Assembly: GCA_021292105.1 (NCBI GenBank)
Contig: CM037870.1
Location: 14,603,234-14,667,233, forward strand
DNA: 64,000 nucleotides
Source: Anadara kagoshimensis
Taxonomy: Eukaryota > Mollusca > Bivalvia > Arcoida > Arcidae
Direction of reading: 5' to 3'
Shown here: in pieces, positions 1 through 64,000 of the stretch
Position numbering within the stretch: the stretch's first letter is position 1
How the letters are laid out: every line of letters begins with the position of its first letter
The notes under the pieces: model-generated
Told to the model about the DNA's origin: nothing
What the model saw: the letters and a program-made list of their open reading frames with translations, nothing else
Databases searched by the model: none
Made by a program: the position numbers and the translations under genes

Positions 1-269
1 TAACACATTCTGTGATAACCATTGGTTTTAGGATCAAAGTTTTGAGGAAGATCTTGACAAATTTGTTTATATTTGTGGGATTTTGTTTTCGAAAGACGAT
101 ATTCAGCAACTTTTGCCACTTTACTCCATGTTGTTTCATCAAAAGGTTTAATTTCTATATCTTGGAAACGTTTATCGACATGAAGGCAACAAACAAGATT
201 TGTTTCATCTGTGCTATCGCCCTGTAATATCTGTTTCCCCTTAGATGTATCCAGCCGTGTGCTGGCCAT
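1..269 (-). CDS. 5' end of an unrecognised gene, truncated by the window edge
   Basis: Reading the minus strand from an ATG at 269-267 gives 89 codons without a stop, open to the window edge. The start MASTRLDTSKGKQ leads into a Cys-Cys pair (residues 27-28) with His30, then Cys71 and a YHRMC end (His86, Cys89). The Cys/His spacing could be the start of a zinc-binding fold, but that is inference. The product is mostly hydrophilic, with no signal peptide or membrane segment. I have an impression of similar starts in large uncharacterised invertebrate proteins, some transposon-linked, but cannot name the family. No splice donor is evident, so the exon probably continues past the edge. The divergent ADAM17-like gene starts about 2.4 kb away. 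Confidence 0.55.
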   Translation of the reverse strand, partial: MASTRLDTSKGKQILQGDSTDETNLVCCLHVDKRFQDIEIKPFDETTWSKVAKVAEYRLSKTKSHKYKQICQDLPQNFDPKTNGYHRMC

Positions 270-2354
270 TTTGCAACACTTCTAATTGAAATGACAATGA
301 GTTATCACAAACAAATCGCAAAATATTATTTACAGTGATTTTAATTCAGTCACGGAATCAAATAGAATTAACAAACAGATTACTTATCTGCGTCAAAACT
401 TCATTGATTCTATTGTGAACACGGATTCTTTTTAAAAACAAATATTAAATAAAATCAACTTGTTCACACGAAATATAAACGGTAACAAAACAATAGAAAA
501 AAGGGGTGAATAGTTTTTTCTTACTTATCATAAACAACAACCATATGAAAGTATCTATAATTGCAACCACGTGTGATTTGCAATGACAGAAAACGTAACA
601 CAAACGCTTTGCGCAGCGCCATCTGCCGAGTCATACAAAAGGGCGTGGCACTATCATTGCTTAATAATACAAAAAATCAAAGCATTGAATAAACAAGCTA
701 ACAGCGTAATTTACTATATGTTTCAAGTACAAATTTACGTTATAACACTCTACCGTGTTTAAAATCTCACTGCCTGAGAACGCACAAGTGTAAAATCAAT
801 ATCTCGCGAACTCGCTTATTTATTGCATATGGGGTAGGGGGAAGAATAAATTGTGGTGAAAGGGTTTGTGTGACGATTGTGTTATACATTATACTTGCAC
901 AATAAAGCACAAACATCAGGGATTCTAAATAAAATAGTATATTGATAATCAGGCTTTTTTTGAATGCGCTACAAGACTTTAACGAATAAAGATTAAGTAA
1001 AAACGCAAAACTCGGTTGTTTAAAATTGGCCACAAAATTGAGATTGAATGCTTAACAAGAAGTTTTTAGTTAGAGGTCTTCAATGTTGTCACCCAAGTAT
1101 TAAAGCTTACACGGTATAACAATCAGTATGGCAACTAATAGCAAAATTTGTAGTAAAGATCGTTTTTTGAGAAATTTGCAATTTTTGGGGTAGGGGAAAG
1201 TTTTTCCACTGTGGGTGCCGCAATTTCCTACCAAATGATATGCAGCTACTTTTATTGAATGCAAAACACATTAGGCTGTGACAATATGGTAAAACATTTC
1301 ACTTAAATGCTTTTATTATTTTTTTATAAGACAAAAGAGGGCAAAATATTAAAAACGCAAAATTTTTGGTCTATTTTTTTCCTAAAATAGTTATTTTAAA
1401 AAAAAATCTGAAATGTATCAAGAAGTTTTTAACTTAAATGTCAACAATGATCATAATTCTTGATAACCGCATCAGTAATAAGACATTTTAAGGCCATATC
1501 GCGTCCATAATGCAGAATTATCAAATTACCGAAAAACCGGCTGAAAAATGCGATTCTAGTGTAAAAACTCGCGTCTGAAAAAAAATCGGAAACGAGTTCA
1601 TTCACAAGACGCCCAAATTCGAAAACTACAGACATTTTTCTATCAGAAACAACCTTCAAAGCTTTTGGCCATTGACACATATTTCAAACCCCACTAGCTC
1701 TTGGGCTATTCCCATATAACGATAAACAGTACCTGCGAACATACTAGTAATACATGTGTATAAATACTCTACAATATAAATTTCAAAGCGACTCACTGGA
1801 TAAACAACTTCAATCAAACCGGAGATGGTACTTCAAATGGATTAAAATGTGTCTTAACTTTCAAGATTGCGGCATATGCATTCTTTATATGAGCACTCAC
1901 GGCATATTTCTACTGTTTATTAAACCCCGTCAGCATTGCTTCACAAATATTAAATAAAAACAAACATACCGGCAATCCATGTCCAAATTACATGATCTCA
2001 AGCAAAGGTAAAACTTTGAAAACTGGCAATCCGGATGCCCGAATAGATATGAAGTAACTCCTGTTGAGCTAACTTGGCTTAAAGTTTTGGAAATGGAACC
2101 GTGATAAAACATTTCTAGATTTAGGAAGTTCGTAAAATGGGCTTAAGAAATATTTATTCCTTAGTTGTACTTAAAGCAAAACATCTCCTACGAATAGAAG
2201 CTTCATGGAAGCGAGTCGCTTGCATGAAAACTGCTTATGTGATCCAACAAGGGTTTCATGGCTGGAACCGGCCAGTGAAAGCTAACAGCATGTGTTTTCC
2301 TACACAGAAAACTAGTTTATCTTCAAAATTTCTTCTTATTAAATAAGAGGGTTT

Positions 2355-2401
<47 letters not shown>

Positions 2402-2404
2402 TAT

Positions 2405-2435
<31 letters not shown>

Positions 2436-2694
2436 ATTACTTAAGTCTTAGGTTTGAGACGCCCTGTGTGGAAGTCATACTTAAAGGGTTATCAAGACAG
2501 ATTATGTCCAAGAGCCACCTGAACAGGTGTGCGGAAGTCGGAAGTTGTCCCCCTTTGATTAGGCGCGGTAATTTCCGTTCGACTTCCGTATTATTATTAG
2601 CAACTGATTAGTGATAATGATTTTGAAGTATTTATCCCTGGATTAATTGCTACTGTAAATAATCGGCTAGAAAAGCCATGTCAGATGAAAAAAC
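270..2694. other. Intergenic region between divergent genes
   Basis: I see no supportable gene here. The short open frames at 767-1033, 1441-1680 and 1754-2346 have no start context, splice partners or recognisable motifs. The stretch holds a partial copy of the abundant ATCCATGTCC repeat at about 1959-2030 and an ATTT microsatellite at 2349-2441. Both promoters (minus-strand gene and ADAM17-like gene) should lie here, but no clear TATA box or initiator can be assigned. Confidence 0.6.
2349..2441. repeat. (ATTT)n microsatellite
   Basis: About 90 bases of TTTA/ATTT tetranucleotide repeat with one ATAT interruption near 2401, some 250 bases upstream of the ADAM17-like start codon. Confidence 0.95.
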
Positions 2695-5600
2695 ATGAGA
2701 AAAATCGCGTTATGTCTGGCAGTATTTGTTATAACAAGTGTCTGCTGGGGTAAGAAACTTTCATTTTTGTGTTTCAAAACTTTTCTTCAGGTATTTGCTT
2801 ACATAACATCTAAACACATTCCTTCAAATCCTAAACATGACATTCCCCAGATAACTAATAGCCGTATTCTTTAGTTATTTTAAAAACATGCACAAGTGTG
2901 TTTTAAAATTAAAGTTAAAAATTGGTTGATTGTTTTAAATGAATGAAATTATTATGAATATAAATATTTTCAAAACTCTGATAAAAGTGGGAAAAATAAA
3001 ACTGAATGATTATTGCCCCATATGTAGCAATAACACAAATGTGTTATTGACATGTATGCATATTTCATAAATATATATATGCTATATAACGTTTAGAATG
3101 AGTTCATTGAATCAGTTAAGTGATAATTACAGTATAAATAAAAGAAATTTCTCATTTGGTCAAATAATTCAACATTTTTATCAAAATGTAAATATGTTTT
3201 TCGATAGACCATTTTGTTTTCCCTCAGGTCAGATAGTTTTTGGAATCCCCCCACCCCACTCAATCTTCCAAAAAAAATTCAAACAAACAACATTTATCAC
3301 ACATAATACTTTTCTTATTTGTGTCATAATTTTGTTGCTTTATGAATTTTTTCTCTCATTCATATTTTAGGAGAAGCAAGGAAAAGACTTGCTTATTTCG
3401 AAACCTTGAAGAAGTCAGATATCTATTCAAGAATCAAGAGAAGTGCTAGTTTGAATCCCAGAGACCATTTACATCAAGTCTGGTTTGCATCTTTTGGCAG
3501 GTACGGTATATAAAATACTTAATCTTCATGCAAGCTAAGCTGCTGTTTTGATAGCCCTTGTTATCCCCCCACCCCCATCACTGTAAATGTGGAACTGGGT
3601 ATATGGCATTACCTTCATGTGCATTATTGCTTCCACATCAGAGCTATCTCTCATTTTTAACTTTGAAAATAACCATTCAAATAGCCAAAATTGTGAAAAA
3701 GAAATTATTGTAATAAAATGTAAATCTAAAATGCATGAAATATATTTAACCTAAAACTAATATAAATTAGTTGTGCTTGTTTCCAGATTGATTTTTGACA
3801 TGAATTTATTTTGATTTTGATTGATTTCACCCCATTATAGTCAGTTTTTAAAGTCTTTTTTTGAACTTGTGAATAAACTTAGAATAAACATTTTTGACAA
3901 AGGTTTATGTGATGTTCAAAATCACAAATTAAACTCCAGGGTATTTTAAAATTTACCAAAATCATTAATGTATCAATTTTGCCAGATTTAAATTAAGGAA
4001 AATCTTAGTAAAAGAATTATTATGAAACTAGAGCCAGGTATATTTAATCTTCAAAAAGGTAAAGGTATGAATTTCCATGTTCACAGTACCCAAGCCAACC
4101 TATTGTTTCCATTTTACTCTGATGTCATTTATCCAACAGAAAATTTACCTTTCCCCATATCAAAATATGGAATGTTGGATAAATGTGAAGACACCAATTT
4201 TTAATTGTGACTGGGGCCAAGTACCAGCCCCAAATATTGCCCAATGAGAGCCCTGAAGAATGGGATATTGTAAGATTGAAGCACTGTTTTAAAAAATGAT
4301 GCTGTATATTACTATTAGACCCATGAATCATTGATTGTTAAAGTATACAAATTTTTATACATCTTTGTAAATATATATATGTTTCAGGGAATTTCAGCTA
4401 GAATTAAAACAATCAACTATTTTACGTAATGGTTTTAAATTGACTGTAGTGGATGGTAAAGGAAATACAAGGAAGGAAGATGTAGATAAAAATGTTTACT
4501 TAACTGGTAACTTGCAAGGTCTGTTTTATACATTACTATACTCTCACAAACACTTGAACAATTAATATTTTAAGTGTTTTGCCTCTTTCTTTAGTATCAC
4601 AGCGTTTTTCACCATCCAGATTTATAGATCCTAATGTATCATTTTGCTTGCCAAAGATTGATGGCTTTCTACAGATACTCTGGTTTCCTCTACTTTTCAG
4701 AACTAGTGAAAAAATCTTGACTAGTTTGTAAAATCCTATTACCTTGCTCCTTGCAGTAGGGGCCACTACAGTAGCTCAGATGGTTGATTGCTCACTTTGC
4801 ATGTGTGAGATTGGAGTTTGAACCCTGGCCAGTGTCTGACCAAGACTTGAAAATAGGTAGTGACTGTTTTTTCACCAAATACTTGGCATTTAGAAATGAG
4901 AATCATAAGATCCTTCTGAAGAGACCTTAAAACCAATGTCCCTTGTCACAGCAGGCATGGCACTTTAAAGAACCCTCCCTGCACATTGCCTTGAGTGTAT
5001 TGCAAAGGTAAAAATTTCTTCCAATCACCTTTAACTGATGTTGTTTTTATATATGTAAGTGAAATATTCTTCATGGGGATGTAAAGCACAATTTAATCAG
5101 CCAATTAATCAGTCATTCTTGCAGCAAGACAGTAACTAAGTGTGTCGACATAGATGTGGTAATTTAAAACAAAAAACAAAAAAAAAAAACCCAATGTTTT
5201 ATTTGTTTTTGGTTTTTTGTAGGAGACAAAAATTCTCATATAGAAGCTCACTGGGAAGATGGTTTGTTAAGCGCCAGTATTAGTACAACAGAAGATATAT
5301 ATGTCATAGAGGTATCAGGACTGTCATATCCCATTTTTATACCCCCAGCTAACAAAGTTTAGTTGGGCATATAGGAATTGACTTGTCTGTCTTTCTGTTC
5401 ATCCTAGTGTCTGTATATATGACTCAATATTGTATCCGCTCCATATCTTACATGTTTGTGAAATTTCTTTTATCAAAGTTTATCGAAACATAAAATGTGT
5501 CTTGTATCAAATTTAGGTGCATTGTTCAACAGTCACAACTCAATGACAAAACTTATGCAGGGCTATAAGTCAGCTTTTATGGAAAGTTCTAGTGGAACTG

Positions 5601-8600
5601 GGGTCCTGGACCTTTGGGATTGGGAAAACTAGCATTATTTCATGCAGTTTTGATTTAAAATCCAAACAGAACAAGAAAATGTAATAGAAATGTAAAGTTA
5701 TAAGTTTGTACAGAACTTATTCCATTTGGAAAAATGCATCAAAATATTTGAGAACAATTAAAGTTTGAACCTTGGGAATGGGGTCTCATTTTCAGCCCCA
5801 AAGGCATAGGGTACTGGTAGTGTAACAAAATCACTGAAAATATGTTTTCTTTGGTAATTTTTGGTCACCATTACATCATTTTTGGTCCCATTTTGAAGTA
5901 ATTTATTCACAAGTTGGAGCTCTGCAGTAGCTTTACCATCTTACTTATCTCCACAGTATTTTATAGTCCCTAAATCAAGAAGGCAGAATGTACTAATTAA
6001 AATTTGTAACAAAATCATCGCTAATACTGGTATGTTTTCTTGGCTTACATGGTATGGAATTTTTTAAATGTTTGTGTTTGTGTTTTTTTCAGCCATCTTG
6101 GAGAATTCTGGAACAATCTGTAAACCATAGTTTGATAGTTTATCGCAAATCAGATGTTATTTGGGACACAAATAGCAAAGTTGCTGGTCACAGGTAACTT
6201 TCTCTTATGATGCTCTGGTTGTGGGAGTTTGGGGTTAGAACCCCTGTCTGGGTTGGAATTAGATATTGGCTGGTTTATTTTTCCAAGCACTCTGTATTTA
6301 GAAATGAAAGTCATGGTATCCTTTTGAAGAGATCTTTAAAACTGATTGCCCATATCACAGGAGGTTTGGCACATTAATGAACTCTCCCTGTAACATTGCC
6401 CTGAATGCCTTGCAAAGAACTTCACCTATTGCTGATGATGTCTTAATATAAGTGAAATATTCTGGACTTGGATGTAAAACCCCATGCAATCAATTGATGG
6501 ATCTTATGATTCATCATAAATTGAGATACTTCTAAATTTTGTGCACATTTATCAAATTTTGTTTCATGTTCAATAGAAATGAAATTTCAGTTATCAGACC
6601 TGTAGAATGTTATGTTGAGACACAATAAAATAAATTGAGTCTTTACATGGAAATTTGAGATATCGAAGTTCAAGGTAACAAGATTTAAACTGTATTTCTA
6701 AGTAGTTTTATCAGACAGATTTCCATAAAGACTGGACAAAAGCTACTTCCATATCAGCTGTTTGTCAAATAGAGGGTTTATCCATGTGATGTCATAGATA
6801 GAGGACCACTGAAGTTGTTAATGTGCAATGGAAATCTGTTTTGTTGGAGGCACATTTGTTGATGTTTTAATTGCAAACTTCAAAAAAAAATTATGCAACT
6901 TTTGTGGAACTAACCATTGATTAATTTTCACCATATCTCTCCAACATGATTTAGAAGATGACTTATTATTGTATATTGTCATGTATATTTTTGTTTTGTA
7001 GAGAAAGTTTTTGTGATCAGCATAGCACACAAACTGGTGACGATGAATTAACTCGTACAGATTTTGAAGTGACTTATGATAGTCATGGTAAAATAATTTA
7101 CATGTTCATGATCATGTGTTATTTATTTACTCATATTATATTTTAAATGATTTCATGTACAGTTAAAGCTTGAGTCTGTGCCACCATTCGTTCTGTCAGA
7201 TTTTGACATTAAAGGGCAGGGTTCGTACAGGCCTGAAATAGTCTTTCGGTGTGATGTCACAGATGAAGTTTGCCCATAAAAGACTCTAAAAACAAGTGAC
7301 CCTAAAAAGCCCTTGAATTTATCCCGAAGGCCCTAAAAAGCCCTTGAATTTGGCCAATTGGGTGTCTGTATTTTGATATTAAGTGGTTGCAAATAGACTG
7401 ATATAAATAAATAAATTTATTTATAAATTACATTGAAATGAGCAATTTAAAAGTACTTGGCCCTCCCGAACACCCAACTTCAACCTTATCCACTTCAAAT
7501 GTCGTTACTATGGACACGTAAGTAATTGTTTTATTGATTTAATTGTCTTTTCACCAATATTTATTTTGCTAAAATTGTCTTTCTGATTAGGCTTTTAATT
7601 TGCAAATAAGACCCTGAAAAGACCATAAAAAGTCCTTAAATTTGAGTCCAAATTTCTGTACCACCCCTGAAGGGGTTTGGCAAGAAAATAATTAAGGGTG
7701 ATTTATATATAGAAATATTTACATAAATGATATTTGGCATTTACATGTACCATGTATTTGTGAATGGATGTAACCTAGCTTTTCACAAATGAAGATGGTT
7801 CCCTATGTACAATATAAGGGAGGAAATAGTGAAAATCTTGTTATAAGGTACATGTATAGATGGTAAACCTTAATTATTTCTTATCTAGCATCCTTAGAAC
7901 AAGTAGTATTCAATTTGCAAAAAAAAAAAAAAAAAAAAAAAAAATGGAGTGGGGAAAACTGTAGATTAAGATGATTAGTAGTTGAGGTTTTCAGTTTTTA
8001 GCTCACCTGACCGAAGGTCATGTGAGCTTATGGCATAGCGCAGCGTGTGTATGTGCGTGTGTGCGTGTGTGCGTGTGTGCGTCGTTAACACCTATTTTCG
8101 ACTTCTCCTCTGAAACTACTGGACAGTTTTTAATGAAACTTTGTCAGAAGTATATATGGGCCGGTGCAATTCAGATTTGTTCGTGGCGTTGCCATGGCTA
8201 CCATAACTAGGTCAAGGTGACCTAGGGTGCAAAAATCTTAAAAAATCTTCTTCTCCGAAAGTACTGATTGGAGAAAAAATCTGATGTGATATTTGGCTTC
8301 TCTAGGGTCTTAAGCCTATAGTTTGTTCATTTTGTGAAATTCGGATAAAAAATAGGTTACGCGTTTTTGCGTTTAATTTTGAAAAAATCGTAAAATAGCT
8401 TCAAATTGTTATAACTTGACTATTTGACCAGATAATGACATGGGGTTTTCAGTTTTGACATCTTCTTGTTAGTATCTTCAAATTGAGGTCAAGGTCAATT
8501 GTGAAGGTCGTGACCTAATTTTTTTTACCTCTGATTATAATTATTATCTCGAAAACTATAAACTTTTTGTATAGGCATGTATATTAGAATGTTGTAGGTA

Positions 8601-11600
8601 TTGATACAACGATCATTTTGATGTATAGAAAAAGGTCATGGGTTCAAAGGTCAAGGTCACAGATGTGAAACAATACCGAAATGGTTAATTATCTTGAAAA
8701 CTATAAACTTTTTGTATAGGCATGTATATTAGAATGTTGTAGGTATTGATACAACGATCATTTTGATGTATAGAAAAAGGTCATGGGTTCAAAGGTCAAG
8801 GTCACAGATGCGAAACAATACCGAAATGGTTAATTATCTCGAAAACTATAAACATTTTGTATAGGCATGTATATTAGAATGTTGTAGGTATTGATACAAC
8901 GATCATTTTGATGTATAGAAAAAGGTCATGGGTTCAAAGGTCAAGGTCACAGATGCGAAACAATACAGAAATGGTTAATTATCTCGAAAACTATTAACAT
9001 TTTGTATAGGCATGTATATTAGAATGTTGTAGGTATTGATACAATGATCATTTTGATGTATAGAAAAAGGTCATGGGTTCAAAGGTCAAGGTCACAGATG
9101 CAAAACAATACCCAAATGGTTAATTATCTCAAAAACTATAAACTTTTTGTATAGGCATGTATATTAGAATGTTGTAAGTATTGATACAACGATCATTTTG
9201 ATGTATAGAAAAAGGTCATGGGTTCAAAGGTCAAGGTCACAGATGCGAAACAATACCGTAATGGTTAATTATCTCGAAAACTATAAACTTTTTGTATATG
9301 CATGTATATTAGAATGTTGTAGATATTGATACAACAATCATTTTGATGTATAGAAAAAGGTTATGGGTTTAAAGGTCAAGGTCACATATGCGAAACAATA
9401 CCGAAATGGTTAATTATCTTGAAAACTATAAACTTTTTGTATAGGCATGTATATTAGAATGTTGTAGGTATTGATACAACGATCATATTGATGTATAGAA
9501 AAAGGTCATGAGTTCAAAGGTCAAGGTCACAGATGTGAAACAATACTGAAATGGTTAACTATCTTGAAAACTATTAACTTTTTGTATAGGCTTTTATATT
9601 AGAATGTTGTAGGTATTGATACAACAGTTATCATGATTTAAAGAAAAAAGTCATTGGGGTTTAGTATTTATGTTTTCTTTAAATCTATCAGCTAGCCATT
9701 AGTTGTCAGGTGAGCGTATCAGGCCCATGGGCCTCTTGTTTCAGGGTGTCATTTTAGACAGATTTTTGGTTTACTCTGGGTTTAGATAAGACATATTTTC
9801 AGTTTTCTCAGGGTTCGTTTTACTCAGGTTTTTTATTACTCATTTGTCATTACTATTTTCTATTCTAGGTGAAGACAGAGTAAAACGTCAAGTTTTTGAA
9901 GATTTAGGTTCCCATGACACCTGTAGTTTATTTGTCGTAGCTGATTATTTATTTCATAAACATGTTGGAGGAGGAAATACTCATACAACTGCTAACTATA
10001 TAGTAGGTGTAATTCAATCAAAAACAACATACTTATCCATGTCCAAATCACAATTTCAAAGCAAAGTAAAAACTTTGAAACTGACAAATTAGGTTAAACA
10101 TGTAAACTTCCACAATGGGAGTCAGGCTGGGTGCTACACAAGTGTAAGCAATTCATTTTTAGCTAGCTACACTGACCATGTGTAATCCAAGTTGAGAGTG
10201 AAAAGAACATGGAACTGTGAGAGGCTAAATATATCCATGGCCATCCTGGACAAAGAGACATCATGCTTATCTTCCAAAAGAAGAAAGAAATGCAACTGAA
10301 AATTTGTACTTAGCAACAACCAATACAACCAAGAATATGACACAATACATGCACATGTACAAGTCAACAATGAAAAAGCCAATTAAAACAAGATAGAAAA
10401 AAGACAAATACATATTTGGACCACTCAATATAAATTATAGTCCCTAACTTTGGACAAGGACTAAAGTAATGTCTTTGCAGTACCCGGTATTCAAAGATGT
10501 GCATATTATAACATAGTTTTGTGAACTTTGACTTTTTTAGCCATCTGTATGCCAGTATTGACCTCAGATTTTTAAACAGTATTTCAAAAGTATTCAATTT
10601 ACATATACATGTATTAATAGGAAAGGAGTATTATAGTTATACCCCTAGTGAAGATCCTTTCATTTATATTGAGGTGGCTAGTTACGGATAGTGCAGGAAA
10701 CCTGAGTGCCTGGAGAAAACTACCAAACCTGAGCAAGAAACTTGACAAACTAGGATCTGTCTCAGGTGTGATTGGAATCTAGGGAGTGAAAAGGGCTGTG
10801 ATCTTAAGTGCACACTTCAGACCACTCAGTCATCGAGTCCCCTACACACAAAAGCATATATCCATTTAGTTTTTTCCTGTGATCCCTAAATATGCATATT
10901 TAAATTTTGAAAAATGAAATGTTTGTTGGTTTTTTTTATGGTATTGAAAAACAATTTACCTTATTCATTTAGATAGGAATCATTAACAGAGTGAATGGTA
11001 TATACAGACGTACAAAATGGCCGGACGACTCGTCAGTTATGACGGGATTAGGATTTGAAATAGCAGAGGTATGAATATGTTTATAATAGCTGTCTAATGG
11101 CATATTTTTATACCTCTTGCAAACGAAAAAAATACCCATCACAAATTAAGTTGGGTGGGTATATTGACTCTAGCTTTTTGTCCATCCATCCATCCATCCA
11201 TCCATCCATATTTTACTGCCTGTCTGTATGGATGGTTTTACCTACATTTCAATATTGTGTCTGCTCCATATCTTCCATATCTATGGGTAGATTTTGATCA
11301 AACTTGGAAGAAATGTAAACCAACATGAGACAAAGTATAGCATACCAAATTCAGGGGCATAGGGGGTCAGTGTTACAAAGTCAGATCTTAAAATTAACAA
11401 CACAACACAGAAACAGGGATATTTGTCCCTCAAGATACTGCTCTAGTTTTCAATAGAATTACTTAATGATGCTTTACATGTAGGTCATTGATCTTTAACT
11501 TGTATTTAGAGACTCAGTTTTTTGGATGGTGACATGAACGAATGTGTCCACAGAAAACCTTTTGCATTTGACAAGCAGATTTTTTAACACCTAGTTAAAT

Positions 11601-13380
11601 TGGCTGTGTAACTTTATACATGTAAGATGTAAAAACCCCAGTTTTGTAGAGTTATGACCCTTTGAAGTTATCAATGGGCATTGATTTTCTTAATAATTCT
11701 TGAAAATTAAGAAAGCTTGTGAAAAGTATAAAACAGTGCCATGAAGTGTTCATAATATTATTATAACATTTGTTCACCAAAAATATTCATAGACGGGTGA
11801 TACCACATGTAATTTTTTCTAGTATTTGATTTTGTCATGACATGGGTTTATTTTATCACCTGCTATTTGTTAACAGTTGAAGATACATGAAGGTTTTACA
11901 AGTGGCAGTGTTCATTACAATATGGATAATAGAAATATGAATACAACACAGTTATTAAAGGTTTGTCACATTTTTTAGGCCTAAAAAACAAGGGGGTTTC
12001 CACTAACCCAAGGTTTCAAAATTATGTTTTATAATGGAAGGTCCATGACTTTTTGCCTATATTTTTAGCTGGTCCCACATGGAGTTTTGAAAATCTAATA
12101 TCATCATTAAAAGGTTTGTGTTAAGTTATGTTATCATAAAAAGGAGTATTATTCTGGTATAAAATGGCAGATCAATTGGACTTTCATAGTTTTAATATCA
12201 AGGATCCCAATGTCAAAAAAACAGGGCCCAGACTTAGGACCTGGGGAATTTTGAACCCTTGTAACTCAATGACTTTAAATTTTTATGCCTACTTTAAAAG
12301 TTTTGTCTGACAAGCACTGTTAAAGTTGACATCAAATGTCTACAAACTAACCCCAGTTTTTCTAAGAGTGTTAGTGGAATTACATTTTGTTTTTAAAATT
12401 TTGGCTTTATTTTGTACCTGATAATTTGCAGCATAAAATTTTATACACATGTATTTACGTTGTTACTGTAAAACAAGATATGCCTGCCAAATAAGACCCA
12501 TACACATTGATGACTGACAGAAGTGTATACATACTGAAGGGGATTATGTTGAAAAATAATGCAATATTTCTGCCAAGTTTCAAACCCTTGCATATAAGAC
12601 CCAAACATATCAATCAGCCCTAGTATGTGTATGTCTGCTTTGTACTAGCAGGCACTCTGTTGCTCATCAAGACAGCAGTTGCAGAGGTTTCACCCACACT
12701 GATCTATTATCCCTACACCCTGTAGGTCAGCAGCAATGTGAAATGAAGTCACTTGCTCAAAGACACAACATGCCCTTGTCGGGATTCATACTTTAGATCC
12801 AGAGTTTTCTGGACATTTTTCTAAACAAGAATTAGTTGATTAGTGATTCATGCATATACATGATATAGAATATAAAATTGCAACTCGGCTTGAGATTATG
12901 AGCTATGGTTCTTGAATAAGATGGCGGTAAAAAAAACCATGGGTGTGTCTTTGTACGGTATTTAAAACTATGTGTGCACCCTTGTGCCTATTGATTTTTA
13001 TGATAAAGGATACAAAAGTTCATCAACATGTATTATTTAATTACAGAACTTTAGCCGAGAAAGAGAATTTAATTCTTATTGTCTGGCACACCTGTTTACC
13101 TATCAGAGATTTGACAGAGGTGTGCTGGGGTTAGCTTACATATCATCATCAAAGAAGAAAACTTCAGGCGGTATTTGTTCTACATGTAAGTGTTCTTAGT
13201 TGTCTTTACTGCATGATATTTTCAACCCAGAAATTTCATGTAGTGTACCTTTATCAGAGCCCCACAAATGCTGACAATGTCATTCAGTGGTGAAGTTCAA
13301 TGCTTTGTTAAAAAAGGCTAAACTTAGGATATTAGGCTTTGTCATAATGTTTTTGTGATTACTCGATTATCATTAGTATC

Positions 13381-13411
<31 letters not shown>

Positions 13412-16118
13412 ATGACTGATTTTCAGATTGGTGATTTGCTTGTCAATTTAGTGTTCTTTAGCCAATTTCAGCCAATTGTAGAGCTCTGACCAGTACTTGT
13501 ATTAAAAAATTGGGTTATGCTTACATTTGATTTGCTATTGTTTTCATTTAACTTACTATTGTATTCAGTATACAGAAAAAAAGGCTATTATAGTAACTAC
13601 CTGTACATAAAGACCACTTGTTTTTACTGTAAAACCTGCATACTATAATTTATTTTAGGATATATCATTAATTTGAATTTATTCAATTTCATTCAATTTT
13701 CTTGTATTTGTTCCCAATGCATGATGATTTGACCATCCTGAGTTTTAACCATTCTTATAAGTTTGCATTCATTTGTTAGCCACCCATTCTATATTTGCAT
13801 ATATAGTATTGTTGAAAAGATATTTGTCATTTCAGGAAAAATCATACATATCAGCCATTTAGTAGATTTTAAGATTTATTCATTTCTAATTAAGTATATC
13901 CATTTCTAGTTAAGATGATATATAAAAACTTGAAAAGGGTTTCAAAATTTTATGTTTTGTAATGGAAGGTCCAGGACCTTGTGCCTTTATTTTTGGCAGT
14001 TTCCACATAAAGTTATGAAAGTCCAATATCATTGAAAAATTCATGTCCAAATATGTTGAAGTATTATTTTGGTAAAAAATAGCAGGTCCATCGGACCTTT
14101 ACAGATTAAATAATAAGGGCCACAATGTAAAATCAATAGGTCCTGGACCTGGGACCTGGGGAAATTTGAACTCCTGCAGATATTATGGACAGAATTGTGC
14201 TTAGACATGATGCAGTAGCAAATCTAGGGATTTTGGAAATGGAAGGTCCATAATATCTGCAATTTGAGCAAGTTTTATAAACATACCTAATATCAAGAAC
14301 AGAAATAAAGGGGAAGGGGGTCTTAGAAATTCCTTCAAGACATAACCTATTTAAGCAAATATGTGCCGAAAATATTATTTTTAAAAAGACAGTTTTCACC
14401 AATTGAATACTTTTAAATTTCTGGAAACCTAAAGGTGTTTAAAAAAAAAAAAAGAAAATAAGACACCATGAAAATTAATGATTTGTCAGAATGAAATAAA
14501 GCATGTGGCATGATTTATTAAATTGTAGCTCCAGTATTATATGGCTATGTTTTTGTTTTTGATAATGTACCTATAAGCAAACAGTATTGACCTGTACACT
14601 TGACCTTAATTTAAATATTTATTATGGACCAGTACATTCATGTATAGGGACACAGGTAGGTTTCTTGTCTACATCAAGGAAAACGTACATTGTCTATATA
14701 TTAACTGCGAAGTCTAAAACTACCATGCTGATGAATCTTTATATATATATAAGTATTTCCTATAAAAGGTCAAGTGGACAGGTCATTGTTGTTGCCTATG
14801 TTACCTTTTGCTGGATAAAGTTTTTTCTTTGGTTTTGATACCTACCCCTTTTGTGGATTAAGTTTTTGTTTTTGTTTTGTTTTTCCTTGCACAGTGCATG
14901 ATGTTGACGGAGAGAAGCTTACATTAAATACGGGGTTCAGTTCCTGCATGAACAGCGAGGGACAGAGGGTTTTGTCCCTAGAAGCAGCTTTAGTTACAGC
15001 ACATGGTAAACTGTTTGACAAGAAACTTCAATGAGTGTGTTTATTTCAATTCTGCATTTTGATAATGCTTACATTCAAATATTTTGATTTGTTAATTTAA
15101 TAGAATTAGGATTCCCTTTTAGCAATTTAGCATTTTCCAAATTTTTTAAATGAGAGGTAAGACATATATATTTAAAAGTGTAAGGATTTGTTTTTAGTAA
15201 TTTACCATTTTCCAAAAGTCCAAAATGAGAGGTTATAATTATTTTTAACATCCAATATCAGCTCCCTGCATCAGTATAGGTATCCACGCCGAAAAATCTT
15301 GACTTTGTGTCAAGTTTTGTCTGCACACGTTTTTCAGTACTGTCCATCACATGTTGATGAAACTTCACAGAACTGTTCAGTGAAAGGTGTAATCATGCAT
15401 ATCATTAAATTTCCTGTTCCAGATCAACGATTTATCTAGGAGTTATAGCCCTTTGAATGTTTTAATAAATTCATGTTACAAATGCCTCTCCAAAGAGGAT
15501 CTTGCTTTAGTGAAAGCTCATGTGAGCATTCCAACAATTTTTCTACAATTTTTCTATCCTTGATATGGAATCAGAAAAATTCTCCTGTTGGCACCATTGG
15601 GGATGCTTTATTCCTCATTTTGAAACTGAACATTCTGTGTAGTGCATTAGTGGTCATTGTTAGAACATGATTTAGTTACCATGGCATAAAACCCTATTTA
15701 ATCATTGACAATGTCATACAACAGCAAGTTTCGTGAAATGTTAAATCATGCATACAGTAAAACCTTGTTATAATGCCCCTTAATAACTTTGCCACCTCCC
15801 TTATTGCCACACTATTTTGCAGTACAAAAATCATTTTGTTTATGTTTTTCTTTATCCACCTCCCCCATTTTAATGCCAAACCCCTTTATAACACCAGAAT
15901 TTGACTGAACAAATGGTGGTGATGAATCCAGGTTTTACAGTATGCCAGTGATCAGTCAATTCCTTTAAATGTTTCAATGAAAATGTGTACATGTTTTTTT
16001 ATTTTACTTTACAATGTTTTCATTTATTTTGCATTTTATGTTATCTTTTTTTCATGATTTTATGGAATTCCTTCAACTCCATTGATTTGGCATGAATAAA
16101 AGAACTAGGTAAGCTTAT

Positions 16119-16167
<49 letters not shown>

Positions 16168-17895
16168 AGAGAGAACAACAAATATACAATACATAAACAT
16201 AAATCTTCTAACCCAAATACAGTTTACTACAGAAATAAAACACACATAAGGATTTCAATATGATAACATTTGTGTTTTATGTGGAAGACAGAAACTTGAG
16301 AAAAACCAAAAAATACATCAAAGGGACTATAGGTATGCTTTCCTCTGCAGTTCTCTTTGTCCCTCTTCTGAAACAAGAGAGAGAGAGAGAGAAAAAAAAG
16401 AAAGTGAGAGAGAGCTTAAAATAGTGATATAAATGAATTATTCAAAGAGGTTTTATTGATATTTGTTGATTAAGCAGTCTGATACATCAAACTGTGGTCC
16501 ATCTGAATCACCCATTATTACAGTAGCTTAGTTGTTAAACTGCTGACTTTGTACAAATTGGGGGATCATGGGTTTGAACCCTGGCCAGTTCTGTCCAAGA
16601 CTTGAAAAAAGGTAGTGACTTCTTTCGCCAAACACCTGGCATTTAGAACTGAAAATCTTAAGGTCTTTCAGGAAAAACATTATAATTGATGTCCTGTGTC
16701 ACATTAAAAAAACTTCCCTGCACATTGCCCTGAGCAAACTGCAAAAGTCAAAATTTCTGCCTCTTCACCTATAGTTTAACCTGTATATCTAATTACATTT
16801 TATTTTGTTATGTAGGACATAATTGGGGTAGTGAGCATGACCCTGACACACCTAGTTGTGCTCCGTCAGAGAGAAATGGAGGGAAATACCTAATGTACCA
16901 GTATGCTGTCAGTGGTTTCGAAAATAACAACCAGGTAAGCCTCATGATATTGTAAGAGGAGGGAGGAAACACCTGAAAAAAATCCACTTCCTCATTGAGT
17001 GCCCTGACTGAGGATCGAACCCAGAAAAGAGAGCATTCTTCCTCAAGGCTATAAGATACAGACCAGAACCACTGTATTATTAATAATCTACTACAGTCAA
17101 ACCTGTCGACAAAGGCCACCCAAGGGAACTAGTAAAAGTGGCCTTTATGGGCAGGTGACCTTCATATACAGGTTCAAATAATATGAATAAAGAACAATTG
17201 GGATACAATTCTACTGGCCTTTATAAGCAGGTGTCTTTTATATAGAGGTGGCCTTTAAGGCAGGTTGGACTGTATATACAACACTAGGACACCACAACTA
17301 GCTCAGCCCTACAACAATATGTACAGTCAAGCCAATCTGTAACTGCCACCTATGGGAACCTGGTTCAAATATCATGAATAAAAAATACTTGGGATAAAAT
17401 TTGACTGGCTTTTAAAAGCAGGTGTTCCTAAAACGGATACAACTTTTAATTCAAGTTTGACTGTACTGTGAAATAAATAATTTGTTTTTCTGCCTTAAAG
17501 ACCACCTCTATATAAGGGCCACCTGCTTGAAAAGGTCAGTGAAATTGTATCCCAATTGTTCTTTATTCATATTATTTAAACCTTTATATAAAGGCCACTT
17601 TTACTTGTTCCCTTGGGTGGCCTTTATAAACAGGTTTTACTGTATATTGTCCGTAGACGTGAATTTGTTGGTCAAGGTGTCCATGATAACAACAAAATTT
17701 GAGACTCCACTGAAATTAATAATTTCACAGTATATTTTATTGTGAAGATTTTAAGGATAATTTTTTTTATTATTAATATTTTGGCATTCAACAAACATAC
17801 AAATTTAATTATATTGTCATAAAATCTTCACAAAATAGTACAAAAAGAAATATAACTAATTAATACACATTACACATGACCTAATCTTGTAATGT

Positions 17896-17934
<39 letters not shown>

Positions 17935-20900
17935 TGGATGTAACTTTTAATTTAGTTTAATATTGTTAAATGTTGTCCCTGTAATCTTGAAAAATATTCA
18001 TATTCCCCTTTTCTTATTGCTATAGATTTTTGATATTTATCAGGTCTTTAATTGTATTTTGATAGGCACTAAAAGACAATAGTTTATTTAAGCATCTTGA
18101 TTTGAAAATGAAATATTTGGTTTGTGTAATGTTCAAATTTTTAAGATGATTTCTGATGACAAAAATAAGAATAACCAATCTTGGTCAAAATTACTGTAAA
18201 TGAATTAAGGTTTGTCTGTATATTACTGTCATTGGTTATATTTTCAGTTATTTTCACAGTGTAGTAGACAGTATATACATAAAGTATTAGAATCAAAAGG
18301 ATATGAGTGTTTTAAAGGTAAGAAAAAAATACTTTGTCACAACCCCCCTCCCCCGGAAATAAATCTCCAAAACTATCAAATTCTTGGGGTTCAAAAACCC
18401 CTCTAAATTATTCAGTCATCACAGCAACTGTCTGCCCAGGGTCATTGATTTTTAATATCTGAATCAGCAGTCTCTGCAGGGCACTGTCGTGAAGATGACA
18501 GCTAGCATCTTGAAGTTGCATCGGGTGCACACTAGTACAAGGCAGGCAATAAAACACACTCACACACCACATGCATTCACAAACATGTTCTTAGATTAAC
18601 TCTTAGAGATTGATAACTTGCTGATATGAGAGATTGATAACTTGCTCTCTTTTGGAATAGCCAATATGATTTGGGATTACATATCCTTACGAAACCAATC
18701 CAATCAAATCAGATATGGTAAAGGTTCTATGCCCCAGTCACAACTGTGTCACTCATATCGGTTCAATCGGTTCATTGCTGGTGGAGAGAACTGGAGTGCC
18801 AAAAAAAACACCACAGACCTTGGGCAAGTGAACTGACAAACTTTTTCACACCAGGATCTGTCCCAAGTTGGATTTTAACCTAGGCAGTCAGAGGCACTGT
18901 AATCTGTTAGCACTCAGCACTGAGGCCACTTGAAAATAAAAATTCTACATATGTATCCAACTCGCTGTCTAAAAAAATTAGTATTAACTTTGTTGTGTTT
19001 TGTAGAACACTCTGGATTTACGTTCTGTGGTAATGGAAGATTGGAAGATGATGAAGAGTGTGATGCTGGTCACAAGGGAGATAACTGCTGTACATACGAT
19101 TGTAAACTCAACAAGACTAGTAAAGCAGTATGCAGGTAAAAATAGAGAAAGTATATTATAGAAATGACTTTAAAACATGTATGTTGTAAATATCTATCAG
19201 AAGTTTACAATTATTTGTCGTAGTAACAAAAGAATTCTTGCCAACAAAAAAATTGTTGCTTAAAATCTAACAATTTGGATTATTGATAATTTAAAGTTGG
19301 CTGATTTGATAATTAGTGCTTTGTAAAAAAAGGTGCTCTGATAGTAGAGGTAAATATAGACCAACACAGAGGAGATACTGAAAGCAATCTGACTAAATGA
19401 TGATGTCTGTATCCAACCTTGGGGTGTCGTCAACTACAAAATGCTAAACAAAAGTCATGTATGTGAATTATCTTTAACATAGAAAATGCTAAAATCGAAA
19501 CTTCCATTAAATAGATGATCAATCTGATTAATCCACAATCAATCAGTTGAAGTCCACTGATTATCTTTCAATGATCGTTTCTTCAACATTTCTTTGTAGA
19601 CAGTATCAACAATGATGCTGGATGACCTTTTGAGTTTTTCAGTCTAAATTATCAAAAACTTTATAAAAATATTTTCGTGAAAAGTAACACCAGTGATACA
19701 AAAGTTGCATATTATTGAACATACTGGTAGGTCCAAATCACAAAAAATGCATCAGAAAGGAGGGTCCTTATTCACTAAATTTACTTGTATCAGAATCATT
19801 TTAAAAAATTCAAACACATGATCAAGTCCAGCTTTTTTCCATGTTTTTATGTTTTTTTAGTCCGTGGAATTATGAATGTTGTACTAAATCTTGCCAGATT
19901 GCTGAGAAGGACACAGTGTGCCATTCCTTGCCAGATGATCTGTTTACCTGTAAGCAGAGTTCAAAATGCGAGTATCCTTTTTCTTCATTTATAATTGAGG
20001 CTCATGCTATTGTTTGTATTACGGTTATTGCCCAATGTTTTTCTTCTTGTTCTATATCTTGGTAGCCATTTGTAACCAGGTGTATTGCCCTTGTCATCAA
20101 AATACCTTCATTATACTCCCTCTTCATCTTATACCCCCTCTTCCAAGCAGAGAGGGATATACTGGTTTACCTCTGTCTGTCTGTCGGAAACAAAAACAGT
20201 TTTCTCAGCAACTACTAAACGCAGCCATTGTAAATTTTGTATTCAAATTCAGTCTCAGGCCCCATGCTACAAGTACCGATTTCAAGTCTGCCAGACATCT
20301 ATTTTTTTTTAACCAACTTAGATTATATTTCGACATTTAGGGTCAATCTAATGTCTAACCATTTGTCTTGTATCTCTTTATCAATGGATCATCTCCACAT
20401 CTATTTTGGTCTGCCTGGCTTTCTTTTGCTTAGTTGTGTCCATCACATTGCAACTCTGGGATGGATTTAGGGTGCATTCTGGCAAACTTGCGATACCCAT
20501 TTCCAGAGATAGAGGCATGGTGTTTGTCCTTTCATACATGTAAAGTTCCTTGTTAGGGGTGATTTTTGACTGAAAAATTTCACAGAATTTGATGATGTTG
20601 GGTCTGGATGACATCTTGATTGTTAATGATGGCATTAGCGGTCAAACCATGTTGCTTGTAAACTACCTTAACTAAAATCCAGTGGTATACATCGTGAGTG
20701 TCAAGAGCCACAACCGAAGAATAATTATACAGAATGTGTAGATAAGTATGTTTAATATACATTCATTTTGGAAACATTTTTTGTCTTAAAAGAAAAATAC
20801 AGCATTTCATTTTTGGTTTGAATGCCAATTTTATTGGCATAACAATATTTTTAAAATTGGCAAAAACAGTAATGTTCCTGGCATCTGCGATTTACCCATA

Positions 20901-23900
20901 CAAAGTAGAGAAGGTTTTATGCTACTTTAGGTGCAAGTGGAGTTGAGAAATGGCGTTTCATGCCTCAATTGAGATGTTGTCAATTCTGGGATGATGGAGT
21001 AGATTTATGGTGTTTTGTCGTCTGTCAATATTTTTTCACTTATATGGAGGTGAACAGTTCTGGGATGGTGCAAAAAATGGAGTAACCCCAAAAAACACCT
21101 CTCTTCATAAAATGAAATGACAGTCTTTTTCACATTAGGATCTGCCTGAGAGAAGGACTACAGGGTTCATACAGGCCTGAAAAAGTCCTTAAATTTTAAG
21201 GTTTGACCTAAAAAGACCCTAAAAACAAGTCTGACCCTAAAAAGCCCTTGAATTTATCCTGAAGGCCCTAAAAAGCCCTTGAATTTGGGAAGTTGGGTGT
21301 CTGTATTTGGATATTAAGTGGTTGCAAATAGACTGATGTAAATAAATAAATATTAATAAGTTACTTGAAAGGAGCAATTTAAAGTTACCTGACCCTTCCA
21401 AATGCCCAACTTTAACCTTATCCACTTCACATGTTGTTACTATGGACTTGAAAGTAATTGTTTTATTGATTTAATTGCCTTTGCATCAATATTTTGTTTG
21501 CTTCAATTGCACTTCTGATTAGGCCCTAAATTTGCAAATAAGACCCTGAAAAGACCGTAAAAAGTCCTTAAATTTGGAGTCCAAATGTCTGTACGAACCC
21601 TGGACTAGAACCTAGAAGTGAGAAGTCCTGTGATCTGTAAGACAGCATTTTAACCTGTGAACCCTAGCTGATGGAGGTTTATGTGTTTAACTTAATTTGC
21701 TAGTGTTCAAAGTTTTTGCTTTGCTTTTTGAGATTGTGGTTTGGACATGAACCATTACCAGTATATCTTTGTCTAATTCACTTACAAAGTCCCCTTTTTT
21801 AGGGTGAAGTTCTTTGTTAGTTTATATCAAACATTGAAGTTTTTTGTAGACAAAGGTTAAGAGTATTTTCAAAGTTTCTTGAAGTTTTGAAATACAGAAT
21901 TTTTTTTTTCCTTCTTTCAACTCTTATTTTCACTAGAAATAAACATACTAAAAACTGTATGTGCATATGTATGTGTGCGAATGCATTTTTGTGTGTGCAT
22001 AGGTGTGATTTCCCTTTAAATTGTATATACAAATTTTTTTGTTTTTTTTGTTTGTTGCCTTGCTTTGTTAATAGTTTAATTGTTTTACAGAGGTAAATGT
22101 TTTAATGGGAAATGTGTCAATTACTGCAAGTTAAAAGGGCTTAGTTCCTGTATTTGTCCAAAAGGTAATTAAAATACAGTAGAACTTCGATGGCTCAAAG
22201 TCCATGGGACTTTGGCCAAGTATTCGAGACATCGGAGGGTTCGAGCGACCGAACATCGAGAGGCAATCTTCATTAGATTTAGGTTTCATTCCCTTTAAAA
22301 ATATTAAATTCACGATGATATCTCTAAGTTTTCAAACTTTATTTGTAAATAAAATGTCGAATGGCAAATCTATCGATATCGACCGTTCATTTAAATTAAA
22401 TAAATTTAGTTGAAAGTAAAAGTAAATAACAACAACGGACGATATAAAATAAACTTACTTTATTATCGTTATAATACAGAGCACATGGTATTGCCGGTTA
22501 TTAATAATCATCAGAACTACCCGTAATACACATTGCCATGCGCATTCCAATGAAATGCAATTAACAGAATCTGAATATTCTATGATGAGAGAAAAAGTCA
22601 ATCATCTGGCGTGGACTCTGTTTTACGGATCAAGCAGCCGCGGGTCGTAATCGGATTAAGAGATTACTGAACTGATCACGGTTAATTACTAATCTTGAGT
22701 AACACTCTATGTTCCAGACGAGTTAATTCGTTTCGCTCTATTACTTTCGGTGAAATCTGTATCATGGCTTCAGCTTGTGTTTTGTTTACAATGACTGACC
22801 ACATGTCATTCTGATAAAATTGTTTTCGAGCGAAAGAAGTTTAATTTCCACCAAATTTACACCGTCAAGAAATATTTATTGTTCGAGCGAGTGGGGGTAT
22901 TCGAGCTATCGTAGTTTGAGCGATCGAGGTTTATTTACATATGATTTAATAGGGATTTGGACGGGACCGGCAGATGACTTCGAGTTATCCGGGGTATTGG
23001 AGGCATCGACGTTCGAGCGATCGAAGTTCTACTGTATTATAAAAAGTATAGGTCTGTTGAAATTTTAACAATTAAGCTAATAAATACAATGTAAGCCCTG
23101 CATTGCTGATCTTAGCTCCTCTTATAGCCCATTGAGGCGCCTTAAGGGGGAAATAATGAAAATCTTTAAACTCTTCTCCTCTGAATATACAAAAGATATA
23201 GCTTAGATATTTCCTGTAAAGCATACTTAGGATGCCACGTTTCAGATTTGCACAAATGGGAGCTGTAGGAAATTTCTGCAATACGTCACCATTTTGAGAC
23301 ATGGAATGGAAGTCTCATCAACAGAATCTCACAAGATTTGAAGAGATTTCAAAACAAATTTTTTGAATGAATAGAAAAAATAGTTGTTTGCTGCCCTTTC
23401 TTAATGGTCACACCATCAGGCATATTATGTAAATATTTATTCCTTTATTTCCTGATTTCAGACAGTGGACATGCCTGTCATCGTTGTTGTCAGACGGAGA
23501 ACGGAACAGATTGTAAATCTCAGGGAGACATATTACCAGATGGCAGACCTTGTTTTCAGGGCTATTGTGTTCAGGTAAATTTTATTTCTTATCTTGCTCA
23601 GTCCGTTTCAATCACTTTTAGTTGTAAGCATCCTCTGTAATGGCCACAGGTGGCAAACACTTTTTCAAACTCTTCAGAGGTGTCTTTAGCATGCACAGAA
23701 ACACAGGACCTCAGTTTTGAGTCTCATCCGGAAAAAATACTCTAGTAATGACCTTTTTACAGCTCTAGTATGGGCAGGAGATGAAAATCATCTCTGAAAA
23801 TTTCCAAGTCCCAAGTGACTGTTCTCAGTCCACATGTGATGATAACATGACTTATATTGATCACACTTGTGGAAGAAGAATCCCACTTTGAAAGTAAGTT

Positions 23901-24451
23901 GACCTTGGTTTTATAGGACAACACAATTTAAAAAAAAATACATATAGCCCATGGAATATGTACATTTATATATGCATAAGTTTCGTAAAGGACTTGACAG
24001 TGTTTCAAACATGTTCATCTATAATTTTAGGGAGTTTGTGAGAAGCAGACTCCAGAAGTTATACAAAGATTGCATTCATTAATCGAACAGATCACATCTG
24101 ATAAAGTTGGTAAGTAATGATATAATCTTTTCATCACTCCTCTTTGTGAGTTTTATGCTGGAATTTTTTTGTTACAAAGGCAGAAGTGTGATTTGGTTAA
24201 AAATAGCATAAATAATTTTGAACTAAAGTTTTATATTATAAAACATGAACATTGCTATTTATTTTGTTATTATAACTTTCGCAAATGAAGTCTCCTTTGT
24301 GTTTACATGTAATTATCATTGTACATTTCAGTTGCCTTTATGAAGACCAATATTGTTGGTACAATACTGATATTTTCTTTACTAATCTGGATTCCTGCTA
24401 GCTGTACCTTTAGTTATTTTGTAAGTTTATATGTTATTTGTAGTAACAGTG

Positions 24452-24495
<44 letters not shown>

Positions 24496-25669
24496 AATGG
24501 ACACAGTGCCTTTACAATTGTTAAAAAAACATCATAATGACCAAACTTGTGATCATGAAGAATACCTTTAAAAAGACAGAAAACTAAAACATGTAAAGGT
24601 AGCATTTCCAAAATTGTAAAAATTCGAAAAATGATTGGTTTTCAATAGTGACCGAACCAGAATATCAGCCCTAAAAATGACCCAACGAGATTCCCAAGTA
24701 ATGCCGTGGTCACACATCACCTTACAGTTCAACTGCAGATTCAATTTCTCGAATGACCCCAGGAGAAGCCCAATTCTGTTGTGTGGCACAGATCTGTAGA
24801 GGACACACTAGCCCATAATAGTTAACTGTAACTTACTGTAGAAATCCCTGATAAAATTCCGGCTTACAAATAAGCATGGGTTAATACAGGTTTGATAGGG
24901 ACTAAAATTGAACTGTATGTTCTAATATGGCGTATTAGGGATATACAACGGTTGTTTGTTTGATCTGTGGTCAAATTTTGAATATGTTTAAAAATTTCCA
25001 CAGAGTTTAAAGTATTACTATTTATGATTACATTTGACTATTGCTAGTGTATGGAATGTGATGGATCATTACATGCCATTTATGTTTTCATTTGCAGGAT
25101 AAGAAAAAGGAGAGAAAATATAGAAGACTTAAAACAAGAAGTCGATCTGTAAGTGTTTATAAATTTTTATCCCCCGCCTTTTTTAGTTATGGTATGTGTG
25201 TATCCAGGTTTCCACAAATTTCCAAAATTAATGTGCCAATAGCCAAATTTCCAAAATTAGTGTGCCAATAGCCAAATTTTTAAAATTTTGTGTGCTAAAG
25301 CCAAATTTCCAAAATTTGTGTTCCAATAGCCAAATTTCCAAAATTAGTGAAAATATTATGTGTTTTAAAGTATTTTTCAGAAATTTGCTAAAGTAGAAAT
25401 TAGTAATCAAATTCAGTAGCCAAATGTTGTTTTTGCTACCAGAAATGAAAACTTATATGTATTAAACTATGTGTATTATTTCAAATAATTTTATCTTTCA
25501 GACACACACATTATTATTAGAAGAAGATGTCAACAGAGTGAGGTATTGTGGTACTGTCAAACTGCGACATCCACCAGGGGGCGCTAGATGGCATGCTATG
25601 ATGAAACACGGTATTCCAGGAGTTCCAACAATTATTCCTCAAAGCTTAGAAAGAGAATCAAAAGTTTGA
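2695..25669 (+). CDS. ADAM17: ADAM17/TACE-like membrane metalloprotease (sheddase), 22 exons
   Basis: Coding exons: 2695-2749, 3371-3500, 4388-4518, 5223-5311, 6093-6193, 7002-7087, 9869-10002, 10973-11068, 11877-11960, 13047-13185, 14895-15005, 16103-16108, 16816-16934, 18248-18317, 19006-19135, 19861-19971, 22091-22164, 23462-23574, 24031-24109, 24332-24420, 25098-25148, 25502-25669. All junctions are AG/GT and in phase; total 721 residues (human about 824). The start ATG opens a signal peptide ([19 protein letters not shown]). A prodomain follows, with VVDGKG matching the vertebrate VVVDGK, a candidate cysteine-switch Cys in ESFCD, and a furin site RVKR (201-204). The catalytic domain has [12 protein letters not shown] (385-396) and Met-turn [10 protein letters not shown]. 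The disintegrin/membrane-proximal region runs about 451-606, then a juxtamembrane helix, a membrane helix (about 627-646), a basic tail and C-terminal ESKV. Family role: shedding of cell-surface ligands and receptors. Odd: a Cys-rich piece of about 24 residues expected between exons 19861-19971 and 22091-22164 was not found. Confidence 0.92.
4757..5100 (+). mobile_element. tRNA-headed SINE in an ADAM17 intron
   Basis: A tRNA-like head (AGCTCAGATGGTTGATTGC, then a B-box-like GTTTGAACCC) leads into a body with GACCAAGACTTGAAAATAGG and a tail ending AGTGAAATATTCTTCATGGG. The same head and body recur at 16522, 52822 and 57660, and inverted at 41828, which marks it as a SINE family. Confidence 0.75.
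6204..6490 (+). mobile_element. Diverged SINE copy of the same family
   Basis: Degenerate B box (GGGGTTAGAACCCC), the body motif ATTTAGAAATGAAAGTCATG, and the tail AGTGAAATATTCTGGACTTG match the copy at 4757 in order. It starts just after the exon ending at 6193. Confidence 0.65.
7207..7668. mobile_element. MITE with CAGGGTTCGTACAG termini, copy 1
   Basis: The left end reads CAGGGTTCGTACAGG and the right end CTGTACCACCCCTG, an imperfect inverted terminal repeat. AAGGG flanks both sides, a 5-bp target duplication. The interior, with GGCCCTAAAAAGCCCTTGAA repeated, matches the element at 21169. CAGGG termini are typical of hAT-like elements. No transposase frame is present. Confidence 0.75.
7921..7943. 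repeat. Poly(A) tract
   Basis: A run of about 24 A residues, less than 100 bases before the GCTCACCTGA element. It might be the tail of a retroposed copy, but no source is recognisable. Confidence 0.7.
8000..9741. mobile_element. Helentron-like non-autonomous element with satellite core
   Basis: The left end AGCTCACCTGACC and the near-right sequence GTCAGGTGAGC form inverted subterminal repeats. The right end has a hairpin GGCCCATGGGCC followed by TCTTGTTT. Between them lie a GTGTGC-rich stretch (8040-8080), a unique part starting TTCGACTTCTCC, and a 145-bp tandem array (8543-9650). A satellite core plus a 3' hairpin fits pearl-type/Helentron non-autonomous elements of bivalves; this class assignment is inference. 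It fills most of an ADAM17 intron. Confidence 0.65.
8543..9650. repeat. 145-bp tandem satellite array, about 8 units
   Basis: The phrase AATTATCT starts at 8687, 8832, 8977, 9122, 9267, 9412 and in slightly changed form at 9557, exactly 145 bases apart, with one earlier partial unit. Each unit contains GGTCATGGGTTCAAAGGTCA and TTGTATAGGCATGTATATTA. Units differ by only a few bases. Confidence 0.95.
10022..10275 (+). mobile_element. Copy of the abundant ATCCATGTCC repeat family (family R1)
   Basis: It begins 20 bases after the exon ending at 10002. In order it has ACATACTTATCCATGTCC, AAGCAAAGTAAAAACTTTGA, a GGGTGCT segment, TTTAGCTAGCTACAC, GAACATGGAACT and AGAGACATCAT, the full motif order of this family. 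The family lacks coding capacity and occurs in both orientations, so it is a MITE or SINE of unknown class. Confidence 0.8.
12005..12260 (+). repeat. Interspersed repeat GGTTTCAAAATT...TGGAAGGTCC, copy 1
   Basis: Shares the phrases GGTTTCAAAATTATGTTTT, AATGGAAGGTCCA, GTCCAATATCAT-like and AGCAGGTCCATCGGAC-like with 13938-14190. Class unknown; intronic. Confidence 0.6.
13938..14190 (+). repeat. Interspersed repeat GGTTTCAAAATT...TGGAAGGTCC, copy 2
   Basis: Second copy of the 12005 repeat. It ends in GGACCTGGGACCTGGGGAAA, present also near 12235 in shorter form. Intronic, non-coding. Confidence 0.6.
15755..15940. mobile_element. Mariner/pogo-type MITE with TA duplications
   Basis: CAGTAAAACCTT at the left and AGGTTTTACAG at the right form an inverted repeat with one mismatch, each flanked by TA. 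The interior is pyrimidine-rich (GCCACCTCCC repeats). It lies in the intron upstream of the six-base microexon. Confidence 0.55.
16103..16108 (+). other. ADAM17: Six-base microexon coding the catalytic Glu-Leu of HELGH
   Basis: The exon at 14895-15005 ends ...GCA CAT G and the exon at 16816 begins GA CAT AAT TGG, giving A-H-G-H-N-W if joined directly. The motif needs HExxH. In the intron, AG|AACTAG|GTAAGC places six bases between an acceptor AG and a near-consensus donor. Inserted in phase they give CAT GAA CTA GGA CAT = H-E-L-G-H. I read the intron for the pattern AG-A[A/G][C/T]TNG-GT and found only this match. The upstream pyrimidine tract is weak (it ends AATAAAAG), so splicing may need an enhancer; the CA repeat that begins 14 bases past the exon is a candidate. 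Confidence 0.82.
16122..16174. repeat. (CA)n(GA)n microsatellite next to the microexon donor
   Basis: About 21 CA units followed by a short GA run, starting 14 bases after the microexon end. Intronic CA repeats near donors are known binding sites for hnRNP L and can change splice choice. A role here is inference. Confidence 0.9.
16522..16790 (+). mobile_element. SINE copy just upstream of the exon at 16816
   Basis: Head CAGTAGCTTAGTTGTTAAACTG, B box GGTTTGAACCC, body GTCCAAGACTTGAAAAAAGG and CTGGCATTTAGAA match the copy at 4757. The family's GTGAAATATTC tail is absent. Confidence 0.7.
17094..17272. mobile_element. CAGTCAAACCTG MITE (pogo/mariner-like), copy 1
   Basis: The left terminus CAGTCAAACCTG and right terminus CAGGTTGGACTG are inverted and flanked by TA. 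The interior repeats GGCCTTTATAAGCAGGTG-like phrases, so it is also internally self-similar. Lies in an ADAM17 intron. Confidence 0.75.
17324..17463. mobile_element. CAGTCAAACCTG MITE, copy 2 (shortened)
   Basis: The left end CAGTCAAGCCAATCTG and right end AAGTTTGACTG, flanked by TA, match copy 1 at 17094 with a shorter interior. It follows copy 1 by 51 bases. Confidence 0.7.
17486..17642. mobile_element. CAGTCAAACCTG MITE, copy 3 (inverted)
   Basis: This copy is inverted relative to the first two: it contains CCCTTGGGTGGCCTTTATAA and ends CAGGTTTTACTG before TA. Three copies in 550 bases make a small cluster. Confidence 0.65.
19972..22090 (+). other. ADAM17 intron without the expected Cys-rich exon
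   Basis: The exon before ends TCKQSSKC and the one after begins GKCFNGKC. Vertebrate ADAM17 has about 24 extra residues here, including a C-P-P-P-G stretch. I read this intron for a phase-2 exon of about 72 bases with those cysteines and found none. It holds a TATACCCCC-type repeat (about 20130-20480), the MITE at 21169, and an R1 repeat in reverse orientation at about 21645-21775. Confidence 0.55.
21169..21602. mobile_element. MITE with CAGGGTTCGTACAG termini, copy 2
   Basis: Left end CAGGGTTCATACAGG, right end CTGTACGAACCCTG, flanked by GACTA on both sides (5-bp target duplication). It shares its whole interior with the element at 7207. It lies in the ADAM17 intron where a Cys-rich exon is missing. 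Confidence 0.78.
22177..23034. mobile_element. Pogo/Tigger-like non-autonomous DNA element
   Basis: CAGTAGAACTTCGATGGCTC at the left and GATCGAAGTTCTACTG at the right are inverted, flanked by TA on both sides. Subterminal parts repeat CGAGCGATCGA-like phrases. The 858-bp interior has no long frame. It inserted 12 bases past the exon ending at 22164, just beyond its donor. Confidence 0.82.
23590..23825 (+). mobile_element. Partial copy of the tRNA-ended repeat seen at 58830
   Basis: GAGGTGTCTTTAGCATGCAC, CACAGGACC, TTTTTACAGCTCTAG and GGAGATGAAAATCATCTC appear in the same order as at 58937-59150. Both tRNA-like ends are missing. It starts 16 bases after the exon ending at 23574. Confidence 0.65.
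24457..24493. repeat. (TC)n microsatellite
   Basis: About 18 TC units in the intron 36 bases after the exon coding the membrane helix. Confidence 0.9.
25200..25350 (+). repeat. ~30-bp tandem repeat in the last ADAM17 intron
   Basis: The phrase AGCCAAATTTCCAAAATTAG occurs four to five times in slightly varied form between 25207 and 25350. Confidence 0.75.
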
Positions 25670-25985
25670 CAGCGATTTTTGACAAAGACCGCAATATGTT
25701 TAACATGGAATTCCAGGTGTTTCAGCAATTATTCTCAACCTTTAGAAAGAGAATGAAATGTTTGACAGCGATTGTTGCCAAAGTGGGCAATATTGTTTAA
25801 CATGGAATTTCTGGTGTTTCAGCAATTATTCCTCAAAGCTTAAAAGAGAGAATCAAAACAGCAATTTTTTAAAGAAGGTATTAACATGAAAATCCAGGTG
25901 TTTTGAAGCAAGTATTCCTCAAAGCTTAACAAGGGAATTGAATGTATGACAACAATTTTTGTTAAGAAGGCAATATGATTAAGTT
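25502..25985 (+). repeat. ~97-bp tandem repeat spanning the ADAM17-like stop codon and 3' UTR
   Basis: The core ATTCCAGG...AATTATTCCTCAAAGCTTA...GAGAATC begins at about 25613 (coding), 25710, 25807 and 25891, spaced 97, 97 and 84 bases. The first unit encodes the last residues ([19 protein letters not shown]) and contains the TGA stop at 25667-25669; the other three units are non-coding. The last coding exon starts at 25502 and the repeats begin around 25607. Confidence 0.8.
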
Positions 25986-27289
25986 TAACAACACTTGGTA
26001 TCATACGGGACCCAAGAAAACTACATACCATGCAAAATCAAGTTCTTCTACTTTTTGTTATTTGTCAGTTAAAGCCATTTTGTCAGGGAATATTTACAAT
26101 TCTATTATTTTTCCTTATATGAAACACATTATCAAAACAATCCCCATAACCAAATGAAAATGCTTTGCGATGTGAGCGTGTATGACGCACAAACACAAGC
26201 TTTTTTGCTGTGTCAACGGATGTGGGCAGAGCTTCACGTGACTTGTCCGAGTTTGACATCACAAACACAACCTTTTTCAATGTGTCAATGGAGGTTGGCG
26301 GAGCTTCGCGTCCGTCACATTGAAGGTGATTGGATGAGAAGACGGAGGCTCACGTCTATCAAAATCAAAGCTGTTCCAACAAAATGATTTCCCCAATTGC
26401 TAGTAGAAGTTAAGCAAGTAATTTGAATGTCATTCTGACAGAAAAACACTAAAAAAATTGTGTCTTTGGAGATTGTAAATATAAGAAGTTGAGTCTTAAA
26501 AACAGGAAGCTGTATTTTACATTACATTAAGTAGTTGAGAAAAACCACTTTGGCAAAAAAATAAATGTGTTTCCACTAACCCAATAGTCCCTAAAAAAGA
26601 ATTTGACAATATTTTGACAAACACTTAAAGTTGGCATCCTTGCCCCATATTGTCACTATAAAAATTGTCTACCTGTCAATCCTAATTTTTCTAAGACTGT
26701 AAACAAAAGCACTTTTTAATTTGGCCTTTGTCTTTGTCTATGTAATATTATATGATACATTGTGAACATGTTATGATCTGCATTAAAAGAATAAGGTGAC
26801 ATTTATATTTTTCTGTCCTGATGTCTTTCCATTAAAACAAATATGTTCATTATTGAACTTCTGTTTAGTAATGGTGGCTGAACAGATTCTCTACTTAGTT
26901 TCATAAATTAATAATTTGTTTATTTTTGATAAATATTTACTTGGATCTATTCTATAATTCTACTTAATTGAAAAAGTTTTTGATATCAGTAATTTACAAA
27001 TTATCTGTGTTCATTCCAGAAATGTAGTTTTATGTGGTCATTCTGGCCCAAACCTTGAAAGAATTGGGACATTGTTTTTAGAAATTCGGTCAACATGATA
27101 ACATAACTTGATGCATTTCTTTAAAAAATGTTTATCAAATTTTTTGAGATAGAACTTTTAAAATGGAAAACAAAAAAGAATTTTTGTAAAAACAAACAGA
27201 ATTTAATGTCAAAAGATTTTTTATGATAAAAACAAAAATAATTTTATGGATAGGTTGTCTTTGTAGTTTAAATATTTAGCAAAGGAGCC

Positions 27290-27670
27290 TTAAGGTAATG
27301 GTCTAAATGGACAGGTGGTTTTTATATAGAGGTGATCTATTGCAGGTTTTACTGCATAACACTGGTCTTAATGAACAGGTGGCCTTTATATAGAGGTGAT
27401 TGTTCCAGCAGGTTTAATGTACAACACTGATCTTAATGACCAGGTGGTCTTTATGAAGAGGTGATCTATATAGCAGGTTTTTATCTGTATCACTGGTCTT
27501 AATTAACAGGTGATTTTTATATAGTGATGATCACTGCAGCAGGTTTTACAGTAGTACACTGGTCCTAATAGAAAGGTGGTCTTTATATGAAAAGGGGCTT
27601 GATAAAAGTGATTATACAACACTGGTCTTAATTCACAGGTGGCCTTTATATAAAGGTGATTGCTGTAGTG
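27290..27670. repeat. ~65-bp tandem repeat derived from the CAGTCAAACCTG MITE
   Basis: CTGGTCTTAAT-like starts at 27362, 27426, 27492, 27559 and 27622, each followed by ACAGGTGGCCTTTATATAGA-like text. The phrases match the interior of the MITE at 17094, so a MITE interior seems to have expanded in tandem. Confidence 0.75.
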
Positions 27671-28628
27671 TTACTATATGTAAGTTACCAAGTGGCCATT
27701 ACTTAAGGATTTTATTACGCTGCAGATATAAAGTGACCTTCTAGACCCAGTTGTTTAAAGCTCTGTTAGCTTAGGGGCCTTGTTTTTCAAAGTCGGTTGG
27801 TTAACCAAAATTTATAGTTTGTGTCTTAGGCAGAATTTCTGAAATTGCTGTTCAAAAATTTATACCCACTTATGTTATTATCAAATAAAAGCAGTTAAAG
27901 TTAAAAAAAAAATTTAAATATGAAATATTTTTAATTCTATCAAAATTTTGAATTTACATTAACCATTTGGTGAAGCTATCAGAGATTCGTACATTTTGAA
28001 TTGTGTTTAACTCTTTGGTTAATTGGGCTAATGGAGATTTGAACAAATAGGTCCTGGTATAGCTAAGAAGTTTGAACAACATGGCCTTGATAATTTAAAG
28101 TGCAATTATCATACATATCATGTTTAATCAGGATATTTGATTTAATGCGATGTTGTATTCAATTTTCTTTCATTCAAGAACAGTATTTTGAAATGAATAC
28201 TCAGATATTGCTAAGCAATAACATGTAACATATACCTTCCATTATTTTTGATAATGATATGCCATGGTCAGTTAATATGTAGGCATATATCACACTTTGT
28301 TATGATTTACAGTCAAACATCATTGACCTGTCTGCTTGACCTTTTCAGGGTCCTTCCATTCCCTTATTTTCCTATATTATTTAAAAAAAACCTCCTATAT
28401 TTCCTGGTAGCTTCAGGAATTTAGATTGGGGACATTTTCAAGTTTCCTATAAAACTCCTATAATTTTTACCAAATATTCCTATTTTTCCTATATTTTTGG
28501 ACCTTGAACTGGTAGGACCCCTGCATTTTATAAAGAATATTTTAAAAGGAAAATCCATTCAGCGTATAGGTAGGATTTGCTGTTAAGATATACATTATAA
28601 GCATACATGTAATACACATGTTTATTCT

Positions 28629-28933
28629 CAGGGATTTATCAAGGGCCTATTTAGGGCCGAAATTCGGCCCCATTCCCAATGGAAAAACATTGATTTTTTC
28701 CAAAATGGGCTGAGAAAATTCCCAATTAGAAAATCGTACCAGATACATAGCTAAAGTCTGGCCATAATTGTTGCTGCTTTTCTCAATCTTCAATCAACTT
28801 AATACACTAAAAGCATTTAATCATTAATGGCATCAAAAATGATGTCAAAGTTTTCCCAAAATGAGCAAAAAGTTGATAGTTTTTCCCAATTTGTAGTTGA
28901 GGCCTTTTCCCAAAAGACCCTAATAAATCCTTG
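28629..28933. mobile_element. CAGGGATTTATC-ended MITE
   Basis: The left terminus CAGGGATTTATCAAGGGCC and the right end GACCCTAATAAATCCTTG are imperfect inverted repeats. Flanks ATTCT and ATGCT match at four of five bases, compatible with a 5-bp duplication as in the other CAGGG elements here. The interior repeats TTTTCCCAAAATG-like phrases. Confidence 0.5.
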
Positions 28934-29055
28934 ATGCTTTGAAAATATTGTTCCCCCATTTGTACTTGTGTTGCCTATACAAAAATGTTCTTGATCATAG
29001 TAAATATTCAAATTAAAGGTCGAGTGGAAAGGTCAATGTTGTTTACCTATACATG

Positions 29056-29063
<8 letters not shown>

Positions 29064-29111
<48 letters not shown>
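29064..29111. repeat. (TA)n microsatellite
   Basis: About 24 TA units. Confidence 0.9.
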
Positions 29112-29116
<5 letters not shown>

Positions 29117-30773
29117 TTATGTTCATTTACAGGACTAATAAAAAAACATTCTCATTTGCAATTGTTATTTTTCAATATAATTATATACTGTTGGTTTATA
29201 ATATTTAAATGTTAGCATAATGCATCATTAAAATATTTTGATTATATCCCCCCAAAATGGGGGTGGTATGGGGAATAGGGCTAGAGATAGTGTTTGCTAA
29301 AATTCTTCTGCCAACATCTTATCTGCCTTTTTTTGAAAACTATTTAACAGATCTTTATGAAACTTCACAGGAACAAATTAAGAAGTAGATATACCATTGA
29401 CTGTTTGAATGTTGATCATGCACATGGATGGAAAATTCTTAGTTGGGGGTTTAATTAAGGTTTAAGGGACATTTTTGAAAAGGCATTCCTTTTCAGTTAT
29501 AACTTGTTTTCTTTGAATCTGCAGACATTCTGGGAAAGATGTTATCTTTTGGTGTGCATAATTATTTGTATATATTTATTAAAGATACCACCCTAATAAT
29601 ATGTGTTCCCATCAAGACTTCCTCATGTACACATGTATGGGTTTTTTGGTTTTTTTTTGTTAACAAACATTTACAAAATTTATAATTATATTATCAATCA
29701 CATGACAACAATTTTACTTTGTAATTGTTTTACATGCCCTTATATGAACAAAATTTGCCTAAAAATACCAATAAAGTAAACTTTGTGGAACTATTTCGAT
29801 GTCTTTGAACCAACCAGGGACTACATTTTCATGGAGTAAAAATTAAAAATGTGCACTTTTTAACAATCAGATAAGAAAGACAAAATTTTAACATATTACT
29901 CTATTAACTAAAGAAGCAAGTTGTATATTAGTAATAGTTGTATACCACAAAATTTTATGTTTGTAAGATTATGGTTTCTAGCAGTATTAGATTGTGCAAT
30001 ATTTCATGTAAACAAAACCTGTTTTCTGTAGTAGCATTATGTACAATTTACAGATTTTTCTAAACGAGGAAGCCTTAATTCCGATCAAAATATCTTCTGT
30101 TTTTTCGGTGTTTGTTATATTATCATGTGACTTAAACGCGGTAATGTTTGTGCACAACCTTTTGGAAATGGTTTATGTTTCAAATTTGTGCACATTAGGC
30201 TTTGAATCCAATGTCTAAGGTTATAGGAAACACTAAGTTTTAAATCGCTATATCTCGAATATGTGGTAAGATTTTAAGATGGAGGTTTCAGTTTTGATAA
30301 GGTATTGGGCTTATTCAGTCTCACGTCAAATTGCTAAGTGTCAAAAATTGTACTAATTGAAATTAAACCATATTCACAAAATTTGAAGATGGCATTACTC
30401 AATATTTACATTCCCAAGAAAAAATCTAATTTCAAAGAAAGTTGTAGGACCAATAGAATAACAAAAACTTTTTTAAGTAGAGCTCTAGTTGAAGGACCAA
30501 GTGATTATACCCATTAAAGTTGTTGAGGGACCAAGTAATTATACCCTTATCAGTTATTTTTCATAAAATTTGATATGCCTATTGATAATTTTTTTCTTCA
30601 TACATGTTTTGTATTCATTAGGCAAAGGATACATGCTGTTCATATGCTGAAAATTATGTTTTGAAAAACTTCAAAATGAAATTTTCTCAGAAATACTGAA
30701 ACAATAAGACAGTTTCTTTTAATTATGAAAATTTAAAAGCTTATTATTAATGATATTGAAGCCTGTATGATTT

Positions 30774-31135
30774 CTTTTTATGGGCAAGACTTTCTGATTA
30801 GGAGTATTCTTAGAAATAGAGATAACCCTATATAATTTTTTTCATTGGCAATAGTTTGAACCCATTATGGGGAACTTTCTGCTAAAATGGTGATGACCAA
30901 GCACAATTTCTTTTTATGTGCAATAGTTTGCACCCTTTACAAGCAGACTTTCTAATTACTGGTATTCTTAGAAATAGTGATTACACTGCATGTTTTTTTT
31001 ATAGGCAATAGTTTGCACTCTTTATAGACAAGACTTTCTGAATGCTATTTTTCCTAAAAAAGTGATTACCCTGCGCATATTTCTTTTTATGGACAATAGT
31101 TTGCATCCTTTACAGGAAAGACTTTCTTATTACTG
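30774..31135 (+). repeat. ~85-bp degenerate tandem repeat, four units
   Basis: Each unit carries a GGCAATAGTTTGCACCCTTT-like phrase, then AGACTTTCTGATTACTGGTA-like text and AAATAGTGATTACCCT-like text. Divergence between units suggests an old array. Confidence 0.65.
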
Positions 31136-32168
31136 GGTATTAATTTCTGATTTCTGAATCAAAAAGGCATAATGTCCTGAATATGAAAATATCCTTAATT
31201 ATGTTAGTGTATACAAATACAATGTACATGTATGTATGACAATCATTGTATAGAATGTTCATAGTGAAGATACCATTTTGCTTTCATGTGTATATATTTC
31301 ATTTGACGAATGTGAAATTATTTATTTTCATGGTAACCAAATTTTTGTGGATCTTAAAAATATAATTTCTTGTGGGGTATTTTTATGGTTTGTGATTTCT
31401 ATTAAAGGTATATTTGTTATGATAAATATATTTTTTGTTAACTTGTTAATTTGTTGGTAAGAATATCCACAAAATCCATGAAAATTCGGACACCATGAAA
31501 ATGGATGCTTTTATAATATTTCTGTTTGTGCATTGATAAAGTTATTAATAACAATGGGATTCGCCAACATACCATGTGACCCGACTCCTTAACCACTTAT
31601 GTTTTTGTAAAATTAAATGAAAATGCATCATTTTTCATTTGCATAAAAATATGTTTTTCCAGTAATATGCAACATAAACCATTTTTATATCTTTTGGAAA
31701 TAATTGTTGCAAAAGTGTTATTTGGTATCACACAGTATACTGGCCAATCCCAATAAACTTTTAAAAAAGTGTTATCACTGCCCAATGCAAATTACCTCCC
31801 TTTCTTGCTTGAAACCTAAGCCATATAAATCAAAAGTGTATATAAATATTCATAATACACTGTAATCATATTTGGTGTTTTTGTGTCCAAATTTGTTTTT
31901 CTTTTACTGTTTTTGGCTTGTTTGGTCTGTTTTTTTCCCTGTCAAAACCATGTCAACTTCATATATTTCTAAAACAACATAATCACATTATTGTTGATAG
32001 ATGTGTAACGAGAAATGGAAAGAAATGCAGTGACCAAAACAGAGACCTTTCCTTATACTAGATCTTCCAAGTGAGCTAACAAGACACCTATGAGCCCGAC
32101 TAGCTTTAATCTTCCATGTTTCAAATCATGATTGTTGAAACAATCAAGATCACCCCTCCAATAGACTC

Positions 32169-32335
32169 ATGGTCTGCTACTTTTTTGGGTTTTGTAAAAT
32201 ATCTAAAAGCTTTATGCTACGTTTTTGGGTTTTGTAAAATATCTAAATGTTTCATGGTCTGCTAATTTTTCAGTTTTGTAAAATATCTAAATGTTTCATG
32301 GTCTGCTAATTTTTGGGTTTTGTAAAATATCTACA
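32169..32335 (+). repeat. ~48-bp tandem repeat, about four units
   Basis: CATGGTCTGCTAATTTTTGG followed by GTTTTGTAAAATATCTAAAT recurs with small changes. Confidence 0.85.
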
Positions 32336-32825
32336 TGTAACAGGAACGATAGAAAACCAATAACCAAAACAGGAAGTCCAAGTCAATCCTAGAACCTTCC
32401 CGGTTTTAACAAAAAATGTTTACTGACCGAGGTACTAATTCAGATGTCAAGTCTGGTCCAGTACACATATAGCATGCTGTAAATAATTGAATTTTCATAA
32501 GTTATTTGTAGAATTATATTTTCACATCTTTTGAGGGGAAACTTTTCAAATGCAAATAAATTATATTCAGTTTTCATATTTTTATTTTCATGATATTCAG
32601 CATTATATAAAAATAACAGAAAGCAATAACGGTATTTGTTGAAGATCTTCATGCCCAATAATAAATGATACTGTAAATCAGTAAATTTTCTCGTTATTTT
32701 ATTTTTGTGTTTTTTGTGTATATTTACCGTACACAATCATGTTTAAATAAAGTTTAGAACAATGTGACCATTCTTACCCATTGGTGTTGTTATAAACCTA
32801 TAAGGGTTGTACGTACACATGCTTG

Positions 32826-33080
32826 TATAAGTAAACAATATTGACCTGTCCACTTGACCTTTAATTTAAATATTTATCATGGATTAGTTCATTTATGTGT
32901 GGGGAATGCAGGCGTTCCTTTCGTCTACTTCATCATGAGTGATACTCACTTCATAGAGTAGGCATGTGCACTGTGTATGTAATAACTTGATTCATAACAC
33001 TATCCATTTATTGGGTGGATTATCCTATATAAATATTCTTATAAAAGGTCAAGCGAACAGGTCAATTTTGATTTTAACTA
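32826..33080. mobile_element. MITE with long inverted ends (ATTGACCTGTCC...)
   Basis: The left end AACAATATTGACCTGTCCAC and the right part AAAGGTCAAGCGAACAGGTC are inverted versions of each other. Related copies lie at about 14580-14800 and 53287-53512, with partial ends near 28310, 28990 and 57965. Confidence 0.65.
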
Positions 33081-33454
33081 TATATGTTTCATTGTAAGAT
33101 AATATTTATATCATTTTTCATGTTTTTTTTTGTAAAATAAGATTTTTATCATAATATTATACATCATTAGTATTAACAATATATATATTTTATGAAAATT
33201 ATAATAAAATAATAAGTTAGTCTATTTATTTTTTGTTTTTGTCTACTTAACACATTTTGTGCTTGTGGATCTGTGATTGAGTTTATATGATTTATGTCAT
33301 TAGATTTTGTTTCACTTCCATGTAAAGTTTGATTATTGTATTGTGAAAATAAATTCAACTGAAGTAAAATGGAGTAATGCGGTTCTACGCACAGACACTT
33401 GTTTCTTTCTATAATTGGGGTCAATAGTTGACCTATATATTATAGTGTAGAGTA

Positions 33455-33640
33455 AAGGTTACACATGTGGCAGGTGTAGCTAGCTAAACAGAAGGTGTTT
33501 ATCCTTCGGAGCATCAGGCCTCACTTCCCTGGTGGAAGTTCATGTGTCTAACCTAACTTGTCAGTTCCAAAGTTTTTACTTTGCTTCTGGATTGTGATTC
33601 AGACATAGATTAGTATGTTTGTTTTTGATTAACTATTGAC
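33455..33640 (-). mobile_element. R1 repeat copy, reverse orientation
   Basis: Reads TGTAGCTAGCTAAACAGAAG, CTTCCCTGGTGGAAGTTCAT, CAGTTCCAAAGTTTTTACTT, then ATTAGTATGTTTGTTTTTGA, the reverse complement of the R1 motif order at 10022. Confidence 0.8.
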
Positions 33641-34821
33641 GAGACCAACTATTGACAGATTGCCAGGCAACCCCACAGTGTTCTGACAAAGACCCTGCAT
33701 ACTTCAACTACACAAGAAAAGAATGAATAATCAGCCTGAATTTAGCCATTTAATGACGTCACTGACGCTATTACTTCATTAGTTTCCGTGTCGGTGTTTT
33801 AGTATGGTGACAGCGGCCAGTGTCGGAACATAAAAGACAATATGTCAATTATAGAAAGAGACAAGTGCCTGTGGTTCTACACCCCAACCAAGATTAATTT
33901 TATACATATTTTTGGCTGTCGGTTTTGGGCTGGTAGGGGAAACAAGAGTACCTCAAAAAAAATCATTGGACAAGCAAATTGACAAACATTCTCACTCTAT
34001 GATCTATTGTGAATGTGGTTTCAATCCGGGTAGTGAGTGGAGATGTTGTGTGGTAGCATGTATTTTGGACCTATTGGCCACCTAGGTCTCTCAGATTTTT
34101 CTTCCTTATGTATTTAATACGTTTGTTGGTTGTGACGTGTTCTTTGTTGTTTTTGTCTTGAAATGTACTTGATCAGCCATATGTGTTTATCTGACAACCT
34201 TATTTAAATTATTTAAATAAGTTCTCGCAATATAAGCCTCTGCTAGAAGTACTCGAAATAATTATGGCTCAACACACACATATCGTCGATATATATACAT
34301 GTATATATATATATATATTCAAAACTACTTAAAATTAAGTTAAAACTAAAACATAGCCGAATTATTCTTTTTAAAACATGTTCTTGTTTCATATTATTAA
34401 ATTTAATAATATGTAACAAGAAGAACCGTACACAACAGTGACACATGTTTTACAAAGAATGAATTCGGTTATGTTTTTTAAAAAACATTTTAACTTGTCC
34501 TTTAAATTTTGAATACATGTGTATTAATTTACCTCTCAAAAATGATAAACTTTTTCGACATATTTGGAATTATATATATATCCTTCAGAAAAATAAACAA
34601 CTTAATGGGTTAGGAAAAAGATAAGTTTTTATGTTAAATACTACTGTAAGACAATTCTTTTAGGAGGAATTTGACGATACGGGCGGAATTGATCTTTGTC
34701 AGTTTCAAAGTTTTTACATTGTTTTGGATTGTGATTTGGAAATGGAATGGTATTTTGTTTTCGATTAGATATTTTTAAAATATCTTTTTTGTACCATTTA
34801 AAATTATTTCAGTAATCATCA

Positions 34822-35093
34822 AAAACAAACATACTAAACCATGTTCCAATCACAATCCCGAAGCAAAATAAAAAATTTTGAATTGACAATTCAGGTTAAA
34901 CAAGGGAAGTGAGACCGGGTGCTCCGGAAGAGTAAGCACCGCCTGTTTAGCTAGCTACGTCCACCACGCATGTAATCAAACTTGTGTGAAAGTGTGAAAG
35001 GAACATAGAACTATGGAATGTCAAATTTATCCAGGGCATCAGAGACATCAAACTTATCAACAATACTGTGATGACGGCGATAAAACTTTTTGA
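34822..35093 (+). mobile_element. R1 repeat copy, full length
   Basis: Runs from AAACAAACATACTAAACCAT through GAGACCGGGTGCTCCGGAAG, TTTAGCTAGCTAC, GAACATAGAACTATGG to GATGACGGCGATAAAACTTT. A reverse fragment lies just upstream at about 34690-34770. Confidence 0.8.
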
Positions 35094-35414
35094 GTGTATT
35101 TCATTTTATAAACTGATGTATTAAATTTAGACAGGCATTTTCAATAAAAAATAATTTATGAGAAAATTGCATTTTTGAATGAAATTACTTAACAATTACA
35201 AATGGCGACAAATACGATATTTAAGGTTTTAATTTTTGGGTTTGTACTCATGTCCAAGACGTTTCAAGAAATTATTTAATTAGTTTTAAAGTATTTCTGT
35301 TGCTCTCAATCTGTAAAAGACATGAAAACAGGAAAACCGCTACCTTTCCATTCATTGTCATATCACTATATAAAAAACAAATTCATTTTATCGCAATCAC
35401 TTTGAAAATAAAAA

Positions 35415-35745
35415 ATAAAAATAACAATCCATGTGTAAATCAAAATCCAGAATAACTTTAAAACTGACAAATTAAGTTAAACACGAACTTTCACCACGGA
35501 AGTGAGATCGGGTGGTTCAGAAGGGTAAGCGAATTATTTGTTACACACTTGAAGGTCGGGTGTTCAGAAAAGGTAAGCACTTTCTGCTTAGTAGCTGCGC
35601 CCACCATATGTGGAATAAAAACTGAGAATGAAAGGAACATGGAACTATGAGATGTCAAATAAATCCAGGGATATTTCAGATACAAAAACATCGTACTTAT
35701 CAACAATATTCTGATGAAGTAAAAAAAAGTTTGAGTTTGTATAAA
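35415..35745 (+). mobile_element. R1 repeat copy with internal duplication
   Basis: The R1 motif order is present, but the GGGTGCTCCGGAAGGGTAAG segment occurs twice in altered form (near 35511 and 35557), so part of the element is duplicated. Confidence 0.7.
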
Positions 35746-37059
35746 GTTTCCGTAGTTGAGAATTATTTTATGCAGATTTGAAGCATGTCTATTGTTCACA
35801 GTCCCTGAAAACTAGAGAAACAGTTATTTTTTTAATTCGCCTGTTGTGGTTAAATTAGCACTGGTATTATATGTAATTTAAACCACTGAGCCGGTATCTC
35901 TGCTGTTGGATGTTCCCCGAAAATGATGGCAATACTTTTGTTTTGTCTGAAAAATACTATTTTCTAAATTTGCTTCTAATTAAAATATAAAAAAATCATT
36001 TAAAGCTTAAGGTATATTGTCGCATGCACAGTATTTCCTTAGTTTAATTTGGTTCAATATATTTTGGGCATTTGGATATTTTTTCAGGTTTTCTGGTGCT
36101 GTGGCGATGACGCTGCTGTAATAATATGTAATTGTCACACTAATTGCTTCAATAGAAGACTAATATGAATTAACAAAAATAATTAAACAATGTGAATTTA
36201 AAATTATTTCAATTGTCTGACTTTTGAGACATGGGCATAAAAATCAATCAAAGGTCTTATTGTCATTTATATATATTCTTTGTTTAAATTAAAAAACTAA
36301 AATGAAAAATCTGTACAAAATCAATCCTTAAATTTTGTTTTCCAATATATAATCAACCGTCATAGAAAAGGTTTATTGAACTTTATTAAAATGAATTAAA
36401 TGCAAAATTTTGAAAAATATAAGAAAAATAGTAAAACTCGAAGCAGTGATTACGCTGTTATTAAACATGTAATAATCCTAGTCTAACGACTCTCAAAACT
36501 GGTATTATTCCATCAAGGTGCATGTATGAATGAATTTAAGTTATAAGGTCCAATCATGGGGCTTTCGGACATATTATGTGTTGAATGGAAGACACTTATT
36601 TGCTTATCCCTTGTTTACTTACGCAATATTACAATATTACTTCACATTGGAAATCAACTTTGTGTAAGGAACTCGTATTAACTCAAGGTAATATTATATG
36701 TACCCAAAAATTAATATTGAACGTTTTAAACACCGCTATTTACTGCAAACACAAGTTTTAGTTTTCACAACAACTAAAGTAGACTTATACAGGTAAATGA
36801 GAAATAATGAATATTCAATAATTAGTACAATATTCTTGAAAGATATTTCGACTTGGTCTAAAATATTTCTATAGGCCTAAAATTCTATATTTAAATTTTC
36901 TGTAATCAAACATTATGTATAAAAACATTGTATGATCTAGTTACGCGTTCATTGACCTTTTAGTTATTCAGGTGTGTATCAGTGTACGGGAAGTAACTCT
37001 TACATTCCGCTGGCATTCACAATGAATAATCTATTATTCTATTATTATCATGAATATTT

Positions 37060-37082
37060 ATTTATTTATTTATTTATTTATT
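37060..37082. repeat. (TTTA)n microsatellite
   Basis: Six TTTA units. Confidence 0.85.
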
Positions 37083-38008
37083 GTCTGTGCAACCATTGTA
37101 TCAAATTTATATACTTTAGTAATAATTTTTCTTTTATTTGCAAGTTTCAATTACTGTTGATATACATTATACATATGTTAAAGTTATACTGTTGTGTTGT
37201 TATACACGTTATTGTAGAAATTTTATATTGATTTATATACGAATTACATATTATACCAGTTTTAATTTTACAATTTCTCATCAGTAGTGGTTTAACCATA
37301 ATTATGAAAAGAAAATTGTTTTCAAGATGTTTAAAGGATTACCAAAGGACCAAAATACAGTATAACCTGTGTATAAAGACCACCCATGGGACTAAGCAGA
37401 ATTGGACTTAATAGACAGGTGGACTTTATACAGAGGGTCAACTCTTATGAACAAACTACATGTATTGTTGATACCGGTATATAAAGGAGTAAAATCTGTA
37501 GTACCTATTTAAATGCTTTATTGATAAACTTGTTAAAAGGTTTTTAATTGATTATTTACAGAATAATCATAGAAAAAATTGAAAAACGTATTTTAATCTT
37601 TATGGACTATACAAGTTAATACATTTGACTAATCATCTTTGTTTTCTTAAGAAGTAGGTGTCATTAATTAAAGCAATAGGTATAGAGAAAAAATACTACC
37701 TGTAAATAACAAAGACTATTTCTACCTGATCTAATGGCTTCAGTCACTCAGACACTGACATAAGAATAATGACTTCATATATTTATTGCTCAAATCTTTA
37801 CTCATTATAACTCAAAACTATACACTTACAACAGAAAATTGTAAAATTTGGTATTTCAGTATATACACTATCAAATATATATAACTATTATAATTATATA
37901 TTTCTAATCTTGAAGATTTAAGAATATAAAAAATTATTGAATTACAAATTTTTGCTGAAACTTTTAAAAATTATAAAATTCTAAAAACTTAAAAAAATTA
38001 ATTGAAAA

Positions 38009-38195
38009 AGTGGACTTTATAGACAGGTTGAAGAGTCATTTGGGACTAAAAAGGGTGACTCTATTCACATTGGACAGGTGGACTTTATATACAGGGTCAT
38101 TATATAGTAAAATCCATTGGGGATACCTCAGACCGGTTGCTATAGACAGGTGGACTTTATACAGAGGTGGACTCTATAGCAGGTTATACTGTATG
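38009..38195. repeat. GTGGACTTTATAGACAGGT repeat cluster
   Basis: Four imperfect copies of GGTGGACTTTATACAGAGG-like text ending GCAGGTTATACTGTA, related to the CAGTCAAACCTG MITE. Another fragment lies at about 37360-37440. Confidence 0.6.
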
Positions 38196-38673
38196 TTACC
38201 AAATTTAGCTAAGAAAATACTTAGCACAAGGGAGTATACCTTAGTTTTTTGGGGAATTTCAAATATTAACTTGCAGCAAATTAAGACATTAGTATATTTC
38301 TGACAATGATACACAGTTATTGCCTACTGAGTTTGTGATATCCTTGGGAAACAAGACACCAGCAGAGATATCGGCTCGGAGTTTTAATTACATAATAAGT
38401 ATTATACTAGTTTTAATTTTACAATACTAGACGGCCGTTTCGGAATAGTAGACTTTTTAGACTACAAAAAAAAAAAACAAAGAAAAATTTATTCATAATA
38501 TATATCCATAAATCAACAAAGTACAATGTGTTTGATAAATCCTTACCTTTTAACCTAACGAATCAAATTGCCACAAACGAACTAATTTTTGTGCCTTATA
38601 CGTAGCGTAATTTTATTTCTAATTTTTATTTATAATGTCTACGTTTTATTTCGATATTATTTTGATATTACAG

Positions 38674-41600
38674 GTTACAAATAGATCATTAAGCAGGGAT
38701 TTTTGTATACCAAATGGAAGATAAATGAACGACATAACGTACATCTGCCTTCTTTGCTTTTTATTGAACAGCATTGTGCATATATTTGCTTCAGGTACGT
38801 TTATTATTATTGATAAGCATAATATGTTACATATTACACCAGTTTTAATTTTACAGCACTAGACGACCGTTTCGGAATATAACTCCTTATCAGTAGCTGG
38901 ACCAAAATTATGAAACCAAAATTATTTTGAAGATGTTGAAAAGGACCAAAATATATTTTACCAAATTAAGCTAAGGAAATAATTTGTATGAGGGAGTTTA
39001 CCTTAGTTTTTGAGAAATTTCAAATTTTAACTTGCAGGAAATTTAGACAATTATAGTATATTTATGATACTAATGAAACATTAAAATATATTCAGGTTAG
39101 TTTTGTATGCAGACACATTATACTTATTAACTGTATTAAGATGACAGCCATTAAACTTTTTGAGGGTCTTGATAATTCTCGGCTTGCAATAGAGGGTCAA
39201 CACAAACAATAAAATGCGTTACACGATAGACAAACAGAACACCGATTATGTAGCGTTTAAACGAACATTCAATAATAATGAAATTGTACTCATAAGTGAT
39301 TTAAACACTTGTATAGGACATAATTTTTCTGTTTATTTTAAAGCAGTTTAATAATGCTCGCTGATTATAAAACTAACCTTCCAACAGGTCCGTTGAAAAA
39401 TTATTACGAGCTTAGTATTTTTTGGACAATTGTGATTCTATTTATGTTACAATCAGTTGTCCAAACCTCTCACATAACAAGTGACACGTAAATGGGATGG
39501 ATTCTTCAAAAGGCCTTAAACAAAACCAGTGTATATTATTTTTGTCACAATACCAGGTGTCTGTCGAATGCATGTAGTATTATAATCAGTTGACTATCCA
39601 GTCATGTTCTTTCATTTTGTTTCTTATAAAAATGAATCAAAACAAACTTACTAATCAATGTCCAAATCACAATCCAGAAGTAAAGACTTTAAAGACGTGA
39701 CCTTCCACAAGGGAAGTGAGACCGGATGCTCTGAAAGGGTGAGCACCTCCGGCTTAGCTAGCTAAAGCCGCCATGTGTGCAATAAAAATTGAGTGAAAGG
39801 AACATGGAACTATGGGACTTTAAATATATCTTGAAAATATTTTCTATTCGTTATTGAAAAATGAAAGAAATTGACATTTTGCACACAAAACTATTCGCTT
39901 ACACGTGTATTCTGGCATTGGCTGTTACAAAGTGCACATTGTTAGCTTTTTAGAACCCTTTCTTTTTCTTTAATCAGTTAACTGTTTTTGTTTACTTTCA
40001 GATATCGAGAGCCATGTTTGTTACCCGGCTATTAACAGAACGCAACATTATTACTACACAAATATTTCAATTTCCCTTGATACTGATCTGTTTAAAGAAA
40101 TCGTGACGAAAAACACATCAAAATGTATATTTGAGTTTCAACTTAGAAATCGTGGAGCAATATTTATAGAATATAATACAAAAAATAGATACAGGATATG
40201 TAGAATCATTTCTTCCGTTACATTTAAAATTGACAAAGAAGGTCTCCCCGTGAAGGTAAGTTAATCGAACATAAACATTACTAATCCATATCAAAATCAC
40301 AATCTCAAAGCTAAGTAAAAACTCTAAAGCTGACAAATTAGATAAAATTCGGAACCTCCACTAGGAAAGTGAGGCTGGGTGCTCCGTAAGCACATCCCGT
40401 TGAGGCAGCTACAACAGCATCTACTATACAGAGTAATGTAAGAATTGTTTAAGAAATAATTCAGATTTATCCGTGCCATCATCAAAAAATAAAATAAAAA
40501 TGCACGGACCGTTGTTCATATACAGAATAATAAATCCCGAGGTAACAAAGCAATCAAGAGATTTATTCTATCAAAGGGCATTATTGGATCATTAGGACCG
40601 GTTGTTCTTCAACCGAGAAAATGTCCGCTGTAATAAAGTTTTTTATTACGTCAGAATACAATACGAAATCATCGTATCATAAAATAGTATTGACATCATC
40701 GGAAGTTAAATGGAATAGTTATAAATCGGTGTTGTATCGTTTTATACTACATGATTTTTATAATCAATCGCACGTTATGATATACAGGGAGTGCTTATCC
40801 CCTTCAGAGCACCTGGTCTCACTTGGAAGTTCACGTTTTTAATCTTTTTCGCCAGATTAAAAGTTTTTTACTTTGCTTTGGGATTGTGATTTGTGAATCA
40901 ATTGGTATATTTGATTTTTAGCTGTGACAGCTCTTTGGTACAAGTATTTTGATTGAGTGTTATATGTCCCTTACCCGTAGTCCATTCTTCCTAATGATGT
41001 TGAGACTGTTGATAGTGTCACCGTCAACAGTTTTCCCTTCTCCAAAAAGAGAATTTTATCAAGAAGAACTATTAAACGGACAGAATTGTACTCATTAGAA
41101 ACATAAAAAACTTTGCTTTATGCATAGGACTTAAGTCAAAAGTTTAGTTTTCATGGCGTCATAGGACTTAAGCCAAAAGTTTAGTTTTCATGGCGTCGCA
41201 GGACTTAAGTTAAGTTTTTATGGCGTCATAGGTCTTAAGTCAAAAGTTCAGTTTTCATGGCGTCATAGGACTTAAGACAAAAGTTTAGTTTTCATGATGT
41301 CATATGTACAATATAAAATTTGAAATGGTAGAACATGAAAACTATGAGACGTTGCTGACCTAGCTAGCTAAACAGAGGCTTACATTTCCGGAACACCTGA
41401 TATTTCTTCCATGATGAAAGTTTTCCCTTTTCTTTCTGTGATTGTGATTTGAGCATCAACTGGTATGTTTAAAATTATGTCTTTACTTTTTCAGACACTT
41501 AACTGTTGGGATACTGGACAATGGACTGTACCATGGCCATGGAACAAAGTCGTTGTAGAGATGAATTTGTCAGTTGATGAAACTTTATCGTATCCGCGCA

Positions 41601-44600
41601 CTGAATCTACAGTACATATGAGAGTATTTGTTGGAAATTATCCAAGGTTAATGTCTCAGAGATACAGAACATACAGAGGCTTGAGTAAGTAAAATAAAAC
41701 CATGTCCAGTGTGAATTATTATTTTTCGTGGTGTACCTATTTTCAGTGTTTCTGTGGTAGAAAGTATCCACCATTTTACATGTTAACTAAAAAAGTATAT
41801 AATACAAACTGATCTTAAACGTAGTTGACTTAAGTAATAGTGTTTAACGTTCCAGTCAAGAATACTTCATTTATAACGAGATATCTCGAGCTATAGGCGA
41901 AGGCACAGAAATTTTGCCGGTGCGTCGCGCTGATGGCATTATACAGAAGAATTCTTTATCAAGTGCAACTTGACACGGGACCTCGTTTATTTTAAGTTCA
42001 CATCCGAAAGAACCGTGACTTTCAAATTGTAATGCCAAGTACTTGGCGAAAGAAAGTCTTGTGTCAGACGGTCTCACTCAGACCCGGTCGGGGTTCGAAC
42101 CTACGACCTCTAATTTACAAAGCAAGCACTCTACAAGCTGCGCTACCGCAGTGCTTTTTATCTTAAACGGAAACATCAAGGTACAGGGGCGTAGATAGGA
42201 ACCAATTATAACCGACGCAAAAATTAGAAGCTTCGAAAGCGCTTCAAACCAAGAAGCTCCCCCGAAAAACAAATAAAACAACTTCGTAACTCAAGTTTCA
42301 CTCAAGATTTTCATTGCGTCAGTCGTCGAAAAGACAGCAGTTTATTAACAGTGACTAACGTACAAAATGTGATGGTACCTTTGAAATGAAAAATACGAAA
42401 TGGTCTGGAAAATTCAAAACTAATTCTTCAATGTGACACCAAAACTCCTTTTACAACAAGCGAGTAACTCTTTGGTACATTTAACATAATATTTTCATAT
42501 TTTGAGTATTAATTATTTTTATCCTTTTCTATTTTTTTCGTGTTTCTGTGAAAAAAATATAATACGACTGATTTTTACCGAGGCAGTTGCCTCAGTTGCC
42601 TCATAGTAAGCTACGCCTCTGAGGTATGAATGTTAATGTCTTCTAAAACACGATAATAAATAAAGTATGTCACAGTAATACATTTTCCACATTCAAAATC
42701 AGTAATTTAATAGAATTTTAATATTTGTTAGCAATAACTGTCTATTATTGACAGATATAAACTATTGTCTAAATTTACTTCCAGGTAAAATTTGAAATGT
42801 CTCAAATACAAAGGTATACTCGCTCATGCAAAGTATTACTGTAGCTAAATTTGGTAAAATATATTTTGGCCGTTCAACATCTTGAAAACATTTTTGGTTT
42901 CATAATTTCATAGTCCAAGCACTACTGATGAGGAATTGTATTCCAAAACGGCCGTCAAAACGTGCTGTGAAATTAAAACTGGTATAATATGTAATATATT
43001 ACAATTTAAACCAAACATACTTATCCATGTCCGAATCATATTTCAAAAGCAAAGTAAAAACTTTGGAACTGACAAGTCATGTTAGACACCAGGGAAGTGA
43101 GGTCGTGTGCTCCGGAATGGTAAACTTATCTGAAACAGAAATACCCCCATCAAATGATATTGCTTCTAAGAACCACGAAAATAAATGGTTTTACAGTAAC
43201 ACATTTTTACAATCAAAATCAGAAAATAAGTGTCCTAGGCTAGTGTATACTTTTGTGATTTTTAAATCCTCAGGATTTCTTCGCTGTATCTATAGTATTT
43301 TGATATTTGTTAGAAAGACCATATCAAATCAAAAGCAAACATACCAATCCATGTCTAAGACAAAATCCCAAAGCAAAGTAAAAACTTTGAAGCTGGCAAA
43401 TTAGGTTAAAAACCTGAACTTTTTACAGGGATGTGAGACCGGGTGCTCTTGAAATGTTTGTACCTCCTGTTCATCTAGCTACATGCGCCATGTGTGTAAT
43501 CAAAATCAGGAATAAAAGGAACCTGGGGCTATTGAACGTTAAATATATCCAGGGTAATTTTGGATACAGAGACATCATAAATCTTTGGAAATTTTAACAT
43601 ATTGTTCATTTTCTGTTTCAGTTAGTATGCCCGCATTTGGAGATAAGATTCCAGTATATTGTTTAGGAGACTACTATAATGAAATATCTTACAGTGAGAA
43701 TTTTTTTAAAAACTCGTATAATAGGTATGCAGAAAGAATGAGGAAAGTAAGATTTCTACTTGTTTATCGCTCAGTTTGTATTCGTACACATTCAGTAGCG
43801 TCCATTCTGTTTGAGTCCAAATGTCCTTGGAGAGTGCACCTGTCAATTGGAAATGAAGTACTTATGGTGAGTAACATGACTTATCGTTGTGACTTGAAAA
43901 AAATAAGAAAGTGTTTGCCATGTTTATCTTAACTTGTCAGTTTCAAAGTTTTTACTTTGCTTCATGTTTGTGATTCAGACATGGAGAAGTATGTTTGTTT
44001 TTGAATATGAACAGAAAGAGATTACTTTGAAAAATGATATTCCATCATGCTATGTATTATTATACTTCTTTCATTCTCAATTCAGATTTCATATGTGGCG
44101 GTTGACACTGCCTAAACAGGAGGTGCTCACTCTTCCGGATCATCCATTCTCACTTCCTTGGCGAAAGTTAGCGTATTTAACTCATTTTGCAAGTTTCAAA
44201 TAAAAAAGATAAGATTATGTGTATTATGATTAAAAAAACACATTGTTTTCATGTTTTTGGCACTAGAATATGGGACATTCTTTTTACAACCAAGCCAAGG
44301 TTATATTGAAGTTGATGGTTTAGAAAATGTTCAGATCTGTGGGAAAACTGAAACCATTTTCAGTTTGCTCTTCTCGAGTAGGATTATAATTTAGGAGATG
44401 AGAGGCATTGTGATATGTAAAATGACGCTTGAGATTATTCGGCCTTCACTAAGGCTTTATCGAACATAAGATCTGTAAAACAAATTAATGTAACTCTTCA
44501 TAACGATTATATAAATGTTCTTTCCATGTTTTTTTCAGGTTCTCAAGTGTATGGGAACATATGATTACTGGTGTTTACCAAAAGAATGGATAAAAAAATC

Positions 44601-47600
44601 TCGTGAATTATTGGAAATTTCTTTCGAATCTGTAGATAATAGAACTTTCTATACGTCTTATTCAATTAAGATAACAACTAATGAATCTTACTCCTCATAT
44701 GGTCAGTACAGATGCCCGTATGAGACAACCACAGCAACAGTGCCAACAAGTAAGTAATCATATTAGTCAATAGCGATATTTCAATTTGTTAATCTCCTAT
44801 CCGGATTTTATAAGATATGTATTGGTATTTAACCCCCCTTCCGTGAAGATTCTGCTTCTCTAACAGAGGTTGTCAGTTTTGATGTACCGGTAGAAAACTA
44901 CAGACTTTTGATCTTTTGACTTTTGACCATACAAAGATCTGTTCGAATATGATTCAAACCTTGGCGATGAGCAGGGCTGTGATCTGTAAGGGTGTGCTTC
45001 AGACCACTGGAACCTTGGCGATGAGATTTGTAACGACGAGCTTCAGACCACTGGAACCTTGGCGATGAGATCTGTAATAACGAGCTTCAGACCACTCATC
45101 CACTGGAACCTATTATAAAAGAATTAAGAAATCTAAATAGGATTCAAACCTTGGCGGTGAAAATGTCTGTGATCTGTAAGGATGTGCTTCAGATCACTGG
45201 AACCTGTACGGACGGATTTCAGACCACTGGAACCTTGGCAATGAGATCTGTTACGACAAGCTCTAGACCACTGGAACCTTGGCGATGAGATCTGTAAGGA
45301 TGTGCTTCAGACCACTGGAACCTTGGCAATGAGATCTGTAAAGACGAGTTTCAGACCACTCGTCCACTGGAACCTGTTATAAAAAAATATAGAAGCCTAT
45401 CTCTAATCAACAGGTACCTTTAAACCTCTGACAAGCGTCGCAGAAACCTTCTTATTTAGTTCAACGTAAAATGTACTTCTCTAGTAACAGCATTGCATAC
45501 AAAAACTGTAAACATTCTAAGAGCTCATGGCCAAATAGAAAAGAAACAAAATAGAATCTAATTGTTTATGGTAACCTTGATAGATGTTGTTTGTATCCAT
45601 CTCAATCCTGATAATAAGGATAAAATCGGTTAACGAATTATTATTGTCTAGTAAGAAAGGATCCCGAGGACTTATAATCAAACAGGAAAATGTTTTTGTT
45701 AATTGATTGTATTATGTCATTTACAATGTTAAGTTGAATGTTAAATAAAAAAAAAGAAATACAAAAACAATAAAGTCAACACAAGACTTTGCCACTCGCC
45801 TCTGCTCTTGGCTTTGGTCTCTGCTTTTCTCTATGCATTGTTAAAATCTTTCAGTTATCATTTAACTGTTCTATGCCAAGTTGTTTTCTGTCTTTTTTCC
45901 CGGTGGTGTCTATCTAAGATTCCACTTCCTTCATTCTAAAGACATGCCCTTACAATCTTAATCTTCTCTGTTTTATTTTGTTTTATGGTGTTTGTATATG
46001 AATATTTTTTCAAATCTTAATTGATGGCATTTCGAGATTTGACACATTCTCTCTCTCTTTTGTCGCCCATTTCATTCTTCAAAATATGTACAAAGTATTT
46101 TGCTATGTACAGGTAATTGCATTTTAAGAAGATCTTGGAAATATCTGGCAATTTAGATTCAGATGGATAAAACAAACACATCAGTCCATGTCTAAAGTAT
46201 ATCCCAAATCAAAGTAAAAACCTTTGAAAACTGGCATACATATATTAAGTTAAACACGCCAATTTTCACCAGGGAATTGAGACCGGGTGTTCCGGAAGGG
46301 TAAGCTCCTCCAATTATTCAAAAAAACACACATGTCAATCGATGTCCAAATCTCAATCCCAAAGCAGAGTTAAAACTTTAAAACTGGCAATTAAGTTAAG
46401 CATGTGAACTGCCACCAGGGAAGTGAGGCCGGGTGCTCCGGAAGGATAAGTGTCTCCTGTTTAGTTAGCTACTACTGCAACGTCTGTCATAAAAATTGAG
46501 AATGAAAGAAACATGAAACTATATGGGACGTCGAATTTATCCAGGACAATTTTTGATACAGAGAAATCATACTTCCTTTCACACTATTTTGATTACACAC
46601 GTGACGGGTGTAGCTAGCTAAACAGGAGGTGCTTACCCTTCCGGAGCACACGGCCTCACTTCCCTGGTGGAAGTTCACGTGTCTAACCTAACTTGTCAGT
46701 TCCAAAGTTTTTACTTTGCTTCTGGATTGTGATTCGGACATGGATTAGTGTGTTTGTTTTTGATTATTAACAATATTGTGACGACAGCCATAAAACTTGA
46801 ACTATGGTATTAAACTAGCTGAACATTCTGGAGCACCTGGTCTCATTTTCCTGGTGGAAATTAATATTTTTCATCACTAACTCTGTCAGTTTGTAATAAC
46901 TTACTTTACTTTGGGTTTTTTGGACATGGGTTAGTATGTTTGCTTTTGATTATACTAATAATACTAATACCAAATGAATAAATGTACAATGTATAAGCAA
47001 CTGACAATTTGACAATTTTTCAGCAAGGGCAACAAATAACGATCACGAAGACTATTGGAGTTATAGAAGACCAGGTGTTGTAACTTACCTGGTTCCAATT
47101 GTAGCTGTACTTATCATGGTGTTTGTCTGCATCTGTTTCGCGTCATACATTAAATCAAAAAGAACTTCGAGACAACGCCGTATGCAGCAACACCGTATAC
47201 AAATGGCCTACACACCCACAGGTTTGTATATTACTTACTTACTTCCTTCCTTCCTTACTTACTTACTTACGTACTTAATTACATACTTACTTACATACTA
47301 ACTTACTTGCTTACTTACTTAGGCCTTTAATTACCTGTGGCCTTCCATCGTGGATTTGTTTTGTACGAGTGTTTCTATGTCTGTGTATTATTGTCAGAAA
47401 TATACTATAGTCTAAATTTGCTGCTAGTAACTAAATTTGAAATTCCTCAAAAACTAAGGTATACTCCCTCATGCAAAGTATTTCCTTAGCTGAATTTGGT
47501 AAAATATCTTTTGGTCCTTTGGGTATCTTTTCAACATCTTGAAAAGTTAAACAGTTTTGGATTCATAATTTTGGTTCAAGCACTACTGATGAGGAATTGT

Positions 47601-50125
47601 ATTCCAAAACGGCCGTCTAGTGCTGTAAAATTAAAACTAATATAATATGTATTCTGACCAGGTAAATAAGCGTCAAAATATTCAAATTAAAACTGTTACA
47701 TGGACTAGAATGTTATAAAAAATTAATAAATGGTGGATTCATCAAATGGTATTTTATGTCTTAGCTAAAAATAGTTTATTTATATCGAGACGTCGGTAGC
47801 TATAGGGAAAGTAGCAGAAATTTTGACCTTTGCAGTGCTCTTGGAGCAATGTTCGTGGAGTGACCCCATTACTTTCATTTCTAAATGCAGAGTGCTTTGT
47901 AAAAGACCAGTAACTGTTTAAGAAATAAGGTAATTTCTCAATGTCTTTATGAACTTGCAAAGTATAATGAGCTGTCTCAAATTGTATAAAATGCGGAGCA
48001 ACTTTTTGCAAGTTCATTCAGACATTGGAAACTTACCTTATTTCTTACATTTACAATATTTATAAAAATTAAGTTTATTGCCGTCTCATATTTTCCTTGT
48101 TAATTTGAAAACAGTTGTGAAATGTGTTGTTGCTACACCTTCTCATAAAAATGGGTCGTCTCCTGTTAGTCAACGAGAGCATTTGACGTCTCAGGGGCGT
48201 AGACAGGAACCAATTATAACCGAGGCGAAAAATATATGCGCCGAAGGCGCTTAAAATCTAGGGGTCCGGGGGCATCCCCCCCCCGGAAAATTTTGAAAAA
48301 AATGGCGTTAAATGGTGCATTCTGGCGACACCTGAACCTGATATTTGCTGTAATTGATACTAGTAAATATTTAAGAAAACCTTTACTGCAAAAAACGTCG
48401 GATGAAAGTGGTTGGCCAAAAACTATACATTCAATACAGAAAGCAGCATCTTTACTCTTTGAATATCTTAACCAAGGATATTTCTCCTCCCAGGTGTCTG
48501 AATACTTTCTTCCGTCTTCTTTCCTGCTTTATTGGTTTACTCAAATACTTTCGATTTATCATTGTCAGATAGAGCTTTACCAATCAAAAAACAGGAGTCG
48601 AATTCATTGGGCCATTTACTTGGCAAAAGGTCACTTGGTGTGTTGACAAAAGAAGGTGTTGAGCTGGTATCACTGGTCGTTTCACTACTGTTTGATTCAC
48701 TACGTTTTGGTGTAGAAAACATATCTGTTAACTTTCTTTGTTTAGGCTTGCGTTTCATGTTGATGGAAGGTTGCAAATCAGGAAGAATAGAATAATAATA
48801 ATAATAATAATACTTTATTGTATATAAACTACATAGATAGTTTGTTACAATCAACAGATTCACTGATCTTACAAGAGTTACATAAAATATGAAATATTGC
48901 AAATTAATACCTTTGACAGCATATTATTCATTGCACAAAATAATGAATAATTGTTAAAACGAAAACGGATGATATAACCAATATCCGTATCACAGTAGAA
49001 GACCATCTGAATAGTCAAGTCTGTACTACTAAGGACAAAACATAATTTTATATTTGTTCACTATAAATTCTTTTTTATCCTTTTCTATTTTATTTGTGTT
49101 TCTTTTAATTTTTTTTTTTAAAATTAATGTGATCTGATGTGATTTTTACCGAGGCAGTTGCCTCGGTTGCTTCATAGTAAGCTACGCCCCTGCATCTGAC
49201 GTCATCACGTCAATGCGTGGAGCAATGTCCCAAATGAATTGATGTCAAACAATTTATTGAAGCAAAGATATTGCAATTGTAAATAATTTAAAATATTGGT
49301 CAGATCCGGGCTGGAGTTCGCGCCCTGACATCTTACTTACGAAATAAGCTTTGGACCAACTGAGATACTGTAGTTGTATATACTCAAAGAAAGGAAATTA
49401 GAATTGTGAATTTTTTACATAATCCCAAAATAATGAAATCAAATGTTATGAACTCATCTTGAACAAGAACTTTACCCTAAAAAAGAACAATAGAATGGTA
49501 CAGTCAAGCCTGTCTATAAAGGTCATTAAAGGGAACCATTAAGATGGCATTTATCGGCATGTGACTCCTGTAAAGAATATGAAAACAACATGGAACTATG
49601 CAATGCCAAACATATCCAGGATAAGTTGGGATATGCAGTCAAACCTGTCTATAAAGGCCACCCCAGGGAACCAGTAAAAGTGGCCTTTATGGGCAGGTAG
49701 TCTTTATATACAGGTTCAAATAATATGAATAAAGAACAATTGGGATATAATTCTACTGGCCTTTATAAGCAGGTTGCCCTTATATAGAGATGGCCTTTAA
49801 GGCAGGTTGGACTGAATTTTTTTTTACTTTTATCAATCAATAACATATGTTATCAAAACCTTTCTTTTTTCTAGATTCTGGTCAATCAGTGCCAAACCCG
49901 GTCTACAGATCGCATGACCCTGTAATGGATCCAGCTGGACATACCGAATCAACACCGTCTTATTATGATCCTCCACCCAATTATGCTGGTGTCATGGCGT
50001 CAGCACCACCGTCCGAAAACCCAACAACTGCCACGCCCTCTTCAGCAGATATACCACCACCGCCTTCATATGAAGATGCTTTGGCGATGGCTGAAAACAA
50101 AAATACTAGCAGTACAAGTATTTAA
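38674..50125 (+). CDS. Unrecognised type I membrane protein with PPxY tail (paralogue 1)
   Basis: Coding runs 38725-38794, 40002-40255, 41495-41684, 43622-43866, 44539-44749, 47024-47221 and 49875-50125, all joined in phase with AG/GT borders; 472 residues. The first coding exon begins at an acceptor (TATTACAG, 38673), so a 5' UTR exon lies upstream. Residues 1-23 are a signal peptide (MNDITYICLLCFLLN...). The ectodomain has ten cysteines, several N-glycosylation sequons (NRT, NIS, NTS, NLS, NES) and a signature NCWDTGQWTVPWPW. A membrane helix spans about 342-366, followed by basic KSKRTSRQRR. The tail has PPNY (423-426) and PPSY (452-455), motifs bound by WW domains of NEDD4-type ubiquitin ligases. 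No family recognised; function unknown. A paralogue lies 8 kb downstream on the same strand. Confidence 0.85.
38714..38728 (+). promoter_or_regulatory. Upstream ORF overlapping the main start, paralogue 1
   Basis: ATG GAA GAT AAA TGA: a four-codon reading frame whose stop overlaps the main ATG (ATGA). Paralogue 2 has a similar short frame at the same place, so it may control translation by reinitiation. Confidence 0.55.
38820..39085 (+). mobile_element. Repeat family with AGACGACCGTTTCGGAAT core (R3)
   Basis: ACCAGTTTTAATTTTACAGC, AGACGACCGTTTCGGAATA, AAGGACCAAAATATATTTTA and GAGGGAGTTTACCTTAGTTT occur in order. The inverse order appears at 42770-42990 and 47395-47660; partial forward copies at 37240-37350 and 38190-38310. 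Non-coding, class unknown. Confidence 0.65.
39648..39850 (+). mobile_element. R1 repeat copy in intron 1 of paralogue 1
   Basis: ACTAATCAATGTCCAAATCA, GAGACCGGATGCTC, TTAGCTAGCTAAAG and GGAACATGGAACTATGGGAC appear in family order. Confidence 0.8.
40272..40445 (+). mobile_element. R1 repeat copy just after exon 2 of paralogue 1
   Basis: Starts 17 bases after the donor at 40255 with CATTACTAATCCATATCAAA and AAGCTAAGTAAAAACTCTAA; the last part is degenerate. Confidence 0.7.
40785..40925 (-). mobile_element. R1 repeat fragment, reverse
   Basis: CACCTGGTCTCACTTGGAAG, TTTTTTACTTTGCTTTGGGA and a GGTATATTTGATTTT end match the inverted R1 order. Confidence 0.65.
41125..41305 (+). repeat. ~37-bp tandem repeat, five units
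   Basis: CATAGGACTTAAGTCAAAAG then TTTAGTTTTCATGGCGT recurs five times; the third unit is shortened. Lies in intron 2 of paralogue 1. Confidence 0.9.
41365..41475 (-). mobile_element. R1 repeat adjoining the exon 3 acceptor, paralogue 1
   Basis: CTAGCTAGCTAAACAGAGGC, TTCCGGAACACC, GTGATTGTGATTTGAGCATC and GGTATGTTT. It ends about 25 bases before the exon at 41495. The equivalent intron of paralogue 2 has the same element in the same orientation. Confidence 0.7.
41828..42157 (-). mobile_element. tRNA-headed SINE, reverse orientation
   Basis: On the minus strand the head reads GCGGTAGCGCAGCTTGTAGA with B box GGTTCGAACCCC, the best-preserved tRNA-like head in the window. On the plus strand the left end CCAGTCAAGAATACTTCATT is the inverted tail of the SINE family at 4757. 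Confidence 0.8.
42184..42621. mobile_element. CAGGGGCGTAG-ended MITE with 5-bp duplication
   Basis: Left end CAGGGGCGTAGATAGGAACC, right end GTAAGCTACGCCTCTG, inverted termini; AGGTA flanks both sides. It is a deleted relative of the 1-kb element at 48192, sharing AACCAATTATAACCGA and TTTTTACCGAGGCAGTTGCC. It lies 26 bases from the SINE at 41828. Confidence 0.85.
42770..42990 (-). mobile_element. R3 repeat, reverse copy
   Basis: Contains TTCCAAAACGGCCGTC and AAATTAAAACTGGTATAATA, the reverse complement of the R3 order at 38820. Confidence 0.65.
43012..43580 (+). mobile_element. Two R1 copies in tandem orientation in intron 3
   Basis: A partial copy (43012-43125) and a longer one (about 43330-43580) each begin with an AACATAC(T/C)-CCATGTC head and AAGCAAAGTAAAAACTTTG. 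The second ends 42 bases before the exon at 43622. Confidence 0.7.
43925..44220 (-). mobile_element. R1 reverse fragments after exon 4
   Basis: Two reverse pieces: ACTTGTCAGTTTCAAAGTTT with ATGGAGAAGTATGTTTGTTT (43930-44010), and GCCTAAACAGGAGGTGCTCA with CACTTCCTTGGCG (44080-44215). Confidence 0.65.
44940..45395 (+). repeat. ~44-bp tandem repeat nested in a ~200-bp duplication
   Basis: AACCTTGGCGATGAGATCTG followed by TAAGGATGTGCTTCAGACCA recurs about eight times. The larger block ending CCACTGGAACCTATTATAAA near 45100 recurs near 45380, so the array itself has been duplicated. It lies in intron 5 of paralogue 1. Confidence 0.85.
46175..46950. mobile_element. Four R1 copies forming an inverted (fold-back) pair
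   Basis: Plus-oriented copies at 46175-46320 and 46325-46580 are followed by minus-oriented copies at 46580-46770 and 46820-46950. The central junction brings CTCCTGTTTAGTTAGCTAC against GTAGCTAGCTAAACAGGAG, so the strand could form a long hairpin. It ends about 75 bases before the membrane-helix exon at 47024. Confidence 0.8.
47228..47325. repeat. (TTAC)n imperfect microsatellite
   Basis: Irregular TTAC/TTCC/ATAC tetranucleotides starting right after the donor of the exon ending at 47221. Confidence 0.9.
47395..47660 (-). mobile_element. R3 repeat, reverse copy
   Basis: AACTAAGGTATACTCCCTCA, TTTGGTAAAATATCTTTTGG, TTCCAAAACGGCCGTCTAG and AAATTAAAACTAATATAATA in inverted R3 order; closely similar to 42770-42990. 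Confidence 0.75.
48192..49192. mobile_element. CAGGGGCGTAG-ended hAT-like DNA transposon, deleted
   Basis: The left end CAGGGGCGTAGACAGGAACC and right end GTAAGCTACGCCCCTG are inverted. Flanks CGTCT and CATCT match at four of five bases, fitting the exact 5-bp AGGTA duplication of its relative at 42184. It keeps a piece of coding sequence on the minus strand (48758-48537) and an AAT triplet repeat near 48795-48822. Lies in intron 6 of paralogue 1. Confidence 0.8.
48537..48758 (-). pseudogene. N-terminal fragment of a DNA-transposon protein
   Basis: From an ATG at 48758 the minus strand reads MKRKPKQRKLTDMFSTPKRS, a Ser/Thr-rich stretch and PSKWPNEFDSC, 73 residues in all. Basic starts of the form K-R-K-x-x-x-L-x-x-F-F are common in hAT transposases and ZMYM-like proteins, and the frame lies inside hAT-like termini. 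The zinc finger, catalytic core and dimerisation domains are absent, so it is a remnant. The family call is inference. Confidence 0.5.
49636..49814. mobile_element. CAGTCAAACCTG MITE near the last exon of paralogue 1
   Basis: CAGTCAAACCTGTCTATAAA at the left, CAGGTTGGACTG at the right; nearly identical to the copy at 17094, with AAATAATATGAATAAAGAAC inside. It ends 60 bases before the exon at 49875. A partial copy precedes it at about 49500-49580 and a 44-bp remnant lies at 50330-50373. Confidence 0.78.
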
Positions 50126-50597
50126 AACAAATATGGAGGGAGAGTTTTCATTCGACAAACTGGTATAAGGATATTGAACTGTCTCGATGAGGATCGTATC
50201 ATAGGTACTCGTGGAATGGATTTTAAGCATTTTATGAAAAGCATATATTCGATACGATATATTTGTACTAAAATGCTTAAAATCCAAGACTATGGATCGT
50301 GTTGGTAATAGAGAAATTACAATACGTATACATTCAACCCTGTCGATAAAGGTCACCCAAAGGCAGGTTGGACTGTACAATCAAATTGAGTAATAATATG
50401 TAGTTTTAAAAATAGAGAGTGATGTATGACGTCATATAATATATAACCATGGGTAAATATTGCAGAAAAAATTCAGGGGGATCGAAACCCGGTGTAGTTT
50501 ACTAGGTATTAACATTAAAATCCATGACGCCAAAGCACCAGTATTGTGGAATTGACACTGGTTTGTAGAAATCTGCAGGTCAGCTTCGTACCAGTAT

Positions 50598-50603
50598 AAT
50601 AAA
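50598..50603 (+). terminator. Candidate AATAAA polyadenylation signal of paralogue 1
   Basis: AATAAA 473 bases after the stop codon, followed within about 30 bases by GT-rich sequence (GTAGTTTGTGGTG), a normal arrangement for 3' end formation. Confidence 0.5.
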
Positions 50604-50657
50604 CAGTAATTATAGTAGTTTGTGGTGTTTTATTATCAACTTTTTTGTTTGCAATAT

Positions 50658-50658
<1 letters not shown>

Positions 50659-50704
<46 letters not shown>

Positions 50705-50715
50705 ACACACACACT
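50659..50715. repeat. (CA)n microsatellite
   Basis: About 26 CA units with one AAT interruption. A second CA run (50859-50885) follows, and the text around both (CATTTCTAACTAAGAT, GTTTGAAGATCATTC) is duplicated, giving a two-unit tandem of about 175 bases. Confidence 0.9.
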
Positions 50716-51419
50716 GATCCCCGGTTTCACAATCATTTCTAACTAAGATTTTCCTTAACTTAAAATCAAATTTGAAGTCTGAACTATGATAATTTTGTTG
50801 GATTTCAAGAATTCATGCGTATATAATTAAGATCAGTTTGAAGATCATTCTCAGCTTACCACACACACACACACACACACACACACTGGTCATTTCTAAC
50901 TAAGATCTCTCCTAACTTAAATTTAACAAATTTGAAATCTGTATAATTTTGTTTGTTTTCGTGAACTTGTCATTAAGGTAAAGTGTCAGTTTGAAGATCA
51001 TTCCTAGCTAACATTTATGTTATAATTTTGTTGAAAGTAATTAATTGCATTACTAAAAAAATTGCCAAAACTTGCCAAATTTAAGTTAAGGAAAATCCAA
51101 AACAAACATATCAATCCATGTCCAAACCACAATCCCAAAGGAAAGTTAAAACTTTGAAGCTGCCAAATGAGTTAAATAACGTAACCATTCACCATGGAAC
51201 TGAGGTTGTATGCTCGGGAAGGGTAAGCACCTCCCGTGTAGCTAGCTACACCCGAAACGTATGTAATAAAATAGGGAAATCTTAATTAAGGAGTGATTGT
51301 GAAACTGGATTCTGGTCGTTAATTCGAGATAAAAAAAAAAACCAAGAAATCTACATATCCGTTCATAATCAAGAGCTATGATGTTTTGCTAGTTACAAAT
51401 GTTTTAATTATTCAATGTA

Positions 51420-51518
51420 TTGTGATTTACTTATTTGATCGTTTATAAACGAGAGAGGAGAGAGAGAGAGAGAGAGAAATGATTCAGTTATTGTGATTTA
51501 CTTATGTGATCGTTTATA

Positions 51519-51558
<40 letters not shown>

Positions 51559-51594
51559 GATTCAGTTATCGTGGTTTACTTGTGTGAACGCTTA

Positions 51595-51654
<60 letters not shown>

Positions 51655-51753
51655 CAGAATATTGAGTAGTATATTGTGATTTACTTGTATGATCGATTTG
51701 GAGAGAGAGAGAGAGAGAATTCAATGATTCACATTTTACTTGTATGGTCGTTT

Positions 51754-51796
<43 letters not shown>

Positions 51797-51860
51797 TTAT
51801 ATTGCGTTTTACTTATGTGAGATCGTTTAATAGAAAAAGATAATTCGGTGATTTACTTAT
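51420..51860. repeat. Higher-order tandem repeat with embedded (GA)n and (TA)n
   Basis: The phrase GTGATTTACTTATGTGATCG, followed by TTTATAAACGAGAGAGAGAG, recurs about five times. Each unit carries its own GA run of different length (near 51455, 51525, 51703, 51760), and one carries a TA run (51598-51650). Confidence 0.85.
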
Positions 51861-52821
51861 ATGAGAGAGATTAAATTACTGCCTTAAAATTTTACGCAAT
51901 TATTATTGTTTACATGTAGTTGTACAGATAATAATTTAATAAAAATTTTACATATTGCTATGTTAATTAATGTTGTTAATGAATTTTATTATTGGATAAA
52001 AAATGATATTCTTACTCTAGTTTCTTATTTATTTAGTTCAAGCGTTTGTGCATTTTGTAGCTCAATGATCAGGTTATTATTCATCAAAAACAAACATACT
52101 ACTGTGTGATTTGAACATGGAATATTGTAAATTACGTTTTAATAAAAAATTGCTTGGAATAATTAACAGTGCATATTTATTCATTATTCAGAGACCTAAC
52201 TAAAAGTATATTTTTGTCAATGCTGCATGTTTTGGTTAACGTCTGTATATAGAAAAAATCACATTTTTGACAGAAAATACGTATTCCAGCTAACCATTTG
52301 AGACTTAAATTACAAATGAATGTTGGGTAAAAATTTACCTTTCACCTGCGTGATTGAGTAAAAAAAATCACACCTGGTCGACCTACATATATAACCAAAA
52401 GATAATGAGGCACCTAATGGGAGTATTTATAATAAACCACTGATATTCTTGAAAAAATGGCAAAATTTATGGTATGTACACACTCACATAGACTGATTTA
52501 AAACAAAACATATTTTTTCCACTTAGGTCTCTCTTTTCTGTGTTGAAATATAATTAAAATTTTAACAAAAAATTAGAATTAAATATTTAATTGGAATATA
52601 TCCATGTTCAAAATAGCCTTTATGCACAGTAATCTATGTTTAAATCACATTTTAAAAAATTAAAGTAAAATCTTTAAAAACTGACCAATTAATACGTGAA
52701 ACACCAGAAAAGTGAAACCGGGTGCTCCGGAAGGGTAAGTACATCCATCTTTAGTGACATTCGGGTAAGCTATGGTTATCTAGATACAGACTATGCCGTA
52801 TCTCTTTCAAGTACAACCACT

Positions 52822-52975
52822 ACTATAGCTCAGTTGGTAGTGTGTTAGCGCCCTATGTGGGAAGGCGGGTTTCATTCCCTGGTCGGTCTGACCAAGACTT
52901 GAAAATAGGTAGTGATTGTTCTTTCGCTAAGCACTCTGCATTTAGAAATAAAAATCACCGGGTCCTTAGAAAGGT
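52822..52975 (+). mobile_element. SINE, 5' part
   Basis: Head CTATAGCTCAGTTGGTAGTG (a good A box), a B-box-like GGGTTTCATTCCC, then GACCAAGACTTGAAAATAGG as in the copy at 4757. The 3' half is missing. Confidence 0.75.
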
Positions 52976-53286
52976 ACATGTACTTTACAAACAATGCAAC
53001 GGTCTGTTATGGAGCTTTAAGAAATATTATATGTTGAATGGAAGACACCTCCGTGTTATTGATTTTCAATATTGCGCAAAAATTAGAACATGTTTTTTCA
53101 AAATATTACTTCACATAGGAAATCGCCTTCTAGAAAGAAACACGTATTGAGTTGAGGTAATACTATATGCACTCAAAAATTAATATCGACAGTTTTAAGC
53201 ACTCTTATTTACTACAAATACTTTTTTTTACATTTACACTGAACTTATAGGTCATATGTAAATAAGGAAACCTTGAATATACAATT

Positions 53287-53512
53287 ATTGGCAGACAACA
53301 TTGACCTGTCCGCTTGACCTTAAATTTAAACATTTAATATGGACCAGTACATTTTGTACAGGGGACACAGGTGTTTATTTTATTTACATCATGGAAAGCA
53401 TTATTGTTTATGTATTAACATCAAATCCTTTCACCATCCATGCATTGAATAGGTCATCATATATAAGAATATTCCTCATTAAAGGTCGAGCGGACATGTC
53501 AATGTTGTTTGC
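53287..53512. mobile_element. MITE with ~35-bp inverted ends
   Basis: The left end GGCAGACAACATTGACCTGT and right end CAATGTTGTTTGCC are inverted, and the similarity extends through CCGCTTGACCTT against AAGGTCGAGCGG. Same family as 32826. The region after 54600 holds a partial left end. Confidence 0.75.
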
Positions 53513-53699
53513 CTAAATTGTCATGGGAATGATAAATAGACAGGCTTGGTATTTTAAATTTAATCGTGACATAATGTTTTCTTGCATGTGTTTCTTCAGG
53601 TGTGTCAGTATAAACGAAGTAAACATGACATCAAATATTTTATAGGCCCATATTTTTACCATTTATTCAGGTGTGTCGATAGAAGGGAGGTAACTCTAC

Positions 53700-54600
53700 A
53701 AGAGCACTAAAACGTCGAATCGGCAATTTTCAGTGATTCGTGTATCACGTCGCATCAGGAGTTTTCAGCTTTTCGTGTTTAACATTGTTTTAGAAATTTC
53801 AGCATTTCGTGTTTAACATTGCATCAACAATTTTCAGCTTTTCGTGTATCACGTCGACGCGGCAGGAATTTTCAGCTATTCCTGTTTCACGTCGTATCAC
53901 CAATTTTTCAGTTATTATTGTTTCACAAATTATCAATTATTCGTGTATCACGTCGCATCACGAATTATCAGTTATTTATCAGTTATTCGTGTATCACGTC
54001 GCATCACGAATTATCAGTTATTCGTGTATCACGTCGCATCACGAATTATCAGTTATTCGTGTATCACGTCGCATCAGGAGTTTTCACCTATTCATGTTTC
54101 ACGTCGCATCACCAATTGTTCAGTTATTCATGTTAAACGTGCAATAATCAAGTTTCAGCTAATCGTGTTTAACATCGTAACAACAACTTTAGCTTTTCGT
54201 GTATCACGTCACATTAGCAATTTTTCAGCTATTAGTGTATCACGTCGTATCAGCAATTCTTCAGTTATTGGTGTTAAACATGGAATCATCAAATTTTAGC
54301 CATTCGTCGCATAAGCAATATTTTAGCTATATGTATTGAACAGCGCATCAGCTTTTCGTGTAAACGTCGAATCAGCATTTTTTCAGCTATTCTTGTGTAG
54401 CTTGGAATCAGCAATTTATTTAGGTATTCAAGTTTAACGTCGGCTCGGCATTTTTCAGCTTTTCATGTTTCACGTCTCGTCACCAATTTTTCAGCTATTC
54501 GTTTTTCACGTCTCATCACCAATTTTTCAGTTATTCGTGTTTCACGTCTCATCACCAATTTTTCAGCTATTCGTTTTTCACGTCGCATCACCAAAATTTT
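53700..54600 (+). repeat. Minisatellite, 35-bp unit, ~900 bp
   Basis: The unit TTCGTGTATCACGTCGCATC + ACGAATTATCAGTTA recurs. In the central part (about 53940-54090) spacing is mostly 35 bases; elsewhere spacing varies and units diverge. The inverted pair CGTG-TAT-CACG lies in each unit. Frames of 105, 112 and 151 codons in all three plus-strand frames are by-products of the repeat. Confidence 0.9.
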
Positions 54601-54861
54601 ATTCTGCTTGACCTCCAATTTAAATATTTATTAAGGACTAGTACATTTACGTTTAGGGTATACAGGTGTTTATTTTGTCTAAATCATAGGAAAAACGTAA
54701 AATAACATCTGTCAATTTAAGTTATAAACTCTTGAACTTCCACCAGGGAAAGGGAGATGGTTGCTCCGGAATGGTAAGCACCTTCTGTATAAAAATTGAG
54801 TAATATGAAAATAGGCATTGCCTATCCCGGGAAATGTCCAAATTTATTATCGGGTTATTGT

Positions 54862-54862
<1 letters not shown>

Positions 54863-54911
<49 letters not shown>
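54863..54911. repeat. (CA)n microsatellite
   Basis: About 24 CA units. Confidence 0.95.
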
Positions 54912-54915
<4 letters not shown>

Positions 54916-55289
54916 GATGGCACACATTGTTTTGTCTCACCAAATACTAGTGGGACTGACTATAGTTAACTACCGCCGAGATCTTGCGTCATCTTTCAAT
55001 CATGTTCTGTCACACAGAACTGAGTTTTGGTATGATCTTTCCAGGGACACAAAAAGCTATTCAATTACCCAATATAGTGAATGTACTAATCCATACCACG
55101 ACAACATTCTCACGTTGTAATGTCTTCTCATCTTAAATCACCTTTTACCATACCATGTGAATAATTTAATCTACTGATTTATGGACTGCATAAATAACTA
55201 CTCCTGTTTCTTAAAACAAGATGTGTATCATATCACAGTTCAAGATTGCCCCATTCAATTAATGAAGCAGTTATACCAATGAAAAACAA

Positions 55290-55590
55290 ACATACTAATT
55301 CATGTCCAAATCCCAATCCGGGAGTAAAGTAAAAAAAAACTTTGAAACTGACAAGTTAGGTTGAACACGCGAACTTCCACCAGGGAAGTGAGACCGAGTT
55401 TTCTGGAAGCGTACGCACCTTTTTCTGGAAGAGTAAGCACCTTCTGTTAGCTAGCTACACCGGCCACGTGTGTAATCAATATTTAGTGAAGGGAACATGG
55501 AACTAAAACATCCAGGTCAATATTGGACACAGAGACATCAAACTTGTCAGCAATACAGTGATGATGGTCATAAAACTTTTTGCCGAAGGC
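55290..55590 (+). mobile_element. R1 repeat copy, full length
   Basis: Head AAACAAACATACTAATTCAT, GGGAGTAAAGTAAAAAAAAA, CCACCAGGGAAGTGAGACCG, TTAGCTAGCTACACCGGCCA, ATGATGGTCATAAAACTTTT. The segment TTTTCTGGAAG-GTA-GCACCTT occurs twice. Confidence 0.8.
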
Positions 55591-55644
55591 CCTGATAAGC
55601 CTAGGCTTGCAATATCCCTTGGTCAACAATCTATTCTGTTTGTG

Positions 55645-55900
55645 ACCGCCTTGGTTGCTCAATGGTATAGCATCCTCTTGGAGAGTGGAAGGTTTTTGAT
55701 TCCAACCTGACTTGTGTTATACATGACAATACTTCAAAATTTGAGTTACTGCTTCCTCATTTTGCAAGCCACATTTGGCTTAAAGGATAGATTATCGACT
55801 GGTTATAGAATTATATTAATTGGGAGTGGAATGCTTGTCTGTGACTCTGTTAGGCAGCACCTTTAACCCACAACCCGATATTAATACAGTGGTATGAGGG
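55645..55900 (+). mobile_element. Second tRNA-like SINE type (candidate)
   Basis: GCTCAATGGTATAGCATCCT (A-box-like) and GGTTTTTGATTCCAACC (B-box-like) stand about 30 bases apart, as in tRNA-derived heads. The body does not match the SINE at 4757. Single copy in this window, so the family status is inference. Confidence 0.4.
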
Positions 55901-57538
55901 TAAGCTCCTCTTACACCTTCAACATTCACAGGCATATAGTACCATAATGAGAATTTTCTAAAGCACATACCATTGCAAGTAACAAATGATACGATTAAAA
56001 CTTGACAGCTTGTACCGAAATAATGTTGATTTTTGCCCAGCCCCTTTAAGTTTCACTGCATGAAGAGCCCCAGCCCCGGAGAGTTGAAAATGCTTTTTCA
56101 CTTATATCGAGACGTTTAATTCTAGGATGGTGGGTTGGAGTTTTTTTACCCCAGTCAAGATTATTCATTATTCACCTAAATGGAAATGAAATATTCTGGG
56201 ATGATATACTAGAAAGATGGTGCGTTAAGATTTATATTGAAATGGTCGCTTATGTGGATAGTGGAGTGGAAATTGGCATTTATTCACTTATACCAACTTT
56301 TTTTTCGAGAACCAAGTCTGGGATATTAAAGAAGGTAATGTTGATTTTATCCTATTTAAAATTTTTTACTGATATTCATTCCAAGAACTAAATTATTGAA
56401 ATCCCCTGCCAGCATCAGTAGTCCAGTCGCCATCCCTGGAGGTTTTCAAGGAGTCAATTCAGACCTTACCTAAGTGGATCTCAACTACAGTCAGCTGTTA
56501 AACTCAACATGAATGTTTTATTATTGTTATTTTCATCACAACTTTTTGGGACTGTGGTCCATCTCATTGCACAACATGTACAGTTTCCTCATCAGTTATG
56601 TCCAAGTTAGATTTTTGATGAGTGCAGCCATTGTAGTTGAAGTCAGTTCTAGTCAACACCTTAAAGTCAAACTGGTCCAGCTCGATCAGCTGATCATGAT
56701 ATCCACGTCACATGTAAACAAACAAGAGGATTTGTCAATATTTACATCAAATTCGGAATAAATTCAATAAATTTTATCTGTATTTTCATAAAAATGATTA
56801 TTGGGACGAACTGTTAATTAATTCTTTTGAAAAACGCATTTTATTATTTTTCTTAAAAATCGATCGTTTGTAAGAACGTCTTTCCCGTCCTGACGAACGC
56901 CATTTTTGTTTAAACTGCATTCAGCGAGGGTCACAGATGCACTCAAAATTTGGATTCAATTAAGTAGTAATATGTGAAAAAGAGTTACCATAGAAGTCGT
57001 ATACTGTGGATATGCTAACCTCGTGAATAGTTTTGTGTCAGGTAACTGTGGTTATCGATTTATCTAACTTGAAATCGGCAAATTTTGTATCTTCCCGCAT
57101 TGTATACTGTGTGATCATGGTTGATGCACGTGGGAAAGTCGGTCGCTGATTGGCTTGCAGTGGTTATCGATCTGAATTGAACTTTGACCCGATCAAAAGA
57201 AATCACGTCATCGCGAATCTTGAAACGCTACACTTGGAGATCAGCCAGAACGGCGAAAGAAACGTAAATATTTGGTACTCGATCAACCTATTTAAATTAT
57301 TACTTGTTTCAATGAATAATTTTCACGATAATCGTTTCTTGGTTTCATTTCTGATGTACGAGACGGGCGAGATTTCCCCCCATATGGAGCTCACTTCCTG
57401 TCGATTTGACCCCTTCAATGGCCTTGAGAAAAAAAGTGAAAAGTGGTGCACGCGCGGCGTCAAATGATTTGGACGTACGGTCTATAGAATTTTTACACAA
57501 ATTTCTATGACGTCATAATACATACGTGTTACCTATAG

Positions 57539-57578
57539 ACGGGAAATTCCCGGCGCTTCGCGCCGGGACATTTCCCGT
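57539..57578. other. 40-bp imperfect palindrome, GC-rich core
   Basis: CCCGGCGC-TTC-GCGCCGGG is a perfect 8-bp stem with a 3-base loop, enclosed by ACGGGAAAT and ATTTCCCGT as an outer 9-bp stem with one or two unpaired bases between. It is strikingly GC-rich for this AT-rich region. It may be a transposon end. Confidence 0.85.
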
Positions 57579-57659
57579 ATGAAAAGAACGTGGAACTATG
57601 GGGAGTAAAAAATCCGAGTACTGATGTCAAAATTTCTGATTCGTTCAATTGCATATGTT

Positions 57660-57945
57660 GACCGGGTCTGACCCAAGACTTGAAAGTGGGCAGTGAATGT
57701 TCTTTCGTCAAACACTTGGCATTACGAAATGAAAGTCACGGTTTTTTGGATGGAAACTTAAAATAAACGAGGTCCCGTGTTACGGTAGGCTTGGTACGAT
57801 AAAGAACCCTGCTGTATAAGGCCATCAGCCTAACGCACAGGCAAAATTTATGCACCTTCGCCTATAGCCGCCGACATCTCGATATAAGTGAAATATTCTT
57901 GACTCGGGCGTCAAACACCATTACTCAACTCAATTCAACTACCCA
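57660..57945 (+). mobile_element. SINE copy lacking its tRNA head
   Basis: GACCCAAGACTTGAAAGTGG, GAACCCTGCTGTATAAGG, CACCTTCGCCTATAGCCG, CTCGATATAAGTGAAATATT. It is the reverse complement of much of the copy at 41828, down to GAGGTCCCGTGT. Confidence 0.75.
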
Positions 57946-58041
57946 AACTTGGGTGGACTAATGGAAAGTAAAGCGGACAGGTCAATCTTGTTTGCCTATT
58001 TCTGACATTTTGATGTAAGTTTCATTTTTTTGATATTACAG

Positions 58042-60999
58042 GTTAATAATATTTTCAAGCAGGACTTTTGGTATGCCAGATGGAATACACGACGTAAATG
58101 ATCAGCGCAGCGTACATCGTCCTTCTATGTTTTTTATTGAACGATATCATTTATATAATTGCCTCGGGTAGGTAAAACAAACATTGCAGTACCTTGCGAG
58201 ACAAATCCCCATCCCTAACATTGCCGCGTTGTAATTTATAAGTTTCTAAGATTTGACCTTGACCCTTGATATTGGCACCTAAATTTGGTATGCGATAACC
58301 CCGTTTCATTTTGATCTACATTTGTACCATATTTGCTTACCCTTCTGGAGCACCCAGCCTCACTTCCCTGGTGAAAGTTCACGTGTCTAACCTACTTTCC
58401 AGATCCAAAGATTTTACTTTGCTTCTTGTTTGTGATTCGGACATGGATTAGTATGTTTGTTTTTGATTTGACAAAAAAAAAAAAATAAAATAAAAAAAAT
58501 AATAAATTCCGATATTGATCCTGATAGCTAGACGGCCAGTGAGACTAATGGATGGACGGATGGACGGGCAATGTGGTCCTTATATACCCTAAACTTTTTT
58601 GAAGGAGTACTACAATCATAATGCTGTTAACATATTGGAATACCAGTGAAACAGTTGTAATTTAAACGTTTGTAAACTGAAACCTAGCATATGATCAATT
58701 CCCCCATAAAGTTTATCGAAAACCCAGGTGGTGTCAGTTGGCTTGCCAAAGTTTTTTTCAGTTATTCATACACAATGTTTTCTTTTTTTTTCTTATTTAT
58801 TTGTAATTCCGTATTCTAGCGTCATTGGTCGGGGCCTCGGTGGCCGAGTGGTTTAAAGCTTACTATACGCCTCTCCCTGACATTCCAATCCCATATGGAC
58901 AAATCTGGAGAATAGAGTTTGCCAGTTCTCTTAACTTAACATACTTTGCTCAGTCTGTTTCGATCGTCTTTTAGTTGTAAGCGCCTCTTTGTAGCGACCA
59001 CAGGGGCCTACTGTTTTTCGAACAGAGGTGTCTTTAGCGTGCACCGAGACACAGGACCCATCCGAAAGACTATACTAGTATTTAGGTTTTTACAGCTCTA
59101 GCATGGTCAGGAGATGAAAATCATCTCAGAAAATTTTCAAGTCCCGAGTGAGGTTCGAACCCACAACCTTTGACTTTGAAAGCCAGTGACAGTACCACTC
59201 GGCCATGTCCGCCCAAAAATTGACAAAGGTCAGTGGCTTTATCCGAGAACTCTCGTTTCCTCCTCGATATAACTGAAATAATCTGAAATGGTGTGTAAAA
59301 CAGAATAACTCCATTCTATTCTAGCATAAGCTATTACCATGCACAGTAAAGCTCTGTCAAAAAGTGGGCTTATGAAAAGGAGTCGAAGGACGATCGAGAT
59401 ATGGGTAGTTAGTGACCGAGAAACTGACAAAAGATACTGTAAACGTATTTAATTTCGCGTGTATTTATTTTGGCGGTATAGGACATTTAGACATATTTTC
59501 GCGTTTTTGAAATATGCAGTATATTACACATAATATAATTTTCGCTCAGTATTAATTTTCGTGCAAACAAATGACCGCGAAATAATCGAAAATAAGTACA
59601 CCGCGAAAATAAATACGTTTATAGTATATAATCGCTGACAAAAAACTGTCAAGGTATGGCTAACAAGGGGTCGAGATGAGCTGCTGTTTCGATACAATTT
59701 ATTAGCTGTTTTGTGTTAAACTTTCAACTGGCCTGTACTGTACATGCGCGTTTTTTACCTTCGTTTTTTCTCGAAACTGTTTCTTTCACTTCTTATCATT
59801 AATGTTTTTTGCTATGACTATTTTTCGTTTATTTTCAGATATAGAGAACCATGTTTGTTTCCCGGCTGTTAACAGAACGCAACATTATTACAACACGGAT
59901 ATTTCAATATCCCTTGACACGGAGACGGTTAAAGAAATCCTGAAACAAAACACATCAACATGTACATTTGAGTTTGAACTTAAAAGTCATGGGGCAATTA
60001 ATATAGAGTTAATCAATGAGGATATATATAGATACCGGATATGTAGGACTTTTTCCTCCATTAAATTCAAAATCGACAAAGAAGGAATTCCCGTTACGGT
60101 AATCCAAAATATACATTTAAAATAGAGTGAAAGTATTTGACATTACATAAAGCTCTATGTACCTTTTATTGCAGTGGCGGATTTAAGGGGGTGGTGGTTG
60201 CGGGGATTGCAACCCCCCCCCTTTGAAAAATTAAAAAAGGAGAGAAAGAGAGAGAGAGAGAGATATTGACTGATTAAAATTTTCTTGGCCCCCATCAGGG
60301 CTCTGTCCTAGACCCCCGTCTCTGGAAGCTCGCGCCTAGCATTGATAAATTCTTACCCCCCTTTCAAAAAAATCCTGGATAATTCTCACCCCCCCCCCCT
60401 TTCAAAAATCCTGGATCCGCCCCTGTATTGTCAATTTCAGTTGTACACGTGGCGGATTTAGCTAGGAAGTGGTTACCCATTCGGAACACTCGGTTCAAAC
60501 CAAATCCGTTCACTTTGCTTTTTTTGAATTGTGGTTTAGACATGGATTATTATGTTTATTTTGGATTAAGAAATAATTAAGATTTTTCTGTGTAATCTAA
60601 GGGCCAAAGTTCAAATGCTTCTGTGGAATAAATATCTAGGTTGCAAAGCCGCAGAGGGGCTTATTCAATGCATGTGCACGACAATTGGTGCGTTATAGGC
60701 ATTCCGCTTGAAGAAAAGGAAACGCATGGGGTCCTTCGGAAGGGACCTTAAAAACCTATGCCACTTGTGAAGGTAGGCATGGCACGTTAAAAAACCCTCG
60801 CTTACTACATTGCCTGCATTGCAAAGATAAAAATTCTGTCACTTCATTTGTATGGAACAAGATGTTGACTTGACGAGATTCTAAACTGGGGACAAAATAT
60901 AAACTTAAGGGAACAAGATACTAGCTCGAAGGGTCAAGATATTAACTTGGGGGTCTCGATAGAAATGAAATATTCTTCACTTGGACGTAAACCATTCAA

Positions 61000-61054
<55 letters not shown>

Positions 61055-64000
61055 AGAAAGAAAGAAATAAACTATTTGATATATTCTGCATTTTCAAGTA
61101 ATATACAGTCAGTGGCACTATGGCTACATCAGTTTACTTGACCTTTTTTCTGTGGGGAGCAAATGGGGTTCGCCGCTGTACAACGTTATGTCCCCTTACG
61201 ATTTGTTTAACACTTATTTCAAATGGATCGGAATCGCAAAAGATTTCGCTTTCCCGTAAAAAGGCGTTATTCAGAGAAATTTTGACGTTAAAGGTTTCCA
61301 AAACGTTCCGCACAAGCGTTAAAAAGTATTTATCACGTGATACAGTAGCAAACCATATCATAAATGGGCTCTTGTTACCTATTGATTATGTGCTCCATCA
61401 AATCCACTGAAATGGATATTTTATGAATGCAAATTACGTTACAATGCATGTGATATGATGATTACCAAACGAAATCACGGAATCAATAAATAGCAATGAC
61501 GTCATCGGGAACTTCCAGGAAAGTGAGACCCTAGTGCTCCAGAAGGGTTAGCACTTCCTGTTAGCTAGCAACACCTGACGCTTGTGTTGTCTAAATTGAT
61601 TGAGTGAAAGGGAGATGGACATATGCAATAACAAAAATAGTTCCGCATAACTTATTAATAGGTATTCTGATAAATTCCATACGGTGTAGCTAGCTAGACA
61701 GGAGGTGTTTTTCCTTCCGGAGCACCCAGCCTCACTTCCCTAGTGGTGGAAGTTCAAGTGCTTCATTTAATTTGCCAGTTTTCAAAGTTTTTTACTTTGC
61801 TTTTGAGATTGTGATTTTGACATGGACTAATATGTTTATTTTTATATAATATCGATTGATTCTTTTTCAGAAACTAAACTGTTGGGATACTGGAAAATGG
61901 TCTGTGCCATGGCCATGGAAAAAAGTCGTGGTGGAAATCAATCTGTCAATTAAGAACACTTCATTGCATCCACTCAATGAGTCTACTGCACATGTGATGA
62001 CATCTGCCTCCACTATTCCAAAATTAATGTCTAGAAGACACATACCATACAAAGGCTTAAGTAAGTACAAATTCATATCAAAGTGTCAAAATTAAATATA
62101 CTGATCCATGTCTGAACCACAACCCAGAAGCACAGTAAAAAACTTCAAAACTGACAAGTTAGGTTAAACACATGAACTTCCACCAGGGAAGTAAGGCCGG
62201 TTGCTCTGGAAGGATAAGCACTTCCTGTTTTGCTAACTATACCCGCTACGTGTGTAATCAAAATTGAGTGAAAGGAACACAGAACTATAGGGCATTAATT
62301 ATATCCAGGACAATCCTGGACACAAAGATTTAATACCATGTTTCCGAAAATCACATTCAGTGAATAGGTATTTCTCGTCAGCAGTTATTTTGTTTCTGTG
62401 TATCCAAAATTAACTTGGATGTATTTGTCTTCCTATAGCACCATGTTCGTTTCATTCTGCAATTTTATTTCACTTGTCAGGTATTGCTATTGCTAATGCT
62501 AGAGTGTGTCTACTCTTTCGGAGCAGCGGTCTCATCTTGCTAGTGAAAGTTTACGTGTTAAACCAAATTTGCCACTTTTCAATGTTTTTACTTTGGATTT
62601 TAACATGGACCAATATGTTTGTTTTTGATTATATCAATATATATTTTATCATATGTTCAAGTACATATATATTACTTGCACACATATTCCAGGTTCTCCT
62701 AATTTGATATTGTTACCATTGGCTCAAAACAAATATTTTTGTTTTATTTATAATTTAACATTTTTTTTACTTTTCTTTTTTCTAAGTAAGATTCATACAT
62801 GTGCCATTTTAGTCACTAGATTTAACCATAGAAAATCTTGGTTAGGGGTCATATATTTAGCCCAATCGTCTTTATTCTTGTTCAGACCTATCTTTTTACA
62901 ATTTCCTGAATGGATTTTAGACATGGATTGGTGTGTTTTCAATAATTTATCGATTAGATTGAGTGTAATGCATAGTATCCCCAGGTCAGCTCCTAGGGCC
63001 TTCATGGTTGTCTTAGCGTAAACATGCTGATTTTTAAGAAAAAAAGAAAGAACAATCTTAATACCAAAAACACCATGATTATGATTCAATGTCTGTAAAA
63101 TAAACGGTTACAAAAGAACGTGTAGTACAACACTAACTTTTATTTTGTATTTGCATTAAATGTTTTTGTCTAATTTTAATCAAGACTTTTTAACATTTTT
63201 ATTGTCGTCATAAAAATTGGTAAGTATGTTTCTGTATCCAAAATTACCCTGGATATACTTGAGGTCCGATAATTTCATATTCCTTTCACGCTGAATTTGT
63301 ATTTCATACGTGACTAGCTTAACAGGTGCTTACTTTTCCGGATCAGCCGGTCTCACTTTCCTGGTGGAGGTTTGCGTGTTTAACAGTTTAAAAGTTTTTA
63401 CTTTGTTTTGGTATTGGACATTAGCCGGTATGTTTGTCTTTTATTTAATAATATATTCAGTATATTTGTTTTGCTTATTTCGTTTTGGTGTTTTTTTATC
63501 TAACGTCTTTGGAGGAAAGAGTGGATTGTTAAATTAGAAGTTCCGTCCGCCCATACAATTCCTGTCTCGAGTAAAAACATGAAGCACTTTTTTTACGAAA
63601 CTTGTTGCAAACCATCAACATTGGTAGGAGATGCGTATTTCATTAACCCGAGTTAGTTTGCTCATTTTCCATTGATTTATGTCCCTTCACTGAAAAAATA
63701 CATATTATACGGCCATTTGGGAATAATTCCTTATTGAACAGGAACTCTAATTCACTAAATTTGCTTTTTTATTTTTCGACATGTTTTTTGTTTCAGTTAA
63801 AATGCCTACAAATTTGTACTATGGGGATAAAATTCCAGAATATTGTTTAGGAAACTATGTATATCAAATAGATTACAAAGAAGATTTTTCAAATTATGCT
63901 AAAAGTACTAACAGAGAGAGGAAAGTTAAATTTCTTCTTGTTCGTCGTTCTGTCTGCATTCGTACATACACAGTCTCCCCTTTCATTAATTCTGAATGTC
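58042..64000 (+). CDS. Tandem paralogue of the PPxY membrane protein (paralogue 2), 3' truncated by window
   Basis: Coding runs 58098-58167, 59839-60098, 61871-62060 and 63797 to the edge at 64000, with the same phases as paralogue 1. Exons 1 and 3 are the same length in both genes (70 and 190 bases); exon 2 is 6 bases longer here. The signal peptide is MISAAYIVLLCFLLNDIIYI. Exon 2 keeps HVCFPAVNRTQHYYNTDISI, and exon 3 keeps NCWDTGKWSVPWPW then KVVVEINLS. All seven cysteines up to the edge match paralogue 1. The ATG exon begins after the same TATTACAG acceptor as in paralogue 1, implying a non-coding first exon. The remaining ectodomain, membrane and PPxY exons should lie beyond 64000. Divergence is spread over the exons, so the duplication is not recent. 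Function unknown. Confidence 0.85.
58080..58097 (+). promoter_or_regulatory. Upstream ORF abutting the main start, paralogue 2
   Basis: ATG GAA TAC ACG ACG TAA ends directly before the main ATG at 58098. A further ATG at 58073 opens another frame that reads through the main start region to the exon end. Confidence 0.55.
58335..58470 (-). mobile_element. R1 repeat, reverse copy
   Basis: CTTCTGGAGCACCCAGCCTC, CACTTCCCTGGTGAAAGTTC, ACATGGATTAGTATGTTTGT in inverted R1 order; it stops where an A-rich tract begins. Confidence 0.75.
58830..59213. mobile_element. Repeat with tRNA-like sequence at both ends, inverted
   Basis: The left end GGTGGCCGAGTGGTTTAAAG resembles the 5' half of a Leu/Ser-type tRNA. 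The right end, read on the minus strand, is GGCCGAGTGGTACTGTCAC with a B box GGGTTCGAACC. TGGCCGAGTGG is thus an 11-bp exact terminal inverted repeat. The interior matches the partial copy at 23590. Confidence 0.65.
60237..60262. repeat. (GA)n microsatellite within a CAGTGGCGGATTTAAGG repeat
   Basis: GA run flanked by GTGGCGGATTTAAGGGGG (60175) and, inverted, CCTGGATCCGCCCCTG (60409-60424), which look like the ends of a short CAGTGGCGGA...TCCGCCCCTG element of about 250 bases. C-rich runs occur inside it. Confidence 0.55.
60445..60570 (-). mobile_element. R1 repeat, reverse copy
   Basis: TTTAGCTAGGAAGTGGTTAC, TTCGGAACACTCGGTTC and ACATGGATTATTATGTTTAT, degenerate in the middle. Confidence 0.6.
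60685..61066 (+). mobile_element. SINE 3' part ending in an (AATA)n tail
   Basis: GGGTCCTTCGGAAGGGACCT, GTAGGCATGGCACGTTAAAA, ATTGCCTGCATTGCAAAG and AGAAATGAAATATTCTTCAC follow SINE order, then ACCATTCAATAAATAAATAA runs on as a tetranucleotide repeat to about 61066. The simple-repeat tail is typical of LINE-mobilised SINEs. An insertion between 60860 and 60955 interrupts the body. Confidence 0.7.
61690..61850 (-). mobile_element. R1 repeat adjoining the exon 3 acceptor, paralogue 2
   Basis: GTAGCTAGCTAGACAGGAGG, CTTCCGGAGCACCCAGCCTC, TTTACTTTGCTTTTGAGATT and ACATGGACTAATATGTTTAT, ending about 25 bases before the exon at 61871, as in paralogue 1. Confidence 0.8.
62090..62335 (+). mobile_element. 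R1 repeat copy after exon 3, paralogue 2
   Basis: TACTGATCCATGTCTGAACC, CCACCAGGGAAGTAAGGCCG, TTGCTAACTATACCCGCTAC, GAACACAGAACTATAGGGC. It begins about 30 bases past the donor at 62060 and has no counterpart right after exon 3 of paralogue 1. Confidence 0.78.
62500..62640 (-). mobile_element. R1 repeat, reverse copy
   Basis: CTACTCTTTCGGAGCAGCGG, TCTCATCTTGCTAGTGAAAG and ACATGGACCAATATGTTTGT in inverted order. Confidence 0.65.
63290..63450 (-). mobile_element. R1 repeat, reverse copy
   Basis: TTAACAGGTGCTTACTTTTC, CACTTTCCTGGTGGAGGTTT, GTTTTTACTTTGTTTTGGTA and CGGTATGTTTGTCTTT in inverted R1 order. Confidence 0.7.

Follow-up and report, generated by a model that had tools for sequence, protein, structure and literature searches.

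Results

An ADAM17-like gene with a divided catalytic motif

The window, by which we mean the whole stretch of 64,000 nucleotides that was analysed (G000:C14:14603234-14667233, within the 1.115-Gb genome of Anadara kagoshimensis), contains a gene whose recognisable pieces encode parts of a prodomain, an RVKR furin-type site, a catalytic domain, a disintegrin domain, a membrane-proximal domain and a transmembrane-like segment (Table 1; the extent given there is without the first exons, and the 3' end lies beyond the part that was traced). Pfam comparison of the spliced model, with Glu-Leu included at the active site, identified an M12B/reprolysin catalytic domain (PF13574, 108 bits; PF13688, 101 bits; PF01421, 46 bits) and the ADAM17 membrane-proximal domain (PF16698, ADAM17_MPD, 29.5 bits; cut-off 26.2), all above the Pfam cut-offs, and the solved structures nearest to the protein were those of ADAM17 (3.1e-53 for the best chain, compared with 2.8e-34 for the best ADAM10 chain). 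These matches bear out the identity proposed in an earlier, sequence-only reading of this DNA and support the prediction of an ADAM17-like (TACE) metalloprotease with putative sheddase activity.

Further along the window, two related open stretches (39974-40264, with DIESHVCYPAINRTQHYYYTNISISL, and 59706-60125, with DIENHVCFPAVNRTQHYYNTDISISL) are evidently exons of a duplicated downstream gene. Open stretches over several exons at 47005-50125 suggest a single-pass membrane protein having a proline-rich tail with PPPSYE-type motifs, and others at 48214-48923 on the minus strand resemble part of a TTF-type zinc finger or hAT-like transposase.

In the ADAM17-like gene, the zinc-binding and catalytic motif HExxHxxGxxHD is complete only if six bases, AACTAG, are spliced into the message from within a stretch of 1,810 nt that would otherwise be a single intron. 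Joined directly, the flanking exons are in phase and give H-G-H, whereas CAT G^AACTAG^GA CAT (^ marks a splice border) gives H-E-L-G-H. Direct inspection of the letters shows AAAAG just before the six bases, GTAAGC just after them and ATGTAG before the G at 16816, and the predicted junction with the microexon included is ...GCACATG AACTAG GACATAATTGG.... Two introns, both of phase 1, interrupt the codons of HExxH at H-G^AA CTA G^GA-CAT, leaving an exon of 6 nt with the catalytic glutamate, except for the opening base of its codon, and the residue after it, and the downstream exon with the other two zinc-ligand histidines. The sequence-only reading had proposed such an exon, and its reading of AG^AACTAG^GTAAGC, with Glu-Leu restored in phase, stands; so does its statement that the intron holds a single match, as AACTAG alone fits both AG^AR(CTN/TTR)G^GT and the looser AG^ARNNNN^GT. 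The limits of 15005 and 16816 that it gave are right as the bordering exon bases and not as intron ends, the true intron being 15006-16815.

Table 1. Features of the ADAM17-like gene in the window (positions of the window) and the intron-bearing ADAM17-like genes found in the genome
Feature	Position	Strand	Remarks
ADAM17-like gene, recognisable extent (approximate)	about 4382..24400 (at least)	+	spans about 20 kb
Upstream coding exon	14895..15005	+	ends GCA CAT G, the last G opening the Glu codon
Upstream intron, 1,097 nt	15006..16102	+	donor GTAAAC; acceptor AATAAAAG, pyrimidine tract poor
6-nt microexon AACTAG	16103..16108	+	both borders in phase 1; GAA-CTA(G) encodes Glu-Leu of HELGH
Downstream intron, 707 nt	16109..16815	+	donor GTAAGC; acceptor TTTTGTTATGTAG
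(CA)n microsatellite, 42 nt	16122..16163	+	starts 13 nt after the microexon in A1, near its splice donor
Downstream coding exon	16816..16934	+	begins (G)GA CAT AAT TGG, G-H-N-W-G-S-E-H-D
Gene A1 (window)	C14:14.62 Mb		6-nt exon AACTAG; HELGH
Gene A2	C14:16.00 Mb		6-nt exon AACTAG; HELGH
Gene B1	C14:9.97 Mb		6-nt exon AGTTTG; HEFGH
Gene B2	C14:10.82 Mb		6-nt exon AGTTTG; HEFGH
Gene C1	C14:50.65 Mb		6-nt exon AATTTG; HEFGH
Gene C2	C14:48.76 Mb		6-nt exon AATTCG; HEFGH
Gene D	C1:36.9 Mb		6-nt exon AACTAG; HELAH; downstream exon begins CT CAT

The same six-base interval in paralogous genes

A protein search of the whole genome returned at least 25 matches (counts for large families are lower bounds), and seven intron-bearing ADAM17-like genes were found, forming four diverged groups, A to D (Table 1). 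The family is expanded in this genome: six of the seven copies lie on contig C14, as three close pairs (A, B and C) whose members are about 0.8 to 1.9 Mb apart. A tandem repeat of about 145 bp at 8470-9600 of the window is common to introns of two ADAM17-like genes, as its translation is met again some ten times in the C1 copy (L027), between two of the exons there.

The exon borders were identical in all seven genes, the upstream exon ending with the histidine codon plus a G and the downstream exon starting two bases before CAT. Each has the glutamate of the catalytic motif, encoded as GAA or GAG and followed by a codon for Leu or Phe, on a candidate exon of 6 nt (microexons as a class have about 3-30 nt) with AG before it and the consensus donor GTAAGT or GTAAGC after it. 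The acceptors of groups A (AATAAAAG) and B are 40% pyrimidine over the 20 bases that precede AG. Further matches to AG^ARNNNN^GT occur in A2 (three) and D (one), none of which yields Glu, a hydrophobic residue and Gly or Ala before the second His.

For the exons that could be aligned, to which the following comparisons are confined, A1 and A2 differed over 183 codons by 16 synonymous changes and one replacement (dN/dS 0.01), C1 and C2 over 168 codons by eight synonymous changes and one replacement (dN/dS 0.03), and B1 and B2 over 113 codons by two synonymous changes and no replacement. The copies thus look functional. Around the microexon, 60-base flanks on each side, compared from group to group, agreed at 15-27 of 60 positions. 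With the splice signals removed (AG, and six bases from the start of the donor), the group representatives agreed at 14-22 of 58 positions upstream and at 11-20 of 54 positions downstream; for random 60-base pairs drawn from the same introns the mean was 17.0 positions (5-95% range 11-23). Since similarity between groups is at background, the microexon has not been carried by recent intron copying.

In 2,000 dinucleotide shuffles of the window intron, the strict pattern AG^AR-(hydrophobic codon)-G^GT[AG]AG appeared in two, and when the donor requirement was dropped a match appeared in 79. The strict test applied to one member of each other group gave one in 2,000 for B, one in 2,000 for C and 11 in 2,000 for D, and each of these introns holds exactly one site. 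The window locus taken alone is therefore suggestive of an exon, and it is the paralogues that decide the question.

ADAM10-like genes have the motif in one piece

In three loci that we take to be ADAM10-like from their motif, without a tree, HExxH is uninterrupted. One, on contig C2 (C2:20506547-20507116; L005, L031), has no introns and is possibly an old retrogene; its open frame covers 874 aa and its HELGHSFGSPHD is intact. The two on C12 have the motifs AHEVGHNFGSP and AHEIGHNFGSS, and in an ADAM10-like locus there (C12:6332886-6333017; L036) a short sequence encoding TTFAHEIGHNFGSS occurs at least twice in tandem. A split of HExxH general to ADAM10/17-type genes was rejected on this evidence, the split being confined, among the loci seen, to the ADAM17-like genes. 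No spliced retrocopy, which would have stood in as a fossil cDNA, was found in the genome, where the joined 232-nt junction matched only A1 and A2, exon by exon (four matches reported), and an exact degenerate pattern for contiguous HELGHNWG, restricted to those codons, gave no genome match.

Predicted proteins of other species

A protein query that contained the two residues gave, as the best 120 of 590 proteins, 35 named mollusc entries, 23 entries with lgn, jgi or ena identifiers and 62 other named entries. Among the molluscs, 27 had HExxH, seven were exactly two residues short and one was of another kind; the Solemya velum entry has extra intron-like residues at this spot. All 62 other named entries, nearly all from arthropods, and all 23 lgn/jgi/ena entries had HExxH. 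The latter are probably read assemblies or cDNA: 20 of the 23 are on contigs of less than 4 kb (proteins of 738 and 768 aa, for instance, on contigs of 2,381 and 2,486 nt respectively) and so must be spliced, given that the gene here is about 20 kb long. For 12 of them the nearest named neighbour was a mollusc (P0004, P0005, P0014, P0018, P0019, P0024, P0027, P0033, P0040, P0042, P0048 and P0050).

A second query, from which the two residues were left out and which by design favours gap-bearing proteins, returned 19 proteins. Among 250 proteins, the two-residue gap was present in 16, namely one from the annelid Paralvinella palmiformis and 15 from 13 mollusc species: Tegillarca granosa (three proteins), Ostrea edulis, Pinctada imbricata, Argonauta hians, Haliotis cracherodii, Biomphalaria glabrata, Mytilus edulis, Pomacea canaliculata, Nucella lapillus, Batillaria attramentaria, Babylonia areolata, Plakobranchus ocellatus and Ruditapes philippinarum. 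Tegillarca granosa, a close arcid-type relative, provided the nearest named hit. Over both queries, 15 of 44 named mollusc entries, a non-random sample, had the gap, 28 were intact and one was misread; the gap was confined to named predictions and did not occur in the lgn/jgi/ena entries. The motif was intact in entries from Capitella, an annelid, and Lingula, a brachiopod. It had been forecast from the window alone that gene predictors would miss the exon and report a dead enzyme, and that the same border should be sought in other molluscs; the predictions two residues short agree with the forecast, and at the level of proteins the matching gaps in 13 species answer the second point.

Two pairs of entries are instructive, the first of them giving the clearest case. 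The Pomacea canaliculata proteins P0043 and P0123, from contigs of equal length, are identical at 359 of 374 ungapped residues; their sole difference at the junction is EL, absent from one of them. Likewise, Mytilus edulis P0122 and M. trossulus P0002 share 612 of 653 ungapped residues and differ at the junction by two residues. What is evidently the same gene has been annotated with and without them.

Beyond Lophotrochozoa, searches with two artificial gap-bearing segments found no gapped protein, HExxH being present in all of the best 120 of 685 proteins (the named ones vertebrates). Together with the 62 intact named entries above, this gives no sign, as judged by the gap fingerprint, that the split is older than Lophotrochozoa. 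The comparison, being one of proteins, hints that the split may be absent outside this group.

Discussion

The nature of the six bases

Taken together, the comparisons make it very probable that AACTAG is a genuine 6-nt microexon of an ADAM17 protease, ancient in origin and included as a rule. A working Glu codon and consensus donors have been kept in every paralogue, from which we infer that the microexon is spliced into most or all mRNAs. If an old microexon is normally included, the 'dead' proteins in databases would mostly be annotation errors, and the enzymes themselves are probably not dead.

The alternative that survives best, while still improbable, is a regulated switch of the kind proposed in the sequence-only reading. 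Inclusion would give an active sheddase and skipping a catalytically dead ADAM17, perhaps with the role of a decoy. Skipping would preserve the frame and all other exons, and groups A and B have weak acceptors. Splicing factors can bind CA repeats, and a (CA)n tract starts close downstream of the microexon in both A1 and A2; in A2 it is 22 nt long and lies 16 nt away, so that the microsatellite is variable. No such tract of at least 10 nt was found within 200 nt of the microexon in the B, C and D copies. NCBI-style 'isoform X2' models usually draw on RNA-seq, and a Biomphalaria entry of that name (P0108) is without the two residues, one of the gap records from 13 mollusc species and one annelid. 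Against this, the glutamate is missing from none of the 23 assembly-derived entries, although in a protein database clustered at 90% identity a minor isoform would merge with the included form and stay hidden; the near-identical Pomacea sequences are annotated both ways, as annotation error predicts; and all seven copies have consensus donors. An active/inactive switch received no support here. In Drosophila, alternative splicing is reported for 283 of 411 internal microexons (PMC8042270), which leaves regulation some probability in this gene too. The broader proposition, that the Glu exon has served lophotrochozoans as a regulated on/off device ever since molluscs and annelids shared an ancestor, and does so in several gene copies per genome, is in our estimation a long shot.

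The consequence of skipping also speaks to this question. Two codons would be lost in frame, and with them the general-base glutamate, while the first two zinc-binding histidines would move closer, from HxxxH to HxH. From the structure of metzincins, zinc binding is expected to fail with that spacing, so the skipped form would lose zinc binding as well as activity; this counts against a regulated switch and makes an isoform that is 'inactive, otherwise intact', as had been suggested, doubtful. Some skipping may nevertheless occur, given that the A and B acceptors contain only 40% pyrimidine.

It is highly improbable that the 6-nt exon was gained independently in each group instead of descending from one ancestral arrangement. 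Such gains could account for flanking introns that are no more alike between groups than background; but the two introns occupy identical positions, in identical phases, in all four groups, bivalves, gastropods, a cephalopod and an annelid have two-residue gaps that match them, and repeated gain at two identical positions would be far less parsimonious. That the six bases are a chance match and no exon, the gene being a pseudo-protease without the glutamate, is scarcely credible: six bases alone are weak evidence, as the shuffles without donor consensus show, but such a site with a consensus donor lies in seven of seven paralogous introns, the product of the four shuffle frequencies is about 1e-12 (treating the diverged introns as independent), dN/dS between A1 and A2 is very low and relatives have HELGH or HEFGH. 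A pseudogene was likewise rejected by the open exons and low dN/dS.

How six bases might be recognised

An exon of 6 nt would be too small to be recognised by ordinary exon definition. What all copies have in common is the strong donor, GTAAGC or GTAAGT, and the downstream intron may well be removed first, from this donor; once it is gone, the six bases would head an exon of normal size, and the upstream intron could then be spliced. In the opposite order, an exon junction complex deposited after removal of the upstream intron could repress a donor lying only 6 nt from the junction. Repression of such donors by the exon junction complex is described for reporter and cryptic microexons in human cells (PMC6224609), and for the 9-nt exon of a potato invertase the second intron is stated to leave before the first (PMC4674806).

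Comparison with known short exons

The closest analogy is the mini-exon of plant invertases and fructosyltransferases. The beta-fructosidase motif is catalytic. Part of it is encoded by this ultra-short exon, 9 nt long and likewise in phase 1, which went unannotated in rice and maize invertases (PMC8831610). Encoding residues of a catalytic motif and being conserved among paralogues, the hallmarks of such motif-splitting mini-exons, also hold here by analogy only: the invertase exon belongs to a glycoside hydrolase and has 9 nt, whereas the present one belongs to an animal metalloprotease, has 6 nt and carries the general-base glutamate, and there is no homology between them. The six-nucleotide exon of chicken cardiac troponin T has the same length and is not known to form part of an enzyme active site. 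It is called constitutive in PMC4674806, where constitutive exons of both 6 and 9 nt are documented. Neuronal microexons of animals (up to 30 nt) share the size class and the difficulty that they pose to standard RNA-seq aligners (PMC7821500), but are described as dynamically regulated cassettes, while the ADAM17 exon carries a catalytic residue. Vertebrate and insect ADAM17/TACE proteins belong to the same family and have the motif HE[LF]GHNxGxEHD; unlike the molluscan predictions, they show no two-residue gap in the protein comparisons given above. A search of the open-licence literature, outside which most subscription journals lie, found no earlier report of a 6-nt exon in ADAM17. Motif-splitting microexons are therefore a known kind, of which the ADAM17 member appears to be unreported.

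Significance

The findings indicate that public annotations contain a set of falsely dead proteases owing to a missed microexon, and in-frame gaps of two or three residues in the catalytic motifs of predicted proteomes offer a cheap route to more exons of this sort. Were the on/off device real, programmed skipping would yield a full-length pseudo-protease competing with active ADAM17 for partners and substrates. The paralogues and species together provide a natural experiment on how the spliceosome recognises 6-nt exons, and they indicate that across molluscs and at least one annelid an essential residue of ADAM17 depends on the recognition of an exon of six bases.
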